Of a DNA stretch of 64,000 nucleotides, positions 1-64,000 are shown one piece after another. How positions within the stretch are numbered: position 1 is the first letter of the stretch; each line of letters opens with the position of its first letter. Location of the stretch: contig CP030759.1 of NCBI GenBank assembly GCA_003290465.1, positions 1,703,144-1,767,143 on the forward strand. The letters run 5' to 3'. The notes below the pieces were generated by a model. It saw only the letters and a program-made list of their open reading frames with translations. It was not told the origin of the DNA and ran no database searches. Both the position numbers and the translations under genes were made by a program. This stretch comes from Candidatus Sumerlaea chitinivorans. Lineage in GTDB: Bacteria > Sumerlaeota > Sumerlaeia > Sumerlaeales > Sumerlaeaceae.

Positions 1-558
1 TATCGCAAGGCCATGCGGGTGATGCGTTTGGGGGAAAAATTTGGGATGCCGATTGTGGTCTTTATTGACACGCCTGGGGCCTTCCCCGGGATCGGTGCGG
101 AGGAACGGGGCCAAGCGGAGGCAATCGCTCGCAACATTCGTGACATGTTCACCCTACAGGTCCCCATTATTTGCATTGTGGTCGGAGAAGGTGCAAGCGG
201 CGGTGCGTTAGGGGTAGGTGTGGGGGACCGCGTCCTCATGCTCGAAAACTCATGGTACTGCGTGATCTCGCCTGAGGGGTGCGCCGCGATTTTATGGAAA
301 GACCGCGGCCTGGCCGAGCGGGCAGCAGAACAACTTAAGCTCACCGCTTCGGACCTCATCCAACTCAACGTGATTGACGAGATTATTCCGGAGCCGCTCG
401 GAGGTGCCCACCGGAAACCCAAAGAAACCTATGAGACGGTGGGAACATATTTGGCGCGGCATCTCGGCGAGTTGGCCCGGATTCCCACGGACCAGTTGCT
501 CGACCTACGGTATCAGAAATTCCGTGCGATGGGACGAGTTGTTGAAGTTGAGGGATGA
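1..558 (+). CDS. accA: Acetyl-CoA carboxylase carboxyltransferase subunit alpha (3' part)
   Basis: Carboxyltransferase alpha subunit of acetyl-CoA carboxylase; with AccD it moves the carboxyl group from biotin to acetyl-CoA, the committed step of fatty-acid synthesis, in the cytoplasm. The reading frame is already open at base 1, so the 5' end lies outside the window; about 185 residues are visible, compared with roughly 320 in the family. Seen motifs: [19 protein letters not shown], then [10 protein letters not shown], then [14 protein letters not shown], all typical of the crotonase-fold C-terminal half. It ends with TGA and converges on murB. Nothing unusual. Confidence 0.96.
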
Positions 559-650
559 GGATGACTACGAGCTGCTGACTGCATCCGATCGGCAGGCACT
601 CGCTCAACTGTTCTTCTCGAGAGAAACCGTTCAGTGGCCAAGCTCTGGGC

Positions 651-1784
651 TTATGGGAGGCATTTTGCTCCTGCCAAAGGAGGTTGCGCAAACCCGATAA
701 AAATGGGTTCCGGATGTAGTTCGATCCCAAATTTATCATGCACTTGGGTTTGGATGAGCTGCGCGAGCGCAATAATGTCGCGCGATTTGGCTCCGCCTAA
801 ATTTATAAGCGCCAGCGCGTGACGCTCGGAAATCCCGGCGCGCCCGAGTCGAGAGCCACGGCGGAATCCAGCTCGCTCAATCAACCATGCAGCGGAGATC
901 TTATAGTCCCCGCTCTCAAGCGCGAACGTCGGTGGAGTTTCTTGCGGCCCCAAAAGATTTGCCTGACGAGCTCTTTCAAGAAACTGCTCGTACTCACTTT
1001 GACTCAGGACTGGGTTCACGAAAAACGAGCCACAGCTGTGGGAATTGACCTCGTTCGGGTCGTAAAGCATGGCTTTTCTCTGACGCAGCGTACGCACGGC
1101 TCCCCGCACTTGGGCCAACGTGGGATGCTCAAAACGCCGATCCTGCAGAAACTGGGCGAGCTCGGGATAGCGCACAATCGGCCTTCCATCTTTCTGCAAA
1201 CGGTAGGTCACAGAGGTAACCACGTACCGCCCCCAATCGGTTGTTCGAAACCGGCTGGTGCGATAACCAAACCCGCAGTCAGAATTCGAAAATGAGACGA
1301 TTTTTTTAGTGAAAAGATCAAGGACTTCCACCGTGGCAATGGTATCCGAGACTTGTTGGCCATAGGCGCCGACGTTCTGAATGGGGGTCGCCCCGACGCT
1401 TCCCGGAATTCCCGAAAGACATTCGATGCCTGCCCAGCCGTTTGCCACTGCATATTCCACCACATAGTCCCAGTGCTCACCTGCCTGAACACGGAGGAAC
1501 ACATCTTCACCCTGAATATGGACCTCGCGCCCCTTGATTTGTAGGTGGACGACAAGGCCCTCCACGCCGTCGTCCGCGATCACCACGTTACTGCCCCCTG
1601 CAAGCACGACAAAAGGAATCCCCTGCTGGCGTGCCCAATCCACAGCCCCCTTTAGCTGGCCAACCGTGGTCACGGGCAGATAATAGCGGGCAGGCCCACC
1701 AACTCCCAGTGTCGTGTTGGCTTGCAGTGGATGGTCGTGAATGATGCGATCTTCGGTTGGGATGTCTGTTTTCTGAGGATCCAC
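651..1784 (-). CDS. murB: UDP-N-acetylmuramate dehydrogenase (MurB, type I)
   Basis: FAD-dependent reductase that turns UDP-GlcNAc-enolpyruvate into UDP-MurNAc for peptidoglycan synthesis. Seen: the FAD-binding stretch LAGGSNVVIADD, IPGSVGATPIQNVGAYG, the GYRTSRF segment (substrate Arg), and CGSFFVNPV with the catalytic-type Ser. The layout matches the E. coli type. Start: the frame stays open to an ATG at 1967, but that N-terminal part has no family resemblance. A GTG at 1784 puts the start about 17 residues before PLQANTTLGVGG, close to where E. coli MurB begins; no good ribosome site is visible for either. It lies downstream of the YfhO-like gene on the same strand. Family sure, start uncertain. 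Confidence 0.93.
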   Translation of the reverse strand: MDPQKTDIPTEDRIIHDHPLQANTTLGVGGPARYYLPVTTVGQLKGAVDWARQQGIPFVVLAGGSNVVIADDGVEGLVVHLQIKGREVHIQGEDVFLRVQAGEHWDYVVEYAVANGWAGIECLSGIPGSVGATPIQNVGAYGQQVSDTIATVEVLDLFTKKIVSFSNSDCGFGYRTSRFRTTDWGRYVVTSVTYRLQKDGRPIVRYPELAQFLQDRRFEHPTLAQVRGAVRTLRQRKAMLYDPNEVNSHSCGSFFVNPVLSQSEYEQFLERARQANLLGPQETPPTFALESGDYKISAAWLIERAGFRRGSRLGRAGISERHALALINLGGAKSRDIIALAQLIQTQVHDKFGIELHPEPIFIGFAQPPLAGAKCLP

Positions 1785-1991
1785 AAATTTATGAATGCGA
1801 AACTCGCATTTGAAGGTCAAGCAGGATGGTGCGACGAGCGAATGAGAACGGTCGATCTCGTTTTTCCTAATGCCCGCTAAAGAGAGCACCTGTGGGGGAT
1901 GGGGAGGCTCCTTGGCCTGCTTGGCTGAAAAAACTGACGCACACGAAAGGCCCCCATCGCTAAGCAAGGCGAGGTTCGACGTCAGCGCCTC

Positions 1992-4406
1992 TTAGCTTCG
2001 GCGTCCCCCTAAACCTCTGCGAAGCAAGAGGGCGAAAACTCCAAACACGAGAATCGCCAAAGAGGTCAGCGTCCCAAAAGCTCCGATTCGATACGAAAAG
2101 GGGGCGTACTCGAGGGTAATTCTGGCAGACCGATCTGCGAGAATGCCACACTGGGCAACGTTGACTGGAAACACGGGGTACCGGCGCCCTGTCTGGTCGG
2201 TAGCCTGCCACCCGCTGACAAAAGATTCCGCGAGGCCAACAACTGTTGGAACACTGGTGAACACGTCGAACTCGATTCGACCTGCGGAGAATCCAATTAA
2301 GCGCGCTGTGGGCGGTGCCGCCTGAGCCTGACTTCGCCATGCTCGGGAATTCAGGTCAGATCCTCTCTCCTCCACGATCACTTCGCTGCCCCTCCGTTCT
2401 TTCAAGCGCACAAGGGCTCGGCTACGGCCGGCAATAAAAACAGGACTTGTAGTCACAGTGAGATAATGACCGGGCTCGCGAAGTTCCCATATTTTGTAAG
2501 GGGGCACAGTGGCGCATGCACGCCATGCCGCCGACTCTCGAGGCGAGCGAGAGGCATCCAGGGCAGCAAAATTCACGGCAAACAGCCTGCAGAATGTTGC
2601 GGAGTCGTAGCCCAATGACTCGAGCACTGCGCCATACCGTGCGGGAATCACCGGATGGTATCCCGTGGGGACTCCCACGTCGTGGAGAACCCCGTCGTTC
2701 TTGAGCGCGTTTTCTTGAAGGAGACGCACCGGCCGCTCTTGGGCTAAACGCTTAGCAGCCGCGTAATGCGGCTGACGCTGAAGATATTCCATGTACGGCG
2801 GCAGCGGCTCGAATCGGAGAAAGTACCGATTGTGGGCCCACGGGACCAGTAATGCTGTGAGCGCAAGTAGATTCAGCGCCGAACTTGGCATCCACCGTGG
2901 AAGGTGCTGCAACCGTAGGGTCGCGAGCCCCAGCAATAGCGCTGCCAAGGTACCTTCGACGGCGCCCAATCGAAGGCGCTCGGCCGCAAGGCTCACGTGC
3001 ACAGGAGTGCTTTCTGGGACAACAAGGCGAGCTACGTGCTGCGCCGCCAGAAGGACAAAGACCCCAGCAAAGACGCCAAGCGCGGCAACCCATCGCGTGC
3101 GAAGCCAAGGGATTCTCTCGTGCTCACCGTCTCTGCCCACTGAAACTTCTTTACGCAATGTCTCAACCCCAAGTGCTGCGAGCTGGACGAGTGCCATGTC
3201 GGCCACGAACATATAAGTGCCTGGCGACCGAAATTTCGAGAAACCGGGGAGGTGGTCGTACAATAGGCGATACACAGGCGTGTAATGGCCCACCCCGACG
3301 AGGAGTGATCCGGCGCAGAGAAGTGCAAGTGGCCAACGTTCGCGTCGTGAGGAAATGAGCAGGCCAATCGCAACCAGCAGGAGGAGAGGCAGACCGACGA
3401 AATCACTCACGATGCGCTCTCCCCACTCGCCAAAGTATGGAGTAGGTGTGCCATGGATCGTATCGCCGAAAATGCGGCTAAATCCATATTCAAGAATCTC
3501 ACGCGGCGGATACGACGTGGCTGTAGCTTCCGTGAAGTCCACTCCCCCAGCTCGATTCGATTGCCCTGCCATTTCTAAACCCGGAATCACCTGCACGGCC
3601 GATAAACCAACGCCAATCCCAAGCGCCCCGACAAACCAAAGAACTCTCCGGATGGCCTCGGCGAGAGATGCGCGCGCTGCAAACACCGTGCTGAAAAGCA
3701 ACCACAGTGTGGAGATAAGAAGGGTTGCGTAGGCGATCTGCGAGTGGCTGGCCAGGAGTTGCATTGCCACCGCAACCGAAAATCCGAGCGCTGCTTGAGG
3801 GACCGTCGCTCGCTGCAGTTTCGTCACACACGCAAGCGCGACGGGCGCCCACGCAATCGCCATGACCTTTTGCAGGTGACCGGCGTGGACGAGCGTCAGG
3901 AAATGGCCAGAAAGTTGAAAAGCAACGGCTGCAAACAACATTCCCCTCAGCCCCCGGCCCAACGTCCGGGCCCAAAGCGCGCATCCCCATCCGCCCACTG
4001 CCAGCGCGAGGAGATATTGAAGCGTAAAAGCGGTGTTGAAGGGAAGAAGCGCGAATAGCGCTTGCGTGGGATAAAAAGGACAAAACGCAAACGATCCAAG
4101 GAGCGGTAGGCCACAAAAAAGGTGAGAACACCAAAGGGGGATTCGGCCCTCGCTCAAAATCCTCCGCCAACCATACAGCAAGAGGACGTAATCGTGGGCA
4201 ACTGTGTCGGTGCCATAAAGGAAATTCTTGGTTCCCAGCGCAGGGGCAAGCAACGCTGCCGCAGCCGCAAAAGACACAAGTGCCACAACGAGTTGGGGGT
4301 GGCGAGCAGCGAAACTACCAAAGGGGGGCACAGGCTGATGTTGACTTTCCTCAGCATGTGCATTCTTCCGTGCATCGTGCATCATGTAATCTTGCAAACT
4401 GTCCAC
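1992..4406 (-). CDS. YfhO-like polytopic membrane protein
   Basis: About 804 residues. A short polar N-terminus is followed by roughly a dozen hydrophobic segments over residues 35-540, then a soluble C-terminal region, then a last hydrophobic helix near the end (SLAILVFGVFALLLRRG). The first loop has YGTDTVAHDYV and later GLPLLGSF and FSKFRSPGTYMF, which I associate with the YfhO family (GT-C-like; linked in Firmicutes to glycosylation of teichoic or lipoteichoic acid). The substrate here is unknown, probably a lipid-linked sugar at the cell surface. Start is a GTG at 4406; ATGs at 4385 and 4382 are alternatives. It diverges from a solute-binding lipoprotein with only about 30-60 bases between starts. 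Confidence 0.8.
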   Translation of the reverse strand: MDSLQDYMMHDARKNAHAEESQHQPVPPFGSFAARHPQLVVALVSFAAAAALLAPALGTKNFLYGTDTVAHDYVLLLYGWRRILSEGRIPLWCSHLFCGLPLLGSFAFCPFYPTQALFALLPFNTAFTLQYLLALAVGGWGCALWARTLGRGLRGMLFAAVAFQLSGHFLTLVHAGHLQKVMAIAWAPVALACVTKLQRATVPQAALGFSVAVAMQLLASHSQIAYATLLISTLWLLFSTVFAARASLAEAIRRVLWFVGALGIGVGLSAVQVIPGLEMAGQSNRAGGVDFTEATATSYPPREILEYGFSRIFGDTIHGTPTPYFGEWGERIVSDFVGLPLLLLVAIGLLISSRRERWPLALLCAGSLLVGVGHYTPVYRLLYDHLPGFSKFRSPGTYMFVADMALVQLAALGVETLRKEVSVGRDGEHERIPWLRTRWVAALGVFAGVFVLLAAQHVARLVVPESTPVHVSLAAERLRLGAVEGTLAALLLGLATLRLQHLPRWMPSSALNLLALTALLVPWAHNRYFLRFEPLPPYMEYLQRQPHYAAAKRLAQERPVRLLQENALKNDGVLHDVGVPTGYHPVIPARYGAVLESLGYDSATFCRLFAVNFAALDASRSPRESAAWRACATVPPYKIWELREPGHYLTVTTSPVFIAGRSRALVRLKERRGSEVIVEERGSDLNSRAWRSQAQAAPPTARLIGFSAGRIEFDVFTSVPTVVGLAESFVSGWQATDQTGRRYPVFPVNVAQCGILADRSARITLEYAPFSYRIGAFGTLTSLAILVFGVFALLLRRGLGGRRS

Positions 4407-4437
4407 ACGGACAATTTTCTACAAAAGATCTACGGAA

Positions 4438-5928
4438 TTGCTAACGAGAAATAGGTGGGATCGGGTGAGGGCGCTCTCAAGAAGATGGTTCATGGGTGTG
4501 GTGGCGGGAGGTTTGCTTGCGGCCGCCTGTCTAATGGGGGGATGTCGGGAATCCGGAGGCAAGGAAAGTGCGCATGATCAGATCGTGATTGAATTCTGGG
4601 ACTTTCCCCATCTTCCCGACACGATGCGTTATCTCCAGGAAGCTATTGCACGCTTCGAGCGTCTGCACCCGGAGGTGCGAATTCGCTATACGAAACTGCC
4701 GTGGCAGGACGGCCAGCAGAAAGTCATCCTTGCTGTCAACAGCGGCCGCCCTCCCGACGTCTGCGGCCAAGTGAACGTTTCGAGTCGTTTCATCGCGCAA
4801 GACGTCCTTGAGCCTCTCAATGATTACCTGCGCGAGGACCTGGCGGATTTTCATCCATCCTACATCGAAGCGGTGAGCTACGAAGGTAAAATCTACGCGC
4901 TTCCGTGGTACAAGGCCTGTTATGTGGCCTTACTAAATTTGGATCTGTTCGAGAAATTTGGCGTAGAACCGCCTAAAGACGGGCGTTGGACGTGGGACGA
5001 ATTCGTGACGAAACTCAAAGCTCTGACACGTTACGAGACCCCCGACGGCCAGATCCACGAGGGAGTGGCTCCGCCAGAGCTCGCGCCGAAATGCAAACAG
5101 TACTATGGTCTCGTGACAAATTTGGGGCCCATGGAGTACGAAGCCTACTCGATCATTTTCAATGCGGGTGGACGCATTTTGGAAAAAACGGCAGACGGCG
5201 AGGTGGTGTCGGGGCTTACGTCGCCGGGCTTTATCGAGGGAGTTCGACGTCTTGCTGCGCTCGAGTTCGACTACCGCGTTTGCATGCCGAGCATTGGGGC
5301 GATGACCCAAGAACAAAGTTGGAACGTGTGGCGCGACAGTCGCACGTGCGCCGTCACTTTCCAAGGAGCGTGGTGCATTACCGCGTGCGAAGTGGCGAAC
5401 GCCGCGATTGAGAGCAGCAACGCACGCAAGCGAGCAGCCGGCCGCCTCAACGAACTCGAACAGCCAATTCGCTACGCCATTGCGGCGCCGCCTCACGATG
5501 AGGGGACCACGCCTGTTCTCGGTTCTTCCGGCCTCGGCACGTACGTCATCTTTCGGCAGTCGGACCCGCGCAAGCGCGCCCTCTGCGTCGAATTTGCCAA
5601 GTTTCTCACGAGTGGTGAAGGACAACGTGTCCTCAAGCATGAGAACGTGTATCCCTCGAGAATCAGCACCGGGAATCTCTGGGCAAACGACCCGAAATTT
5701 GCCTCGGTATTTGCGTTGTTTCCGGACGGTATCATGTCACCGTTGGTACCCGGAACAGAACGCATCGACAAAGTGCTTCAACAAGAGCTCCAAAAAGCAG
5801 TTCTCAAAGATCCACGGACTGGAAAACCGCAAGCAACTCCAGAGGAAGCCGTGCGAGCGGCTGACAAAAAGATACGCGCGATTTTGGAACGGGCAAAGCG
5901 CGCAGCTATGCGCCATCGTGAGAAGTAA
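4438..5928 (+). CDS. Extracellular solute-binding lipoprotein, family 1 (sugar ABC type)
   Basis: Up to 496 residues. The N-terminus has an Arg-rich start, a hydrophobic stretch and a lipobox ending LMGGC (Cys about residue 36), so it should be lipid-anchored outside the inner membrane. The mature part reads as a family-1 binding protein: IEFWDFPHLPDTMRYLQEAIARF, PPDVCGQV, and GGRILEKTADGEVVSG in the middle. Such proteins usually deliver sugars or glycans to MalFG-type permeases, but no permease or ATPase lies next to it, so the ligand is unknown. The frame opens at TTG 4438; GTG 4465 preceded by AGGTGGG looks the better start. Divergent from the YfhO-like gene. Confidence 0.85.
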   Translation: MLTRNRWDRVRALSRRWFMGVVAGGLLAAACLMGGCRESGGKESAHDQIVIEFWDFPHLPDTMRYLQEAIARFERLHPEVRIRYTKLPWQDGQQKVILAVNSGRPPDVCGQVNVSSRFIAQDVLEPLNDYLREDLADFHPSYIEAVSYEGKIYALPWYKACYVALLNLDLFEKFGVEPPKDGRWTWDEFVTKLKALTRYETPDGQIHEGVAPPELAPKCKQYYGLVTNLGPMEYEAYSIIFNAGGRILEKTADGEVVSGLTSPGFIEGVRRLAALEFDYRVCMPSIGAMTQEQSWNVWRDSRTCAVTFQGAWCITACEVANAAIESSNARKRAAGRLNELEQPIRYAIAAPPHDEGTTPVLGSSGLGTYVIFRQSDPRKRALCVEFAKFLTSGEGQRVLKHENVYPSRISTGNLWANDPKFASVFALFPDGIMSPLVPGTERIDKVLQQELQKAVLKDPRTGKPQATPEEAVRAADKKIRAILERAKRAAMRHREK

Positions 5929-5973
5929 GATCGCCCCTGATTGTTTGCCAGATGCCAGTACTAACAAGTGGGT

Positions 5974-8550
5974 TTATGCGTGATCGAGGGTGCCACGGGT
6001 CACCCCAAGCTTACCGATGGCGTGCAGCCGCCGCCACACCTGTCGGCCCGCCACTTCACCCGCCAAGAGGGCTGCGTAGGCTTGGATAGCCTCTCGCACT
6101 TTCACGTTATCTTCTTCAATAAACTCGATGCGAAACCGCCGCACACCAGCGTCCAGAAGCTGGGGCACGTACTCAGCAGCGCTCTGCGGGACCGCGTTAT
6201 AAACTGTGTTTCTGCACCCGGCATCGGCCTTCACTGGGTGCGCATACCCCATGCGATCCCGTAGCGCCACGCGATGAACATCGCAGGGCCGCCCACAATT
6301 CGTGTAGTCTGTGCCCGAGCTCAAGAATCGGCAGAAGACGCAATGCTCCATGTGGAACATGGGCATATGTTGGTGAATCGTGACCTCAAACCAACTCGCG
6401 GGAACTCGGTGTAAGAGCTCGAAAAGCTGCTCGCCGTTAAGATCGTAGCTCGGGGTTAGGGACTCGAAGCCCTGACGCATGAGAAGATCCGCAGTAAGGT
6501 CGTTCGCAACATTCAGCGAGTAATCCCCGATGAGCGGTAGCGAAGGCGCATACTGGCGTAGTAAATGCCATGCTCCGAGATTGCGCACCAAGATAGCGTC
6601 GGGCTCGCAATTGAGTAAGGTGCGAAGAAAACCTTCTTCCCCACTTTTGTGAATCCTGAGCGTGGCTGGGACGAAACGTTTGTGTGCAGCACGTACCACT
6701 TCGGCCGCATCGCGCAAACGTCGAAGGTCTTCAAAGTCTGCGTAAATGGTGGCAACCTCTGCAAAGGCCACCGCGGTTTTTATCTGCTCAAGTGTTCGAC
6801 AAAGAATGGCGAGCGTGGGGGTGGTAGGCATCTGAGTGAAAACCCTTGCCCGCGCTTCAATTGCCGCTCGCATCTCATCGAGCGCATTGGGGCGGATACG
6901 GCGCTCACGCCCCAAAGCGCGACGCTTGCTGAGTAAAACCTCGACCGCCCGGCGACGCAATTCATTGAGGCGGCTTAGCGGCACCATGGTGGCTCCGTCG
7001 GTGTCCAGTTCTAACGACTCAAGGTAGAATGGCGTCGCGCCAAGACGCCCCAATTGTTCTCGCGCCACGGTCTCGTCGAGTGGGCGTTGAAGTGCGCGTT
7101 CTGCCGGTGCAGCGTCCTCGACCTCGGCAGAGACGCCTTCCCAGTCCGTGAGCAGGAGTCGAACGGGCTCCCCGACGTATGCTCGAAGCGTTGCTCGAAT
7201 CGGTCGGCGATAACGTGGTGCACCGACCTCATAAGTGCTGCGAAGTTGTTTCTCAAGCTGTGGGTCGCTTGTCTTCCAAACCCGATCCCCAACATGAACA
7301 TCGCGCCACGCGAAACGGTGGTGATCGAAAGTCAGTGTGACCTCTTGCGCTTGACCCGAGGACGCATTCAGGGAACCTGCGGCTGGAACTTTTTTCCCAT
7401 CCACCCAAATCTCGTAGACTCTGCCCCCAACTTCTTCGAGGTCGGGCCGGCCACAGTCAAATACGACGCCGTCGCCGAGCTGAACAAAGCCACACAGGGC
7501 AATGCTCACTTTGTGGGGCTCAACACGCACCACCCGACCTAAATAGGGGCCGCGCTTTTTGGGGAATCGGCCCTCCACCACTGCTTGGTGGTTGATCTCG
7601 TGGAGGTAGCCCCCCGTAAAACCACGGCTGAATGTCATTTCGAGGCGATACCGTAGGTCCGGACTCTCGTCCAACTTAGGGGCGCTGCCGCGTTGGGTTA
7701 GCTCGTCGAGAGCACGTCGGTACGCCTGCACTGTCGCCGCCACATAGAAGGCATTCTTGAGGCGCCCCTCAATCTTCAGGCTTCTTACCCCCGCTTCCAC
7801 CAGCTTGGAGACGTCGTCGAATGCGGCAAGATCTTTCGGAGATAGGAGATACTGTACATCACCCAAGTTGCGGGCTTGGCCATCCACGATGAGCTCGTAG
7901 GGCAACCGGCACGCCTGAGCACATTCGCCCCGGTTGGCGCTGCGCCCGCCCAATGCCTCGCTGGTGAGGCACTGCCCGCTATACGCTACACACAACGCGC
8001 CATGCACGAATACCTCGATTTCCTGACTCGTGCGCTTGCAGAGATCTGCGATTTGGCGCAAATCGAGTTCACGAGGTGCGACAATCCTGCTTAGGCGAAC
8101 CCCAAGTGCTTCCACTGCGGCCACACACTCGGGCGAGGTGAGTGTCATTTGTGTGGACGCGTGGACCGGCAACTCGGGAACAAGGCGGTTCGCGAGTGCG
8201 GCAAAGCCAAGGTCCTGGATCATCACACCGTCCACGCCTGCTCGCGAACATGCGATTAGCAGCTGGGCAGCGGACTCAATTTCGTCCGCGAAAATCAGTG
8301 TGTTGAGCGTGACGTAGACACGGACGCCGCGTTCGTGAGCACGAGCCACCAGCTCCGGGAGTCGTTCGACTGGGAAATTCGGCGCACGAAGACGTGCGTT
8401 GTGCTCGTCCAGTCCAAGGTAAACACCATCCGCGCCATTTTCGATTGCAGCACGCAAAGCTTCCTCGTCCCCAGCCGGGGCGAGGAGCTCAGGCAAGGGC
8501 CTTGCAGTCGCAGGGCTCGGGGTTGAGTTGTAGGTAAAATCTTGAATCAT
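5974..8550 (-). CDS. U32 family peptidase / RlhA-like protein with DUF3656-type C-terminus
   Basis: 858 residues. It opens with LPELLAPAGDEEALRAAIENGADGVYLG, the classic U32 N-terminus. The family signature EVFVHGALCVAYSGQCLTS is present, with further Cys in NRGECAQACRLPYEL. The C-terminal third holds CVFCRFL and NCGRPCDVHRVAL, likely metal or Fe-S cysteines. Proteins of this type are annotated as collagenase-like peptidases, but E. coli RlhA hydroxylates 23S rRNA C2501 and related proteins hydroxylate tRNA. By similarity I favour an RNA-hydroxylation role. It is longer than RlhA (about 650 residues) because of the middle and C-terminal domains. Monocistronic; divergent from the next gene. 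Confidence 0.88.
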   Translation of the reverse strand: MIQDFTYNSTPSPATARPLPELLAPAGDEEALRAAIENGADGVYLGLDEHNARLRAPNFPVERLPELVARAHERGVRVYVTLNTLIFADEIESAAQLLIACSRAGVDGVMIQDLGFAALANRLVPELPVHASTQMTLTSPECVAAVEALGVRLSRIVAPRELDLRQIADLCKRTSQEIEVFVHGALCVAYSGQCLTSEALGGRSANRGECAQACRLPYELIVDGQARNLGDVQYLLSPKDLAAFDDVSKLVEAGVRSLKIEGRLKNAFYVAATVQAYRRALDELTQRGSAPKLDESPDLRYRLEMTFSRGFTGGYLHEINHQAVVEGRFPKKRGPYLGRVVRVEPHKVSIALCGFVQLGDGVVFDCGRPDLEEVGGRVYEIWVDGKKVPAAGSLNASSGQAQEVTLTFDHHRFAWRDVHVGDRVWKTSDPQLEKQLRSTYEVGAPRYRRPIRATLRAYVGEPVRLLLTDWEGVSAEVEDAAPAERALQRPLDETVAREQLGRLGATPFYLESLELDTDGATMVPLSRLNELRRRAVEVLLSKRRALGRERRIRPNALDEMRAAIEARARVFTQMPTTPTLAILCRTLEQIKTAVAFAEVATIYADFEDLRRLRDAAEVVRAAHKRFVPATLRIHKSGEEGFLRTLLNCEPDAILVRNLGAWHLLRQYAPSLPLIGDYSLNVANDLTADLLMRQGFESLTPSYDLNGEQLFELLHRVPASWFEVTIHQHMPMFHMEHCVFCRFLSSGTDYTNCGRPCDVHRVALRDRMGYAHPVKADAGCRNTVYNAVPQSAAEYVPQLLDAGVRRFRIEFIEEDNVKVREAIQAYAALLAGEVAGRQVWRRLHAIGKLGVTRGTLDHA

Positions 8551-8581
8551 CGGGCTTCAGCACCAGTGGCGCGGCAGAACC

Positions 8582-9886
8582 TTGACTCGCATGCGCGTAG
8601 CTATGGAGAGTCTGAACGTGAAGATTATTCATTCCATGCACACTGCGGAACAGAACTCTTCGGCAACGCGACAGAAGTTTTTTGAGTACGCCCTAATCAC
8701 AGGCATTTGCATTCTACATATCCTCTATTTCTTGCTGAGCATTCGTCGGGGAGAACCGAGCCTCGGCGTAGACGGTGAAGTGTACCGCGATTTGGCGCAG
8801 GCATATCGCGCCTCCGAGTCGCTGTTCGGGGAGCGCGCACGGAACATTTTCTGGACCCCATGGTACGTGGTGCTCGCAGCCGTGGGGGCGCATCGCGTCG
8901 GGGTGTTTATTCTTCAGCTTACGGCCTTCGGCTTGACACTTTTGGCGATACGTGCGCTCACGCGGCTCTTGGGCATGCCGCCGCTTCTGCGCATCGCTGC
9001 GATCGCTGGCTATGGCCTTTATTGGCCAACCTTTGATTATGTGGTCTTTTATCAATACGAGAATTTTCTTGGGTTTGTCCTCGCATCCACCGCGGTCCTG
9101 TTCGCTGCCTCCCGTGAGGAGCTGGAACGCTCGTGGTGGCGATGGTTGGCGGCCGGTGCGGTGGGAGGGATCGGGGTTTTCGCGCATACGAAGGCCGCAG
9201 GAGTAATTTGGCCCGCAATCTTAGCTATGCTTATAATTGCACGTGCATGGCGAGCTCTTGTACGCGCGCTCCTTGTCTACGTACCGCTGTTGGTGGCCCC
9301 CACACTATGGTGGGCTTGGCGAAACTATAAGCTGTTTGGCAAATGGGTTCTGGGGTCCACCTCAATCGGGTACAATTTGTTTGTGGGCTTCAATTCGGTG
9401 GCCACGGGCATGTATTTGCCCCAGCCCCCTCCCCCGCCAGCGGATCAAGCCCTTGGTGTCGCCTTGCGATTTATCTCGGTGCATCCTTGGCGGTCGCTTG
9501 AACTCTTTGTTATCAAGCTCATCCGCTTTTGGGAGATCTCGCCGACGGACCAATTTGGCCCCACGTGGCTAATTTGGCAGGAGTGGATCCTGATGCCGCT
9601 TGGACTTTGCGGTTTCGTTTACGCGTTTATCTATTTGTTGAGGCGGATCCGCGAGGTTGGGCTTCAGAACTGGAGTTCCGGCGAGGTTGCGTTAGCCAAT
9701 TGTATACTGCTCGTTGCCTACTACGTGCTTTTTCACGCGGTTTTCTATAACACGCTTCCGCGATTCCGACTGCCAGCCATGCCGCTCATCATAGTGCTTG
9801 GGATGTGGCTCCTGTCGTGTGCCGAATGGCGGCGGAGTGAAAAGCAGCCAAAGGCGCGCGAAACATCGCAACGAACTGAAAGCTGA
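8582..9886 (+). CDS. GT-C type membrane glycosyltransferase-like protein
   Basis: Up to 434 residues with about 9-10 hydrophobic segments. After the first helix the outer loop reads EPSLGVDGEVYRDLAQAY; an acidic DxE followed by Tyr in this loop is the hallmark of GT-C enzymes that use polyprenyl-phosphate sugars. Later HTKAAGVIWPAILAML and LPRFRLPAMPLIIVLG resemble ArnT/PMT-like proteins. Donor and acceptor are unknown. The frame opens at TTG 8582; ATG 8591 and ATG 8603 are alternatives, and GTG 8618 has GGAGAG upstream, so the start is unsettled. It is followed 44 bases later by the DUF2298 gene. Confidence 0.72.
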   Translation: MTRMRVAMESLNVKIIHSMHTAEQNSSATRQKFFEYALITGICILHILYFLLSIRRGEPSLGVDGEVYRDLAQAYRASESLFGERARNIFWTPWYVVLAAVGAHRVGVFILQLTAFGLTLLAIRALTRLLGMPPLLRIAAIAGYGLYWPTFDYVVFYQYENFLGFVLASTAVLFAASREELERSWWRWLAAGAVGGIGVFAHTKAAGVIWPAILAMLIIARAWRALVRALLVYVPLLVAPTLWWAWRNYKLFGKWVLGSTSIGYNLFVGFNSVATGMYLPQPPPPPADQALGVALRFISVHPWRSLELFVIKLIRFWEISPTDQFGPTWLIWQEWILMPLGLCGFVYAFIYLLRRIREVGLQNWSSGEVALANCILLVAYYVLFHAVFYNTLPRFRLPAMPLIIVLGMWLLSCAEWRRSEKQPKARETSQRTES

Positions 9887-9890
9887 TATT

Positions 9891-9900
9891 CTTTGCAAAG
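9891..9900. repeat. 10-bp palindrome CTTTGCAAAG
   Basis: Perfect 10-base palindrome in the 44-base gap between the GT-C gene and the DUF2298 gene. The same 10-mer occurs at 22307-22316, also between genes. It could be an operator half or chance; no bound protein can be named. Confidence 0.4.
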
Positions 9901-9930
9901 CGGACTCACACCACCACGCTGATAGTTCCG

Positions 9931-12555
9931 ATGGATCTACTACGACAAATCGTGTTCATGACGCAGGTAGTCATTTCTGCATTGCCTTGGTACGGGGCTA
10001 TGCAGCTGATCGCATTCGTTGCGTATCCGCTGCTCTTTGGCGTCTTTGGGCGACTGCCCGACCGCGGCTATGCTGCCGCAAAATCCGTGGGGCTTGTGCT
10101 CGTTGCATACCTCGTCTTCGTCGCCGCCCATGTTCCGACTCTCGGGTTTGAGCAGCGCACTGTTCTCGCGAGCATTATCTTCGTAGCGATCTTCTCTGTT
10201 TTTACGCTTCCGCATACTGGCCCCTACTTGATCGAGTTTTTCCGACTCCGTTGGCGCCTGTGCCTCGTTGAAGAGTTGCTCTTTGGCGGTGGCTTTGTGG
10301 CGATGGTGCTCCTGCGGGCCCAAGTACCACAGATCACGTATGTAATCTCGGACTTTGCTGCGGAGAAATTTACCGACTTTGCAGTCCTGAACGCCGTCCT
10401 CTGCTCCCCCACTTTCCCCCCCCATGACGGTTGGCTGAGTGGCTTTACCCTGAACTATTATTACTGGGGCCATTTCATGTGGGCGATGCTCACGCGGTTC
10501 GTCAATCTTGCCCCAGAAATTGGCTTCAACTTGGGATTGGCTTCGATTTGTGGCTACCTGGTTCTTCTCTCTTTTTCGTTAGGCTACAATCTCACAGCTA
10601 AGAAGCGATGGGGCTTCTTTGCTGTGTTTCTGATTGTTTTCGCGTCAAATATAGACGGTTTCCTTCAGTTGTTTGGTATTGCTTGGGAAATTGTCGGTGG
10701 GGAAATCCCCGCACATCGCTGGTATTTGGGGTATGACTTCTGGCGTAGCTCGCGGGCCATCAAGAACACGATCAATGAATTCCCCGCTTTCAGCCTGATT
10801 CTTGGCGATCTCCACGCGCACCTTTCGACGCTTGTGATTTTTCTGAGCGGGCTACTGCTGAGTCTTCAGATCCTGCGGGGCATCCGCCGAAGTCGTTCGC
10901 TTCTTCATTATGAGTTCGAAAACCCCGACGAGCTATTCTTTGCCGCGCTTATCTTTGGCGCATTGTATGCGGCGAACTCGTGGGATGTTGTGACGTTCGC
11001 CGCAGTAACAACTATGACACTCTGGATCGGTGGCATATCGTCTGTGAGATGTGTGGAGTCCGAATCGGGCGAGCGGAGAGCTATCTCCACTCTGTGGCGC
11101 TTGCTTCGAGGGATTGAGGCAATCCTGCTGACGGGCATTCTCGCGTTTGTGGGAATTCGGCTTTTGTTCTATCCTTACTGGCGCCACTTTCACCCGCCCA
11201 ATGTCTATCTTGCGTGGGTCCCAAGTGAAATCCGCACTTCGACGATTGAGTTCTTCGTCCATTGGGGTTTGTTGGGCGTTTTCCCAGCCACGCTGGCAGT
11301 ACTGCTTGCTCGCCGAAAACTGGCCTCGCGCACCTTCTTGGGTTGGGCTGAGGCCATGCCATTGGAAAGATGGGTGGCCGTTGGTGTTCTTGCCGCAGCT
11401 GGTATCGCAGTCGCTATTACAAGTGATGTGGGATTTCTTCCTGCGCTGCTGCTTGTTGCGACGATCGGCACCTTTGTGCTCTTGCTCCAAGCGAATTTGA
11501 ATCCGGGGTTGCGATTCCTGTGGGGCCTCGTCGGCCTTTTTCTGGCCTTAGCCACATTCTGCGAATTCGTGTACTTGGATGACATCTTTACGGGCCCGAT
11601 CGAGCGGATCAATACGGTGTTCAAAATCTACTATGGGCTTTGGCCGATCCTCGCACTTGCGAGCGTGGCCGCTGCGGCACGCCTTTCTCGCTACGCACGA
11701 TCGCGTCGGGCAAAATCCCGTGTTCTGTGGACCGTCGTGGCCATCGTATGCATCGGAGGTGTGTATCCGATCAGCGGTGTGCTCCAGCGTGTCGCGATGT
11801 CGTCTCCCCAGCCTCCCCCGCGCTCACCTTTGCGGGCTTTGGATGGGATGCGCTATCTCATGCGCCTGCATCCGGATGACTATGCGTGCATCCTGTGGTT
11901 GCGGGCCTTTACGGATCCAGAGGCTCGAATTCTCGAAGCTCCCGGCAAGCAGTACGAATACGCGGGGCGAATGTCCACGAACAGCGGTCGCCCTGCGCTG
12001 GGGGGCTGGCTGTACCACGAGTGGGGATGGCGTGGTGAGGAGTTTGCGCCAGAGCGAGATCGGCGTTTTTCTGTCGCACAGCGAATCTATGAATCGCCCA
12101 ATCTTCGTGAAACCCTCGAGCTTCTCAAACAGGAGCGGATTCGCTACGTAATTGTCGGCGACACCGAGCGAGAACGCTACCCTTCGCTCATCGAGCAGAA
12201 GTTCTTGATCGTGGGGAAACACGCCTATTCCCATGGGCGCACCACGATCTATGAAATTCCACCCGACGTTACGCTGTCGGCCGATTTAGAAGAGACGCTG
12301 GTTGTTCGCCCACCCATGGATGAGCTCACCCCCGCACCTGACCATGGCGCACCTTCGTCGTCCGAGGCACTTAACTTGACCTCACCCACTGTCACCCGCA
12401 CGGAGTCTGAGGTGGAGAGTGTCACGACCACAACGGTCCTCTCCGAGCCTACCACGGGCACCTTGCCTTCAGTGTCCGGACAACCTCCGACAGAAGCCGA
12501 TGTTTCCAGCACGCAAACGCTCGTGGAAGTTGGGGTTACCACCGCCACATTTTGA
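9931..12555 (+). CDS. DUF2298 (YYY-type) polytopic membrane protein with Thr/Ser-rich tail
   Basis: 874 residues, with many hydrophobic segments through about residue 620. The signature NEFPAFSLILGDLHAHL around residue 285, with NYYYWGHFMWAML before it, identifies the DUF2298 family, large GT-C-like membrane proteins of unknown function found in Chloroflexi, archaea and some candidate phyla. Residues about 640-790 form a soluble domain. The last about 80 residues are a low-complexity Thr/Ser/Pro/Glu tail, unusual for the family as I know it. The start ATG has no clear ribosome site. The stop overlaps a possible TTG start in the era frame. Its place after another GT-C protein suggests shared envelope-glycan work, by inference. 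Confidence 0.82.
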   Translation: MDLLRQIVFMTQVVISALPWYGAMQLIAFVAYPLLFGVFGRLPDRGYAAAKSVGLVLVAYLVFVAAHVPTLGFEQRTVLASIIFVAIFSVFTLPHTGPYLIEFFRLRWRLCLVEELLFGGGFVAMVLLRAQVPQITYVISDFAAEKFTDFAVLNAVLCSPTFPPHDGWLSGFTLNYYYWGHFMWAMLTRFVNLAPEIGFNLGLASICGYLVLLSFSLGYNLTAKKRWGFFAVFLIVFASNIDGFLQLFGIAWEIVGGEIPAHRWYLGYDFWRSSRAIKNTINEFPAFSLILGDLHAHLSTLVIFLSGLLLSLQILRGIRRSRSLLHYEFENPDELFFAALIFGALYAANSWDVVTFAAVTTMTLWIGGISSVRCVESESGERRAISTLWRLLRGIEAILLTGILAFVGIRLLFYPYWRHFHPPNVYLAWVPSEIRTSTIEFFVHWGLLGVFPATLAVLLARRKLASRTFLGWAEAMPLERWVAVGVLAAAGIAVAITSDVGFLPALLLVATIGTFVLLLQANLNPGLRFLWGLVGLFLALATFCEFVYLDDIFTGPIERINTVFKIYYGLWPILALASVAAAARLSRYARSRRAKSRVLWTVVAIVCIGGVYPISGVLQRVAMSSPQPPPRSPLRALDGMRYLMRLHPDDYACILWLRAFTDPEARILEAPGKQYEYAGRMSTNSGRPALGGWLYHEWGWRGEEFAPERDRRFSVAQRIYESPNLRETLELLKQERIRYVIVGDTERERYPSLIEQKFLIVGKHAYSHGRTTIYEIPPDVTLSADLEETLVVRPPMDELTPAPDHGAPSSSEALNLTSPTVTRTESEVESVTTTTVLSEPTTGTLPSVSGQPPTEADVSSTQTLVEVGVTTATF

Positions 12556-12587
12556 ACAGCCTTGAGCTCGTGAGATGTAAAATAGGC

Positions 12588-13502
12588 ATGATGAACCAAA
12601 CGACAGAATTCAAATCCGGCTACGTCGCGATCCTCGGGAAGCCAAACGCCGGGAAGTCGACTCTGCTCAATGCCTTATTGGGTGAGAAGCTGGCGATTGT
12701 GTCGGAAAAACCCCAAACGACGCGTGACCGCGTAGCTGGCATTCTCACCACCGACCACTACCAAATTGTGTTCTTGGATACGCCGGGCGTCATCGTTCCA
12801 AAGGATCGCTTCAACGAAGTCTTAGTATGGCGCGCGGCCGAGGCGCTTGAGGACGCCGACATCATCTATTATTTGGTGGACGCGACCGACGACGAACCGC
12901 CAAACGAACGGCTGGCCGAGATTTTAGCACATCGCGGGACTGCGAAGCTATTCGTTGTCGTGAACAAAACCGATTTGCTTCCCCCTGAGCGAGCGAAAGA
13001 GGTCCCTCCAGCGGCACGGGAAATCGTCGCCGACAAAATCTTCTTTATCTCTGCCCTCCAAAAGCAAGGGCTGGACCGTTTACTGGCGGACACGGTGGAG
13101 CAATTGAACCCGGGGCCGATGTTCTTCGATCCCGAGCAGCTCACCGATCGCGACGAACGCTTCTTTGCGGCTGAGGCCGTCCGCGAGAAGATCTTTTTGT
13201 ACACGGGCGAAGAGGTGCCGTACTCAATTCATACGGAGGTCGAGACGTTCGAAGAACGGCCGGACAAAGATTTCATTCGCGTCGTAATCTACGTCGAACG
13301 AGATTCTCAAAAACCGATTATCATTGGTGCAAAAGGGCAAAACCTCAAACGCATTGGTATGGAAGCCCGCCGCGACATTGAGGCGTTGACCGGTCGCCCG
13401 ACGTACTTGGAGCTGTGGGTGAAGGTGCGAAAAAATTGGCGCAAGAACGATTTCGATCTACGCAATTTCGGCTACAAAGTGAAGCCGCGAAAACGAAAGT
13501 GA
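12588..13502 (+). CDS. era: GTPase Era
   Basis: Essential GTPase that binds the 3' end of 16S rRNA and helps mature the 30S subunit. All signature motifs are seen: G1 GKPNAGKST, G2 region KPQTTRD, G3 DTPG, G4 NKTD, and a C-terminal KH domain containing IIIGAKGQNLKRIG. From ATG 12588 (or 12591) it is about 304 residues, the usual Era length. The frame is open back to TTG 12552, but those residues add nothing. It follows the DUF2298 gene closely and precedes the NlpC/P60 gene by 19 bases. Confidence 0.96.
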   Translation: MMNQTTEFKSGYVAILGKPNAGKSTLLNALLGEKLAIVSEKPQTTRDRVAGILTTDHYQIVFLDTPGVIVPKDRFNEVLVWRAAEALEDADIIYYLVDATDDEPPNERLAEILAHRGTAKLFVVVNKTDLLPPERAKEVPPAAREIVADKIFFISALQKQGLDRLLADTVEQLNPGPMFFDPEQLTDRDERFFAAEAVREKIFLYTGEEVPYSIHTEVETFEERPDKDFIRVVIYVERDSQKPIIIGAKGQNLKRIGMEARRDIEALTGRPTYLELWVKVRKNWRKNDFDLRNFGYKVKPRKRK

Positions 13503-13521
13503 TGAGTGGGAGCGGACGACA

Positions 13522-14862
13522 TTGAAACCCATCTTACGATCCATTCTTGTGTGCCTTTCGCTCGTTTCGGCGCTTTACGACCCTCCAAACAGGGCTTGGG
13601 GCAGTGAGAAACCCGAAACGTCAGCACCACCGACACGCCAAGTGTCGGGTGACGAGGTTCCCGATTTTATTTCCCCTGAGGAATGGCGGCGCTTATCCCG
13701 AGAAGACCGCGCGAGGCGAAGCCAGCGGCTGCTTCTCAAACGGATTGAGCCGGAGGGCGTGGGAAAGCCGGATCGCCTCGCCCTCTACATCGAGCGATTT
13801 GCCGACATTGTAATTTTCGATCGCCGGCTCGCGGTTTTCCACGTCGAAACCACAAGCGCCCAACAAAACCCTATGGCGATTTCGCTTCGTGGAGAAGTAA
13901 CTGAAAAACGGTATAAGCGCGGGATCGAGCAAATCCTCAGTGGGCTGGGCTTTGAAATCGTACGCAACGAGATTGTGGTATTGCCGACCATGCCGGAACC
14001 CCAGAGGTATGCTGTGGCGACGACCACCGCGGCCTCCCTACGTCGGGAGCCTCGCGGCGATGCGGAACAGGTGAATTCTGTCGCGTTAGGCGGTCCACTG
14101 CGTCTGCTCCGGCCAGCACGCTCGGAAGATATTACGACCAGAACCTATGGGCGGCGCGCAGGCAATCGGCGCGAACCGGACGGCCCTGTGACAAGACCGG
14201 ATGAATGGTTCCTTGCGCAGAGCAGCGAAGGATATGTCGGGTTTGTGCACAAAAAAGACGTGCGTTTTACTGAGGATTTTCGAGCTCCACAGGCATATTT
14301 GGATCGGCCGACCACACTGACATTGCCCAACGGGCGAAAAATCGTCGCACCGTGCGGCGCATCGCTTTATCGAGGCGTAGACGGCAAATGGCGGGTGGGT
14401 GGAGTGGATGTTGAGCTTCCACACGACACGCTCTCGGCCCCCGGCCGCGATGTTCGGCTTACCTCTCAGACACTCGTCGAACGAGCTCAACCGCTGCTGG
14501 GAACGCAATACGTTTGGGGAGGAGTGACCGAAGAAGGAATTGATTGTTCCGGTTTTACGCAGTTTCTTTTCAAAACTTACGGCATCGTCCTGCCGCGCGA
14601 CGCTGAAGAGCAAGCAATCGTTGGGCAGATTGTTGCATTCGGACAGGATGTGGTGCGCACGGCCCAACCCGGAGATTTGATTTTCTTCATGAATGAACAT
14701 GGCAAAGTAAACCATGTCGCGATCTCGCTGGGTGGGGACCGCATCCTACACTCGTCAGGGCGCAACGTGCACTTTGCCTCGCTGCTCGGTCAATCCGAGT
14801 CGAACGAAGAACGCCTACTGGATCGCGTGTTGTGGGCACGCCGAGTGCTCTTGCAAAAGTAA
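13522..14862 (+). CDS. Exported SH3 / NlpC-P60 cysteine peptidase
   Basis: 446 residues from a TTG start. The hydrophobic N-terminus (about residues 4-18) looks like a signal peptide. The middle (about 150-300) looks like one or two SH3b-like cell-wall domains (VATTTAASLRREP, GYVGFVHKKDVRF). The C-terminal NlpC/P60 domain has TQYVWGGVTEEGIDCSG with Cys about 342, His about 398 in NHVAISLGG, and a third polar residue in HSSGRN. Family members cut peptidoglycan stem peptides, usually gamma-D-Glu-diamino-acid bonds. Likely periplasmic wall remodelling. Residues 60-150 are unassigned. Same direction as era, 19 bases downstream. Confidence 0.88.
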   Translation: MKPILRSILVCLSLVSALYDPPNRAWGSEKPETSAPPTRQVSGDEVPDFISPEEWRRLSREDRARRSQRLLLKRIEPEGVGKPDRLALYIERFADIVIFDRRLAVFHVETTSAQQNPMAISLRGEVTEKRYKRGIEQILSGLGFEIVRNEIVVLPTMPEPQRYAVATTTAASLRREPRGDAEQVNSVALGGPLRLLRPARSEDITTRTYGRRAGNRREPDGPVTRPDEWFLAQSSEGYVGFVHKKDVRFTEDFRAPQAYLDRPTTLTLPNGRKIVAPCGASLYRGVDGKWRVGGVDVELPHDTLSAPGRDVRLTSQTLVERAQPLLGTQYVWGGVTEEGIDCSGFTQFLFKTYGIVLPRDAEEQAIVGQIVAFGQDVVRTAQPGDLIFFMNEHGKVNHVAISLGGDRILHSSGRNVHFASLLGQSESNEERLLDRVLWARRVLLQK

Positions 14863-14954
14863 CCGTGATTGAGGCGATTGCCTGCCCCGCTTCGTGAACC
14901 GCGCGCAGTTGTTGGTCGAGGCGTGGGAGGCGGTAAAGTAAACGGAAGGACACC

Positions 14955-15611
14955 ATGGAGGAGCCAACGTTAGTCATCTCCGAGCTCTACCTGTCGATAC
15001 AGGGAGAAAGTACGTGGGCTGGGCTCCCCTGCACGTTCATTCGTCTTACCGGCTGCCCACTGCGCTGCTCTTACTGCGATACGGAGTACGCTTTCTTTGG
15101 CGGGCAGCGCATGGTCCTCTCGCGGATTTTGAGCCAAGTTCACGAACTTGGGTGTCCACTCGTAGAAGTCACCGGTGGCGAGCCCCTCGCTCAGCGCGAA
15201 TGCATTACTCTGCTGCATGCCCTTCTGGAGCAGGGGTACACGGTCCTGCTCGAAACCAGTGGGGCTTATTCGCTTCGCGAGGTGCCGACCGAGGTCCACC
15301 GGATCGTGGATCTGAAGTGCCCCTCGTCAGGCGAGATGCACCGGAACTGCTGGGAGAATATCTCGCTTCTGACTTTACGCGACGAGGTAAAATTTGTCGT
15401 TGGGACGCGCGAGGATTATGAGTGGGCCCAGGATCAAATCCACCAACACAGACTTTTTGATCGGTGTGGGGCAGTGCTCTTCTCTCCTGTCTGGGGGCAA
15501 TTAGCTCCGAGAGAGCTCGCCTCGTGGCTGCTTGCGGATCACCTCTTTGCGGCGCGTCTGCAAATTCAGCTCCACAAAGTAATCTGGCCAACTGAGTCGC
15601 GCGGCGTCTGA
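14955..15611 (+). CDS. queE: 7-carboxy-7-deazaguanine synthase QueE
   Basis: Radical SAM enzyme that rearranges 6-carboxy-tetrahydropterin into 7-carboxy-7-deazaguanine, on the path to preQ0 and queuosine. Seen: SIQGESTWAG at the start, and a CxxxCxxC cluster as C34, C38, C41 in GCPLRCSYCDTEYAF that would hold the 4Fe-4S. VEVTGGEPLAQ and LLETSG are further family motifs. Length of 218 residues is normal. ATG 14955 has GGAAGGA about 5 bases upstream. No other queuosine genes are in the window. Its TGA is immediately followed by the stop of the convergent M42 gene with no gap. Confidence 0.94.
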   Translation: MEEPTLVISELYLSIQGESTWAGLPCTFIRLTGCPLRCSYCDTEYAFFGGQRMVLSRILSQVHELGCPLVEVTGGEPLAQRECITLLHALLEQGYTVLLETSGAYSLREVPTEVHRIVDLKCPSSGEMHRNCWENISLLTLRDEVKFVVGTREDYEWAQDQIHQHRLFDRCGAVLFSPVWGQLAPRELASWLLADHLFAARLQIQLHKVIWPTESRGV

Positions 15612-16712
15612 TTACCCATTTTGTGCACTCGCAAGGAAACGCGGCATCTCCCATACGGTCTTCTCGAGCAGCGCATAGGTGTGGGCGAAGTCCTCGAGGC
15701 TCATCAGACTCACGGACGAGTGTATGTAGCGACATGGCACGCTGACGATCGCTGTCGGCACACCACCGCGGGTTGTGTGGATTCGAGCGGCATCGCTTCC
15801 CCCGAAGATCGGGCGCTTATGCTGCCAAGGGATGCCAGCATGATCGGCAACTTCTTCAATAAAGCGCACGAGGCGGGGGGTGCAGTGGGTGTTGCGATCC
15901 ATGATCGTGAGAGCGGGGCCACCCCCAATTCGGGAGGGGCACCGTGCTTCGGGCACGCCGGGTACATCCGCCGCCACCGTGCCCTCCAAGACCAGCGCAA
16001 CGTCGGGTGCAATGCGATACGCCGCGGCAAGGGCTCCTCGAGCGCCAATCTCTTCAAAGGTTGAGAACAGTCCCACGACGTGGATCGGTAAACGGGGCTC
16101 GGAGGCGAGTCGGCGTAAGAGAAGAATGAGAAGGGCACACCCCACGCGATCGTCAAATGCCTTTCCCGTCACATAGGGTGGTAACAACCGCTGGAAGGGC
16201 TGCCAAACAACGCCGCTGTCACCGATGCGAAGGCCAGTCGCGTCGACCTCCGCACGGCTGCGCGCCCCAATGTCGATGAAAAGCGCTTCGGCAGAATAAG
16301 GCTTCTTGCGGTCTTCGTCGCGCTGAATGTGCGGAGGCGGGGTTCCAATCACTCCGTCAATGAACTTGCCCTCCCGCGTGCGAAGCTGCACACGCTGACC
16401 CGGCAGCAGCCGCTCATCCCATCCGCCCACCAGCGCAAACCTAAGAGCACCGTCCGTTTCTACATGGGCGATAACTAAGCCAATCTCGTCCATGTGTGCG
16501 TCGAGCAAAAGGGTTGGCGCGGAATCGGTGGACGCATTGACCACAGCAACCAAGTTGCCCAGCGCGTCGACACTGAGTTCATCCACCTGACCGCGAAGGT
16601 GCCGCTCAACGCAGGTCCTCACATCGTCTTCAAAGCCGCTCACTCCGTGGCAGCACGTGAGTTCCTGAAGAAGTTCGATTACATACTCGGGGTCAGGGAA
16701 AGTACCGCTCAT
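15612..16712 (-). CDS. M42 family metallo-aminopeptidase
   Basis: 366 residues. Members are dinuclear (Zn/Co) cytoplasmic aminopeptidases, often annotated glutamyl aminopeptidase or endoglucanase CelM, that form large tetrahedral particles and trim peptides. Seen metal and active-site motifs: LLLDAHMDEIG, GKAFDDRVGCAL, FSTFEEIGARGA, LEGTVAADVPG and SVPCRYIHSSVS. All expected ligands appear present. A GAGG lies about 9 bases before ATG 16712. Divergent from the membrane protein at 16801, with an AT-rich gap of 88 bases that probably holds both promoters. Exact peptide specificity cannot be read. Confidence 0.92.
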   Translation of the reverse strand: MSGTFPDPEYVIELLQELTCCHGVSGFEDDVRTCVERHLRGQVDELSVDALGNLVAVVNASTDSAPTLLLDAHMDEIGLVIAHVETDGALRFALVGGWDERLLPGQRVQLRTREGKFIDGVIGTPPPHIQRDEDRKKPYSAEALFIDIGARSRAEVDATGLRIGDSGVVWQPFQRLLPPYVTGKAFDDRVGCALLILLLRRLASEPRLPIHVVGLFSTFEEIGARGALAAAYRIAPDVALVLEGTVAADVPGVPEARCPSRIGGGPALTIMDRNTHCTPRLVRFIEEVADHAGIPWQHKRPIFGGSDAARIHTTRGGVPTAIVSVPCRYIHSSVSLMSLEDFAHTYALLEKTVWEMPRFLASAQNG

Positions 16713-16800
16713 AGGTTACGCCTCATTGTGTATTGATCTATAATTACTCGCTATAAAGTGGCACGCTTGACTTCTCGCGCTTTCACAGAATGGTACGGAC

Positions 16801-18696
16801 ATGCGCACGCAAGAGATACGTTTGTCAATTCGGCTTTCGCACTTAGAGCTCTTTGCTGTCGGCGCAACTTTTGTGGTGGCGCTCCTCCCCCCCAGCATTC
16901 CGCGGTGTGGACTCGCTCTTTTTATCAGTGGCCTTAGTGTCGCACCATTATTTCGGAGAAGCTACCGCCTGACCGAGCTGTTCGGTGTGTCACTGGCGAT
17001 TTCTTTATTGGGATGGTCCTTATTGAGTGTGGGGTTGTTGCCGCTACGGATGGGAGCATGGCTCCCTTGGTGGCCAGTCGGCTTGGCCGCTCTCGGCTAC
17101 GGGCTCACCGCAAAATCGCCAAAACGTCTAAGCATCACGGTTGACTGGGTGGAGACCGCTGCCTGGATGACCGCGCTTCTCGCCTTGGTCCCCATCAGCG
17201 CCGTGTACGGGGTCAATGGCCCCCGGCAAGACCCAGAAGGACCTGTCTGGTACTTGCGGAAGTGGATCCAACAGGATGGCCTCTACTTTATCGCATTGGT
17301 GCAAGAGGCGATCGAGCGGTTGGCGTATCCTGACGAAAACCCGTTTGCAGCCGGGTTACGCAACTATTATCCATCCCTACTTCACTGCGGGTTCGCTGGC
17401 CTTGTGCTCACAAGCGGCAAGAACGCCCCCACCGCCCTGTGGCAGCTGTGGCCGTGGGTCTACGTGGGACACATCTTGCTGCTTGTCCACACGCTTGCCC
17501 GCTCCATGCGTTTGCTGCGAAAATGGACTGGGCTCGCGGCGTCTGTCGCGGTTTGCGTCTTTATTGCGCTGCGTCTGGATTATTTCGTTTATCCGCATAC
17601 CCAAGGCATGGTGTTTGGCCTATTGTTTTTCGTCCTTTGGCTCATGAATCAGGGGTTGTGGCTTCGGCGCTGGGTCGCGCGTGGAACTGTGGCTCTGTTC
17701 ACCCTTCTTATCGCATGGATGCACACGGTAAGCACGACAGCGATCTGGGCGGCCCTTGTTGGGTTCGGGGCCGAAAAGCTGCGTAAGAAACAGTGGCGCC
17801 AAGCGTTCGGGTTTTTGGGCTTTGCTGCCATCGTTGGCATTTTGGCTCTGGCAATTGGCAAGGCCCCCTATCGAAGTGAGGCAGGTTGGACATTCGACTT
17901 GCGGTCGTACCAGTTCTTCATGGGATACGTCCTTCCCCACCTACCGCTTTATTTCGTGGGACTGGGTGTACTGGCAGTTGGGCAAGCCCCGTGGCGGTGG
18001 CGTATCGCAAGTGTGGTGTTGTGCCTGTTGGGCGTGGTTTATACCGTTGCTGGATTTAATCGTCCCGAAGTGTTTGCTCGCTTCTATGCGATCTTCAATG
18101 CTCAGCGTTTCCCGTATTTGTCGTTTCTCTTTTTTGTTCCCGTCCTTTCCCGAAACATACGCGTGATCAAGTTCGGTCTTCCGGCGCTTGTCGCCGCCGC
18201 CATCCTGAATCCCAACCCCTACACCCTCCAGTGTGAGTCGTTGGTTTTCGGCAAAGCGCTTGTTCTCCCGCCTGAGCAACTCGAAGCCTTCGAATACATC
18301 CGCCAGCATACGCCTCCACGGGCACGCTTTATCACAAATTTAGAGCACTGGGGCTTAACGGCGTTTACAGGTCGTCCCCAGTTTGTCCACGGTCTCGTCA
18401 TGGCTTTCGGGTTCAATTCGTTACCGGAGCCACAGATTCAAAAGCTTCTCCAAGTTAACGAGGCCTTCTTTACCACGTACGATGCCAAAGCACGGGCAGC
18501 ACTTCTGGAAAAGGTTGGGATTCGGTACGTGCTCGTGCGAGGCACGTGGGAGTCGGATGGCGAGCTTGCGAAATGGATTGTCCAGTTTCTGCCTTCGGGG
18601 CAATCGAGAATTGTCCAGCGTTGGGGAGGCCTTGTGCTCATCGAATGGCTTGGGAATTTGTCCGCTGAACGGAAGTATTTGGATTCCTTCGAATGA
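16801..18696 (+). CDS. Large polytopic membrane protein, GT-C-like
   Basis: 631 residues with about 12 hydrophobic segments up to residue 480 and a soluble C-terminal domain of about 150 residues. That domain (EAFEYIRQHTPPRARFITN, then VGIRYVLVRG) resembles the extracytoplasmic part of YfhO/DUF2298-like proteins. The first outer loop has NGPRQDPEGPVWYLRKW, and NYYPSLLHCG follows the next segments. I do not recognise a named family; a GT-C-like glycosyltransferase is an inference from topology. Its stop overlaps the MutT start as ATGA, so translation is likely coupled. Confidence 0.65.
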   Translation: MRTQEIRLSIRLSHLELFAVGATFVVALLPPSIPRCGLALFISGLSVAPLFRRSYRLTELFGVSLAISLLGWSLLSVGLLPLRMGAWLPWWPVGLAALGYGLTAKSPKRLSITVDWVETAAWMTALLALVPISAVYGVNGPRQDPEGPVWYLRKWIQQDGLYFIALVQEAIERLAYPDENPFAAGLRNYYPSLLHCGFAGLVLTSGKNAPTALWQLWPWVYVGHILLLVHTLARSMRLLRKWTGLAASVAVCVFIALRLDYFVYPHTQGMVFGLLFFVLWLMNQGLWLRRWVARGTVALFTLLIAWMHTVSTTAIWAALVGFGAEKLRKKQWRQAFGFLGFAAIVGILALAIGKAPYRSEAGWTFDLRSYQFFMGYVLPHLPLYFVGLGVLAVGQAPWRWRIASVVLCLLGVVYTVAGFNRPEVFARFYAIFNAQRFPYLSFLFFVPVLSRNIRVIKFGLPALVAAAILNPNPYTLQCESLVFGKALVLPPEQLEAFEYIRQHTPPRARFITNLEHWGLTAFTGRPQFVHGLVMAFGFNSLPEPQIQKLLQVNEAFFTTYDAKARAALLEKVGIRYVLVRGTWESDGELAKWIVQFLPSGQSRIVQRWGGLVLIEWLGNLSAERKYLDSFE

Positions 18697-19145
18697 CAGA
18701 CGAGCAAACAAAACCTGTTGTAAAAGTGGTGGCGGGCATTCTTTGTCGCGACCAAAAGGTGCTTTTGGCCCGGCGGCCTGCGGGAGATCCGCTGGCTGGG
18801 TTTTGGGAATTCCCCGGAGGAAAAGTCGAGCCGGGTGAGACTCCGCAACGCGCGCTGGAACGGGAGCTTGATGAAGAATTTGGGGTTAAGGTCCGGGCGG
18901 GCGACTTTTTGGCCTCACGCCTGCACTCCTATCCAGACCGGACGATTGAACTCGTCGTTTATTGGGCAACAATTGAAGGAGAAATTGCAGAGCTCAATGC
19001 ACATGATGACGTGGCATGGGTAAGCCCGACAGATCTGGAGCACTATCCTCTTGCCCCTGCTGACGAATTCTTAAAGGAGATTTTATTGGTCCGAAGCTGG
19101 GGTTCTGATGCTATTGCGGCAACACAAGAGGAGGCATCCTGTTGA
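18693..19145 (+). CDS. mutT: MutT-type NUDIX hydrolase (8-oxo-dGTP diphosphatase)
   Basis: 150 residues. An intact Nudix box runs GKVEPGETPQRALERELDEE then FGV, matching Gx5Ex7REUxEExGU; GFWEFPGGK just before it is typical of MutT. Predicted to clean 8-oxo-dGTP from the nucleotide pool and prevent transversions; another NTP substrate is possible. The ATG overlaps the stop of the upstream membrane protein by 4 bases, and its own stop overlaps the TTG start of the next gene. Its place between two envelope genes is odd and may simply be operon packing. Confidence 0.88.
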   Translation: MTDEQTKPVVKVVAGILCRDQKVLLARRPAGDPLAGFWEFPGGKVEPGETPQRALERELDEEFGVKVRAGDFLASRLHSYPDRTIELVVYWATIEGEIAELNAHDDVAWVSPTDLEHYPLAPADEFLKEILLVRSWGSDAIAATQEEASC

Positions 19146-20545
19146 AGTACCGAGCTCTACGATCACAATGTTCACGCTTGAGGGTAGGGTGGCTTTGCCT
19201 ATGTGTCGGCTTTCTTTGGGCTTACCTTGGGGTCAACGCTTGGGGTGCCATGAAGATCACCACCACGCTGACCTCGAGCACGGTGCTTGTTGTCCCGCGC
19301 CCTGAGAAGCGGCCGACCTCTGGAGTCCTTGTCGTTCGCAATGAAAGCCCAACGACCACCGTCAAAGTACGTATCTCATCCAGTAGTGTTCCGGACTTGA
19401 GTTCTTACGAGCGCATCCTTGCGGAGGTTCGTCGTCGCGCAGGCAATAATCGCTCCACCCACACCCTTGCTCGGGCTGCGTACAACCTGATCTCCGAGTT
19501 TCGCCCCTACAACTGGAGCTCCGCTGACATTAATGGAGAATGCGATGATCCCGTCAAACTCCTGAACGTATATGGCTACGGTTTGTGTGACAATGCTGCT
19601 CGGGCATTGGCAACGATCTGGCACGGGTTAGGGATTCCCGCCCAAGTTTGGGATCTGCGATGTCACGTGGTGCCGGAGTATTTTGTAGGAAAGGAATCGT
19701 TTGCGCTGGATCCCGACATGCGAGTCCATGGCTACATTGCAGGGACTTCGCTCACCATTCCCGCACGCGCGTACCATTCCCTAAGAAAGAATCTCCAACC
19801 CGCTGAAATAGAGGACCCGGTTGAGGCACTCATTAGGAGTCAGCGCCTCATGGCAGCTTTGGATCGCGTTTCGACACCCCCACGAGTTGCATTTTGGAAA
19901 CCTCAGGCAAAGCATGATGCCGCTCCTTCCCTGCGACCCGGTGAGGTCATGATCCGCTACCAAAACTCCGATTTAGGTTACTACGCACGGATCAATCCGG
20001 AGCCGCCCCCTGCCTACTCAAATGCCGTGTTTGTGTGGCAACGACGGCTGCCGCCGGAAGTCCCCACCGACGACGACGTAGATGCCGTGACGATTCGCTC
20101 GCGCCTCCCCTATGTTCTGCTTGGGGGATGGATTGATCTCGTGCCGGACAGCGTTTGGGAAATCCCGCCAACAGTCGAGGTCTCGTGTGAAAAACAGAAG
20201 CGCGTGCCCTGCCTCTTTGCGGGTGCTCTTTCAACAACGTCCACCCCAGCCTATCGCTATGCCCTGCCACCTGAAATCCAAGGTTCTTACGAGATTCAGG
20301 TTCATATTACGACCCAAGCAATCCACGCCGATACCTTGCCAGAAATGCATTACAAGCAGGTGCTCATCACTCAGTGCAGTCCTACGACATTCCCCATGTT
20401 GAGTCCGGGTGACGGCGAGGAAGACTTGTATGTTGAGCTGGATAGCGAGGGCCTTGTCACCGTATCTCTTACGGTTTCGACTGAGGACGAGCTGGTGGAC
20501 GACGTCGTTGTGCTGAAGGACGACGAGAACGCGCCTGAACTGTGA
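19142..20545 (+). CDS. Exported transglutaminase-like protein
   Basis: 467 residues from a TTG overlapping the mutT stop (TTGA), with AGAGGAGG about 8 bases upstream, which supports this start. Residues about 12-37 form a signal peptide ending near AWGA. A transglutaminase-like Cys-His-Asp triad is seen: C149 in GYGLCDNAAR, H175 in CHVVPEY, D190 in FALDPDMR. The spacing fits the family, whose members hydrolyse or cross-link amide bonds. The C-terminal half is beta-rich and unassigned, with an acidic tail (DDVVVLKDDENAP). The substrate is unknown; a wall or surface protein is a guess. Third gene of an overlapping trio. Confidence 0.72.
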   Translation: MKYRALRSQCSRLRVGWLCLCVGFLWAYLGVNAWGAMKITTTLTSSTVLVVPRPEKRPTSGVLVVRNESPTTTVKVRISSSSVPDLSSYERILAEVRRRAGNNRSTHTLARAAYNLISEFRPYNWSSADINGECDDPVKLLNVYGYGLCDNAARALATIWHGLGIPAQVWDLRCHVVPEYFVGKESFALDPDMRVHGYIAGTSLTIPARAYHSLRKNLQPAEIEDPVEALIRSQRLMAALDRVSTPPRVAFWKPQAKHDAAPSLRPGEVMIRYQNSDLGYYARINPEPPPAYSNAVFVWQRRLPPEVPTDDDVDAVTIRSRLPYVLLGGWIDLVPDSVWEIPPTVEVSCEKQKRVPCLFAGALSTTSTPAYRYALPPEIQGSYEIQVHITTQAIHADTLPEMHYKQVLITQCSPTTFPMLSPGDGEEDLYVELDSEGLVTVSLTVSTEDELVDDVVVLKDDENAPEL

Positions 20546-20582
20546 GGCGTCCTGCATTGGAAGGTGCATGCCATGAACGTGG

Positions 20583-22130
20583 CTACGTGTCGCCGTCACG
20601 CGTAGACAAGGCACATTCCTCGAGTTCCAGAAAACCGTAGGGTAAGGCGTCCGCAACTTCACTCGCCAGCACCCCTCGCTCGCCGATTGCGCGAGCGCAC
20701 CGAATCGCTGCGCGCAGGTGCACCTGCGCCCCCAAGAGCGCGGCTTGCCATGGCGCCATCCCTTGCGCAAGAAGCGATGCAATCAAGCCCGTGAGCACGT
20801 CGCCCGTGCCGCCTTTGGCCAAGGCGGAGGTCGCCCCCGGAGAAATCCAAACTTGTCCATCTGGCCGAGCGATGAGCGAATCCGCACCTTTGAGCAAAAC
20901 CGTTGCCCCTGTTCGGGTCGCTAATGAGCGCACAGCCTCGATGCGGGCAGCCTGCACCTCGGCCGTGGTTTTGCCCAAAAGACGAGCCATTTCCCCCGGA
21001 TGAGGCGTGAGGACAATTGATTCGCGAAGCTGAGGCAGCTCTTCGGCGAGACAAGTCAGAGCGTCAGCGTCCACTACCATGGGAATGGTACTTTGGCGGA
21101 TCAATTCTCGCACAAGCCGCTGCTGCCGAACTGTGGTTCCTAAACCCGGCCCAATTGCCAGCGCATCGAGCTCCTGCGTACGTCTAAGGATCTCGCCGTG
21201 CGCTTCTTCTGTGAGATAACCTTTGGGGTCTTCCGAGACGATGACGGTGACAGCTTCGGGAATCGCCATCTTGTATACAGGGTTTAGGGCCGCAGTGGTA
21301 AAAAGGTACGCCAACCCACAGCCTGCCCGAAGTGCGGCCCGCGTGGAGAGGATTGCGGCCCCGGCAAACGGCGGAGAGCCAGCAATGATTCCAACTTTTC
21401 CAAAGGTGCCCTTGTGACCAATCGCAGGTCGATGGGGAATCCATGTCCCAAGCCGCGAAGGCGGTTCGTAATTCAGCTCAAGCGCCTCCGAATCCAATAA
21501 CTCGGCAGGGAAATTGATCCTCTCGACAATGAGCTCGCCGACATGCTCCGATCCCGGATAGGTGAGCAGCGCAAGTTTGGGGCATCCAATCGTCACCGTG
21601 AGGTCGGCTGATATCACCGTTCCAAGCGTTTCTCCCGGATGAAGCTCGCGGACTCCTGAGGGAACATCGACAGCAACCACAATTCCGGGAGCCCGTGAAA
21701 TCTCTAAAACAACTGGCTCCCATTCTTGGCGAACAGGCCCCTTCACCCCAGTCCCAAGAAGAGCATCCACCACAACGTCGGCTTGGGCCAGCAAGTCCGG
21801 TAGAGGATCTGGGCCAACGATTGGCACTCCGGCCTGCACTGCACTCGCATAAGCACGGGAGGCGGCCCCCCGCAATTCAGACGGGGACACCACTGCAACG
21901 ACTGTGACATCTGCTTTTGCGAGATGGAGCTCGCGGGCCACCACGTAGCCATCCCCTGCGTTATTGCCTTTCCCACACACGACGCAAACGCGCTCAGGAG
22001 AGAACCGATCGCGGATCACGCGGGCCACGGCACGGCCGGCTTCGTTCATTAGGCAGTCTTCGGAGATGCCAAACTCTGCTTGGGCACGCCGATCAATTTC
22101 GCTCATCTGGGCAGCTGTGACGACCTTCAT
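20583..22130 (-). CDS. nnrD: Bifunctional NAD(P)H-hydrate epimerase / ADP-dependent dehydratase
   Basis: Repairs hydrated NADH and NADPH. The N-terminal YjeF_N epimerase domain (about 1-215) has SEIDRRAQAEFGISEDCLMNE-type sequence and CGKGNNAGDGYVVAREL. The C-terminal kinase-like dehydratase domain has AIGPGLGTT, LTPHPGEMARLLG, LLKGADSLIA and KGGTGDVLTG, its catalytic core. From ATG 22130 it is 515 residues, the normal fused length; the frame stays open to 22355, but that extension is not family-like. Convergent with the transglutaminase-like gene and divergent from an NrtR-like NUDIX gene. Confidence 0.94.
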   Translation of the reverse strand: MKVVTAAQMSEIDRRAQAEFGISEDCLMNEAGRAVARVIRDRFSPERVCVVCGKGNNAGDGYVVARELHLAKADVTVVAVVSPSELRGAASRAYASAVQAGVPIVGPDPLPDLLAQADVVVDALLGTGVKGPVRQEWEPVVLEISRAPGIVVAVDVPSGVRELHPGETLGTVISADLTVTIGCPKLALLTYPGSEHVGELIVERINFPAELLDSEALELNYEPPSRLGTWIPHRPAIGHKGTFGKVGIIAGSPPFAGAAILSTRAALRAGCGLAYLFTTAALNPVYKMAIPEAVTVIVSEDPKGYLTEEAHGEILRRTQELDALAIGPGLGTTVRQQRLVRELIRQSTIPMVVDADALTCLAEELPQLRESIVLTPHPGEMARLLGKTTAEVQAARIEAVRSLATRTGATVLLKGADSLIARPDGQVWISPGATSALAKGGTGDVLTGLIASLLAQGMAPWQAALLGAQVHLRAAIRCARAIGERGVLASEVADALPYGFLELEECALSTRDGDT

Positions 22131-22277
22131 AGTGCTTCGAAAATCAGAGACCGGTAGGGGCGTTTGCAAGCCCTTTGGTAGGCTCAGGATTAGGCTTTTG
22201 GATCGCACCAACGGGACCCCAGCGTTCCATTCGCACGGCCGGGTGCGGCTCAAGACAGGCTCGCCCCCAGGCACATA

Positions 22278-22294
22278 CTTCCAACGGATGGAAG
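22278..22294. promoter_or_regulatory. Inverted repeat CTTCCA-N5-TGGAAG, candidate operator
   Basis: Perfect 6-bp dyad with a 5-base spacer in the divergent gap between nnrD and the NrtR-like gene, 13 bases before a perfect 10-bp palindrome (22307-22316). Position and symmetry suit a dimeric repressor; assignment to NrtR is inference. Confidence 0.35.
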
Positions 22295-22306
22295 CTGACA
22301 TTTTTG

Positions 22307-22316
22307 CTTTGCAAAG
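22307..22316. repeat. 10-bp palindrome CTTTGCAAAG
   Basis: Perfect palindrome in the nnrD / NUDIX divergent gap; identical to the one at 9891-9900. AT-rich sequence follows (GATAATAAAAATTT), which could be part of a promoter. Confidence 0.4.
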
Positions 22317-22410
22317 GTTCGATAATAAAAATTTCTCAATTGCGAGACTTGACAAGGCGATTGCAGTTGTGGCGTCAGTCCAATGTTGTGACTATTTGAG
22401 AGGACGGCAA

Positions 22411-23121
22411 GTGGCACGGAAAAAGGTATCTGAGACAAAGGACGAGCAGGGTTCTTCCCTGCAGCGAATCATTGTCACCACCGACGTAGTGCTGTTCACG
22501 TTCGAGGATCAACAGCTGAAAGTGCTGCTGGTGCGCCGGGCAACGCCACCGTTTGAGGGCATGTGGGCATTTCCCGGGGGACTCCTCGAAGAGAACGAGG
22601 AGCTCGAGGAATGTGCGGCGCGTGAGCTCAAGGAAGAGACCGGTATCACGGGGGCGCGCTTGCGCCAATTTGGGGCCGTCGGCACCGTGGGTCGCGATCC
22701 CCGTGGGCGCTCGGTCACCGTGGTATACTATGGCGCAGTCCCAGCGGAGGTTTCTAAGCCCCAACCAGCGGACGAAGTGGATGAGGCCCAGTTCCACGCA
22801 GTGAAACGTCGCCCAAAGCTCGCTTTTGATCACGAACAAATACTGAAGACCATCCTCAACCAGTTGCGCAGCGATATCACCCGCAGCGAGATTCTCTTCG
22901 ACTTCTTCCGTTCCGTGATCCCCTCGGCAGACATGCTTGCCCTCATCGAGCAAATATGGGGCACAACAGCCGACCGGCGACGTTGGGAAGGGTGGATGCA
23001 TAGCCTGCCTTTCCTCCAGGAAATGAGCGGCGGGGAATGTTTTCGCCTCGACCGCACCGAGATGCGTCGCTGGATGCGAAATCACACACTCGACGTTGCC
23101 TCGCTATTCCCAAGCCTCTAA
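22411..23121 (+). CDS. NUDIX hydrolase with winged-helix-like C-terminus, NrtR-like
   Basis: 236 residues from GTG 22411, which has GAGAGG about 9 bases upstream; an ATG at 22288 in the same frame is a longer alternative. The N-terminal NUDIX domain has IVTTDVVLFTFEDQQLKVLLV and a complete Nudix box GLLEENEELEECAAREL then KEETGI. The C-terminal about 90 residues (FDHEQILKTILNQLR, ADMLALIEQIWG, DRRRWEGWM) match the pattern of the winged-helix domain of NrtR, the ADP-ribose-sensing regulator of NAD synthesis. The intact box means hydrolysis may be retained, unlike many NrtRs. The divergent NAD(P)HX-repair gene fits. A plain ADP-ribose pyrophosphatase is the alternative. Confidence 0.75.
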   Translation: MARKKVSETKDEQGSSLQRIIVTTDVVLFTFEDQQLKVLLVRRATPPFEGMWAFPGGLLEENEELEECAARELKEETGITGARLRQFGAVGTVGRDPRGRSVTVVYYGAVPAEVSKPQPADEVDEAQFHAVKRRPKLAFDHEQILKTILNQLRSDITRSEILFDFFRSVIPSADMLALIEQIWGTTADRRRWEGWMHSLPFLQEMSGGECFRLDRTEMRRWMRNHTLDVASLFPSL

Positions 23122-23436
23122 ACCCCTAAACAAGATTAGCTGTGCCAAAACCGTGTGGGTGGGGCGGGGGTGAGGTGCTATTCCGCTTGAGGCATTGGGC
23201 GTGCACACGTGGTTTTTGTCCCGGCACAGTGACTCGAAGGGGGCTATGCAAAACTGGCAATAGGGTTCCTTAATTTCCTCACCGAATTGGCTCCGTGTGA
23301 CTGCGGACTCAACGGTCCACGATCTTTGTTCCTTTCCCCAAAGAACTGTGCCTCCCGGGCGAAAGATGGGATTTCGCGTTGACCTTCTCGGGGCGAAGAC
23401 CGGTATTAGCTGACTGAAATTTGAGATTGGCAATTC
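23122..23436. other. Intergenic stretch without recognised gene
   Basis: 315 bases between the NUDIX gene and folC, both on the plus strand. A G-rich run (GTGGGTGGGGCGGGGGTGAGG) lies near 23155-23175. No tRNA, terminator or convincing promoter is seen. A minus-strand frame here encodes a few cysteines but runs into folC and lacks family features. Confidence 0.5.
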
Positions 23437-25029
23437 GTGAGCCCAATTCGTACATATTCGGAAGCAGAAGCGTTCCTCAGAGAATTCATCAACTACGAGC
23501 AACTCGCAGGTGGAAGCGGAGGTTTTCGTTACGACACGAAAGCCTTTGATCTTGAACGATTCCGCGCGCTGCTCGCCAAGTTAGGCTCTCCGCAGTTCTG
23601 TGCCCCTGTTTTCCACGTTGCAGGCACGAAAGGCAAAGGTTCCACATGTGCTATTCTTGCCGAGATACTCAGGGCGTCGGGCTACCGAGTGGGCCTGTTC
23701 ACGTCCCCGCATATTGAAAGCTTCCGGGAACGCATTCAGGTGAACGGGATCCCCATCTCAGAAACCGACTTCTGCGATGTCCTCGACTACGTTGCGAGGG
23801 TTCGCCTGAAAGATCGCAGTGGAACCGAGGGCGGGTTTCGCACCGTTTTTGAGCTCCTAACCGCAAGTGCATTTCTTTACTTTTCCCGAACGCAGTGCGA
23901 CGTTATGGTGGTGGAAACTGGTCTGGGGGGCCGGTTAGATGCAACGAATGTGTTTTCGAACCCACTGGCCGATAAACGACGTTACTTTGCCCTCACGAAT
24001 ATCATTACATCAATCGGTTTAGACCATACGGAAATTCTCGGTCCGACAATCGAGAAGATTGCTTGGGAAAAGGCTGGCATCATTCATGAGAACTCCATGG
24101 TGATTGTCTCACCACAATCTTGTCAATACGGATCTGCGGAGGCTGCCCATTCTGTCAGCTCGGAGGACCGTTCAAAAGACTCGAGTGCGGAGAGTTTTGA
24201 GCATTGGGCCTCGACGATTCGCGAGGTTATAACCCAACGGGCGGGACAAGTTGGAGCGGTCGGGCCTTATTTCACCGAAGATTTTCTTCAGTGGAGCGAT
24301 CTTGAGATCGGGGAATACACTTACCAAGGCTCTCCGCCGGCACGACGTTGCCAAATCAAATTGCGGCCGGGAGTTGAGGATGTCATTCCACAGAGTGGCC
24401 TTCTTGATGCTGTAAGAACTGGACTTGACATTAGACCGACCCTTCTTGGGGGTCATCAGGAGTTGAACCTCGCCGGAGCGATTGCTGCACTGCTCTTCGC
24501 AGCAGGTCGGGGAGGCATTCAAGTTACTCCAGAGGCTGTGTTGCGTGGTGCCGAACACGTGCAATGGCCGGGCCGGTTTGAGGTGCTCTGTTCTTCACCT
24601 CCAGTAATCGTGGACGGGGCCCATTGTGAACTGTCCACGCACGCGTTAGTACAGACGTACTGTGACCTGTGGAAAGGTCGTCCGGCTCGCATTATTTTGG
24701 GGGTCATGCGCGACAAGAACCTTATGACAATAGCTGCCGCCTTGAGACGAAAAGACTTTGCGATTGCCAAGATCTACACATGCACGCCGTCAAGCCCACG
24801 GGCACGCTCTGCATCGGAGACCGCTGAGATTTGCGCTCAGGTACTCAGGCGTCCCGTGGCAGCTTACCCAACGATTGGGGACGCGTTGCGGGCGGCTTGG
24901 TCTGAGCGCGAGAAGAAAGAAGCGATACTCTGCTTCGGTTCGCTCTATCTCGTTGGGCCGGCCCGAAGGGCACTCCGAAATTTGCTCGCGGAGGATTCTG
25001 AGCAACACGCGTCAAGCCCTGAGAGATGA
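23437..25029 (+). CDS. folC: Folylpolyglutamate synthase / dihydrofolate synthase FolC
   Basis: Mur-ligase-like ATPase that adds glutamates to (dihydro)folate. Seen: YDTKAFDLERFRALLAKLG, P-loop VAGTKGKGSTCA, TSPHIESFRERIQVNG, and VVETGLGGRLDATN. The C-terminal domain includes PPVIVDGAHCELS, where the family usually has DGAHNP, and GVMRDKN. At 530 residues it is longer than the usual 420-450, with extra sequence around residues 220-300 (SSEDRSKDSSAES and beyond). GTG start at 23437. No other folate genes nearby. The enlarged middle and the Cys in place of Asn after DGAH deserve note, but the family is clear. Confidence 0.92.
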   Translation: MSPIRTYSEAEAFLREFINYEQLAGGSGGFRYDTKAFDLERFRALLAKLGSPQFCAPVFHVAGTKGKGSTCAILAEILRASGYRVGLFTSPHIESFRERIQVNGIPISETDFCDVLDYVARVRLKDRSGTEGGFRTVFELLTASAFLYFSRTQCDVMVVETGLGGRLDATNVFSNPLADKRRYFALTNIITSIGLDHTEILGPTIEKIAWEKAGIIHENSMVIVSPQSCQYGSAEAAHSVSSEDRSKDSSAESFEHWASTIREVITQRAGQVGAVGPYFTEDFLQWSDLEIGEYTYQGSPPARRCQIKLRPGVEDVIPQSGLLDAVRTGLDIRPTLLGGHQELNLAGAIAALLFAAGRGGIQVTPEAVLRGAEHVQWPGRFEVLCSSPPVIVDGAHCELSTHALVQTYCDLWKGRPARIILGVMRDKNLMTIAAALRRKDFAIAKIYTCTPSSPRARSASETAEICAQVLRRPVAAYPTIGDALRAAWSEREKKEAILCFGSLYLVGPARRALRNLLAEDSEQHASSPER

Positions 25030-25416
25030 GCTTAAAAAGGCCTCTGGCGATACAAGACACAGTAGCTCGAGCATCTCCGGCCTCGCTATCGCATGGACGT
25101 GAATCGCCGAGGCGTCGAAAGCATCCCATGCAAAGATTGGTAAATGTTTATACTTGTCTTTCAATCAAGACAAGACAATGTCCCACCATTTATCTGGGAA
25201 CGTGGAAAGCGGCAGAGGGGGGCGCAAGATCACATGCAGGACAGAGCTATCTGATAACAGTCGCAATTTGGTCGCCGCGGGGGCACGCTCCGACCCTGTC
25301 CAAAAGCTCGCGCGTTTCTCCGCAGGAGGGGCGCCGTAGCTTGTTCGCGCTATCCCGACGTTTCGTCCCAGCCCGATCTTGGGTGGAAACGCCTTCGGAA
25401 AAACATCCCAGAGAGA
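25030..25416. other. Intergenic stretch between convergent folC and lepA
   Basis: 387 bases between two convergent stops. It holds one perfect hairpin (25153-25174) and no tRNA or credible gene; an open frame of 139 codons across it has no recognisable features and runs into lepA. Confidence 0.5.
25153..25174. terminator. Perfect 8-bp hairpin CTTGTCTT / AAGACAAG, possible bidirectional terminator
   Basis: An 8-bp perfect stem with a 6-base loop (TCAATC) between convergent folC and lepA. Location suits a terminator, but no U-run follows on either strand and the stem is not GC-rich, so it may be another structure. Confidence 0.35.
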
Positions 25417-27216
25417 TTAAGTCTCAACACGCAAGACAGCCATGAACGCCTCTTGGGGAATCTCGACCTTCCCGATTTGTTTCATGCGCTTCTTCCCCTC
25501 TTTTTGCTTTTCGAGGAGTTTGCGCTTGCGGGTGATGTCGCCGCCGTAACACTTGGCCGTGACGTTCTTACGCAGAGCCTTTACGGTTTCACGGGCGAGG
25601 ATTTTTCCGCCTATGGCTGCTTGGATTGCGACGTCGAACAGCTGACGTGGAACGAGTTCGCGGAGTTTTCCTACGAGCGCCCGCCCACGGTGATAAGCTT
25701 GGTCGCGATGGACAATCACTGACAGGGCGTCCACCACCTCGCCATTGATGAGAATGTCGAGCTTGACCATGTCCGCGGGGCGGTAATCCGCCAACTCATA
25801 GTCGAACGACGCATAGCCTTGGGAGACGGACTTGAGCTTGTCGTAGAAATCGAGGATGACCTCCCCCAACGGCAACTCGTATTCCAAGAGCACCCGACTC
25901 TCAGTAATGTAGTGCATTTGACGCTGGACCCCGCGCTTGTTTTGGCACAGAGTCATAATCGCGCCGAGGTACTGGGGAGGAGTGATGATTCGGGCCACAA
26001 TGTAAGGTTCTTCTATTGACGCAATTTGACCCGGGTCGGGCATCTTCACCGGATTGTCCACATACACGACTTCTCCGTTGCGTTTCGTGATGCGGTAGAT
26101 TACGCTTGGCGCAGTCGTAAGAAGGTGCATATTGAATTCGCGCTCCAAGCGCTCCTGCACAATTTCCATGTGAAGCAATCCCAAGAACCCACAACGGAAG
26201 CCAAAGCCCAGAGCGGCCGACGTTTCCGGCTCAAAAAAGAAACTCGAATCGTTTAGCTTGAGCTTCTCGATGGCGTCCTTGAGGTCATCATAGTCATCTG
26301 AATTGATCGGATACAGGCCTGCGAAGACGACCGGGCGCGCTTCCTTGTAGCCTGGCAATGGTTCGGCGGCAGGACGCCGGGCGTGGGTGATGGTGTCGCC
26401 GACACGAACGTTCGCAACTTCCTTGATATTTGCGATGACGTAGCCGACTTCACCCGCGCTAAGTTCTTCGCACTGACACATTTTCGGGGTAAAGAACCCG
26501 ACTTCGTCCACCTCGTAGTCGGCCTGGGTGGACATCACTCGGATGCGGTCGCCCTTGCGCAAGACCCCATCCACGACGCGCACGTAAGTGACAACACCAC
26601 GGAAACTGTCGTATTTCGAATCAAAGATTAGAGCGCGAAGCGGAGCATTCCGGTCACCCTTCGGGTGCGGGATGCGCTTTACCACCGCCTCGAGAATCTC
26701 ATCTGTCCCAATGCCAAGTTTTGCACTTGCCAAAATTGCATTGGAGGCGTCGATGCCAATGACCTGTTCGATTTGCTGCTTGACAAGTTCTGGGTCTGCC
26801 CCAGGAAGATCAATCTTGTTGATCACGGGGATAATCTCAAGGTTCCCATCAATGGCAAGATAAACGTTTGCCAATGTTTGGGCCTCGACACCTTGCACAG
26901 CGTCCACAACCAGCAAGGCTCCCTCGCAGGCGGCGAGGCTTCTCGAGACCTCGTAAGTGAAGTCCACGTGGCCGGGAGTGTCAATGAGGTTCAGCTCATA
27001 GGTCTTGCCATCCGACGCGGTGTAGGGCAAGCGCACAGCTTGGGCTTTGATCGTGATGCCACGCTCGCGCTCCAGATCCATGGAATCCAAGAGCTGGTCA
27101 CGCATTTCGCGGGCGCTGACTACCTGAGTGCGCTCAATGAGGCGGTCAGCCAACGTGCTCTTGCCATGATCAATGTGCGCAATGATGCAGAAATTTCGGA
27201 TAAGTGTCTGATCCAT
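25417..27216 (-). CDS. lepA: Elongation factor 4 (LepA)
   Basis: Ribosome-associated GTPase that can back-translocate stalled ribosomes and affects initiation and 30S assembly. Seen: G1 [24 protein letters not shown]3 DTPGHVDF, G4 NKIDLPGA, and the LepA-specific C-terminal domain ([21 protein letters not shown]). Length of 599 residues is standard and all domains are in order. ATG 27216 has no strong ribosome site. Same strand as glgP, whose stop lies 206 bases upstream. Confidence 0.97.
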
Positions 27217-27323
27217 GAGCCGCGCATAAATACGAGGGCGGAACGCTCCTCATTCGGTAAATCCCGACCACAGACGATGCTTTGAGTTCAGCTTGGCCAA
27301 CACTCTGATTAAACAAGCTCGCA

Positions 27324-27377
27324 GACCGGGTTTTGTTCTACGGAGCATTGCTTGCCCTGCGTGGCAACCGTCCGGTC
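27324..27377 (-). other. Nested inverted repeats in the glgP-lepA gap
   Basis: GACCGG at 27324-27329 pairs with CCGGTC at 27372-27377; inside it TTGCC (27352-27356) pairs with GGCAA (27363-27367) across a 6-base loop. A transcript running from glgP into lepA could fold here. No U-run; function unknown. Confidence 0.3.
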
Positions 27378-27422
27378 GCACACAGGAGAGTGACTCAGAG
27401 GCCAAACAAATCTTAGTGAGGT

Positions 27423-29957
27423 CTACTCCACTGGCCGAATCTTCCAGATGTCCTCTGCATACTCGCGAATGGTGCGGTCGCTGGAGAATTTCCCGATTCT
27501 CGCAACGTTCAGAATCGCTTTTCGGGCCCAGACCTCGCGCTGGAGGAATTCCTGCCCTGCCTGCTCGCTCGCCCGCAGATAGCTTTCGAAATCGGCGAGC
27601 AAGAAGTAGCGATCGCCCTGATTCAAGAGTGCATTGAAGATCCAGTGGAACATGGGCGCATTCCGACGGAAAAGCTTATCCGTGTGGAACACATCCATCA
27701 CACGCCGGATCGCTGGGCTCCGGTGGTAGTAATCCCACGGATTGTAGGAGTGCTCTCTTCGCATCCGTTCAAGTTCTTCGGTGCGATGACCGAAGATGAA
27801 GAGGTTCTCTTCCCCGACTTCTTTGGCAATTTCGATGTTTCCGCCGTCATAGGTGCACAGAGTGAGCGCGCCGTTCATTGCAAACTTCATGTTGCTGGTG
27901 CCACAGGCCTCCATGCCGGCGGTTGAAATCTGTTCGCTGAGGTCAGCTGCTGGAATGATCTTCTCCGCCAGCGACACACGGTAATCGGGTAGGAAAACGA
28001 CCCGAATTCTGCCACGGACGCGTGGATCGTTGTTGATGATGTGGGCGAGCTCGTTGATGAGCTTAATGATTTGCTTCGCTGCCCAATAGCCGGGGGCCGC
28101 TTTTCCACCAAAAATAAACGTGCGCGGTACAGGCGGCTCAACCCGATCCTCGACGAGCGACAGGTATTCGTGAATCACCCGCATGGCCATGAGCAGTTGG
28201 CGCTTATACTCGTGAATGCGCTTGACCATGACATCGAATTGCGAGGCGGGATCCACGTGAATCCCTGTTGTTTCCAAAATCACACGGGCCAAACGCTCCT
28301 TGTTGACCCGCTTCACGGAGCGGAACCGCTGTTGGAACGCTGGATCATCTGCATAGGCCTCGATCTTGCGCAGCTCTTCGAGATTCGTGACCCACCCCTC
28401 TCCAATGGTTTGGGTGAGCAGGTCGGCCAAACCCGGATTCGCTTTTAGCAACCATCGGCGTGGGGTCACGCCATTCGTCTTATTGGAGAACTTGTGAGGC
28501 CAGAGCTCGTAGAAGTCGGGCACCAAGTGCGTCTTCACAAGCTCGGAGTGGAGTTCGGCAACGCCATTGACCGCATGGCTCCCCACGATCGCAAGGTTGG
28601 TCATTCGCACGAATTTTTTGCCCTCGTGCTCTTCGATAATGCTCATACGGTCGTGGCGGCTTGGATCTGTCGGCCACCGCCGCGCCACTTGGGCCAAGAA
28701 ACGTCGATTAATTTCGTGAATGATCAGGACGTGGCGGGGCAAAACTTTCTGAAGTAGATCCTCCGACCACTTCTCCAATGCCTCGGGCATCAAGGTATGG
28801 TTGGTGTAGCCAAAGGTCGCCTCTGTGATTTCCCACGCCTTCTCCCACGACAGGTGATTTTCATCCATCAGGAGGCGCATAAGCTCCACGATGGCCAAGG
28901 TGGGGTGGGTATCATTGAGCTGGATGGCTACGCGGTCTGGGAAGAGATCGAAAGTGGCGTGCTGACGCTGGTAGCGGCGCACGATGTCTCGGATTGCGCA
29001 AGCGACAAAGAAATACTCCTGAAGCAAACGTAGCTCGCGTCCAGCATCCACGGCGTCCGAAGGATAGAGAACCTTCGAGATGTTTTCGGTTTCAATCTTC
29101 TTGGCGACAGCATTCATGTAGTCGCCTTCGTTGAAGCGTTGGAAATCGAACTCTTCTGTAGCCTTTGCGGTGTACAGGCGTAGGAAGTTGACCGTGTGGC
29201 CGCCGTAACCCACAATGGGCATATCGCTTGGCACCCCGATCACGTGGTGGCAGTCCGTCCAGACGGGGCGGAGATGCCCGCTTCGGTCAGGAGCATGGGT
29301 CACTTGACCGTAGAGTGGGACGATGACGGCTTCGTCGGAGCGGTCGATGAGCCACGGGCTTGGGCGGGTTCGCCACGCATCGGGCTGCTCAACCTGAAAC
29401 CCATCCTTAATCTCTTGGCGAAAGAGGCCATACTCGTAGTTGATGCCATAGCCAAAGCCAGGCATCTTGAGGGTAGCCAAGGAATCAAGGAAGCAGGCTG
29501 CTAAGCGTCCCAAGCCGCCGTTACCGAGAGCGGCGTCGCGTTCCACCTCCCGAAGTTCTTCTAAATCAACTCCCAAACTTTCCAAAGCCAGTCGGCAGGT
29601 CTCATAGAGGTTTAAATTAGTGAGGTTATTTCCAAGGGAGCGCCCAACAAGGAATTCCATGGAAAGGTAATAGACGCGTTTTGCGTCGGCCTTTTGGTAG
29701 CGGCGCTCGGTCTCCAGCATGCGCTCCACAAGCACGTCTCGCACCGCCAACGACACCGCCATGAGCATGTTTTCGTTGCTCAGGGTGGCCCACTCTTTGG
29801 CTAACGAGTAACGGACATGGCGTTTGACTTGCTCGAGGAAATTCTCGGCGGTGTCCACCTCGTAGGGGGTGACGTAGCCAATATCGATTGGTTCGTGGGA
29901 ATCTTGGTCAGAGAGATCCACCTGAGGTGTCTCAATCTGTTCGTTAACTTGTTCCAT
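27423..29957 (-). CDS. glgP: Glycogen phosphorylase
   Basis: PLP enzyme that releases glucose-1-phosphate from glycogen or maltodextrin. 844 residues, the usual size. Seen: VYYLSMEFLVGRSLGNNL, DAALGNGGLGRLAACFLDS, GYGINYEYGLF, and EACGTSNMKFAMNGAL containing the PLP-binding Lys. All core motifs are intact. ATG 29957 has only a weak ribosome site. No other glycogen genes lie in the window, so carbon storage is inferred from this gene alone. Sits between pyrC and lepA on the minus strand. Confidence 0.97.
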   Translation of the reverse strand: MEQVNEQIETPQVDLSDQDSHEPIDIGYVTPYEVDTAENFLEQVKRHVRYSLAKEWATLSNENMLMAVSLAVRDVLVERMLETERRYQKADAKRVYYLSMEFLVGRSLGNNLTNLNLYETCRLALESLGVDLEELREVERDAALGNGGLGRLAACFLDSLATLKMPGFGYGINYEYGLFRQEIKDGFQVEQPDAWRTRPSPWLIDRSDEAVIVPLYGQVTHAPDRSGHLRPVWTDCHHVIGVPSDMPIVGYGGHTVNFLRLYTAKATEEFDFQRFNEGDYMNAVAKKIETENISKVLYPSDAVDAGRELRLLQEYFFVACAIRDIVRRYQRQHATFDLFPDRVAIQLNDTHPTLAIVELMRLLMDENHLSWEKAWEITEATFGYTNHTLMPEALEKWSEDLLQKVLPRHVLIIHEINRRFLAQVARRWPTDPSRHDRMSIIEEHEGKKFVRMTNLAIVGSHAVNGVAELHSELVKTHLVPDFYELWPHKFSNKTNGVTPRRWLLKANPGLADLLTQTIGEGWVTNLEELRKIEAYADDPAFQQRFRSVKRVNKERLARVILETTGIHVDPASQFDVMVKRIHEYKRQLLMAMRVIHEYLSLVEDRVEPPVPRTFIFGGKAAPGYWAAKQIIKLINELAHIINNDPRVRGRIRVVFLPDYRVSLAEKIIPAADLSEQISTAGMEACGTSNMKFAMNGALTLCTYDGGNIEIAKEVGEENLFIFGHRTEELERMRREHSYNPWDYYHRSPAIRRVMDVFHTDKLFRRNAPMFHWIFNALLNQGDRYFLLADFESYLRASEQAGQEFLQREVWARKAILNVARIGKFSSDRTIREYAEDIWKIRPVE

Positions 29958-30066
29958 AGTCGCGCTTTCTTGGTGCTTCGAGTTTACGGGTTACACGCGA
30001 TAAAATTAGTGGCATGGCAAGGTGAGAATTCAACAGTTTTTAGATCGGTCCAACTCGCCCGGTCCG

Positions 30067-31368
30067 TCACTTTAGGATTTTGCGCTGATGATAAACGATT
30101 TGGCCGGCCACGATAGTGGTCTCGATGCTCCCCCGCAGTTCGTGACCAATCCACGGGCTGTTACATCCCTTCGAAAAGAACTCTCCGGCCTCAAACCGCA
30201 CTGTTTTCTCCAAGTCCAAGATGACAATGTCTGCAGGCGCTCCCCGAGTCAGGGTGCCCCGTGGGTCGAGGCCCAACACCTGGGCCGGTCCCCATGTCAG
30301 CTTCTCGATGAGTAGAGGCAAGGAAATCTTCCCCGTACAAACGAGCTTCGTGTAGAGGACGGGGAATGCGGTTTCGAGCCCGATCATACCGAAGGGGGCA
30401 TCGGCAATGGGCAGATCCTTCTCGATATCAGTGTGGGGCGCATGATCGGTGGCGATGCAATCAATGGTTCCGTCAGCCAGCGCCTCGATCAACGCCTCCC
30501 GGTCGCGTTCATCGCCCAGCGGCGGGTTGACTTTCAGATTGGTGTCGAACGTCTCAAGTGCGGCATCAGTCAAGGTAAGGTGGTGGGGGGTGACCTCGCA
30601 GGTCACGCGGATGCCGGCGGCTTTCGCTCGCCGAATGTGCGCGAGGGACTGGTGCTTGGATACATGCATAATATGGATATGGCCGCCCGTGATTGCCGCA
30701 AGCTCGACGTCCCGCGCCACCTGAATGCTTTCGGCAAGAGCAGGGATCCCCTTCAGCCCCAACTTTGTGGAATAGAACCCATCATGCATGATGCCGTCGG
30801 ACGACAGGGTCAGATCCTCACAGTGGTCGAGGATCGGCACGTCGAACATCGCCGAATATTCAAGAGCGCGGCGCATGATTTCGGCGTTCATGATCGGATG
30901 GCCGTCGTCCGTAAAGCCCCGGGCGCCGTGCGACACTAAGTCTCCAAACTCAACGATCTCTTCGCCTTGTTGGTTGCGGGTGACGGAGGCATAGGGAATC
31001 ACATTCACCACGCCGTCCGATTCTGCGCGCGAGAGGATGAACTTGATGCCCGTTTGTGAGTCAATGATGGGACAGGTGTTCGGAATGGCGCAGACGGTGG
31101 TGAACCCCCCTGCCGCCGCAGCGCGCGTCCCGCTGGCAATCGTTTCTTTGTCCTCGCGTCCCGGTTCACGCAAGTGGGTGTGAAGATCGATGAAGCCCGG
31201 ACACACCAAGCGTCCGGTGGCATCAATCACCGTCGTGTTCGGGTCCGGTGGGGGCAGTGTGGGGGCAATCTCACGGATAATACCGTCTTCGATTTCAATA
31301 GATGTGATTTCGTCTCGACCGGTCGCCGGATCGAGCACTCGTCCGTTTTGAATGATTAGGCGTGCCAT
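30067..31368 (-). CDS. pyrC: Dihydroorotase
   Basis: Zn-dependent ring closure of carbamoyl-aspartate to dihydroorotate in pyrimidine synthesis. 433 residues from ATG 31368; an in-frame ATG at 31413 gives a 15-residue extension that is not family-like. Seen: GFIDLHTHLREPGREDKE (HxH metal site), TTVCAIPNTCP, ILDHCEDL, HIMHVSKHQ and CIATDHAPH (catalytic Asp). It looks like class I (B. subtilis/Aquifex type). A perfect 8-bp inverted repeat lies in its leader (31456-31488). A small cysteine-rich gene is immediately upstream on the same strand. Confidence 0.96.
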   Translation of the reverse strand: MARLIIQNGRVLDPATGRDEITSIEIEDGIIREIAPTLPPPDPNTTVIDATGRLVCPGFIDLHTHLREPGREDKETIASGTRAAAAGGFTTVCAIPNTCPIIDSQTGIKFILSRAESDGVVNVIPYASVTRNQQGEEIVEFGDLVSHGARGFTDDGHPIMNAEIMRRALEYSAMFDVPILDHCEDLTLSSDGIMHDGFYSTKLGLKGIPALAESIQVARDVELAAITGGHIHIMHVSKHQSLAHIRRAKAAGIRVTCEVTPHHLTLTDAALETFDTNLKVNPPLGDERDREALIEALADGTIDCIATDHAPHTDIEKDLPIADAPFGMIGLETAFPVLYTKLVCTGKISLPLLIEKLTWGPAQVLGLDPRGTLTRGAPADIVILDLEKTVRFEAGEFFSKGCNSPWIGHELRGSIETTIVAGQIVYHQRKILK

Positions 31369-31455
31369 GTCGAGATGATGAGCCTGCCACGTGATAACCA
31401 ATCCGCAACACAAAATTACGATGGGAAAGTGAAAATCTGAAAAACCCCGGCGTGA

Positions 31456-31488
31456 ACGCGAAAACTGCGGATTTGCTTACTTTCGCGT
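31456..31488 (-). promoter_or_regulatory. Inverted repeat ACGCGAAA / TTTCGCGT upstream of pyrC
   Basis: Perfect 8-bp arms (31456-31463 and 31481-31488) with a 17-base spacer, about 90 bases before the pyrC start. Could be an operator or a leader hairpin. No PyrR or known pyrimidine signal is recognised. Confidence 0.4.
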
Positions 31489-31553
31489 ACTGACAACAGT
31501 AGGCGGAAGGAATTGCGGTAGGCGCCTGGCAAAAGCCCACACGTTCAAATGAC

Positions 31554-31790
31554 TCATTTCTGGAAAGGCGGTTTAGGTGTACCACTTAGCAGACGCGCAT
31601 GTTTGAGCCAGTCCATTCGGTAGAGGGGGCAGCGATCTGTTGTGAGGTACTGGGCCTTGTCGGGATGGCTGCACAAAGCACGCCCCAACTCTTTCTCGAG
31701 GTACCCTTCAAAGTAAATACAAGTTTCTAAGCAGCAACGCACCTTGAGTGGTTCCGGGCGTTTTGGAACATCGCGAAAAGTTCGGCTCAT
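31554..31790 (-). CDS. Small cysteine-rich protein, unknown
   Basis: 78 residues. I do not recognise the family. Cysteines at about 19, 20, 24, 40 and 54 occur as RCCLETCIYF, LCSHPDK and DRCPLYRMDW, suggesting a Zn- or Fe-S-binding knuckle with a conserved-looking Trp. No signal peptide or membrane segment. It starts with ATG 31790 and lies upstream of pyrC on the same strand (185 bases), so co-transcription is possible. The patterned cysteines make chance coding unlikely, but that is judgement from one sequence. Confidence 0.6.
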   Translation of the reverse strand: MSRTFRDVPKRPEPLKVRCCLETCIYFEGYLEKELGRALCSHPDKAQYLTTDRCPLYRMDWLKHARLLSGTPKPPFQK

Positions 31791-32124
31791 GTTTTTAGTA
31801 TAGGTTCGGGGACTAAGTTTGTCACATTTTTCTCACCACAAGACTTTGTGGCGGCGTATTGGCGCTCCATGCGCTCCGGAGACGTGGAGAAACGCAAGGG
31901 CAATGTGTAGGAAAAAGAGTGTCACATTGGTCTCCTACGCTCGATGCGACACAGATTGTAAGCACCTTGTCGAATACAGCATTCCAAGGTGCTGTAAGTA
32001 CGCTTGCCCAATGCGTTAGCGGTAGCTTTTTGCCTTGATTGGGAACGCGAGAGCAGCTCGACAGCTCCGCATGTCCGCACTCGCGCTGGGCTTAGAGCGC
32101 AAAAATTTGGAGATGAGTGATCCC
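31791..32124. other. rplU leader region with repeats
   Basis: 334 bases between the small cysteine gene and rplU, divergent. It contains TGTCACATT-N2-TCTC twice, at 31820-31834 and 31920-31934 (starts exactly 100 bases apart), and a 9-bp inverted repeat at 31961-31993. No standard promoter pair is convincing. A short cysteine-rich plus-strand frame (31819-32019) is not called. Confidence 0.45.
31961..31993 (+). promoter_or_regulatory. 9-bp hairpin AGCACCTTG / CAAGGTGCT in the rplU leader
   Basis: Perfect 9-bp stem with a 15-base loop about 130 bases before rplU. Ribosomal-protein operons often carry autoregulatory leaders; whether L21 or another protein binds here is unknown. No U-run follows directly. 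Confidence 0.4.
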
Positions 32125-32436
32125 ATGTACGCGATTTTTCGGCGAGGCAGTACGCAGTATCGCGTTGAAAAAGGTGACGTGGTGCGTTTGCAGCTTCTGG
32201 ACGCAGAAGTAGGTAGCCAAGTTGTGCTGGACGACGTCTTGCAGATCGGTGATGAGAATAAAGTCGTCATTGGGCGGCCACGTGTTGAGAACGCCAAGGT
32301 GGTTGGAAAGGTTCTGCGCCACGGCAAAGACAAGAAGATCCTCGTTTACACCTTCAAGCGGCGCAAGGGCTATGAAAAACGCCGTGGGCATCGGCAGCTC
32401 TTCACAGAAATCCAGGTAGAGGATATTCAGTACTAA
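32125..32436 (+). CDS. rplU: 50S ribosomal protein L21
   Basis: 103 residues from ATG 32125, the normal L21 length. Seen: MYAIFRRGSTQYRVEKGD, VVLDDVLQIGDE and the C-terminal Lys/Arg-rich YTFKRRKGYEKRRGHRQ that contacts 23S rRNA. GGAG lies about 12 bases upstream; ATG 32113 is a possible 4-residue-longer start, and the frame is open to 32035. It forms the classic pair with rpmA 76 bases downstream. Confidence 0.96.
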   Translation: MYAIFRRGSTQYRVEKGDVVRLQLLDAEVGSQVVLDDVLQIGDENKVVIGRPRVENAKVVGKVLRHGKDKKILVYTFKRRKGYEKRRGHRQLFTEIQVEDIQY

Positions 32437-32454
32437 CGCCAAGCGCTAATTGTC

Positions 32455-32470
32455 CCCCACTGGTGTGGGG
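32455..32470 (+). other. Hairpin CCCCAC-tggt-GTGGGG between rplU and rpmA
   Basis: Perfect 6-bp GC-rich stem with a 4-base loop in the 76-base gap. No U-run, so more likely an RNA-stability or attenuating hairpin than a full terminator. Confidence 0.4.
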
Positions 32471-32512
32471 CCGCGCGGGCAACAAGTTTGACGGATTCAG
32501 GAGGAAGATCGC

Positions 32513-32779
32513 ATGGCACATAAAAAAGGTGTCGGAAGTTCTCGGAACGGGCGCGATAGCAATTCCCAACGTTTAGGGGTCAAGGCGTTCGGTGGACAGT
32601 TTGTCACGGGCGGAAGCATTATCGTGCGTCAACGGGGAACACGGTTTTACCCGGGTGAAAACGCGGGCTTAGGGAAAGACTATACGATTTTTGCGAAAGT
32701 CAGTGGAATTGTGGAGTTTGTGGAGCGTCGGGGGAAGAAGTTCGTCAATATTCGCCCCTGCGCCACTGAAGCTGCATAG
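32513..32779 (+). CDS. rpmA: 50S ribosomal protein L27
   Basis: 88 residues, full length. It starts [20 protein letters not shown], so its N-terminus is exposed near the peptidyl-transferase centre without the Firmicutes-type cleaved extension. [20 protein letters not shown] and the following RFYPGENAG are standard. A strong AGGAGG lies about 9 bases before ATG. Followed by a textbook terminator. Confidence 0.97.
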
Positions 32780-32805
32780 ACGTACAAGTTTTGTAACGCA
32801 GTCGG

Positions 32806-32832
32806 GGCCGCGCATTGTTCGCGGCCTTTTTT
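32806..32832 (+). terminator. Intrinsic terminator after rpmA
   Basis: GGCCGCG (32806-32812), loop CATTGTT, CGCGGCC (32820-32826), then six T (32827-32832). Perfect 7-bp GC stem plus U-run; ends the rplU-rpmA unit. Confidence 0.93.
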
Positions 32833-32864
32833 CATGGGTGACGCCAAGGAGGTGCGGAGTCGCT

Positions 32865-33362
32865 GTGGTGAGTGGTTTGGGCAGGCGGTTTCCAGAAGTA
32901 GATCCGATCCGCGACGAACTTGAGCGCACGAAATGGATCTGGGTGGCATGTTGCGTGGCCCCCTTGATCTACTTACTCGCCGCTCATTGGATCCAGCGGC
33001 AGTGGTTCCACGAGAAAGGACACGCTGGCCTTCTCACTCTGGAAGGGCAAACACGCTCCCTGCTCGCAATCATCTTTCTTGGAGCGCAGATTTTGCTCCA
33101 AGGAGCGGTCACTGGAGTGCGCCACTATTTTGGCGTCCAGCTCACGAAGAATCGTCCACAAGGAATCAAAGTGCTCATGGCACTCTACCGAAAGCGGACC
33201 TTAGTTTTGTGCGCGATTAGCGAGACTGCTGCCCTGCTCGGATTTCTGTATTTTCTGGCTGTGGGAGATTTCCGAGCGCTCTTCGTGGGTGGAGTCGCCG
33301 CCTACACCTTTTACGCCCAAAGTTACCCAAGTGAACACGGTCTGGCGCGCTACCTGCAGTAA
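32865..33362 (+). CDS. Small polytopic membrane protein, unknown
   Basis: About 165 residues from one of two tandem GTGs (32865 or 32868), with AAGGAGG 12-15 bases upstream; the frame is open further back, but through rpmA and its terminator. Four hydrophobic segments: VACCVAPLIYLLAAHWI, SLLAIIFLGAQILLQG, LVLCAISETAALLGFLYFL and ALFVGGVAAYTFYAQ. Charged N-terminus predicted inside. The third segment resembles ISETAALLG motifs seen in small DUF membrane proteins, but no function can be given. It precedes the sigma-factor gene on the same strand by about 40 bases. Confidence 0.65.
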   Translation: MVSGLGRRFPEVDPIRDELERTKWIWVACCVAPLIYLLAAHWIQRQWFHEKGHAGLLTLEGQTRSLLAIIFLGAQILLQGAVTGVRHYFGVQLTKNRPQGIKVLMALYRKRTLVLCAISETAALLGFLYFLAVGDFRALFVGGVAAYTFYAQSYPSEHGLARYLQ

Positions 33363-33404
33363 TTTCTGGATTTTGCGACTTCGTTGCCTTTGACTGGCGT
33401 CCGT

Positions 33405-34046
33405 ATGTATTTTTGGCTGTCCCAAGATCATCCCGCATCGGAAGCCAATCATCCCGACGCACCGATTCTTGCGGCAATCCGGGAGGTCTTAGCGGGTAAC
33501 CTCAATGCATTCGACGAGATCGTCTATCTGTACCGCGAACAGGTTTTCGGAATTGCTTGGAATTTGACCCACGATACGGAGGACGCGCTGGATATCACGC
33601 AGGAAGTTTTTCTGCGTGCTTATCGTGCGCTTCGATCGTACCGCGGAAAGGCGCGTTTTTCGACGTGGCTGCACCGCATCGCACTCAACACCACCATGGA
33701 TTATTTACGGCGCGAAAGCCGTCAGTGGCGCCGGAGAGTCACGGAGCCGCACGATCCCCAACAAGCACAGGACGCTGCTTACAACCCTTTGGAGCAAGGG
33801 CAGGTCGGCGCTGAACAAGCGACAGGCCTTCGACGAAAAGAACGGCAGAGGCGCGTGCTGGAGGCGATCCATCAACTCTCTGCTCGTCAAAAGCAGGTGA
33901 TCCTTCTGCGATACTATCATGACTTAACCCTACCCGAAATCGCCAAAATCATGAAATGCACGGAAGGTGCAGTGAAACGTCATCTTTTTCGGGCGCAGAT
34001 ACGTCTAAGATTACTGTTAAAGGATGTGGAAGGCGATGAAGCGTGA
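33405..34046 (+). CDS. RNA polymerase sigma factor, ECF type
   Basis: About 213 residues from ATG 33405; TTG 33384 is a longer alternative and neither has a clear ribosome site. Sigma region 2 is seen as AFDEIVYLYREQVFGIAWNL, DALDITQEVFLRAYRAL and FSTWLHRIALN. Region 4 is seen as LSARQKQVILLRYYHDLTLPEIAK and CTEGAVKRHLFRAQIRLR. A linker of about 50 polar residues joins them. It would direct polymerase to an alternative promoter set in response to an envelope or stress signal. The next gene overlaps its 3' end and has one membrane helix, the usual anti-sigma arrangement. Confidence 0.9.
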   Translation: MYFWLSQDHPASEANHPDAPILAAIREVLAGNLNAFDEIVYLYREQVFGIAWNLTHDTEDALDITQEVFLRAYRALRSYRGKARFSTWLHRIALNTTMDYLRRESRQWRRRVTEPHDPQQAQDAAYNPLEQGQVGAEQATGLRRKERQRRVLEAIHQLSARQKQVILLRYYHDLTLPEIAKIMKCTEGAVKRHLFRAQIRLRLLLKDVEGDEA

Positions 34047-34509
34047 GATGCACCATCGAGAAGGGCGTGGTGAGGCTCTGAAAAATCAGAGTTCAGCAGC
34101 GTGCCCACAGTCGCATGTGTCCAACGCTGACGAATTTGCCGAGATTTCGCCGGTCCTCAAAGAGCTTCTGACTGAAGAAAAGCCCAGTGTGAGCCGGGAA
34201 CAATGGGAAGCGCTCCGTGCTCAACTTCACGCCGAAATGCGGGCCCGACGGGGCTTTTTCACAGCGCTGCGCAATGCGTGGGTCACACTTCGGGACTGCT
34301 ATTGCTGTACCGACTCAAACTTCGTCCGACTTCTCATCCTCGCGGCAATTTTTCTTGTGGCTGCTCTACTGGCTGGGGCGGTCTGGCTGATCGATGCGTG
34401 GCTTAGCTCCCGCGCTCCGGACGCGCTTGCTGCGGCGTTCGCCGCGTTTACAGCTGCGCTTCCTTCCAGAAATTCGACAACTCGAAAACGGTCCGCCCCA
34501 AGAGCTTAA
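34024..34509 (+). CDS. Putative membrane-anchored anti-sigma factor
   Basis: 161 residues from ATG 34024 (or ATG 34036), overlapping the sigma gene by 11-23 bases, so translation is probably coupled. Polar N-terminus; residues about 45-75 are charged and likely helical (SREQWEALRAQLHAEM). One strong membrane helix at about 98-122 (LLILAAIFLVAALLAGAVWLI), then a short tail. No zinc-binding HxxxCxxC motif is visible, so it is not a standard ZAS-type factor. The anti-sigma role rests on position and topology only. Its stop overlaps the stop of the convergent oxidoreductase by 4 bases. Confidence 0.6.
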   Translation: MWKAMKREMHHREGRGEALKNQSSAACPQSHVSNADEFAEISPVLKELLTEEKPSVSREQWEALRAQLHAEMRARRGFFTALRNAWVTLRDCYCCTDSNFVRLLILAAIFLVAALLAGAVWLIDAWLSSRAPDALAAAFAAFTAALPSRNSTTRKRSAPRA

Positions 34510-35480
34510 CCAACCACGATCGGTTGGTTTGATTGAGCCGACTCTAGCGCGACAAGCGCCAAACGAACTGCATTCAACCCAACCTCAAGCGGTACGGTTG
34601 GCGGCTGGCCCTTTTCGATGGCGTCGAGGAAATCGGCCAACTGTGCGTCTACCGGCGAGCAAACCTCTGGGGTTCTCCCTACTCTCTGCTTGTCCGTGCG
34701 CGAAACACAAACAAGTGTCGGCTCTTTGCGACTGTCGAACTCCAGAATACCGAGCGACCCAGCCACCTCGTACGCGTAGTAAAACTCACCCGGAGGCTCT
34801 GCCCAACTTGCCTCCAGATGAGCGAGGGCGCCGGAAGAAAGCTTTGCGATGGCCAAGGCGTAGTCATGGCACAGGTCACCCTGATGGTCAGCCCGCTGCA
34901 CGTAAATGGTTTGGATGGGGCCAAACACCCACGTGAGAAGGTCGAGATCGTGGACCATCAGGTCGAGAATCACCCCACCGCTGGCCGACTCATCCAAATG
35001 CCAATCCGATGGGTCTTTCCTCGCTCCGCAGGCGCGAGTCAATCGGATGGTTCCCACTTGACCCAGCTTCCCCTCGCGGATCACCTGCCGCAGGTATTTG
35101 TACTCAGGGGTAAAGCGTACTAAGTGGCCGGCTGCGGCGACACATGGATATCCAGTGAAAAGCGCTGCTATTTCATCCGCTTCGGCGCGGGTACGGACCA
35201 CAGGCTTTTCGCACAACACGTGCTTTTGCGCCTTATGTGCAAGGCGGAGATATTCTGCGTGCGACGGGGTGGGAGTCGCAATAATGACCGCCCCAATTGC
35301 CGAATCCTCGAAAATCTCACGCGCATCGTTTGCAACCCGTGCCCCATAACGCGAAGCAAACGTCGCCACCTGTTGGGTATCAATCGCGTAAACGGCAGCT
35401 ACTTGAGCTCGGCCCGATCTCACAATGGCATCCGCGTGAAGCGTTGCCATGTTTCCAGCGCCAATAATCCCAATTCTCAT
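34506..35480 (-). CDS. Gfo/Idh/MocA family NAD(P)-dependent oxidoreductase
   Basis: 324 residues. Rossmann fold starts RIGIIGAGNMATLHADA; the family CEKPVV motif (catalytic-region Lys) is present, as is DLMVHDLDLLTWVFG with the conserved HD. Members oxidise sugars, inositols or related alcohols. Substrate unknown; the many envelope-glycan genes make a nucleotide-sugar or polysaccharide role plausible. Monocistronic in appearance; its 3' end overlaps the anti-sigma-like gene. Confidence 0.9.
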   Translation of the reverse strand: MRIGIIGAGNMATLHADAIVRSGRAQVAAVYAIDTQQVATFASRYGARVANDAREIFEDSAIGAVIIATPTPSHAEYLRLAHKAQKHVLCEKPVVRTRAEADEIAALFTGYPCVAAAGHLVRFTPEYKYLRQVIREGKLGQVGTIRLTRACGARKDPSDWHLDESASGGVILDLMVHDLDLLTWVFGPIQTIYVQRADHQGDLCHDYALAIAKLSSGALAHLEASWAEPPGEFYYAYEVAGSLGILEFDSRKEPTLVCVSRTDKQRVGRTPEVCSPVDAQLADFLDAIEKGQPPTVPLEVGLNAVRLALVALESAQSNQPIVVG

Positions 35481-35590
35481 GTCTCACCCTTAGCCATCAA
35501 TTTCTCTTCCGTTCACTTGCGGAGCAAACATTGGCTTCCACACGCTTTGCCTGACACTGCTTTGGGTACCCCACTCCTACTGGGCTCATC

Positions 35591-35609
35591 CGGCTGAAAA
35601 TCGCAGCCG
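35591..35609. other. Hairpin CGGCTG-N7-CAGCCG
   Basis: Perfect 6-bp stem with a 7-base loop in the 216-base divergent gap before the UPF0104 gene. A GGGTACCC palindrome lies about 25 bases earlier. Role unknown. Confidence 0.3.
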
Positions 35610-35696
35610 AGGTCAACTCAATTTCCACCGCAACGCCATGACGGTCTCGCTTGCCCCGCCGCAATTGTTTACGCGACAGTGTGAACACGATTTGTT

Positions 35697-36758
35697 ATGA
35701 AACCGACTCGTCAGAAAGTTCGTAGTTATCTGCCGACGGTCATCCGCCTGTTGGTCAGTGCAGCTTTGCTGTGGGGTGTCTTCCACTTTGCGGATTTCAA
35801 GAAGTCTGTTGGTAAGGCCTTCAGCGTGCCCTGGCTATTCGCCTTGGGGGGATTCTGTGTTTTTGCTTTGGGTGAACTTCTTACGATACTCAAGTGGCAA
35901 TATCTGCTTTGGAAAGCGGGCCGCAAGGTACCTTTTCTTCTGCTGGCAAAGGCGGTTCTGGTGGGGAATTTCTACAGTATGTTTCTGCCGACGTCTGTGG
36001 GCGGGGATGTGGCGCGTGTCTTGATGGTTGGTCAGGCTTCCGGCGGGCTTTCGATGAGCGCTGCGACGGTTTTCATGCAAAGGAACACCGGGATGGGCGC
36101 GCTACTGCTGATCGCGAACGTTGCTTCCTGGCTTCCTCCGCTTAAGATTGCTCTCTTCCCCTCCGGATTAGATGTGCTGAACTATGTCGGCGTGTGGTTC
36201 GGCCTAATCGCGATCGCTTACGTGGCGATCAACTGGGTTCTGATCTCGGAGCGGGTTTATATGGCGGTGTGGAAACACCTTGGTCCAGATGGACAAGCAC
36301 CCGTAACTCGATGGCAGCGGGTAGGTACGCCATTGCGCACGCTACACCATGCCGTGCGACTATGCAAAGGGGCGTGGGTCGGGGCGTTGGCACTTTCGGT
36401 CTGCACTCAATTGCTGGACTGCACGATGGCCTATCTTGTGGGCTGTGGATTGGGGCTTGGGCTAAGCTTTACGCAATTCTGCGTGTATGTTCCCGCCGTG
36501 ACACTTGCTGCACTTCTGCCGATCACATTCAATGGAGTGGGCTTGCGCGAAAGCGTTTACCTCGTGCTTATGGAGCGCTCGGGGATTGCTAAAGATCAAG
36601 CTGTGGGACTTTCACTGGTGCATTTCGCCTTCATGCTGATTCTCGCCCTTGCGGGCGGAATCTGGCATGTGCTGGCGCCTCTCAACGCCACGTCTACACC
36701 GAATGCTGAAATACCTACGCAAGCCGATTCTGCCTGTTCAGACTCGCCGGACCGCTGA
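35697..36758 (+). CDS. UPF0104 / LPG-synthase-TM-like flippase family protein
   Basis: 353 residues, about 8 hydrophobic segments. Family marks: KWQYLLWKAGRKVPF, then NFYSMFLPTSVGGDVARV, MQRNTGMGALLL, and NGVGLRESVYLVL. This is the membrane part of lysylphosphatidylglycerol synthases (MprF) without the synthase domain; members may flip lipids or help move polyprenyl-linked sugars. Ends with a Thr/Pro/Ser-rich tail. Its last 44 bases overlap the 3' end of the convergent mpg gene. Confidence 0.85.
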   Translation: MKPTRQKVRSYLPTVIRLLVSAALLWGVFHFADFKKSVGKAFSVPWLFALGGFCVFALGELLTILKWQYLLWKAGRKVPFLLLAKAVLVGNFYSMFLPTSVGGDVARVLMVGQASGGLSMSAATVFMQRNTGMGALLLIANVASWLPPLKIALFPSGLDVLNYVGVWFGLIAIAYVAINWVLISERVYMAVWKHLGPDGQAPVTRWQRVGTPLRTLHHAVRLCKGAWVGALALSVCTQLLDCTMAYLVGCGLGLGLSFTQFCVYVPAVTLAALLPITFNGVGLRESVYLVLMERSGIAKDQAVGLSLVHFAFMLILALAGGIWHVLAPLNATSTPNAEIPTQADSACSDSPDR

Positions 36759-37386
36759 CGCACGGATTGCCGCGAATGAAGAATCGCCAAGGTTTTGTGG
36801 CATCCGGCCCTGCATACGCAATGTTGATGCGTGCAGAAGCGGCAATCTCCTCGCCCCGTTTACGACATGCGGGTACGAGAAACAAACGATCGCCCCAAAG
36901 TGGTTCTCCGTATAGCTCGCCAGTGATGCCGAGTGCCCGACATAATTTCCCGGGGCCACGGCAAAGCGAATGAGCGGAGGCATGCGCTGCTCCAAGATTT
37001 TCGCGCATTTGATCAAGCCCCAGTACTGGCTCAAGGGCGCGCACGAGAATCGCTTGGGGCTTTCCAATGGGACCACTCACCACATTGAAGCACCAATACA
37101 TCCCGTAAATAAGGTAAATGTAGGCATGCCCTTTTGGGCCGAACATGGCACGGTTGCGCTCCGTCATCCTTCCGCCGTAGGAATGGGAACCCCGATCGTG
37201 TGGACCAAGGTAGGCTTCCACTTCCACGATTCTGCCACCACATAGCCCCGTGGCGGTCCGGTGAATTAGCCAACACCCCAAGAGGCGCCGCGCAAGGGTC
37301 AGCGTCGGGCGGTGGAAATCCTCCGGGGCAAAACGCTTCGCCAGAAAGGTCTCAAGGCTTGTTGGACGCACCGTCACCACGTTCAC
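36715..37386 (-). CDS. mpg: DNA-3-methyladenine glycosylase (AAG/Mpg family)
   Basis: 223 residues. Removes alkylated and deaminated purines from DNA for base-excision repair. Seen: ARRLLGCWLIH, GRIVEVEAYLGPHDRGSHSYGG with the catalytic Glu of VEAY, MFGPKGHAYIYLIYGMYWCFNVV, and LCRGPGKLCRALGI. Complete length. It is squeezed at both ends: 35 bases overlap with the glycosyltransferase gene upstream on the same strand, and 44 bases with the convergent UPF0104 gene. Probably the last gene of the ligase-glycosyltransferase operon. Confidence 0.95.
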   Translation of the reverse strand: MNVVTVRPTSLETFLAKRFAPEDFHRPTLTLARRLLGCWLIHRTATGLCGGRIVEVEAYLGPHDRGSHSYGGRMTERNRAMFGPKGHAYIYLIYGMYWCFNVVSGPIGKPQAILVRALEPVLGLDQMRENLGAAHASAHSLCRGPGKLCRALGITGELYGEPLWGDRLFLVPACRKRGEEIAASARINIAYAGPDATKPWRFFIRGNPCVSGPASLNRQNRLA

Positions 37387-38950
37387 GCAACCTCTCCCAT
37401 AAAGGGCGATTCAAGTAAACTACCGCGACTGGGGATGCATTCTCTTTTGCAGAAATGGCTACGACATGCCCTTCAGGGGGCGGTGGGTAAAGCGGCAGCG
37501 TTACGTACGCCGTCGGACCAACGCGAGCTCGATAAAGCTCACGAAGTGGGGCATGGAATGGCGGAAACTCAAATTTCCCCATCCTCGGCGAGTTCAATTG
37601 AAATGCACGTGGCGGAATCTTCGCGTATACACCCACGAGGTACTCGGCCCCGAAGATGTTGTAAAAGACTACGCTGTCGATCAAGTCAAGGTGCGGGGCC
37701 AAGAGTTCTAGACTCTGCTTCACTCCATACTGCCAATTCGCTGCGGATTCGTGGCGATATGGTCCAAAGTAGCGAGCTGCGAATGGCAGAAAACCCACAA
37801 GCGCACCAAGAAAGATAAGTTGGGCAATGTGTTTGCGCCACGTTTCTCGGACTGCGAGGACCAGTTGGGCGGCGCCTATGCCGCTGAGCATGGCGACTGC
37901 AGGTTGAGCCACAATCGAGCGGAGCGCGTGAGGAATTCCCTCGCGCGTGAGGCTCGCAGCAACTGGAAAAATCAGAAACCACCACAGGAGCGTGCGATCC
38001 CACGGGCTGCGCCGGCGTACGGCCACCCCCAAGCCCACAACGAGAGTGACCGCCTCCACCCAGTTGAGAACCCCGACTCCCGCTCCGTGGCGCAACTCCG
38101 CATCCCCTCGCCAAAGCAAGAATCCTGGGGAGTAGTGGGCGAAATAGTTGCCAAGGAAAACTCGGACAATGCTCACAAGGGATGCGTCGGGTTGAAAGAT
38201 CGAAATGCGCTGGAAACGCGCTTGGGCTTGCTCAGTAGCGGTTACAAGCAGCACAAACGTAGGGAAGGCGCACAGTCCAAACGCCAGAAGCGCCAGAAGC
38301 GTGTCACGCCACCTTTGGCGAATCTCTTTCGAGTGGAAGCAGGCAAAACCTAACGTGAAGAGAGGGACGAAGAGTCGCGCAACGTCATAGGTGTAGATAG
38401 CTAATCCCAAGCACGCGCCTGCGAGAATCGCGCCCCACCGCTTGCCCCTCAGGAAATTCGACCAAGCCCACATTCCGACGGCAAGCCAGAGTGGGAGGAA
38501 AATTCCCTGTTGGGCCCAGCGGCTAAACACAACGTGCCACGGAGAAAGAGCAAGCAGCAGTGCCGCCCAATTCGCCACAAGCTCGCCATACACTCTGCGT
38601 GCCCATAGCCAGAGGAACAGGACCGTGAGGGTGCCCACCACTGCGGCGGGCAAGCGCGCACTCCATTCGTTCAGTCCGAGAAGCCAGACAAACGGAATCG
38701 CGGCATATTGATAAACGGCGGACGTTGTCACGCCAAACACGTGAATAAAAAGGGGCAGGAGGCGTCCTTCCGCGTCATGACCGGTTGTAGCAAGGCACCA
38801 CGCTGTGTAAAGTTTCTCAGCTTCATCGCGGAATAAAGCAGGCGGTAGGCTTCCCAAAAACAAAACCCGGAGCAGGAGAGCCCCTGTCAAAATACCGAGC
38901 AACGGCCAAGCTCGCCACGGCGTAGGATGAAAAGCAACTGGCGCGCTCAT
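37352..38950 (-). CDS. PMT/ArnT-like GT-C glycosyltransferase
   Basis: 532 residues, about 11-12 hydrophobic segments and a soluble C-terminus from about residue 420. The first outer loop reads LPPALFRDEAEKLYTAW; the Asp-Glu plus Tyr pattern is the PMT_2/ArnT catalytic site. LLALSPWHVVFSRWAQQG is also typical. Likely moves a sugar from a polyprenyl carrier onto a surface lipid, glycan or protein. ATG overlaps the stop of the O-antigen-ligase-like gene (ATGA), so the two are coupled. Confidence 0.87.
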   Translation of the reverse strand: MSAPVAFHPTPWRAWPLLGILTGALLLRVLFLGSLPPALFRDEAEKLYTAWCLATTGHDAEGRLLPLFIHVFGVTTSAVYQYAAIPFVWLLGLNEWSARLPAAVVGTLTVLFLWLWARRVYGELVANWAALLLALSPWHVVFSRWAQQGIFLPLWLAVGMWAWSNFLRGKRWGAILAGACLGLAIYTYDVARLFVPLFTLGFACFHSKEIRQRWRDTLLALLAFGLCAFPTFVLLVTATEQAQARFQRISIFQPDASLVSIVRVFLGNYFAHYSPGFLLWRGDAELRHGAGVGVLNWVEAVTLVVGLGVAVRRRSPWDRTLLWWFLIFPVAASLTREGIPHALRSIVAQPAVAMLSGIGAAQLVLAVRETWRKHIAQLIFLGALVGFLPFAARYFGPYRHESAANWQYGVKQSLELLAPHLDLIDSVVFYNIFGAEYLVGVYAKIPPRAFQLNSPRMGKFEFPPFHAPLRELYRARVGPTAYVTLPLYPPPPEGHVVAISAKENASPVAVVYLNRPLWERLRERGDGASNKP

Positions 38951-40908
38951 GGCTGCGTTAGCCGCACTAAGCGGCGATAGGCTTCAGCACGGATGGGGCG
39001 GCGAAGCAGGCAAGTGGTCCACTCTTCGGCTGCGGCATCGTAATCCCCAAGGAAATAATAGGCAAAGCCAAGACGCTCATGAACTTCGTAGGATTCGAGG
39101 TCGAGGAGTGTCTGGCGCAGGACCGCTGCGGCATCCGCATAGTTGCCGCGCATGAGTAGGAGCGCTCCATAACGACTCGACGCGTTGGAGTAGCGGGGAT
39201 CCCATTCAAGGGCTTTTCGGAAATAGGTTTCGGCAAGCATCAGAGGTGGGGATTGCGCAATCTCCTGAGCAGCGGAGAAAGCCTTCTCGGCAGTGGGGCG
39301 ATCCCCCTGTATGAGCTTTTCGACGCCCTGTTCGAAAGCTTTCTCAGCGGCTGCCCACGGGCTCATGACACCGCCGCTGGGGAGTTCAACCGGGGCTTCT
39401 GCGATCGCACGGGCCTGCTTCAAACAGAATTCCGCGGCCATGCGACGGCCATGAAAAACCGTCACCATCAGAGTGAGTCCCAAACAAAGAGCAACGACGG
39501 CTCGCTCAGCCACACTCCGGGGAAGCGCGGCGTGCGCGGAGGCAGCCGTGAAACCGCGATCTACAATTTGCGGTATCGCTAAGAAAAACATGAGCACTGC
39601 CACGTGCGATGGAAGGCGCAGCGGAAACGTCATGAGTGAATCGAGAAGAAAGACTGTGACCCCTGCCACTGCGCTCCAGACAAGTAAGCGGCTCGGCAGC
39701 TCCTTTGCGCGCCAGAATACCCGGTGGGCGCGCACATAAAACCCGAGGAAAATCGCGAGATAGGCAATTAAGGCAAAAATTCCACCTTCCGCCCAAACCT
39801 GTAAGTACTCGTTGTGGGCCTCGTTGGTGTATGCCCCCGCCCACTGCCGCAATTGCGGATCGTTTACCACACTCGGCACAATCTGTTGCACAAAGGAATA
39901 GGTGAAATTGCCCACCCCACATCCGAGCCACGGGTTCTCCGCGATCATCTGCAGCGTGGTTCTCCAGATCGCGACGCGAGTTGGCCAACCTTCGACCCAG
40001 CGCTGAGATCCAAAAGCTTCGAGCAAAAGGGAGGGGCGGTGCGGGTTCCACGGGTGGGGCAAAAAGTAAAATGCCTTCCAAGCAGCGCTTAACCCGACAA
40101 TCCACCAGAGGCGTCTCCAGTGCAGATGGGGGCGGATTTCGCGAGTGAGCAGGACGGGGCTCCAAACGATCAGGGCGGCAATGAGAGCCCCCGTTGACCC
40201 CACACTCCACGTGATGATTAGCGCTGGTAAGGTCACGGCGAGAGCAAAGAGCACTCGCCACGGAAACCGTTTGCTCCACAAGAGCCAGACACACATGGCA
40301 GGGAAAAATAAGGCGAGATAGCCGGCGATGTGGCCGCTGTTGCCAAGCCCCGCGGCCAAGTAACCGCGCCAGTCCGGCAGGCGTGGCACAATCCGGCCAA
40401 AGAGCCCGCCGTGGGTCGCGTCCTCGAGAAGCGTCCACACGCCGGTCACAGCGGCGGCCGCCATACCCACGAACATCACCACCCATGCTGCGGCCGCATC
40501 TGCAAGGCCGAAGAGGCAGGCAACGTACAGGAGCAGCCAAAGAAGAAAATAAGCCAGCCCATGAAGTGCCAGCGAGGTGCTCATGGCCCACGAGAGACTT
40601 AGGGCACTGAGCGCAACAAAACCCAGAAGCGCCCATCCTTGTGGCCCTAAGCGCATTGGCGGCAAAGGACTCCGAAAACTTCTAATCAAGAGTCCCGCAA
40701 ACACGGTGCACAGGATGAAAGCTGCGAGACCGATTTTGGGTGAGATAAAGGAGTCCTCAAGTGCGGGAATCCGCAATAGCGGGTGCAGGAAGTAGAGAAG
40801 CGCCAACATGGCCAGTACAAAATCTGAACGCACCTGCATGAAAAGTTTGCGCAGATGTTGCCTCTCACTTGCCGAGGTCTCGTTTATAGAATCGTTCGTG
40901 CTCATCAC
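38947..40908 (-). CDS. O-antigen ligase-like protein with C-terminal TPRs
   Basis: 653 residues. About 10-12 hydrophobic segments, then a tetratricopeptide-type C-terminus (about 555-650; AETYFRKALEWDPRYSNASS, ADAAAVLRQTL). The Wzy/WaaL-type core has NPWLGCGVGNFTYSF and the outer loop NEAHNEYLQVWAEGGIFAL with the key His. Such proteins join polysaccharide to lipid A-core or to proteins; a TPR tail is found in the O-antigen-ligase/TPR subgroup, including some protein O-glycosyl ligases. The acceptor is unknown. First gene of the operon. Confidence 0.88.
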   Translation of the reverse strand: MMSTNDSINETSASERQHLRKLFMQVRSDFVLAMLALLYFLHPLLRIPALEDSFISPKIGLAAFILCTVFAGLLIRSFRSPLPPMRLGPQGWALLGFVALSALSLSWAMSTSLALHGLAYFLLWLLLYVACLFGLADAAAAWVVMFVGMAAAAVTGVWTLLEDATHGGLFGRIVPRLPDWRGYLAAGLGNSGHIAGYLALFFPAMCVWLLWSKRFPWRVLFALAVTLPALIITWSVGSTGALIAALIVWSPVLLTREIRPHLHWRRLWWIVGLSAAWKAFYFLPHPWNPHRPSLLLEAFGSQRWVEGWPTRVAIWRTTLQMIAENPWLGCGVGNFTYSFVQQIVPSVVNDPQLRQWAGAYTNEAHNEYLQVWAEGGIFALIAYLAIFLGFYVRAHRVFWRAKELPSRLLVWSAVAGVTVFLLDSLMTFPLRLPSHVAVLMFFLAIPQIVDRGFTAASAHAALPRSVAERAVVALCLGLTLMVTVFHGRRMAAEFCLKQARAIAEAPVELPSGGVMSPWAAAEKAFEQGVEKLIQGDRPTAEKAFSAAQEIAQSPPLMLAETYFRKALEWDPRYSNASSRYGALLLMRGNYADAAAVLRQTLLDLESYEVHERLGFAYYFLGDYDAAAEEWTTCLLRRPIRAEAYRRLVRLTQP

Positions 40909-41271
40909 TCTGAACTCAAGAATGTGTCATCCGAGAAAAGACTAAGTTCCACATCTAAATCAAATCTTCTAAATCGCAGGAGAGTATCGCCGGCGTACAG
41001 AAAAACAATGAAAGAAAGAGCGCTCGGTTTGAAACAAACGGTGACCGGTTGGGGAAATGCTGGGAGAATAGACTGCTAATCGCAGAACGATGCTTTCTAC
41101 TCCAATCTGAGGCTCAATGCCGGCTCGCAGAGAGAAACCTGAGCCTAGGATGAACTTGAGTCCCAGACGGGACTGCTACGCGGTATGGAGAGAGCATGCG
41201 GGGTGTGAATAAAAACGAGCGCGACTCATAAGAGTTTTAGCCGCGTGGTGGCTTCACTGTGTGGTTTGCGG
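40909..41271. other. Structured intergenic region before tRNA-Pro
   Basis: 363 bases between the divergent ligase-like gene and tRNA-Pro. It holds two inverted repeats close together: AGGCTCA (41110-41116) with TGAGCCT (41140-41146), and AGTCCC-agac-GGGACT (41159-41174). A structured small RNA or mRNA leader is possible; no known RNA family is recognised and no clear promoter is seen. Confidence 0.4.
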
Positions 41272-41348
41272 CGGGGTGTAGCGCAGGTGGCTAGCGCGCA
41301 ACGTTCGGGACGTTGAGGTCGCAGGTTCAAGTCCTGCCACCCCGACCA
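41272..41348 (+). tRNA. tRNA-Pro (anticodon CGG)
   Basis: Full cloverleaf: acceptor CGGGGTG pairs with CACCCCG; D stem GCGC/GCGC; anticodon stem CAACG/CGTTG with loop TTCGGGA giving anticodon CGG at 41306-41308; T stem GCAGG/CCTGC around TTCAAGT; discriminator A and encoded CCA. C1-G72 is the tRNA-Pro identity pair. It reads CCG codons. A T-run follows the CCA and may help termination. Confidence 0.97.
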
Positions 41349-41520
41349 TTTTTTTGTGTCCTGCTCCCCCAGAATCGTGGTTCTCTGCAATGTTTGAAAC
41401 ACTGCTTGCTTTACACCGCCAACCATTCTTGCGTCCGGATGGCGAACTGCCTCTTCGAAGTCAGTCAATAAAAGTGAAAAAAAATCCGTGACTCGTGCTT
41501 TTTGGTGCACGGGAGTATGA

Positions 41521-41536
41521 TGTCGCGGTTGCGACA
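41521..41536. other. Hairpin TGTCGC-ggtt-GCGACA
   Basis: Perfect 6-bp stem with a 4-base loop about 90 bases upstream of the DUF47 gene. Nearby CGTGC/GCACG also pairs (near 41496-41514). Leader structure possible; no U-run. Confidence 0.35.
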
Positions 41537-41628
41537 ATTCCCTCTCAATTGCGGGAGCACCCTTAGTTTGGCCGTGCCCCAGACGGATTAGGAGCAACCG
41601 TAACGATCGCGACCAAGGAGTAGCGCGC

Positions 41629-42255
41629 ATGTTACGAAGGCTCTTACCGCGCACAACAGATTTTTTCGAGTTCTTCGACAAGCACATCGCTTTGACCATT
41701 GAGGCGTGCCGGGTGCTTCAGGAGATGGCTGAGCGCAATGGCGATTTTGCACCCCACGTCTCGCGGATAAAGGATTTGGAGCACGAGACGGACCGGATCA
41801 CCCACCAGTGTATTGAGGCTCTTCACGAAACCTTTATCACGCCGATGGAGCGGGGGGATATTCACCGCCTCATCAAGCGGATGGATGATATCATTGACGC
41901 TGTGGACAGTGCGGTGATGCGCATCCGGCTTTATCAAATTCGAGAGATGCGCGACGAGGTGAAGCTCACCGCACGGCTCCTCGTCCAAGCAACCTCTGAG
42001 GTGGCCGAGGCGTTGAAGCTCATGCGTAGCCCCAAGAACATCGAGCAAATTAAGGCGTCGTGCATCAAGATCTACGGGTACGAAAACGAAGCCGACACTG
42101 TTCTGCGTAACGCACTGGCCCGCCTGTTCGATCAGGAGAAAGATCCGATCGCGGTTATCAAGTGGAAGGAGATTTTTGAAATCCTGGAGTTAGCCAGCGA
42201 TCGTTGCGAGGACGTTGCAAACATCATTCAAGGCATCACCATTGAGGCATCGTAA
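41629..42255 (+). CDS. DUF47 / PhoU-like phosphate transport accessory protein
   Basis: 208 residues, nearly all helical. Seen: LRRLLPRTTDFFEFFDKH, LEHETDRITHQCIEAL, and PMERGDIHRLIKRMDDIIDAVDS, family marks of TIGR00153/DUF47, PhoU-like proteins that bind metal through paired acidic helices and accompany Pit transporters. AAGGAG lies 9 bases before ATG. Next gene pit starts 5 bases after its stop. Likely controls or gates phosphate uptake; direct evidence is only the pairing. Confidence 0.93.
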   Translation: MLRRLLPRTTDFFEFFDKHIALTIEACRVLQEMAERNGDFAPHVSRIKDLEHETDRITHQCIEALHETFITPMERGDIHRLIKRMDDIIDAVDSAVMRIRLYQIREMRDEVKLTARLLVQATSEVAEALKLMRSPKNIEQIKASCIKIYGYENEADTVLRNALARLFDQEKDPIAVIKWKEIFEILELASDRCEDVANIIQGITIEAS

Positions 42256-42260
42256 GTACT

Positions 42261-43289
42261 ATGACGCTCCTAACGATTGTGGTGATTTTGACAATTGCTG
42301 CCGCATTGGTTTTCGATGTCATCAACGGCTTTCACGACTGCGCAAACTCGATCGCGACGATTGTCTCAACACGAGTTCTCACGCCCGGGCAAGCGGTGCT
42401 ATGGGCTGCGTTCTTCAATTTTGCTGCGATGTTTTTCTTTGAAGCTCGAGTTGCGGACACCGTGTCGAAGATCGTGCGTGTGAACACGGGCGAATCGGTG
42501 TACGTTTACGTGGTCCTCAGCGGGTTGGTAGGTGCCATTGTCTGGGACCTGCTGACTTGGTGGTGGGGGCTTCCGACGAGCTCTTCCCATGCCCTTATCG
42601 GCGGATTTGCTGGGGCTGGAATCGCATATCGAGGGCTTGGTGTCATCCGCTGGGATCGCCTGTGGCACACCATGGTGTTTATTCCTGCGGCCCCCCTCAT
42701 CGGTCTTGCGATCGGGTTTGGAACGATGATCGCGGTATTCTGGATTTTCAGGTCGTGGCGCCCCCATAGTGTAGACAAGGTTTTTCGAAAAGGTCAGCTT
42801 TTGAGTGCGGCGCTCTATTCGTTGGGGCACGGCGGGAATGACGCCCAGAAAACGATGGGAATTATTGTGGCATTATTGGTCGCGGTTGGCATCTTTACGC
42901 CGGAAACCCAACTAACACTCTCAAATCCGCGCACACTTTCCATCATTCTCGCATGTCACCTCGCCATGGCAGTGGGAACGGCTTTGGGTGGTTGGCGAAT
43001 CGTCAAAACTATGGGAATGAAAATTACAAAATTGCAACCTGTGGGTGGTTTTTGTGCTGAAGTCGCGGGTGCCTCAACGCTTTTCATGGCTACCCACCTT
43101 GGCATCCCAGTTTCAACGACGCACACGATTACGGGTGCAATTGTTGGCGTAGGTGCGACCCGAAAGCTCTCAGGCGTAAAATGGGGAATTGCTGGGCGCA
43201 TTGTATGGGCGTGGATCCTGACGATTCCCTGTTCCGCTCTGATTGCTGGAGTCACTTTCCTGCTGATCCGCCCCTTTCTCAGTCTGTGA
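42261..43289 (+). CDS. pit: Low-affinity inorganic phosphate transporter, PiT family
   Basis: 342 residues, about 9-10 membrane segments. The two internal repeats carry the family signatures: INGFHDCANSIATIVSTR near the N-terminus and HGGNDAQKTMGIIVALL near the middle (Asp residues essential in the family). PVSTTHTITGAIVGVGA is also typical. Moves metal-phosphate with protons into the cytoplasm. Coupled to the DUF47 gene. Confidence 0.95.
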   Translation: MTLLTIVVILTIAAALVFDVINGFHDCANSIATIVSTRVLTPGQAVLWAAFFNFAAMFFFEARVADTVSKIVRVNTGESVYVYVVLSGLVGAIVWDLLTWWWGLPTSSSHALIGGFAGAGIAYRGLGVIRWDRLWHTMVFIPAAPLIGLAIGFGTMIAVFWIFRSWRPHSVDKVFRKGQLLSAALYSLGHGGNDAQKTMGIIVALLVAVGIFTPETQLTLSNPRTLSIILACHLAMAVGTALGGWRIVKTMGMKITKLQPVGGFCAEVAGASTLFMATHLGIPVSTTHTITGAIVGVGATRKLSGVKWGIAGRIVWAWILTIPCSALIAGVTFLLIRPFLSL

Positions 43290-43611
43290 ACGAGCTGGAG
43301 TAGAGAACGTTGGATAGTTGCACCTGCATGCTCGGTTCGGCATCCGTCTAACGCGGGCCTTTAGAAGTCGAGGCTCCGCGCGGACTCTTCGGCGGTTCGC
43401 AACTCAATGGGATCTGTAGTTGAGAGGACGGCGGCTGCGCCCGTCGGATTTATTTTTCTCTGGCTGCCCTCGCCCAAGCACCAATAAGAGTATTGATTCC
43501 AGAGTTTCCCCTCTTGTAAATTTCGAGTATTACAGGGATAAATAAATGTTGCCTTTCGTGTGGAGGGGTGGGGCAAACTTAAATCTAAAACAATTTTTTG
43601 AGGGCTAACAT
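43290..43611. other. Intergenic stretch, pit to ROK gene
   Basis: 322 bases. A weak GC-rich hairpin (GACGG...CCGTC near 43427-43445) is followed by ATTTATTTTTC and could end the pit transcript, but the stem has internal mismatches. The last 100 bases are AT-rich and probably hold the ROK gene promoter. No gene or tRNA seen. Confidence 0.45.
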
Positions 43612-44853
43612 ATGGCAAACCCAATTGTTCGGACGCGGAAAGGTTTACTGTTGCTCGAGTCTCCAGACAGCCCTGCCCAACGCACGGCAGAAAAGAGACG
43701 GATTCGCAAGCACCAGGTGCTGAATGCGATCCGGCTCTACGGTCCGATTGCTCGTGTCGATGTTGCACGCAAGCTCGGGTTTAATCTGCCAACAGTTTCG
43801 GGGCTTGTGGATGAGTTAGTTGCTGAAGGGTTGGCTCTTGAATCCGCCCCGAAGAAAACCGCCATAGGCAGACGGCCGATTCCCGTATCCCTCAACCCGC
43901 ACGCCGCATGCGTCCTTGGCGTGGACTTAGGCAAGATCGTCACCATTGGACTTCTTATGAATCTGGGGGGGACCGTTCTCGGGCGGATGGAGAGCAACAC
44001 TCCGAGCTTCTCATCTCCTCAGGAACAGGGCGAGTGGGTGAGGCAGTTTGTCCGGGAGTTCCTTCAGTCCCACGCAGAGACCATTCCGCCGCTGGCAGGT
44101 GTGGGGGTGGCTTTGCCGGGCTTCATTTACCGACCTGAGCGAGCTGAACGGCACCTCACGCCGGAAGTGGAGGCTATTCAGAGTCGGCTGCATGAGGACC
44201 TCGACATCCCGATCATCGTGGATAACGACGCCCAAATGATGGCACTCGGCACGCTGTGGTTCGGCAATGAGACCGATCTGAAGACGTTCTGCATTTTGAA
44301 TATCGGCTACGGCATTGGTATGGGTACAGTGATTGACCGAGCCGTCTACTCAGGCTTCTACGGCCATGCGGGCGAGATTGGTCACATCCCACTCGGCGAG
44401 CCGGGACTCCCCTGCTACTGCGGCGGACATTCGTGCCTTGAGAACACAGCGTCTGGATCCGGTATCGAACGGATGGCGCGCGAAATGGGGCTTGTTCATG
44501 GTAACAAAGTATTGTCCGTTTTCGACATCGCGGACTTAGCCCGCCAAAGTGACCCAAAGGCGCTTGAGATTTGGCAAAAGTTCTCGCAGGCGTTGGCGCG
44601 CGGTATTGGCACTATCATCACGCTCTTCAATCCGGAAGCTGTGATCCTCGCTGGCCGTTTCACACGCTGCGCGGACGTTTTCTTCGATGCGACGATGGAG
44701 CACTTGCGCCAGACGACCTTCCCGGCATTGCTCGAAGAAACTACCATCAAAGTGAGTGACCTCAAAGAGAACGCTGGGCCACTGGGCACCTGCGCTTCTG
44801 TGCTCCACCACATCTTCTACGCTTCGCACATTCCGGCCGAGGCTGTGGTTTGA
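43612..44853 (+). CDS. ROK family transcriptional regulator
   Basis: 413 residues. N-terminal helix-turn-helix (about 25-80: HQVLNAIRLYGPIARVDVAR, LPTVSGLVDELV) followed by a ROK sugar-kinase-like domain with GVDLGKIVTIG, GHAGEIGHIPLGEPG and the zinc site CYCGGHSCLE. NagC/Mlc/XylR-type; it probably senses a sugar or sugar phosphate. GAGGG lies about 7 bases before ATG. No obvious target sugar operon is adjacent, so the regulon is unknown; the family-1 binding proteins elsewhere in the window could be targets, by guess. Confidence 0.92.
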   Translation: MANPIVRTRKGLLLLESPDSPAQRTAEKRRIRKHQVLNAIRLYGPIARVDVARKLGFNLPTVSGLVDELVAEGLALESAPKKTAIGRRPIPVSLNPHAACVLGVDLGKIVTIGLLMNLGGTVLGRMESNTPSFSSPQEQGEWVRQFVREFLQSHAETIPPLAGVGVALPGFIYRPERAERHLTPEVEAIQSRLHEDLDIPIIVDNDAQMMALGTLWFGNETDLKTFCILNIGYGIGMGTVIDRAVYSGFYGHAGEIGHIPLGEPGLPCYCGGHSCLENTASGSGIERMAREMGLVHGNKVLSVFDIADLARQSDPKALEIWQKFSQALARGIGTIITLFNPEAVILAGRFTRCADVFFDATMEHLRQTTFPALLEETTIKVSDLKENAGPLGTCASVLHHIFYASHIPAEAVV

Positions 44854-44921
44854 AGCAGCGCATTTGACGCTGTCGGGACTCGTGGGCAGGGCACATTCAC
44901 GGTAAGTAGCGAGAACATCAC

Positions 44922-44942
44922 CCCCGGCAAATCGCTCCGGGG
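44922..44942 (+). other. Hairpin CCCCGG-N9-CCGGGG upstream of polA
   Basis: Perfect 6-bp GC stem with a 9-base loop between the ROK gene and polA. No U-run. May be a weak terminator or part of the polA leader. Confidence 0.4.
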
Positions 44943-44996
44943 AAAGAACCGAGGAATTGTTGACGAAATAAGCCATGTGTGGTGGGCTCTGCAGCC

Positions 44997-47681
44997 ATGG
45001 GAAATCCAGTGCTTTATATTGTGGATGGGCATTCGCAGGTTTTCAAAGCATACCATGCCATCCAACAGCTCTCGACCTCAACCGGCATTCCGACGAATGC
45101 CGTGTTCGGCTTTTGCCAGATCCTCCACGCGCTCCTGCGTAAGCACAATCCAGAGTACTTGGCGGTTGCTTTCGATACGGGCGCACCGACGTTCCGCCAC
45201 GAGGCGTACGCCGCGTACAAGGCCAATCGCCCCGAGCCGCCAGCCGACCTGCCGTTGCAAATGGGCTACATTCGTCGTGTTCTCGAGGGGCTTCGCGTGC
45301 CGATTTTCCAGCGCGACGGCTACGAAGCAGATGACGTGATTGCAACCCTCACGCGGCTGGCGCTGGAAAAGGGGTTCGACGTGATCATCGTTAGTGCGGA
45401 CAAGGACCTCTTCCAACTTGTCAACGATCGCGTGAAGATTTTGCGATTGGAACCCGACAAAGAGACGCTCTTCGATCGGGAAGCAGTACGGGAGAAGATG
45501 GGGGTGTGGCCGGAACAGATGCTCGATTTTCTCGCGATGGTTGGAGATTCGAGCGACAATATTCCCGGGATCCGCGGGGTGGGCCCCAAAACAGCTGCCA
45601 CCCTCCTGAACCAGTTCGGAACGCTCGAAAACGTCTTGGCTCACGCCAGCGAACAAAAGGGCAAGCTGCGCGAGAATCTCGAGGCTGGACGCGAGGCCGT
45701 TGTGCTCTCGCGAAAACTCGTTGCTCTCGACGACCACGTACCGCTGGACGTGGACTGGAAAGCGCTCCGCCGCCCCGAGCCTGATTACGAGAAACTCGCA
45801 GAGGTCTACCGAGAGCTCGAATTTCGGCAGTTTCTTCAAGAGATTCAACCCGCTCAGCAAAAGCACCGTGCCCACACCTACCGTGCGATCGTTCAACTGG
45901 CTGACCTGCAAAAATTCTGTGAAAAGATCCGGCGGAAGGGGTACGTGGCTATAGATACGGAGACAGATTCACTGGACACGATGCGAGCCCAGCTTGTGGG
46001 GATTTCGCTGGCGGTCGAACCGCACGATGCTGTCTACGTCCCAATTGCGCACACGGGACCTTTGGGGGAGCCTCTCACGCCTCAACTAACGATTGACGAA
46101 GTCTATTCCGTTCTCGACCCCATCCTTCGTTCTGAGGCTGTGCTCAAAGTCGGGCACAATCTCAAGTATGACCGCAAGGTGCTATTGCGGTACGGCTTTG
46201 CAGTAGAAGGGCCAGCCTTTGATACTCTTATAGCATCTTACCTGCTGAATCCGGATAAGCGTGTGCACGGCCTGAAAGAGCTGGCAATGGACTGGCTCAA
46301 CTGGCAAATGACCCCCTTACAAGAGTTGATCGGGAGTGGGCGTGAGCAGATCTCGTTTGCTCAAGTGGAGCTCGAGAAAGCCGTCGCATACGCAGCCGCA
46401 GACGCGGATGCCACGCTTCAGTTGTGGCAGCTCCTCTCCGCCCGCCTGCGCGAGAGTGGCATGCTTGAGCTCTTCGAGCGAATGGAAATGCCGCTCATGG
46501 ACGTGCTGATTGATATGGAACTCACCGGCGTGCGAATTGACGGCCAGCATTTTGCACGGCTGGCTGACGAATTGGGCAGGCAACTGCAGGAACTCCGTCA
46601 CCGGATTGTCCAATTAGCCGGCGAAGACTTTAACGTTGGATCTCCCAAACAGGTGGCGCATATCCTCTTCGAAAAGTTAGGGCTAAAGCCAAAACGCAGG
46701 GGGAAAACGGGATTCTCGACCGACGTTGAGGTACTCGAAGAGTTGGCGGACGAGCATGAGATCGCGCGCCTTCTATTGGAATATCGTCAGGTCGAAAAAC
46801 TTAAGAACACGTACGTGGACGTTTTGCCCACCATGATTCACCCGGCGACTGGGCGGGTCCATACGACGTATCATCAGACGACGGCGGCCACTGGGAGGCT
46901 CTCCTCCAGCGATCCGAACTTGCAAAATATTCCCGTTCGAACGCCATTAGGGCGCAAGATTCGAGCAGGATTCATTCCCTCCCAACCCGACTACGTGTTG
47001 CTCTCCGCCGATTATTCCCAGATTGAACTGCGAATTCTCGCACATATTTCGAAGGATCCCGTTCTTATTGAAGCGTTCCGGCAAGGGCGCGATATCCATG
47101 CGCTCACTGCCGCGAAAATTTTCAAAGTCCCATTGAGCGCTGTCACGGAGCAGCAGCGAGACCAAGCGAAAGTTGTGAATTTTGGAATCATCTACGGCAT
47201 GAGTCCGCCCGGCCTGAGCCAACGCTTAAAGATCCCACTGGAGGAGGCAAAAGGATTTATCGAAGAGTACTATGAGGCGTATCAGGGCGTAAAGCAGTGG
47301 ATTGAGGAAACGAAGGAGCGCGCCCGGAAAGAAGGCTACGTGACCACACTCGGGGGACGGCGGCGCTACTTACCGGATATCAATTCCCAAAACTATGCTG
47401 CCCGAAGTGCTGCAGAACGCATCGCGATCAATGCTCCCATCCAAGGTTCAAGCGCGGACATGATCAAACTTGCTATGATCGCAATTCATCAATGGCTGCG
47501 CGAAAGCGATCTGTATGCGCGTCTCATCATGCAAGTCCATGACGAGCTGATCTTTGATTTGCCGGAGCAGGAACTGGAGGCCGTCATGCCTGAGGTAAGG
47601 CGCTACATGGAAAATGCGATGCCCCTCGACGTGCCGGTCCAAGTGGACATGAAATACGGGCGAACGTGGGCGGAGTGCTGA
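44997..47681 (+). CDS. polA: DNA polymerase I
   Basis: About 894 residues from ATG 44997; a GTG at 44979 would add 6. The 5'-nuclease domain starts MGNPVLYIVDGHSQVFKAY and has GYEADDVIATL and GDSSDNIPGIRGVGPKTA. The 3'-5' exonuclease motifs look intact: IDTETDSL (DxE), VGHNLKYDRK and YAAADADATLQL, so proofreading is expected. Polymerase motifs are DYSQIELRILAHI, RDQAKVVNFGIIYGMS and QVHDELIFD. Role in Okazaki-fragment processing and repair. Converges on hsp70; GGGCTTAAGCCC palindrome directly follows the stop. Confidence 0.97.
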   Translation: MGNPVLYIVDGHSQVFKAYHAIQQLSTSTGIPTNAVFGFCQILHALLRKHNPEYLAVAFDTGAPTFRHEAYAAYKANRPEPPADLPLQMGYIRRVLEGLRVPIFQRDGYEADDVIATLTRLALEKGFDVIIVSADKDLFQLVNDRVKILRLEPDKETLFDREAVREKMGVWPEQMLDFLAMVGDSSDNIPGIRGVGPKTAATLLNQFGTLENVLAHASEQKGKLRENLEAGREAVVLSRKLVALDDHVPLDVDWKALRRPEPDYEKLAEVYRELEFRQFLQEIQPAQQKHRAHTYRAIVQLADLQKFCEKIRRKGYVAIDTETDSLDTMRAQLVGISLAVEPHDAVYVPIAHTGPLGEPLTPQLTIDEVYSVLDPILRSEAVLKVGHNLKYDRKVLLRYGFAVEGPAFDTLIASYLLNPDKRVHGLKELAMDWLNWQMTPLQELIGSGREQISFAQVELEKAVAYAAADADATLQLWQLLSARLRESGMLELFERMEMPLMDVLIDMELTGVRIDGQHFARLADELGRQLQELRHRIVQLAGEDFNVGSPKQVAHILFEKLGLKPKRRGKTGFSTDVEVLEELADEHEIARLLLEYRQVEKLKNTYVDVLPTMIHPATGRVHTTYHQTTAATGRLSSSDPNLQNIPVRTPLGRKIRAGFIPSQPDYVLLSADYSQIELRILAHISKDPVLIEAFRQGRDIHALTAAKIFKVPLSAVTEQQRDQAKVVNFGIIYGMSPPGLSQRLKIPLEEAKGFIEEYYEAYQGVKQWIEETKERARKEGYVTTLGGRRRYLPDINSQNYAARSAAERIAINAPIQGSSADMIKLAMIAIHQWLRESDLYARLIMQVHDELIFDLPEQELEAVMPEVRRYMENAMPLDVPVQVDMKYGRTWAEC

Positions 47682-47693
47682 GGGCTTAAGCCC
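47682..47693. repeat. 12-bp palindrome GGGCTTAAGCCC
   Basis: Perfect palindrome between convergent polA and hsp70. Too tight to form a hairpin loop without losing pairs and lacks a U-run. Confidence 0.3.
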
Positions 47694-47751
47694 CACACAG
47701 CTTTGCTCCGCCCCTCACCCCTACAAATCCTAAGTGAGCACGCGCTCGCGA

Positions 47752-49506
47752 TTAGCCTGCCGCCTCGAGCTCAGTTAGGAGGCGCAGCAGATCATCCATC
47801 TTATCTTCCAGCGCGGCTTTGTCGCCTTTGTCGATGAGTTTCTTAAGGTCGGCGGCGCTTTGGCGAACCTCTTTTGCCAAGGGATGAGACCCGTGGGCGC
47901 CGACCACTGCCTCCGCCCGTGCAAGAAGATTTTGCGCTTCGTCGAGCACGGACTGCTGGATGCGTTCGCGCAGCATGCGGGAGACACGCTCGCGAGCTTC
48001 TTTGATCATCCGCTGCTTTTCGGCTTCGGACAAGCGTGTGCCGGTGGCAGCAATGGTAATCTTTTTCTCCGCGCCGGTGGCCAAATCCTCCGCACGCGCC
48101 TCAAGGATGCGGTCGGCGTTGAGCTTAAAGGTCACCTCAATGCGCGGCACCCCTCGCGGCGCGGGCGTAATGCCTTCGATGCGCAGGAGATCGAGGAAGG
48201 TGTTCTCCGACGCGATGGGCTCTTCACCTTCGTAGATGGGGAAGCTGATTGCCTCCTGAAAGTCACGCGTGGTGGTGAAGATGTCTTTCGCTTCCGTCGG
48301 ATACGTGGAGTTGCGCTCGATGAGAACCGCAAACTGGTCGTTCTGCAAACCCACACCAAGCGAGAAGGGGGTCATGTGGATGATGACAGGTTTCTCTTTG
48401 CCATAGCGCGCGGCCAAAGTGTCCTCGATATCAGCACCCAGCGGCGCCAAGACGAGGGACTGGACGGCTGCCCCCAATGCGACAACTTCGTCGGGCGAAA
48501 TGTCGCGATGAGGGTTCTTGCCGAGCGTTTCTTTCACGATCCGCTGGACGGCCGGCATTCTCGTCTGACCACCCACCAGCAATACGGTATCAATTTTCTC
48601 CGGTGTCAGGTGGGCATCCTCAATCGCTTTGAGCATGGGTTCAACGGTGGCTTTGACGAGGTCGTCGGTCAGCTCCTCGAGCTTCTGCCGAGTCAGGACC
48701 GTATCGAGTGTCAGCGGGCCCTTCTCGGTCATCGTGATGGCTTCCACAAGGATGTGAGTTTCTTTCAGCTCGCTGAGCTCCATCTTGGCTTCTTCTGCGG
48801 CCTCTTTTAGCCGCTGCATCGCGATCGGGTCATCGCTTAGGTCAATGCCATGCTGCTTTTTGAATTCCTCGAGAAGCCATTCTTGGACGCGCTTATCGAA
48901 ATCATCTCCACCGAGATGGGTGTTGCCTTGGATCGCAAGAACTTGGAACACCCCCGACATCACCTCGATGATGGACACGTCGAAGGTTCCACCACCAAGG
49001 TCATAAACCAGAATCACCTGATCTTGGCTTTTATCCATTCCATAGGCGAGGGCGGCTGCTGTGGGCTCGTCAATAATTCGGCGCACTTTCAGCCCCGCAA
49101 TCTCGCCTGCGTCCTTCGTGGCCTGACGTTGGGCATCCGTGAAGTAGGCGGGAACGGTGATGATAGCTTGGTTGATCTCCTCGCCGAAGTAGTCCTCCGC
49201 ATCGCTCTTCAGCTTCTGAAGGATCATAGCGGAGATTTCTTGAGGGGTGTACTGCTTACCGTCGATCGTCACCCGGTAGTTGGTGCCCATGTGGCGCTTG
49301 ATCGAGAAGACCGTGCGGCCGACATTCATGACTGCACCACGTTTCGCTTTCTTCCCGACGAGGATTTCCCCACTTTTCGTGAAGCCTACGACCGATGGCG
49401 TGAGACGCTCCCCCAAGCTGTTCGGTACGATCATCGGTCCATTCTTTTCATACACAGCAACCACCGAGTTGGTGGTGCCCAAGTCAATGCCAAGAATTCG
49501 ACTCAT
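47752..49506 (-). CDS. Hsp70 family chaperone (DnaK-like, short)
   Basis: 584 residues, about 50 shorter than E. coli DnaK; the loss is mainly in the C-terminal lid and tail. ATPase marks: GIDLGTTNSVVAVYE, DLGGGTFDVSI, DEPTAAALAYG, LLVGGQTRMPAVQ. Peptide-binding domain present (TPFSLGVGLQND, RNSTYPTEA). Ends in a helical region with no EEVD-like or Gly-rich tail. Follows grpE by 9 bases in an operon started by a J-like/TPR protein. AGGAG is upstream. Because the partner lacks HPD, this may be a specialised Hsp70; it could also be the main DnaK if no other exists. Confidence 0.93.
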   Translation of the reverse strand: MSRILGIDLGTTNSVVAVYEKNGPMIVPNSLGERLTPSVVGFTKSGEILVGKKAKRGAVMNVGRTVFSIKRHMGTNYRVTIDGKQYTPQEISAMILQKLKSDAEDYFGEEINQAIITVPAYFTDAQRQATKDAGEIAGLKVRRIIDEPTAAALAYGMDKSQDQVILVYDLGGGTFDVSIIEVMSGVFQVLAIQGNTHLGGDDFDKRVQEWLLEEFKKQHGIDLSDDPIAMQRLKEAAEEAKMELSELKETHILVEAITMTEKGPLTLDTVLTRQKLEELTDDLVKATVEPMLKAIEDAHLTPEKIDTVLLVGGQTRMPAVQRIVKETLGKNPHRDISPDEVVALGAAVQSLVLAPLGADIEDTLAARYGKEKPVIIHMTPFSLGVGLQNDQFAVLIERNSTYPTEAKDIFTTTRDFQEAISFPIYEGEEPIASENTFLDLLRIEGITPAPRGVPRIEVTFKLNADRILEARAEDLATGAEKKITIAATGTRLSEAEKQRMIKEARERVSRMLRERIQQSVLDEAQNLLARAEAVVGAHGSHPLAKEVRQSAADLKKLIDKGDKAALEDKMDDLLRLLTELEAAG

Positions 49507-49515
49507 GGCGTAATT

Positions 49516-50043
49516 TCATCTCCTCTCGTTATAGGCCACGACAACTTTTGCATCCCGAAGAAGTTTTCCCCTAAAAACGTACCCTTTTTGCCTTTCTGCA
49601 ATCACCGTTTCGTCAGGGTGTTCCGTAGATGGTCGATATTCCACTACTTCGTGTAGGTTCAAGTCAACTTTCTTTCCCACGCACTTTAGCTGATAGAGTC
49701 CATAATTTTCAAGCATGGAGAGCAAGCGGAAGTAGATGCTCTCGACCGCTTTTAGCCAGTTGTCAATCTCCTCGCTCTTGGGATAGGTGCGGGCGAGACT
49801 CAGCACGCGCTCAAACGCATCGAGGGTCGGAAGGATGGAGCGCATGAATTTTTCAAGCTCCTCAGGCTGGGCAGAGCGGTGCTTCAACTGTTCGGTAAGA
49901 TCTTGAAGCCGCTCGATTTCCAGCAAGGAAGCGCTGACAGCCTCGAGCAGATCGCGCCGCCCCTCCTCGCGCGACATATAAACTTCCACGGGCTTTTCAT
50001 CGATGACGAAATTAAAGCCCAACAGAGATTCCAGTAGACCCAT
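49516..50043 (-). CDS. grpE: GrpE nucleotide exchange factor
   Basis: 175 residues. Releases ADP from Hsp70. A coiled-coil region (about 28-65: RRDLLEAVSASLLEIERLQD, TEQLKHRS) leads to the C-terminal beta domain VDLNLHEVVEYRP, ETVIAERQKGYVFRGKLLRDAKVVV, which is typical. The N-terminus (MGLLESLLGFNFVIDEKP) is unlike the usual acidic tail. The ATG overlaps the stop of the upstream J-like gene by one base (TAATG), so translation is coupled. Confidence 0.9.
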   Translation of the reverse strand: MGLLESLLGFNFVIDEKPVEVYMSREEGRRDLLEAVSASLLEIERLQDLTEQLKHRSAQPEELEKFMRSILPTLDAFERVLSLARTYPKSEEIDNWLKAVESIYFRLLSMLENYGLYQLKCVGKKVDLNLHEVVEYRPSTEHPDETVIAERQKGYVFRGKLLRDAKVVVAYNERR

Positions 50044-51332
50044 TAGGCACGCAACCGGATGTCGGCGATCGCTTTTTTCGCCAGTTTATTTTTCGGGTCG
50101 AGCTCAAGTACCCGCTGGAACTCAGCCAACGCGGCTCGCCGATCCCCCTTGCGCAGCAGCGTATCGGCGATTTCATAGTGCAGTTCCCAAGCGTTGGGCA
50201 TGAGCTTGAGCAGCTCTTTGAAGTGGACCAGCGCCTGAGTATAATGTCCCCCTTCTTTCAGTTTCTTTCCCACGGCGAGCCGGGCCCGCGTGATGGAATC
50301 CTTAATTGCTAGGTTTTTCGGATCAGTGATGAGCGCCCGACGCCACGTGTTGAAAGCCATTTCGAATTTCCCCGCATTCAGATACGCCCAGCCAAGCAGA
50401 TTGACGACATCCAAATTCTTGGGATGCTCGGCATGGAGCTTCTTTAGCTCTTCAACGGCTTCGTCGAACTTGTTCTCTTCCATTAGGGTGGCCGCGATCT
50501 GATATCGGGCCTCAAAATCATTGGGATTGAATTTCAGGATCTCGCGATACTGTTCGACGGCTTCTTGCTTGGTTTCGGGTGTGGGGACGCTCTGAAGGGC
50601 CTTGCCACCGTGGTGCTTGTGAACCTCGATGATACAGTTGCGGAGGTATTCGTCGTCCGGGCGCTTATCGAGTTCCATCTTCCAGCGCCGCACGACTTCA
50701 TTCCAGTACTTCATCGCTTTATCGTGTAACCCGGCTTGCTCGCACGCGATGGCAAGATTGTGAATAATGGCGAGATTCTCCGGATCCATCTCCAGAGCCT
50801 GTTCCCAGAGTCGGATTGCGTCATCCGTAAGATCGTGCAGCGCGTAGTAATAGGCCAGATGCACAAAAGCAAAAAACAGGTTGTTCTTTGCGCGCTGGTG
50901 CGTTGGGTCTAGCCGCAAAACTGCCTGCCAATCCTTGATGGCTTCTGCCCAAAGTTTCTTTTGGGCGTTGCGGTAGCTTCGTTTCATGAGATTGAGGATG
51001 AGGGCAGGTTTGACGGCAGGATTGTCAGGCTGCTCTGCAAGTTGCCGTTCAAGGTCACGGATCCGAGCTAAGACTTCAGGTAAGGGGTCTTCCTCTTTCT
51101 CTTCCGGCGCAAACACGAACTCGCCTTTGAGATAGTTGTAGGTAAAGACGTCTTCTTTCGCACGCTTACGCGGATCGCGGAGTCGCTCATACGCACTTTG
51201 AATCACCATGAAGCGCTCAGTGTGCTTCTCGGGATCGTAGCGCTTCACGAGTTCGACGTATGCGCGCTTTATCTCCTGTTCGTCCGCTCCTTTGCGGACA
51301 TTAAGGATCGCGTACGCACTCTGTTCGGCCAT
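50043..51332 (-). CDS. J-like domain / TPR protein with HPD replaced by DPE
   Basis: 429 residues. Residues 1-65 align with a J domain: AYAILNVRKGADEQEIKRAY (helices I-II), then KRYDPEKHTERF, then IQSAYERLRDPRKRAKED (helices III-IV). Where J proteins have the invariant HPD needed to trigger Hsp70 ATPase, this has D33-P34-E35 (codons GAT CCC GAG). Residues about 115-429 form around seven or more tetratricopeptide repeats (for example AIRLWEQALEMDPENLAIIHNLA). It starts the operon with grpE and hsp70, so it surely works with them, perhaps as a scaffold or non-stimulating J-like partner. Not a standard DnaJ: no Cys-rich or C-terminal domains. Confidence 0.88.
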   Translation of the reverse strand: MAEQSAYAILNVRKGADEQEIKRAYVELVKRYDPEKHTERFMVIQSAYERLRDPRKRAKEDVFTYNYLKGEFVFAPEEKEEDPLPEVLARIRDLERQLAEQPDNPAVKPALILNLMKRSYRNAQKKLWAEAIKDWQAVLRLDPTHQRAKNNLFFAFVHLAYYYALHDLTDDAIRLWEQALEMDPENLAIIHNLAIACEQAGLHDKAMKYWNEVVRRWKMELDKRPDDEYLRNCIIEVHKHHGGKALQSVPTPETKQEAVEQYREILKFNPNDFEARYQIAATLMEENKFDEAVEELKKLHAEHPKNLDVVNLLGWAYLNAGKFEMAFNTWRRALITDPKNLAIKDSITRARLAVGKKLKEGGHYTQALVHFKELLKLMPNAWELHYEIADTLLRKGDRRAALAEFQRVLELDPKNKLAKKAIADIRLRA

Positions 51333-51452
51333 CCTTGCGTCGTCACCCAGCCTTATTGGTTCGATCTACCTGGTTTTCTTGGAACAATCCATTTTAGATA
51401 CTATGCTCTAAACCTGCTTCAAGGGAAAAAGAATAGAGAGCTGGCATCAACC

Positions 51453-51491
51453 GCGCGCCGGTGCCCACACACGTAACAGACACCGGCGCGC
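51453..51491 (-). terminator. Perfect 11-bp GC-rich hairpin after the GHL10 gene
   Basis: GCGCGCCGGTG (51453-51463) and CACCGGCGCGC (51481-51491) are exact complements with a 17-base loop, 46 bases after the GHL10 stop on the minus strand. No U-run follows at once; ATTCTTTTTC comes about 15 bases later. Likely a terminator or mRNA-end hairpin separating GHL10 from the chaperone operon. Confidence 0.6.
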
Positions 51492-51536
51492 TGACAGAAA
51501 TTCTAACTGTTGCGAATTGCAACGAGAAAGAAGCGG

Positions 51537-53069
51537 CTACGGTTGCACGCGCACTTCTTTGCTTTCGTTGCCGCAACGGTCCACGGCTGTGACCAGAATG
51601 AGCGATGGAAGCGGTTGATTCTCGGCCGCAACGAACTCATATTCCCTCACTGCTTCCGGGAGCACTTTCACGTCCCACTTGGTGCCACGTTTTGCGCGAA
51701 GCGTCCACACTCGCACATCTTTCGGCTTGGGGTGCTCCACGACAACTTTGAGGCCCTCACCTGAGGCGGCGGGTTCTACCCGCACTTTCGGTGCCGCCGG
51801 GGGCACGGCGTCAAGCCAAGGCAGTGCAGGCACGAGGGCCGGTTGGGCATACACTGCACCCGAAGTGGTGAGCTCTTCATTGATCTGAAGGCGATTGCTC
51901 ATGAACGCCGCCATACTGAAGTGGACCTGGCCTGGATTTTCCGTTAGAATCCGGCTCCACTTGATTTGATTGATGATTTCATCCGGCTGCCAGGCGTTCT
52001 TGCCTTTTTCACCCACTCGGCTCGTGTAGAGACCGGGCCACAAGTGACGCTTCGAAAGATTCTGTTCCCACCACCATTTGAGCAAGAGGACGTAGCTCTG
52101 ATCGGGTGCTGCAATGCGCCAGTAAAGCTGGGGAGTGAAGTAGTCCACCCAACCTTTTTGGAACCACAAGCGCGCATCAGCATAGAGCTTTTCGTACTGG
52201 TTGAACCCTTTGATTTGGGGTGGGTAACCAGGCTTCCAAATCCCGAAGGGGCTCAGGCCAACTTTCACCCATGGCTTCTCTTTCTTCACGCCGTCGTAGA
52301 GCCGTTTGACAAACTTGTTCACGTTGTCACGGCGCCAATCCTGGAGCGACAGCGTCCCACCCGCCTTTTTATAGGCAGCGTAGGTTTCTTCGTCGGGGAA
52401 AGGAATCTCCTGATCGGTCTTCTTGTCTTTCTCTGGGTAGGGATAGAAGTAGTCGTCCATGTGAACGCCATCGATATCGTAGCGGCGCACGACGTCGAGC
52501 ATCACTGCCAGCGAATGATCCTGAACCACTTTTGCCCCTGGATCCAGCCACAAATATTGGCCGTACTTTTTCACAACCTCGGGGTGCGTTTTGCTAATGT
52601 GGTTCGGGGGGATTTCGCCTTTGTAGCTTGGGTGGAGCGCACGATACGGATTGAACCATGCGTGGAGCTCAAGGCCGCGCTTGTGGCATTCCTCTACGGC
52701 GAATTGGAGCGGGTCATAGTAGGGCTCCGGAGCTTTCCCCATGACGCCTGTTAGAAACGGCGACCACGGCTCAAGTTTGGACTCGTAGAGAGCATCGCAG
52801 GCCGGACGAACTTGGAGAACGATCGCGTTGAGGTTGAGCTCGACCGCTTTGTCGAGGATCGCGATAAGCTCCTTTTTTTGTTCCTCTGCGGAAAGCCCGC
52901 GGGTGCTTGGCCAGTCGATATTGGCGACGGTTGCGACCCAAACACCGCGGAATTCGCGTTGGATCTTTGGGATGTCGGTGGTTGCGGCCTCGTTTGCTCC
53001 GGGCGCAGCCATTAGCATCCCTGCAGAGACGATGGCGAACGCAGCGCTCGCCAGAATACGTGTAAGCAT
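51537..53069 (-). CDS. Secreted GHL10-type glycoside-hydrolase-like protein (DUF187)
   Basis: 510 residues. Signal peptide at about 1-22 (ILASAAFAIVSAGMLMAAPG). Domain: QREFRGVWVATVANIDWPST, LNAIVLQVRPACDALY, ELHAWFNPYRA, DIDGVHMDDYFYPYP (acidic pair in a TIM-barrel strand end), VKVGLSPFGIW. This is the GHL10 fold; some relatives act on peptidoglycan or glycans, but most are untested. A C-terminal Ig-like region (about 410-510) has PAAPKVRVEPAASGEG. GGAGGGG lies 5 bases before the ATG. Confidence 0.9.
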   Translation of the reverse strand: MLTRILASAAFAIVSAGMLMAAPGANEAATTDIPKIQREFRGVWVATVANIDWPSTRGLSAEEQKKELIAILDKAVELNLNAIVLQVRPACDALYESKLEPWSPFLTGVMGKAPEPYYDPLQFAVEECHKRGLELHAWFNPYRALHPSYKGEIPPNHISKTHPEVVKKYGQYLWLDPGAKVVQDHSLAVMLDVVRRYDIDGVHMDDYFYPYPEKDKKTDQEIPFPDEETYAAYKKAGGTLSLQDWRRDNVNKFVKRLYDGVKKEKPWVKVGLSPFGIWKPGYPPQIKGFNQYEKLYADARLWFQKGWVDYFTPQLYWRIAAPDQSYVLLLKWWWEQNLSKRHLWPGLYTSRVGEKGKNAWQPDEIINQIKWSRILTENPGQVHFSMAAFMSNRLQINEELTTSGAVYAQPALVPALPWLDAVPPAAPKVRVEPAASGEGLKVVVEHPKPKDVRVWTLRAKRGTKWDVKVLPEAVREYEFVAAENQPLPSLILVTAVDRCGNESKEVRVQP

Positions 53070-53167
53070 CTTACCCCTCCATAAATTTCATGGTACCGGT
53101 TGAGCGTTGAAGCTGTGGGTCAGGAGGTCAACGAGATTCGGTAAGCACTGAGAAGGATGAAAAGCAG

Positions 53168-53197
53168 TTGTGTCGGTCAGTCGAATTCTGGTATCTT
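53168..53197 (+). promoter_or_regulatory. Possible promoter, TTGTGT-N18-TATCTT
   Basis: -35-like TTGTGT (53168-53173) and -10-like TATCTT (53192-53197), only 6 bases before the ATG at 53204. If used, the CPXCG mRNA would be leaderless or nearly so. Confidence 0.3.
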
Positions 53198-53203
53198 TAT
53201 GCC

Positions 53204-53395
53204 ATGCTCATCGCTGCTAAGTATTTCTGCACCTATTGCGGAGCCTGCAATAGGATTCTGGTAGATCCTACAGGAGGAACCACTCAGGAATACATTGAAG
53301 ATTGCGAGCTCTGCTGCAGGCCAAACCTCTTGCGCATCAGAATGAGAAACTCCGGTCGTTCGGCAGATGTTGAAGCCGAACGCGCTGACGATTAA
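53204..53395 (+). CDS. CPXCG-type cysteine-rich protein
   Basis: 63 residues from ATG 53204; the frame is open to 53168, but those residues are not family-like. Four Cys pairs: FCTYCGACNR then DCELCCRPN, the layout of the Cys_rich_CPXG family (normally CPYCGE ... DCxVCCRP). The first pair is CTYC rather than CPYC. Likely binds one zinc; function of the family is unknown. It stands alone upstream of pal. Confidence 0.8.
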   Translation: MLIAAKYFCTYCGACNRILVDPTGGTTQEYIEDCELCCRPNLLRIRMRNSGRSADVEAERADD

Positions 53396-53482
53396 GCTCT
53401 GAGGTGGCCGTGTCGACTGGTGCAAAAGTGTTGACTGCTGTCCGGCAGCGGAATGTTAGTAATGTGTCAAGGTTGTGTCTGA

Positions 53483-53492
53483 TTTTGCAAAA
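53483..53492. repeat. 10-bp palindrome TTTTGCAAAA upstream of pal
   Basis: Perfect palindrome 24 bases before the pal start; shares the TTTGCAAA core with the two CTTTGCAAAG sites. Significance uncertain because the sequence is AT-rich. Confidence 0.3.
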
Positions 53493-53516
53493 CTTGAGGT
53501 TAGGAGGTGAAGTCAC

Positions 53517-54053
53517 GTGAGAACCTTTAGAGCAGGCAAGCTGTTGATGCTGTGTTTGGTGACTGCTCTCGTCGCGACCGGTTGTCGGGGCTGCCTGAAG
53601 GATTCTCCGTTGGGCCGCTGGTTTGGGAAAAGTCCAGACTCTGTGAGTGGACCGGGTGGGCTGGAATCTTCGGTCCTGCCAGAGCCGATCCGCGGGCAAA
53701 CACCACAAGAAATTCCCGAACTCAAACGCATTTACTTTGAATTCGACAGCGCGGAACTTCTGGAGCCTGCCAAGGCACAACTGCGTGAAAATGCGCAGTG
53801 GCTAAAAGCAAATCCCGGTGTGCACGTTCAGATCGAAGGACATTGCGACGAGCGAGGAACGCCGGAGTACAATTATGCGCTGGGGCAACGCCGAGCGGAC
53901 GCCGCACGAATGTTTTTGGTGCGCGAGGGCGTAGAACCGGGACGGCTGCACACCATCAGTTATGGTGCGGAACGCCCGGACGACCCGGGTCATGACGAAA
54001 TGGCTTGGGCAAAAAATCGGCGCGTGCAATTCCTCGTTTATGGCGGCCAGTAA
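53517..54053 (+). CDS. pal: Peptidoglycan-associated lipoprotein Pal
   Basis: 178 residues from GTG 53517, with an excellent AGGAGGTGA upstream. Lipobox ends VATGC (Cys 23), so it is outer-membrane anchored. The C-terminal OmpA-like domain (about 70-178) has KRIYFEFDSAEL, VQIEGHCDERGTPEYNYALG, RRADAARMFL and AKNRRVQF with the peptidoglycan-binding Asp/Arg. Part of the Tol-Pal system linking outer membrane and wall. No tol genes nearby; instead it heads a cobalamin-type ABC transporter, whose first gene overlaps its end. Confidence 0.93.
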   Translation: MRTFRAGKLLMLCLVTALVATGCRGCLKDSPLGRWFGKSPDSVSGPGGLESSVLPEPIRGQTPQEIPELKRIYFEFDSAELLEPAKAQLRENAQWLKANPGVHVQIEGHCDERGTPEYNYALGQRRADAARMFLVREGVEPGRLHTISYGAERPDDPGHDEMAWAKNRRVQFLVYGGQ

Positions 54054-54948
54054 ACGAAGAGTTCATTTTCAGGGACGTTGCTGCGCGTACGCACGCATCG
54101 TCCCTTTTCTTTTATGTTTGGCGCTTTTCCTCTACGGCCGTTGCGCTAATGGAGAGACCACGCGTATTGTGAGTCTGCTGCCTAATTTTACGGAGACGCT
54201 GTTCTCTATTGGGGCGGGAAGCATGGTGACAGGCGTTAGTGATTTTTGTAAGTATCCGCCCGCGGCCACACAGCTACCGAAAGTGGGCGGACTCATCAAT
54301 CCCTCGCTGGAAAAAATTGTGTCTCTTCAACCAACAGCGGTTGTGGTGAGCGCGAGCCAGCACGAGTTGGCACGCAAGCTGGGTGAGCTGGGGTTTCGCA
54401 CGTTTGCTTTGCGTAGCGATTCGTTGTGCGATATTTACGATGCCATCGAATTTGCGGGCCGACTCACTGGTATGACGACGGCTGCGGAACAGCTTCGCCT
54501 CCAGGTTCGCAAAGAGTTATCAGATGTTCGTGATTCATGTACCAGTTCCGGGAAGCTGCGGGTGCTTATCGTGGTCGGTCGCCAGAGGGGATCACTCCAA
54601 GGGCTGTACGCTGCTGGTCGCGGATCGTACCTAAGCGAACTTGTCGAACTTGCTGGGGGGATGAATGTGCTGCATGAGTCGGTTCCGGCTCGGGCTTTGT
54701 CCAAAGAGGAGCTCGTGGCCCTGAACCCTGAGGTCATCCTTGATTTCTCTGTCGCGGACGGGGAACCAAGTAAGTTTGTAGCAAGTGGCGAACGCAAGGT
54801 TTGGAACGCTCTCCGAGTCATGGAAGCGGTGAAGCGTGACCAAGTTTACTTCTTCCCTGACGCGCGCTTCACAATCCCCGGCCCCTCTGTCGTTGAAACA
54901 GCGCGGGTAATCGAGCACATACTCTGCAATAAGACGGCTTCGCGCTGA
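54040..54948 (+). CDS. btuF: Cobalamin/iron-type ABC transporter substrate-binding protein (BtuF-like)
   Basis: 302 residues from ATG 54040, overlapping pal by 14 bases; the frame continues upstream within pal. Signal peptide at about 18-37 (ARIVPFLLCLALFLYGRCANG). Class III binding-protein fold: RIVSLLPNFTETLFSIGAG, VGGLINPSLEKIVSLQP, AGRGSYLSELVELAGG. It resembles BtuF (vitamin B12), but iron-siderophore and heme proteins share this fold. Followed by the ATPase and permease genes. Confidence 0.85.
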   Translation: MAASKRRVHFQGRCCAYARIVPFLLCLALFLYGRCANGETTRIVSLLPNFTETLFSIGAGSMVTGVSDFCKYPPAATQLPKVGGLINPSLEKIVSLQPTAVVVSASQHELARKLGELGFRTFALRSDSLCDIYDAIEFAGRLTGMTTAAEQLRLQVRKELSDVRDSCTSSGKLRVLIVVGRQRGSLQGLYAAGRGSYLSELVELAGGMNVLHESVPARALSKEELVALNPEVILDFSVADGEPSKFVASGERKVWNALRVMEAVKRDQVYFFPDARFTIPGPSVVETARVIEHILCNKTASR

Positions 54949-54958
54949 GGCACCACTT

Positions 54959-54970
54959 CTTTGCAAGCGG
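54959..54970. repeat. CTTTGCAAGCGG, near-copy of a palindrome site
   Basis: In the 68-base btuF-btuD gap. It differs by one missing A from CTTTGCAAAGCGG at 9891-9903. Could be chance. Confidence 0.2.
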
Positions 54971-55016
54971 TACGTAGCACACTAAAATGAATGTTGCCAG
55001 CCAAGGGTGAAATACT

Positions 55017-55811
55017 GTGGAAAGCGTGGCGATGAGTGAACAAGCGCCACCCCTCGAATGCCGTCAGCTAACGTTTGCCTACTCGAAAGCTATGATTTTG
55101 CGCAACGTTAGCTTGGCATTGGGGCACAGCGAGATCTTTGGGTTGGTTGGCCCAAATGGGGCGGGCAAATCCACCCTCCTACGGGTGCTTGCCGGAATCC
55201 TCACGCCGGCTCAAGGAGAAGTGCTGGTGCACGGCCGCCCCACCAGAACCTTGCCACGCCCAATCCTTGCGCAGGAGCTGGCCTTTGTGCCTCAGCGAAC
55301 ATCGCCTGCATTTGCGTTCACTGTTCGTGAAATGGTGTTGATGGGGCGACACCCCTACGCCGGCCTTTCCCTCTTTGAAAGCGAGGAAGATCTCGAGTGT
55401 GCCCAAAAGGCCATGGAGGAAGTGGGGGTGGCTCATCTTGCCGACAAGCCCTTTGATACTCTGAGTGGTGGGGAGCAACAATTGGTAGTACTCGCTCGGG
55501 CGTTGGCACAAGGAACAAGTATCCTCCTTCTCGACGAACCCATCTCCTTTCTCGACCTGCGCCACCAATGGGAGGTGCTACGATTGCTGGAGACTCGGGC
55601 GGCCGCTGGCCAAACGATTCTTGCAACTTTTCATGATCTCAATATCGCGTCCCGGTGGTGTCACCGCGTGGGAATCTTATCGCAAGGGGAACTTCGAGCT
55701 GTGGGGACACCGCAGAATGTATTCACCACCGCACGACTACGCGAGGTTTACGGGGTGGCTGTAGAAGTTGTCCAAGCGCCAGACGGACGTTTGCGGGTGG
55801 AGCTGCCATGA
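55017..55811 (+). CDS. btuD: ABC transporter ATP-binding protein (BtuD/FecE-like)
   Basis: 264 residues from GTG 55017; ATG 55032 with GGAAAG upstream is an alternative. Complete ATPase: Walker A GPNGAGKST, Q-loop FVPQRTSPAF, signature LSGGEQQLVVLARALAQ, Walker B ILLLDEP, and FHDLN switch His. Powers import with the FecCD permease encoded next; stop overlaps that gene's ATG (ATGA). Confidence 0.93.
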   Translation: MESVAMSEQAPPLECRQLTFAYSKAMILRNVSLALGHSEIFGLVGPNGAGKSTLLRVLAGILTPAQGEVLVHGRPTRTLPRPILAQELAFVPQRTSPAFAFTVREMVLMGRHPYAGLSLFESEEDLECAQKAMEEVGVAHLADKPFDTLSGGEQQLVVLARALAQGTSILLLDEPISFLDLRHQWEVLRLLETRAAAGQTILATFHDLNIASRWCHRVGILSQGELRAVGTPQNVFTTARLREVYGVAVEVVQAPDGRLRVELP

Positions 55812-56869
55812 GTTGGGTGCGCGACACAAAGGCCCGAAAAATTCTCGCTCAAAGTGGGTTAGCGTTGGCGCTTGGGCTCGTGTTGTTAATTGTGATTCCG
55901 CTCATCGGTGGTTCAATTTCCATTCGGAGTGCTCTTCGCTACTGGCCGTGGGATTCTCAATCACACCCAGATGCCCTGGTTTTTTGGCAGACCCGCTTGC
56001 CACGGGTATTGTTAGCATTCTTTGCAGGGGGCTGCCTCGCGCTTGCAGGACTCGTTTTTCAAGCGGTGCTTCGGAACCCATTGGCGGAACCTTATATCCT
56101 CGGGATTTCTGGCGGAGCTGCGCTGGGAAGAATGATCGCAGTGCTTGTAGCGTGGAATGCTGCCAATAGCTTCTACGTTTTGCCGAGTGGTCTTTGCTTT
56201 GTCGGCGCGCTGATTCCCATCGCGTTCCTTCATTTGGTTGCGCGCTCCGTGCGCCACTATTCCCCTGTAACGCTGCTACTGGCGGGAGTGATGCTTAACG
56301 TCTTTTTCTCTGCCCTGATCTTACTCATTCAATATTTTGCAGACTTCACGCAGGTGCAGAGCATGTTCTTGTGGATGATGGGGGGACTTGATGTCGTCGG
56401 CTATCGGTGGTTGGTTGCAATGGCGCCACTGATGTTGGGGGGATTCATTGTTTTGCTTCTCCACTCGCGCAGCCTGAATCTCCTTGCTTTGGGTATGGAA
56501 ACGGCGAGTCACCTTGGAATTGAGGTGCGGCGAACGGTTGGGCTTTTGATATGGACCGCAGCACTGCTCACGGCGGTGACGGTGGCAATCGCGGGGCCCA
56601 TTGGGTTTGTGGGTCTCATTGTCCCGCATATATTGCGCCTTCTCTTTGGTGCGGACCACAGGCTTTTGGTGCCACTGAGTGCCCTCTACGGGGGCATCTT
56701 TTTAGCCGTTTGCGACTTTCTCGGCTGGCGCGCGATGGAAATCATCAGCTGGTTGGGAGTTGAAAGAATCTCCTCCGCGGAAATTCCAGTGGGCATTGTC
56801 ACAGCTGTGGTCGGAGGCCCATTCTTTCTTTGGCTCCTCATATCGCGCTGGCGTTCCTCGGAAGATTAA
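55808..56869 (+). CDS. btuC: FecCD/BtuC-type ABC transporter permease
   Basis: 353 residues from ATG 55808; the frame is open far upstream through btuD, which is not real. About 9-10 membrane helices. Family marks: WQTRLPRVLLAFFAGGCLALAG, NPLAEPYILGISGGAALG, FVGLIVPHILRLLFG and VPLSALYGGIFLAVCDFLG. Imports cobalamin, heme or ferric siderophore through the inner membrane. Stop is directly followed by the ATG of a sugar-type binding protein (TAAATG). Confidence 0.93.
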   Translation: MSWVRDTKARKILAQSGLALALGLVLLIVIPLIGGSISIRSALRYWPWDSQSHPDALVFWQTRLPRVLLAFFAGGCLALAGLVFQAVLRNPLAEPYILGISGGAALGRMIAVLVAWNAANSFYVLPSGLCFVGALIPIAFLHLVARSVRHYSPVTLLLAGVMLNVFFSALILLIQYFADFTQVQSMFLWMMGGLDVVGYRWLVAMAPLMLGGFIVLLLHSRSLNLLALGMETASHLGIEVRRTVGLLIWTAALLTAVTVAIAGPIGFVGLIVPHILRLLFGADHRLLVPLSALYGGIFLAVCDFLGWRAMEIISWLGVERISSAEIPVGIVTAVVGGPFFLWLLISRWRSSED

Positions 56870-58240
56870 ATGGTAAGGGCAACTTGCATAATGAATGAAC
56901 TGGGGCAGTTCCGGCCATGTCGGCTAAAACTTGCGTATTGTCTTCTCGTTCTCCTGCTCGCGCTCTCGGGGGCTGTGGCACGTGGAAGCGATCGTGGCTC
57001 GGCTCGGTCCGTTGAGATCACATACTGGACAGGCTGGAGCGGTCATGAACTAGCGGTGCAGAAGGAAATCATTGCAGCGTTCGAGCAGAGCCACCCCAAC
57101 ATTCGAGTGAATGTCATGAGCGTGGCGGGCTCCTACGAGAAGGTAACCATCAGCTTTGCGGCTGGGAATCCGCCCGATTTGATGTCCTCCGTCTGGCTGG
57201 ATGATCTGGCGGCGTACGCAGCTCGCGGAGCTCTGCAGCCACTCGACCCCTTCCTGCAGAGGTCGGGCCGCAATGTGGATGACGAGTACCTCCCTGCGTT
57301 AGCTCAAGGACTGCGCTACTGCGGGCGTGTGTGGGGCTTGATGGTCACCGTCAATGCTCAGTTTGTCGTGGCAAACTCCCGCTTATTGCGCGAAGCGGGA
57401 CTAGATCCTAATCACCCGATCGAGACGACCCAAGAACTGGATGTCGCAAATGAACGGCTTGCCAAATTTGATGTCGGTGGAAATCTGGTTCGGTTTGGGT
57501 GGCGCCCGAATGACCTTGTCCTGATGGGTCACGTCTTCGGTGGGCAGTGGTACGACACTGCGACCGGCAAGGTGACCGCTGACGATCCGCGCAATGTGGA
57601 GGCTCTCGGTTATCTTGCGTCCTACGCACAGAAGTATGGAGCCGGCAGGCTGTTGGCTTATGAGAATGCACTAAGTGGGACGAATCTCGGTTATGTAAGT
57701 GATATTGGGAACTTTGCGGGGCTTTTTGGTGGCCACGCGGGCATGCTGCTGACGGGCGAGTGGTGTGAGGAATTTATCCGCCGCTACGCCCCCAAGGATT
57801 TCGAATTCACGGTCTTTGCAATCCCCGCCCCTCCCAACGGCAGAAAAAACGCCATCCGGGTGAATGGAAGCGTCTTCGTGATTCCCCGTGATGCAAAACA
57901 TCCGGATGAGGCATGGGAACTCCTGAATTATCTGACCTCTCCTGATGCGGTGAAGTGGTTTTGCTCAGGGATCAAAAATATGCCACCCTTGCGCAGGTTG
58001 CTTGAGGACCCGGCATTTCGAAGTTCTCCTATCATGCGCTTCTCAGCAGATTTGCTGAAAAACAGCAATGCGCTTGCCCCTCCCCCGATGCCCGTGTGGA
58101 GCTATTACGTTAGTGAAATCAATCGTGCACAGCAGGCGGCCTTTGTGCGCGGAGTTGATCCGAAGCAAGCACTTTTGGAGGTCCGGCAAAATGTGGAACA
58201 ACGGCTTCGAGATGCGCTCCGTTACGCCGAAATCAAGTGA
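56870..58240 (+). CDS. Family-1 extracellular solute-binding protein
   Basis: 456 residues from ATG 56870, zero bases after btuC; ATG 56891 is an alternative. Signal peptide at about 20-39 (LAYCLLVLLLALSGAVARG), no lipobox. Family marks: VEITYWTGWSGHELAVQKEI, QSHPNIRVNVMSV, GNPPDLMSSVWLDDLAAYA and GSVFVIPRDAKHPDEAWELLNYL. Normally paired with MalF/MalG-type permeases for sugars, none of which is here. It may depend on a permease elsewhere, or be an unexpected addition to the BtuFDC operon. rnpB follows. Confidence 0.88.
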   Translation: MVRATCIMNELGQFRPCRLKLAYCLLVLLLALSGAVARGSDRGSARSVEITYWTGWSGHELAVQKEIIAAFEQSHPNIRVNVMSVAGSYEKVTISFAAGNPPDLMSSVWLDDLAAYAARGALQPLDPFLQRSGRNVDDEYLPALAQGLRYCGRVWGLMVTVNAQFVVANSRLLREAGLDPNHPIETTQELDVANERLAKFDVGGNLVRFGWRPNDLVLMGHVFGGQWYDTATGKVTADDPRNVEALGYLASYAQKYGAGRLLAYENALSGTNLGYVSDIGNFAGLFGGHAGMLLTGEWCEEFIRRYAPKDFEFTVFAIPAPPNGRKNAIRVNGSVFVIPRDAKHPDEAWELLNYLTSPDAVKWFCSGIKNMPPLRRLLEDPAFRSSPIMRFSADLLKNSNALAPPPMPVWSYYVSEINRAQQAAFVRGVDPKQALLEVRQNVEQRLRDALRYAEIK

Positions 58241-58269
58241 GCTGCCAGCTGCTTTTTGCAGGGCATAAA

Positions 58270-58297
58270 TTTGTGCGTAGCCATTGTAACATAATAG
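58270..58297 (+). promoter_or_regulatory. Possible rnpB promoter
   Basis: TTTGTG (58270-58275) and TAATAG (58292-58297) with a 16-base spacer, ending about 12 bases before the RNA start. Fit to consensus is weak. Confidence 0.3.
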
Positions 58298-58308
58298 TGC
58301 ATGAGCTT

Positions 58309-58748
58309 TGCGGAGGTTGAGGTAGCCGCTGCGGACGAGAGCGCCGCTCTGCACCGCAGAGGAAAGTCCGAACACCACAGGGCAGGATGCCAGGTAACGC
58401 CTGGGCCCGTAAGGGACGGAAAGTGCAACAGAAAGTATACCGCCGACTTCCGCAGGCACCAGCTTGCGGGAGGGCAAGGGTGAAAAGGTGCGGTAAGAGC
58501 GCACCAGCGTTCCGGTAACGGAACGGCTCGGCAAACCCCATCCGGTGCAAGACCAAATAGGGTTGGATTCGCCTCCCCCAGGAGGGCAAGAGGCGAGGAC
58601 GGTGGCCCGCTGTCCGAGGAAGCCCGAAGCGGCAGACCTCGTCCAACCGGGTAGGTCGCTCGAGCCGGGGCGCGAGTCCCGGCCAAGAGGAATGGCTACC
58701 AGCTGGGCATCGTAGCCCAGTTACAGAATTCGGCTTATCGCCTCCGCA
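58309..58748 (+). ncRNA. rnpB: RNase P RNA (bacterial type A)
   Basis: Catalytic RNA that trims tRNA 5' leaders. P1 is closed by TGCGGAGG (58309-58316) with CCTCCGCA (58741-58748). Universal segments in order: GAGGAAAGTCCGAAC, AACAGAAAGTATACCGCC, GGGTGAAAAGGTGCGGTAAG, AACCCCATCCGGTGCAAG and ACAGAATTCGGCTTAT, the last being the 3' half of P4. About 440 bases, at the long end for type A. Two minus-strand open frames across it are not genes. Boundaries are good to a few bases. Confidence 0.96.
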
Positions 58749-58961
58749 GGCCCATGCACATTATTTTTGCGACTGTGCGTGAGCTCCCAGCGGGCACCAC
58801 AAGAACCGAAACGGCTTTCACCGCGGCGCATGGAAAGTCGTGCCCGAGTCTCACCCACGGGGCGTCTAAGTGCGCCCACCACAGCTCCACCTTGAGATAG
58901 AAAGCATGGCTGGTTACAAGAGAGAGGCCACGGGAATACCGCTTCCCCGTTGAACGCGAGA

Positions 58962-59798
58962 TCAGTCCGGAGTTTGAGAAGTATCTTCGTTTTTCGATGC
59001 CTGCCAATAGCCCTCCATTTCATCGAGGGACATCTCGGCGAGGGGACGCCCGAGCTCATGGCTTTTCCGCTCAATGAATTGAAAGCGCTGACGGAACTTC
59101 TCCCCCGTCTGGCGCACGGCGTCCTCCGCATCAATATCCATAAACCGAGCCAGATTCACCAGCGAGAAAATGAGGTCGCCGATCTCTTCGCGAATGTGGG
59201 CGGTGTCATTCGATGCGATCGCGTGTCTGAGCTCACGAACTTCCTCTTCGACTTTGTCGAGCACTTGCAGCGGATTTTCCCAATCGAAGCCGACGCGTGC
59301 GGCTTTTTCTTGGATGCGCTGGGCCTTAAGCAATGCGGGAAGAGCCTTGGGAACGCCTGCTAACACGCTGGTGGCGGAGGCGTCGGCTTGGGGATTCGCG
59401 TGATTCTTTTCGCGGCGCTCCGCGGCTTTGAGTTGCTCCCAGTTGTGAAGGACTTGGTCCGCGGTTTTGGCTTCAGTATCGCCAAAAACGTGGGGATGGC
59501 GTCGCACCATTTTCGCCGACGCGGTTTCGATGACCTCATCGATATTGAATTTCCCTGTGCGTTCGGCGAGCACGGAATGGAAGATCACCTGTAGAAGAAC
59601 ATCGCCGAGCTCTTCAGCCAGTGCCGACCAATCTTGGCGATCAATGGCATCCAGCACTTCATAAGCTTCTTCGATGAGGTAGGGCTTCAGCGTCTCGTGG
59701 GTTTGCTCCCGATCCCACGGGCAACCGTTAGGCTCTTGAAGACGCTGCATGATACGCACAAGCCGGCGAAATGGATCTTTGATTTCTTCGTAAGGCAC
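58962..59798 (-). CDS. mazG: Nucleoside triphosphate pyrophosphohydrolase MazG
   Basis: 278 residues from GTG 59798. Two MazG all-alpha repeats: first with NGCPWDREQTHETL, LIEEAYEVLDAI and AEELGDVLLQVIFHS; second with KVEEEVREL and EEIGDLIFSLVNLAR. The acidic EExxE...D metal sites look intact in both. Hydrolyses NTPs and abnormal dNTPs, and in E. coli tunes ppGpp responses. Starts 27 bases after the DUF362 stop on the same strand, so the two are probably co-transcribed. Confidence 0.95.
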   Translation of the reverse strand: MPYEEIKDPFRRLVRIMQRLQEPNGCPWDREQTHETLKPYLIEEAYEVLDAIDRQDWSALAEELGDVLLQVIFHSVLAERTGKFNIDEVIETASAKMVRRHPHVFGDTEAKTADQVLHNWEQLKAAERREKNHANPQADASATSVLAGVPKALPALLKAQRIQEKAARVGFDWENPLQVLDKVEEEVRELRHAIASNDTAHIREEIGDLIFSLVNLARFMDIDAEDAVRQTGEKFRQRFQFIERKSHELGRPLAEMSLDEMEGYWQASKNEDTSQTPD

Positions 59799-59825
59799 GT
59801 TTGTGGAGTGGCTCCCTTATCTTGG

Positions 59826-60974
59826 TTAGACAGCCGAACCCACGAGTTGGTGGTCGGCACGATTCCGCTGCTTGTAAGTCTCTAAGTCGTAGCTGCGAAA
59901 CAACTCGCCCCACTCGGTTGCAAGAATCTGTTCTACGCGCTTCTTGCCAATTGTGGGGTACCAATAAACGTCATGGTAGAGACGCGAAGCCACGTAGCTC
60001 CATGGCACCAGCGGCGAGCGAAGGAGCAACTTTTCGAGTGGCTTGAGGGGGCCGTGATAAATCATGTGCTGGCCGCGGCTGGCAAAGGTCTGCTGCTGCT
60101 TGTGATGGTGGAAATTGACCCCAGTAATGTCATCACCCACAATCTCGATATCGCGGGGATCGCCCACACCCAGACCGTCCTCATGAGCGATTCGGATGAA
60201 ATCAATTTCCAAGGGGTCAAAGCCTTGGATCTTGGCGCTCACCGCATCAATCGCGGTCTGATCGGCACTGGCGAGAATCACGTTCTGCACGCTCGGCACC
60301 ATGCAGCGGGGACCGGGTCCGTCGCCGACGACCGTCCCATCCATCACCGCAAAAAGGCCGCTGTGGATCTCCTTCTGAATACGCAGAAGATCGACGAGCG
60401 TCTCATGGATGACACTGTGCGTCCAGTGGCGTCGCTCATTAAGTAGCCCACCAAAGGCATTTTTCATAGCCCCGGTGATTTGGGTGAAGACGTGGGTTTT
60501 GACCGTCGGCAGGTGAATGATATTACGCCCAAAGAAAAACTTCGGGATTTTCACTCCGTCGGGATACACCTTATCAAGAACACGATATTTACCGGTTTTC
60601 GGCGTGTATTCCACCCACTCCCATTGGGGCTCGTACAAGTGGATGGGCTTGAGGCCATGCTTGAAGTCCACGGTATCGAGGTGGTTGTTTTTGATACCAA
60701 GCTTATCATCCACCACCACCGTCCGGTTGTGGGTGGGGATGATGCGGTCACGCTCGAAGCCGTCCGCAAGGAGCGTGCTGACCACCCCGTCGTACTGCCA
60801 AGGCGTGGTGGAGCAGGCAGGGTAGTAATAATGCCACGAGATATTAATTTTGATTAAGGTGTCGTGACCTTTGGGAACGTGCGCCTCGTAATCCGCTAAA
60901 CGCATCAGACGGGCATAGTCATCGAGGACGGTTTTGGGGGTGGTCTTCAGAAATGCAACTTTTGCCTTCGCCAT
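59826..60974 (-). CDS. DUF362 domain protein
   Basis: 382 residues. Seen: TLIKINISWHYYYPACSTTPW, FFFGRNIIHLPTVKTHVFTQITGAMKNAFGG and ILASADQTAIDAVSAKIQG, the pattern of DUF362. DUF362 proteins often carry 4Fe-4S ferredoxin domains; none is visible here (few cysteines). Function unknown. AAGGAG sits 9 bases before ATG. Upstream of mazG on the minus strand and divergent from the M4 protease. Confidence 0.85.
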   Translation of the reverse strand: MAKAKVAFLKTTPKTVLDDYARLMRLADYEAHVPKGHDTLIKINISWHYYYPACSTTPWQYDGVVSTLLADGFERDRIIPTHNRTVVVDDKLGIKNNHLDTVDFKHGLKPIHLYEPQWEWVEYTPKTGKYRVLDKVYPDGVKIPKFFFGRNIIHLPTVKTHVFTQITGAMKNAFGGLLNERRHWTHSVIHETLVDLLRIQKEIHSGLFAVMDGTVVGDGPGPRCMVPSVQNVILASADQTAIDAVSAKIQGFDPLEIDFIRIAHEDGLGVGDPRDIEIVGDDITGVNFHHHKQQQTFASRGQHMIYHGPLKPLEKLLLRSPLVPWSYVASRLYHDVYWYPTIGKKRVEQILATEWGELFRSYDLETYKQRNRADHQLVGSAV

Positions 60975-61132
60975 GCACGTGGCTCCTTGAGGAACTCCCT
61001 ACGTGCCTGCCACACTTCAAGTCGAGGCAAGCAAAATAAGAACACTGGACCTTCTGGCTTTGTTTCCCTGAAGTTAACAGAGAGGCTTCCGTTTATTCTG
61101 TTGGGGTAAGTATGGCCACGGACTGTTTTCTG

Positions 61133-61162
61133 TTGCTCTTGAGATCTGCGATCCTCTCTAAT
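61133..61162 (+). promoter_or_regulatory. Possible promoter of the M4 protease gene
   Basis: TTGCTC (61133-61138), 18-base spacer, TCTAAT (61157-61162), about 88 bases before the ATG. Partial match to sigma-70 consensus. Confidence 0.35.
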
Positions 61163-61249
61163 AGAGGCGGTGTGGTAAAAAGTTCCCTTGCACCGCGAAG
61201 CCAAGCGAAGGAACTCACCTTTACGAAAACTGGCAATTGGGGTGAACTC

Positions 61250-64000
61250 ATGAAATGGCAGTGCTGGAAAACAAAGTTACTTTTGCTATCCTTTTTTGTC
61301 TTGGGCAGCTTGTCACTTGGGCAGAGCCAAGTTCCCGGCACAGTTCGAGCTCAAGCACAGGCGCTTGAGCAAGCAAGCCGCGGGACAGCAACGATTTCCT
61401 ACCACGCAAAGACAAGGCGGGTACGGTTCTTTGGCACGGACAACGCCAACGCTGTTCGCGTGACCAAGATGACGGGCTCAGCCCTTGCGGGGACCTCGGA
61501 AGAAGATACTGCCCGAGAGTTCTTAGCGCAATTCGCCCCTGCCTTCGGGGTTACTGATCCAAAAGCCGAGCTCGCCGTGATGAAAAAACGTGCGTTGCCT
61601 GACGGAGCAAGTGTGGTGCGTTTCCAGCAACAGTGGCGTGGGCTGCCCGTGATCGGTGGTGAGCTCATCGTTCATCAGACGAAAGAACGTGCGGTCACGT
61701 GCGTGATCGGGGAAGCCTCGCCCGAATTGGATCTTGACCCCGTCCCCACTGTGGGAGCGACGGCTGCGTCGCAAGTAGCAATAGAGTTGGTCGCGAAGTA
61801 TTATGGCGTGGATGCAGCCGCTCTTACCGCAACCGACCCCGTGCTTTCGGCCTTTGATCCAGCTTTGCTGAGTGTACCGGGCAGAACCAAGCCAGCACTC
61901 GTGTGGCAAATGGAAATCACAGATGATGGCACCGTGCCGGTGAGGGAATACGTACTGATTGACGCACACGCAGCTAAGCCGGTACTCCATTTTTCGAAGA
62001 TTTACCACGCAAAAAACCGAAAGACCTACAGCTGCAATAACACTTCCATCCTACCAGGAACGTTGATGCGTGAGGAGGGGCAGGCACCTGTTTCCGACGC
62101 AGACGTGAATGCAGCCCACGACGGAGCGGGAGCAACATACGACTTCTATTGGGACATCTTGGGACGCGACAGCATCGACAATGCAGGGATGATCCTCATG
62201 TCATCGGTGCGCTACTGTCCCTCATCCTCACAGTGTCCTTACGAAAATGCGTTTTGGAATGGCACGCAGATGGTCTATGGAAGGGACATGACGGCCGACG
62301 ACGTGTGCGCCCATGAGCTGACCCACGGCGTCACCGAACATGAGTCTAAGCTCTTTTACTATATGCAGTCGGGCGCCATTAACGAAGCCATGTCTGATAT
62401 TTTCGGAGAGATTGTGGACCAAGTGAATGGCCTCGGGACGGACACTCCGGCCGTGCGATGGAAACTGGGTGAGGATCTGCCAGCCTCCATTGGGATCATC
62501 CGTGATATGGCTGATCCCACTGCCTACGGCCAGCCTGACAAGGTGTCGAGTGGGCTTTACTACTGTGGCGCTGGCGATCAAGGAGGAGTCCACACAAATT
62601 CGGGCGTGGCGAACAAGTGCGCGTACCTTATGGCCGATGGAGGCACCTTCAACGGCTACACGGTCAACTCGATGGGTCTCTACAAGACGGCACGGATTTG
62701 GTATGAGGTTAACTACAACTACCTGACAAGCGCCGCCGACTTCCAAGATCTCTACGATGCCCTAATTCAAGCCACGCGTGCGCTTGTTGACACGACGGTC
62801 AACGACTACGGGGCGGGCCAGACCATCACCTCTGCTGATGTGCAAAACGTCAAGAATGCAGTGGACGCGGTCGAGATGAATCTCGCCCCAACTGGCTGCG
62901 CTGCAGTCGAGGCAGCTTACTGCTCATCGGACGGCAAAGCGCCCAACTGGATTTGGTTTGACGATCTGGAGAACCCTTCGAGCGGACGGTGGGTGCGCGG
63001 CTATGCCATCGGCGGGAATCGCTGGTACTACCCACAAAACACCCATCCGTACACGGGCTTTGATGCCACCTATGCCACGAGCGGCCAGTACAACTTCTTT
63101 GGAGATGACGACAGCGTACGAACCGACTCGTGGATTTCGATGACCCAGAGTGTGGCTTTACCAACCACTGCGAGCGCGATCTATATGCATTTCCGCCATG
63201 CTTACGACTTTGAGGCGCCTACCTATGACGGCGGAGTGATCGAATACAGCGTGGACGGTGGGGTCACGTGGCTGGATGCGGGCAGCTTGATTGACACAAA
63301 CGGTTATACGGGAACGATTACAACAGGGTTCTTAAATCCGCTCGCCGGCCGCTCCGCATTTTGCGGTACAAGTAACGGCTATATTTCTACGCGGCTGAAC
63401 CTCACGGATCTGGCCGGTCAAAACATCCGGTTCCGCTTCCGCATCGGTACGGACACGAGTGGGTATGGCTGGGGATGGTTTATTGATGATATCGGCATCT
63501 ACGTTTGCAGCTACCGCGTAGAAGAGAAACAGCGGGAGACGTTCACCGCTCTACCCAGCGGATGGATGGAGTTTGTGAAGATACCATCAAGTGGCAGTTA
63601 TGCGGGCACAAGCTATGATGCGACCAGCGGTACGCTGCGTGCATGGGTCTCCGCTGCTCCTGACCGCTACCGCATCGTTGGTTGGCTGGCAGGAGCGAGT
63701 CAGTGGCTGAATTACTCGCAAGTGGGAACCAACAACTACGTGCGGGCAAAGTTCTATGTGTACGCCGGCGGTCAGAGCGATCCATCGCAGCTCAACTCGA
63801 TTCCGAATTTCCGACTGCGGGTTTCGCATCGCTTCGCTTTGAACTCGATGCTGGAAGTTCTCCCCCACTCCAGTGCGACTGCAGGGGATGAGCCAGTTTC
63901 ATTGGAGCTTCGTCCATCGACCGATCCCACGCGCCCCTCGCTCTATCGCGTGGATCTCGCTCCAATAGATATCCCCTACCTCCAACAGAATCCTGCTCAA
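61250..64000 (+). CDS. Secreted M4 (thermolysin-type) metalloprotease, 3' end outside window
   Basis: 917 codons visible, no stop before the window edge. GGGGTGA precedes ATG 61250 by 5 bases. Signal peptide at about 8-25 (KLLLLSFFVLGSLSLGQ). Propeptide with FTP-like part (about 30-200). M4 catalytic domain (about 260-545): zinc site HELTH at 355-359, third ligand E379 in INEAMSDIFGE, and GGVHTNSGVANK with the catalytic His. After it a jelly-roll/MAM-like domain (about 565-745; FIDDIGIYVCS), then further beta-rich sequence. Degrades extracellular protein; auto-cleaved propeptide expected. Confidence 0.95.
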   Translation, partial: MKWQCWKTKLLLLSFFVLGSLSLGQSQVPGTVRAQAQALEQASRGTATISYHAKTRRVRFFGTDNANAVRVTKMTGSALAGTSEEDTAREFLAQFAPAFGVTDPKAELAVMKKRALPDGASVVRFQQQWRGLPVIGGELIVHQTKERAVTCVIGEASPELDLDPVPTVGATAASQVAIELVAKYYGVDAAALTATDPVLSAFDPALLSVPGRTKPALVWQMEITDDGTVPVREYVLIDAHAAKPVLHFSKIYHAKNRKTYSCNNTSILPGTLMREEGQAPVSDADVNAAHDGAGATYDFYWDILGRDSIDNAGMILMSSVRYCPSSSQCPYENAFWNGTQMVYGRDMTADDVCAHELTHGVTEHESKLFYYMQSGAINEAMSDIFGEIVDQVNGLGTDTPAVRWKLGEDLPASIGIIRDMADPTAYGQPDKVSSGLYYCGAGDQGGVHTNSGVANKCAYLMADGGTFNGYTVNSMGLYKTARIWYEVNYNYLTSAADFQDLYDALIQATRALVDTTVNDYGAGQTITSADVQNVKNAVDAVEMNLAPTGCAAVEAAYCSSDGKAPNWIWFDDLENPSSGRWVRGYAIGGNRWYYPQNTHPYTGFDATYATSGQYNFFGDDDSVRTDSWISMTQSVALPTTASAIYMHFRHAYDFEAPTYDGGVIEYSVDGGVTWLDAGSLIDTNGYTGTITTGFLNPLAGRSAFCGTSNGYISTRLNLTDLAGQNIRFRFRIGTDTSGYGWGWFIDDIGIYVCSYRVEEKQRETFTALPSGWMEFVKIPSSGSYAGTSYDATSGTLRAWVSAAPDRYRIVGWLAGASQWLNYSQVGTNNYVRAKFYVYAGGQSDPSQLNSIPNFRLRVSHRFALNSMLEVLPHSSATAGDEPVSLELRPSTDPTRPSLYRVDLAPIDIPYLQQNPAQ

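Follow-up and report, generated by a model that had tools for sequence, protein, structure and literature searches.

An open reading frame for a Nudix protein with features of an NrtR-type regulator faces a gene for NAD(P)H-hydrate repair in the genome of Candidatus Sumerlaea chitinivorans. This raises two questions, namely whether the protein belongs to the NrtR type and whether the facing gene is its target. The window, i.e. the whole stretch of 64,000 nucleotides that was analyzed, comprises positions 1703144-1767143 of the 3.29-Mb single-contig genome. NrtR proteins are described as repressors whose DNA binding is suppressed by ADP-ribose, while the related AraR responds to L-arabinose and NdnR of C. 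glutamicum to NAD (PMC4666351, PMC6800001).

Gene layout and Nudix domain

The Nudix gene, here named nudR, is located at positions 22411..23121 of the plus strand and encodes 236 amino acids from a GTG start codon with a GAGGA sequence upstream. On the minus strand, the divergent nnr gene (20583..22130, ATG at 22130) encodes a fused NAD(P)H-hydrate epimerase/dehydratase of 515 amino acids. Its product matched both YjeF_N (PF03853) and Carb_kinase (PF01256) in Pfam and exceeded the cut-offs of the epimerase and dehydratase domain models (TIGR00197: 148.6, cut-off 88.6; TIGR00196: 217, cut-off 129.85). Its N-terminal sequence MKVVTAAQM is similar to the starts of its orthologs. Coordinates and domain matches thus agree with the first-pass annotation, which had described a Nudix gene divergent from a fused nnr across a 280-base gap (22131..22410). 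Downstream of nudR on the same strand, folC (23437..25029), coding for dihydrofolate/folylpolyglutamate synthase (TIGR01499: 308.2 bits, cut-off 162.65), follows after 315 bases. Beyond nnr lies a second, MutT-like Nudix gene (18693-19145), which overlaps by four bases with an ORF (19142-20545) whose product displayed a sub-threshold transglutaminase-core match and nothing else. An Rfam scan of positions 18000-27500 revealed a single match, which was under the gathering score.

The nudR protein is composed of a Nudix domain (approximately residues 20-150) and a C-terminal tail (approximately 155-236). Pfam PF00293 matched residues 25-145 with an E-value of 1.7e-23. The Nudix box, which had been described as intact, is indeed complete and reads G-x5-E-x7-REL-x-EE-x-GI. 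Six of the eight family orthologs exhibit the full pattern; the genomes G004 and G006 carry D for G after EET and EQ for EE, respectively. Other NrtR-type homologs compared here also possess intact boxes. The intact box is compatible with a protein that may both cleave and sense its ligand, and the prototypic NrtR is reported to have a dual role of this kind (PMC6800001). The best NCBIfam match of the nudR protein was the model of the ADP-ribose-responsive repressor NtrR (E 4.6e-26), which remained below cut-off. This narrow-sense NrtR model, NF050029, yielded 91.8 bits against a cut-off of 400, and a Pfam-positive NrtR from another genome of the class (G010) likewise stayed under it with 109.7 bits. 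In a phmmer search against the PDB, the match to S. oneidensis NrtR (3gz8, E 3.6e-23) was limited to the Nudix part (residues 19-150), whereas that to B. thetaiotaomicron AraR (5bs6, E 4.2e-20) covered residues 21-204 and reached into the tail.

The adjacent folC gene and the box kept in most orthologs would also suit an enzyme of folate synthesis, in which the Nudix domain serves as dihydroneopterin triphosphate pyrophosphatase (the FolQ/NudB role) and the tail in dimerisation or another role. Lactococcus lactis FolQ is described as a Nudix protein encoded within a fol cluster (PMC1971073). However, the corresponding diphosphatase model NF006961 (cut-off 103) scored only 27.7 bits, far less than the NtrR model. 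Moreover, a box glutamate is lost in the most distant ortholog, and the tail rather than the Nudix domain is the best-conserved part of the protein. We therefore regard an enzymatic role in folate synthesis as very improbable.

The C-terminal tail and its conservation

According to the first-pass annotation the protein has an NrtR-like C-terminus. A direct Pfam search did not detect it: among 39 class genomes searched with the NrtR_WHD model (PF21906), none of the eight family genomes, including the window's own, gave a match, and a single genome, G010, exceeded the cut-off. When five family proteins were scanned singly, the best E-value was 0.11 (G004 ortholog). Pfam AraR_C was not matched by the nudR protein, and a phmmer search of the PDB with the tail alone found no solved relative (best E 0.23).

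In contrast, profile-profile comparison supported the assignment. The tail aligned with a broad set of NrtR-type tails, which in part consists of homologs found using the nudR protein itself and not of Pfam-positive proteins, over 56 columns without gaps (P 1.2e-5, probability 81%); it scored 32.0, and the highest score among 100 column shuffles was 16.1. Limiting the comparison to Pfam-positive tails gave P 0.00062, a probability of 28% and a score of 24.1, and here none of 100 column shuffles exceeded 15.2. Furthermore, the tail aligns in register with the homolog tails.

Structure alignment of the full-length model pointed in the same direction. Residues 10-233 aligned to AraR (5deq_A, Z 18.6), residues 16-229 to 2fml_A (Z 19.5, rmsd 3.1 over 193 residues, 25% identity) and residues 20-191 to NrtR (3gz5/3gz6, Z about 17), the scores coming mainly from the Nudix domain and only residues 15-171 being spanned by many rows. 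The 2fml protein is a MutT/nudix family protein of Enterococcus faecalis, whose entry title gives no function. A Foldseek search with the model also supported an NrtR-like architecture. The tail itself was modelled with low confidence, with a pLDDT of about 46-60 and no wing strands in the full-length model and a pLDDT of 51.6 when modelled alone. Since the Z-scores are mostly borne by the Nudix domain and the tail model is weak, the winged helix rests on homology and not on the model. The NrtR-like C-terminus is thus upheld by profile-profile comparison and by the alignment to AraR, and the Pfam NrtR_WHD match is missing. The first-pass annotation had named a profile search that yields no winged helix as refuting its reading; this was the outcome of the direct Pfam search but not of the profile-profile comparison. 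Taken together, sequence comparison supports a tail that is a winged helix homologous to that of NrtR and AraR. With a Nudix domain and such a tail, the assignment of the nudR protein to the NrtR/AraR-type class in the broad sense is likewise supported.

Comparison with characterized members illustrates how divergent this protein is. S. oneidensis NrtR (3gz5/3gz6/3gz8) shares the combination of Nudix domain and C-terminal winged helix and 31-36% identity over the structure-aligned part; in contrast to it, the nudR tail misses PF21906, the protein stays below the NCBIfam NrtR-type cut-off, and the gene adjoins folC instead of an NAD gene. B. thetaiotaomicron AraR (5bs6, 5deq), an NrtR-family sugar regulator, resembles the nudR protein in nearly its entire model and in the sequence match into the tail. 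AraR is described as devoid of the Nudix catalytic residues (PMC4666351), whereas the nudR box is intact and AraR_C is not matched. DNA motifs and contact residues of the NrtR family are reported to differ strongly among lineages (PMC4666351), which fits a nudR tail that escapes one Pfam model. For annotation, this means that a single Pfam winged-helix model overlooks the nudR branch.

Orthologs of nudR are present in all seven other family genomes (57-80% identity), and named records matched at 74-79% identity belong to Candidatus Sumerlaeota. Outside the family, the listed matches, from 99 genomes, all stayed within 52% identity and ended no later than residue 212. Across the eight orthologs, 46 of 70 tail positions (155-224) are invariant compared with 50 of 131 Nudix positions (20-150), making the tail the best-conserved part of the protein. 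Even in the most distant ortholog, from G006, 53 of the 70 tail positions are identical to those of the window protein, compared with 67 of the 131 in the Nudix domain. This strong selection on the tail would fit DNA binding at a little-changed site. We conclude that nudR probably represents a divergent NrtR-type branch, seen among the genomes compared only in the window's family, the Sumerlaeaceae. The G006 gene itself (L048 9541-10416) combines the EE to EQ exchange in the box with a well-kept tail and a folC gene that is not adjacent.

Neighbouring genes and the shared gap

Given that NrtR relatives respond to ADP-ribose (PMC4666351, PMC6800001), the divergent arrangement could mean that the nudR protein acts within the 280 bases between the two genes to regulate nnr in response to this ligand. 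The neighbourhood of nudR was therefore compared in the seven relatives by searching for 13 window genes (13522 to 33362). All 13 were found in order in G001 and nine of the 13 on an 11.6-kb contig of G007; in G002-G005 folC was the only one of them around nudR, and none was found in G006. Although nnr is present as a single copy in all eight family genomes, it is divergent to nudR in three only (window, G001 and G007), which form one clade on the LepA tree (99/98). In the other five it lies elsewhere, in G002-G005 closely behind another ORF on the same strand.

Apart from nudR-folC, no neighbour pair of the block was kept at the loci compared in these five genomes. None of the other twelve block genes occurs within 10-12 kb around nnr, no other block gene within 9-12 kb around lepA, and none around the M42 peptidase gene in the two genomes examined, some of the stretches ending at contig edges (the nudR contig of G003 comprises 4.2 kb, and lepA of G005 is 1.5 kb from an end). 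In G002-G005 (L110-L113), nnr follows a gene for a similar P/A/R-rich protein. A grpE gene is located near nnr in the same four genomes and a carboxypeptidase-like gene in G002, G004 and G005, the family having been checked in G002 only in both cases.

The gene upstream of nudR varies. Apart from nnr in three genomes, we found a divergent gspE/pilB-like gene in G006, a same-strand glmM-like gene in G005, a same-strand amidase-like gene in G003, a divergent gene with weak similarity to beta-N-acetylglucosaminidase in G002 and the divergent gcvT-gcvH-gcvPA genes in G004. In the latter (L046 10550-13403), these one-carbon genes are separated from nudR-folC by about 117 bases. Between nudR and the preceding gene of G002 (L044 ~9410-9500), clusters of inverted ATGGAC/GTCCAT repeats were observed; similar repeats seem to recur within further ORFs of G002 (L112 8934-10562, L044 12103-12567).

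The gap between nnr and nudR contains the two symmetric elements listed in the first-pass annotation, a 17-bp dyad (CTTCCAACGGATGGAAG, 22278..22294) and a 10-bp palindrome (CTTTGCAAAG, 22307..22316). Both strings exist, but neither stands out from chance: an equally good dyad occurred in 121 of 200 and a perfect 10-bp palindrome in 452 of 2000 dinucleotide shuffles. Neither is conserved in the seven orthologous upstream regions, an outcome that the first-pass annotation had named as refuting its reading. Only two of 14 comparisons of the full strings, each with 100 mononucleotide shuffles, were marginal, both concerning the 17-mer (G005, 4/100; G007, 5/100), and its arms alone gave 42 and 36/100. 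An imperfect 22-bp palindrome at 22329-22350 was not conserved either, with one marginal match in G007 (5/100).

Control of nnr by the nudR protein, as the first-pass annotation had considered, is not borne out by these data. The adjacency is confined to one block-keeping clade and folC is the lasting neighbour, which makes such control highly unlikely; nnr is best explained as a chance neighbour of nudR in one clade. Among the matches listed for papers on NADHX, NADPHX or hydrate, NrtR was absent. A divergent pair in one genome can be a relic of local gene order.

The pairing of nudR with folC was found in four of the five genomes outside the clade and in seven of eight overall. Of the neighbour pairs in the block, it is the only one that was seen to persist in these five. 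The two genes are 36 bases apart in G002, 28 in G004 and about 43-125 in the others; the 315 bases in the window make co-transcription doubtful there. Six of the eight genomes have a single folC, which is linked to nudR in five of them, while G003 and G005 contain a second copy unlinked to nudR. In G006, an assembly of 66% completeness, folC is located ~220 kb from nudR on the same contig. The nudR-folC pairing is a new observation worth testing.

Probable promoter, candidate operators and possible targets

A -35-like TTGACA element of nudR is located at 22349..22354 of the plus strand, 62 bases before the start codon. The exact hexamer was found at -56 to -64 in six of the eight family genomes, a level reached in none of 2000 mononucleotide shuffles, and TTGACT at -62 in a seventh; G006 has neither. 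By consensus scan, no TATAAT-like partner was detected in the window. Since TTGACA is kept upstream of nudR whatever the upstream neighbour, nudR probably has its own promoter.

We searched for shared operators by palindrome sampling of the nudR, nadA and nnr upstream regions. The first run gave its nulls fewer restarts than the real regions, and its excess was not counted. In a second run with equal restarts and 12 nulls, scores above every null were obtained for nudR at widths 16, 20 and 21, for nadA at 21 and for the combined nudR and nadA regions at 20 and 21; nnr gave none. The nadA sites of this run in G003, G005 and G006 lay inside the end of the upstream coding gene (KEEK-stop). In a third run with equal restarts and 20 nulls, nudR beat all nulls at 16 and 21, and two of 20 reached its score at 20. 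The sampled nudR sites were mostly located on TTGAC or on the start codon. When the -35 element and its shorter side were cut away, and with them in most genomes the sequence from -35 to the start codon, the nudR signal was lost (6, 3 and 10 of 20 nulls reaching it). Beyond the -35-like element or the start codon, no clear palindromic operator was thus found in the eight nudR regions, and an operator may contain the TTGACA element.

The sampling also bears on the reading that the protein is an NAD-pathway NrtR acting on distant genes, for example nadA or nadE, in which case the folC linkage would be incidental. NAD regulators are among the closest solved or modelled relatives of the nudR protein, and the combined nudR and nadA regions exceeded all 12 nulls at two widths. 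In G010, of the same class, the Pfam-positive NrtR gene is located 3' of nadE in the same orientation (L118 5895-8486), the NAD linkage expected of NrtR, which indicates that the ordinary NAD-linked type is also present in this lineage. However, after nadA was restricted to non-coding sequence, 3, 4 and 0 of 20 nulls reached its score (in the last case 9.37 versus a null maximum of 9.36), and the combined signal with nudR disappeared (13, 3 and 2 of 20 nulls at widths 16, 20 and 21). In addition, no NAD gene was present among the nudR neighbours examined. A role in the NAD pathway appears rather unlikely, if less so than control of nnr.

In our judgement, nudR fairly probably encodes an NrtR-type regulator that is specific to the family and divergent in sequence; the gene would have a promoter of its own and point at folC, with nnr as a chance neighbour. 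The kind of regulator would be ordinary. By analogy to other NrtR-type proteins, we infer DNA binding, a ligand, autoregulation and nudR-folC co-transcription as follows. The Nudix domain would bind a ligand of the nucleoside-diphosphate type, whose hydrolysis the intact box may allow, and the C-terminal winged helix would bind DNA. Transcription of nudR would start at its own promoter and run in the direction of folC, the single neighbour that it has kept for long. Occupation of the Nudix cleft by the ligand would change the hold of the dimer on its operator, as in other NrtR-type proteins. The operator would most likely be situated at the nudR promoter, so that nudR and folC come under feedback control; distant genes may have operators as well.

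The link to folC, together with the gcv genes in one genome, suggests a target in folate or one-carbon metabolism. A literature search on NrtR, Nudix and folate returned no folate control by NrtR among the matches listed. The more specific proposal that the regulator shifted from NAD or sugar to folate and one-carbon metabolism, where it would control folC and, in G004, gcvT-gcvH-gcvPA and destroy its own signal through the intact box, we consider quite unlikely. If the folC link of this divergent regulator is functional, control by the NrtR superfamily would extend past NAD and pentose sugars, and the intact Nudix box would let one protein both sense and remove its signal.
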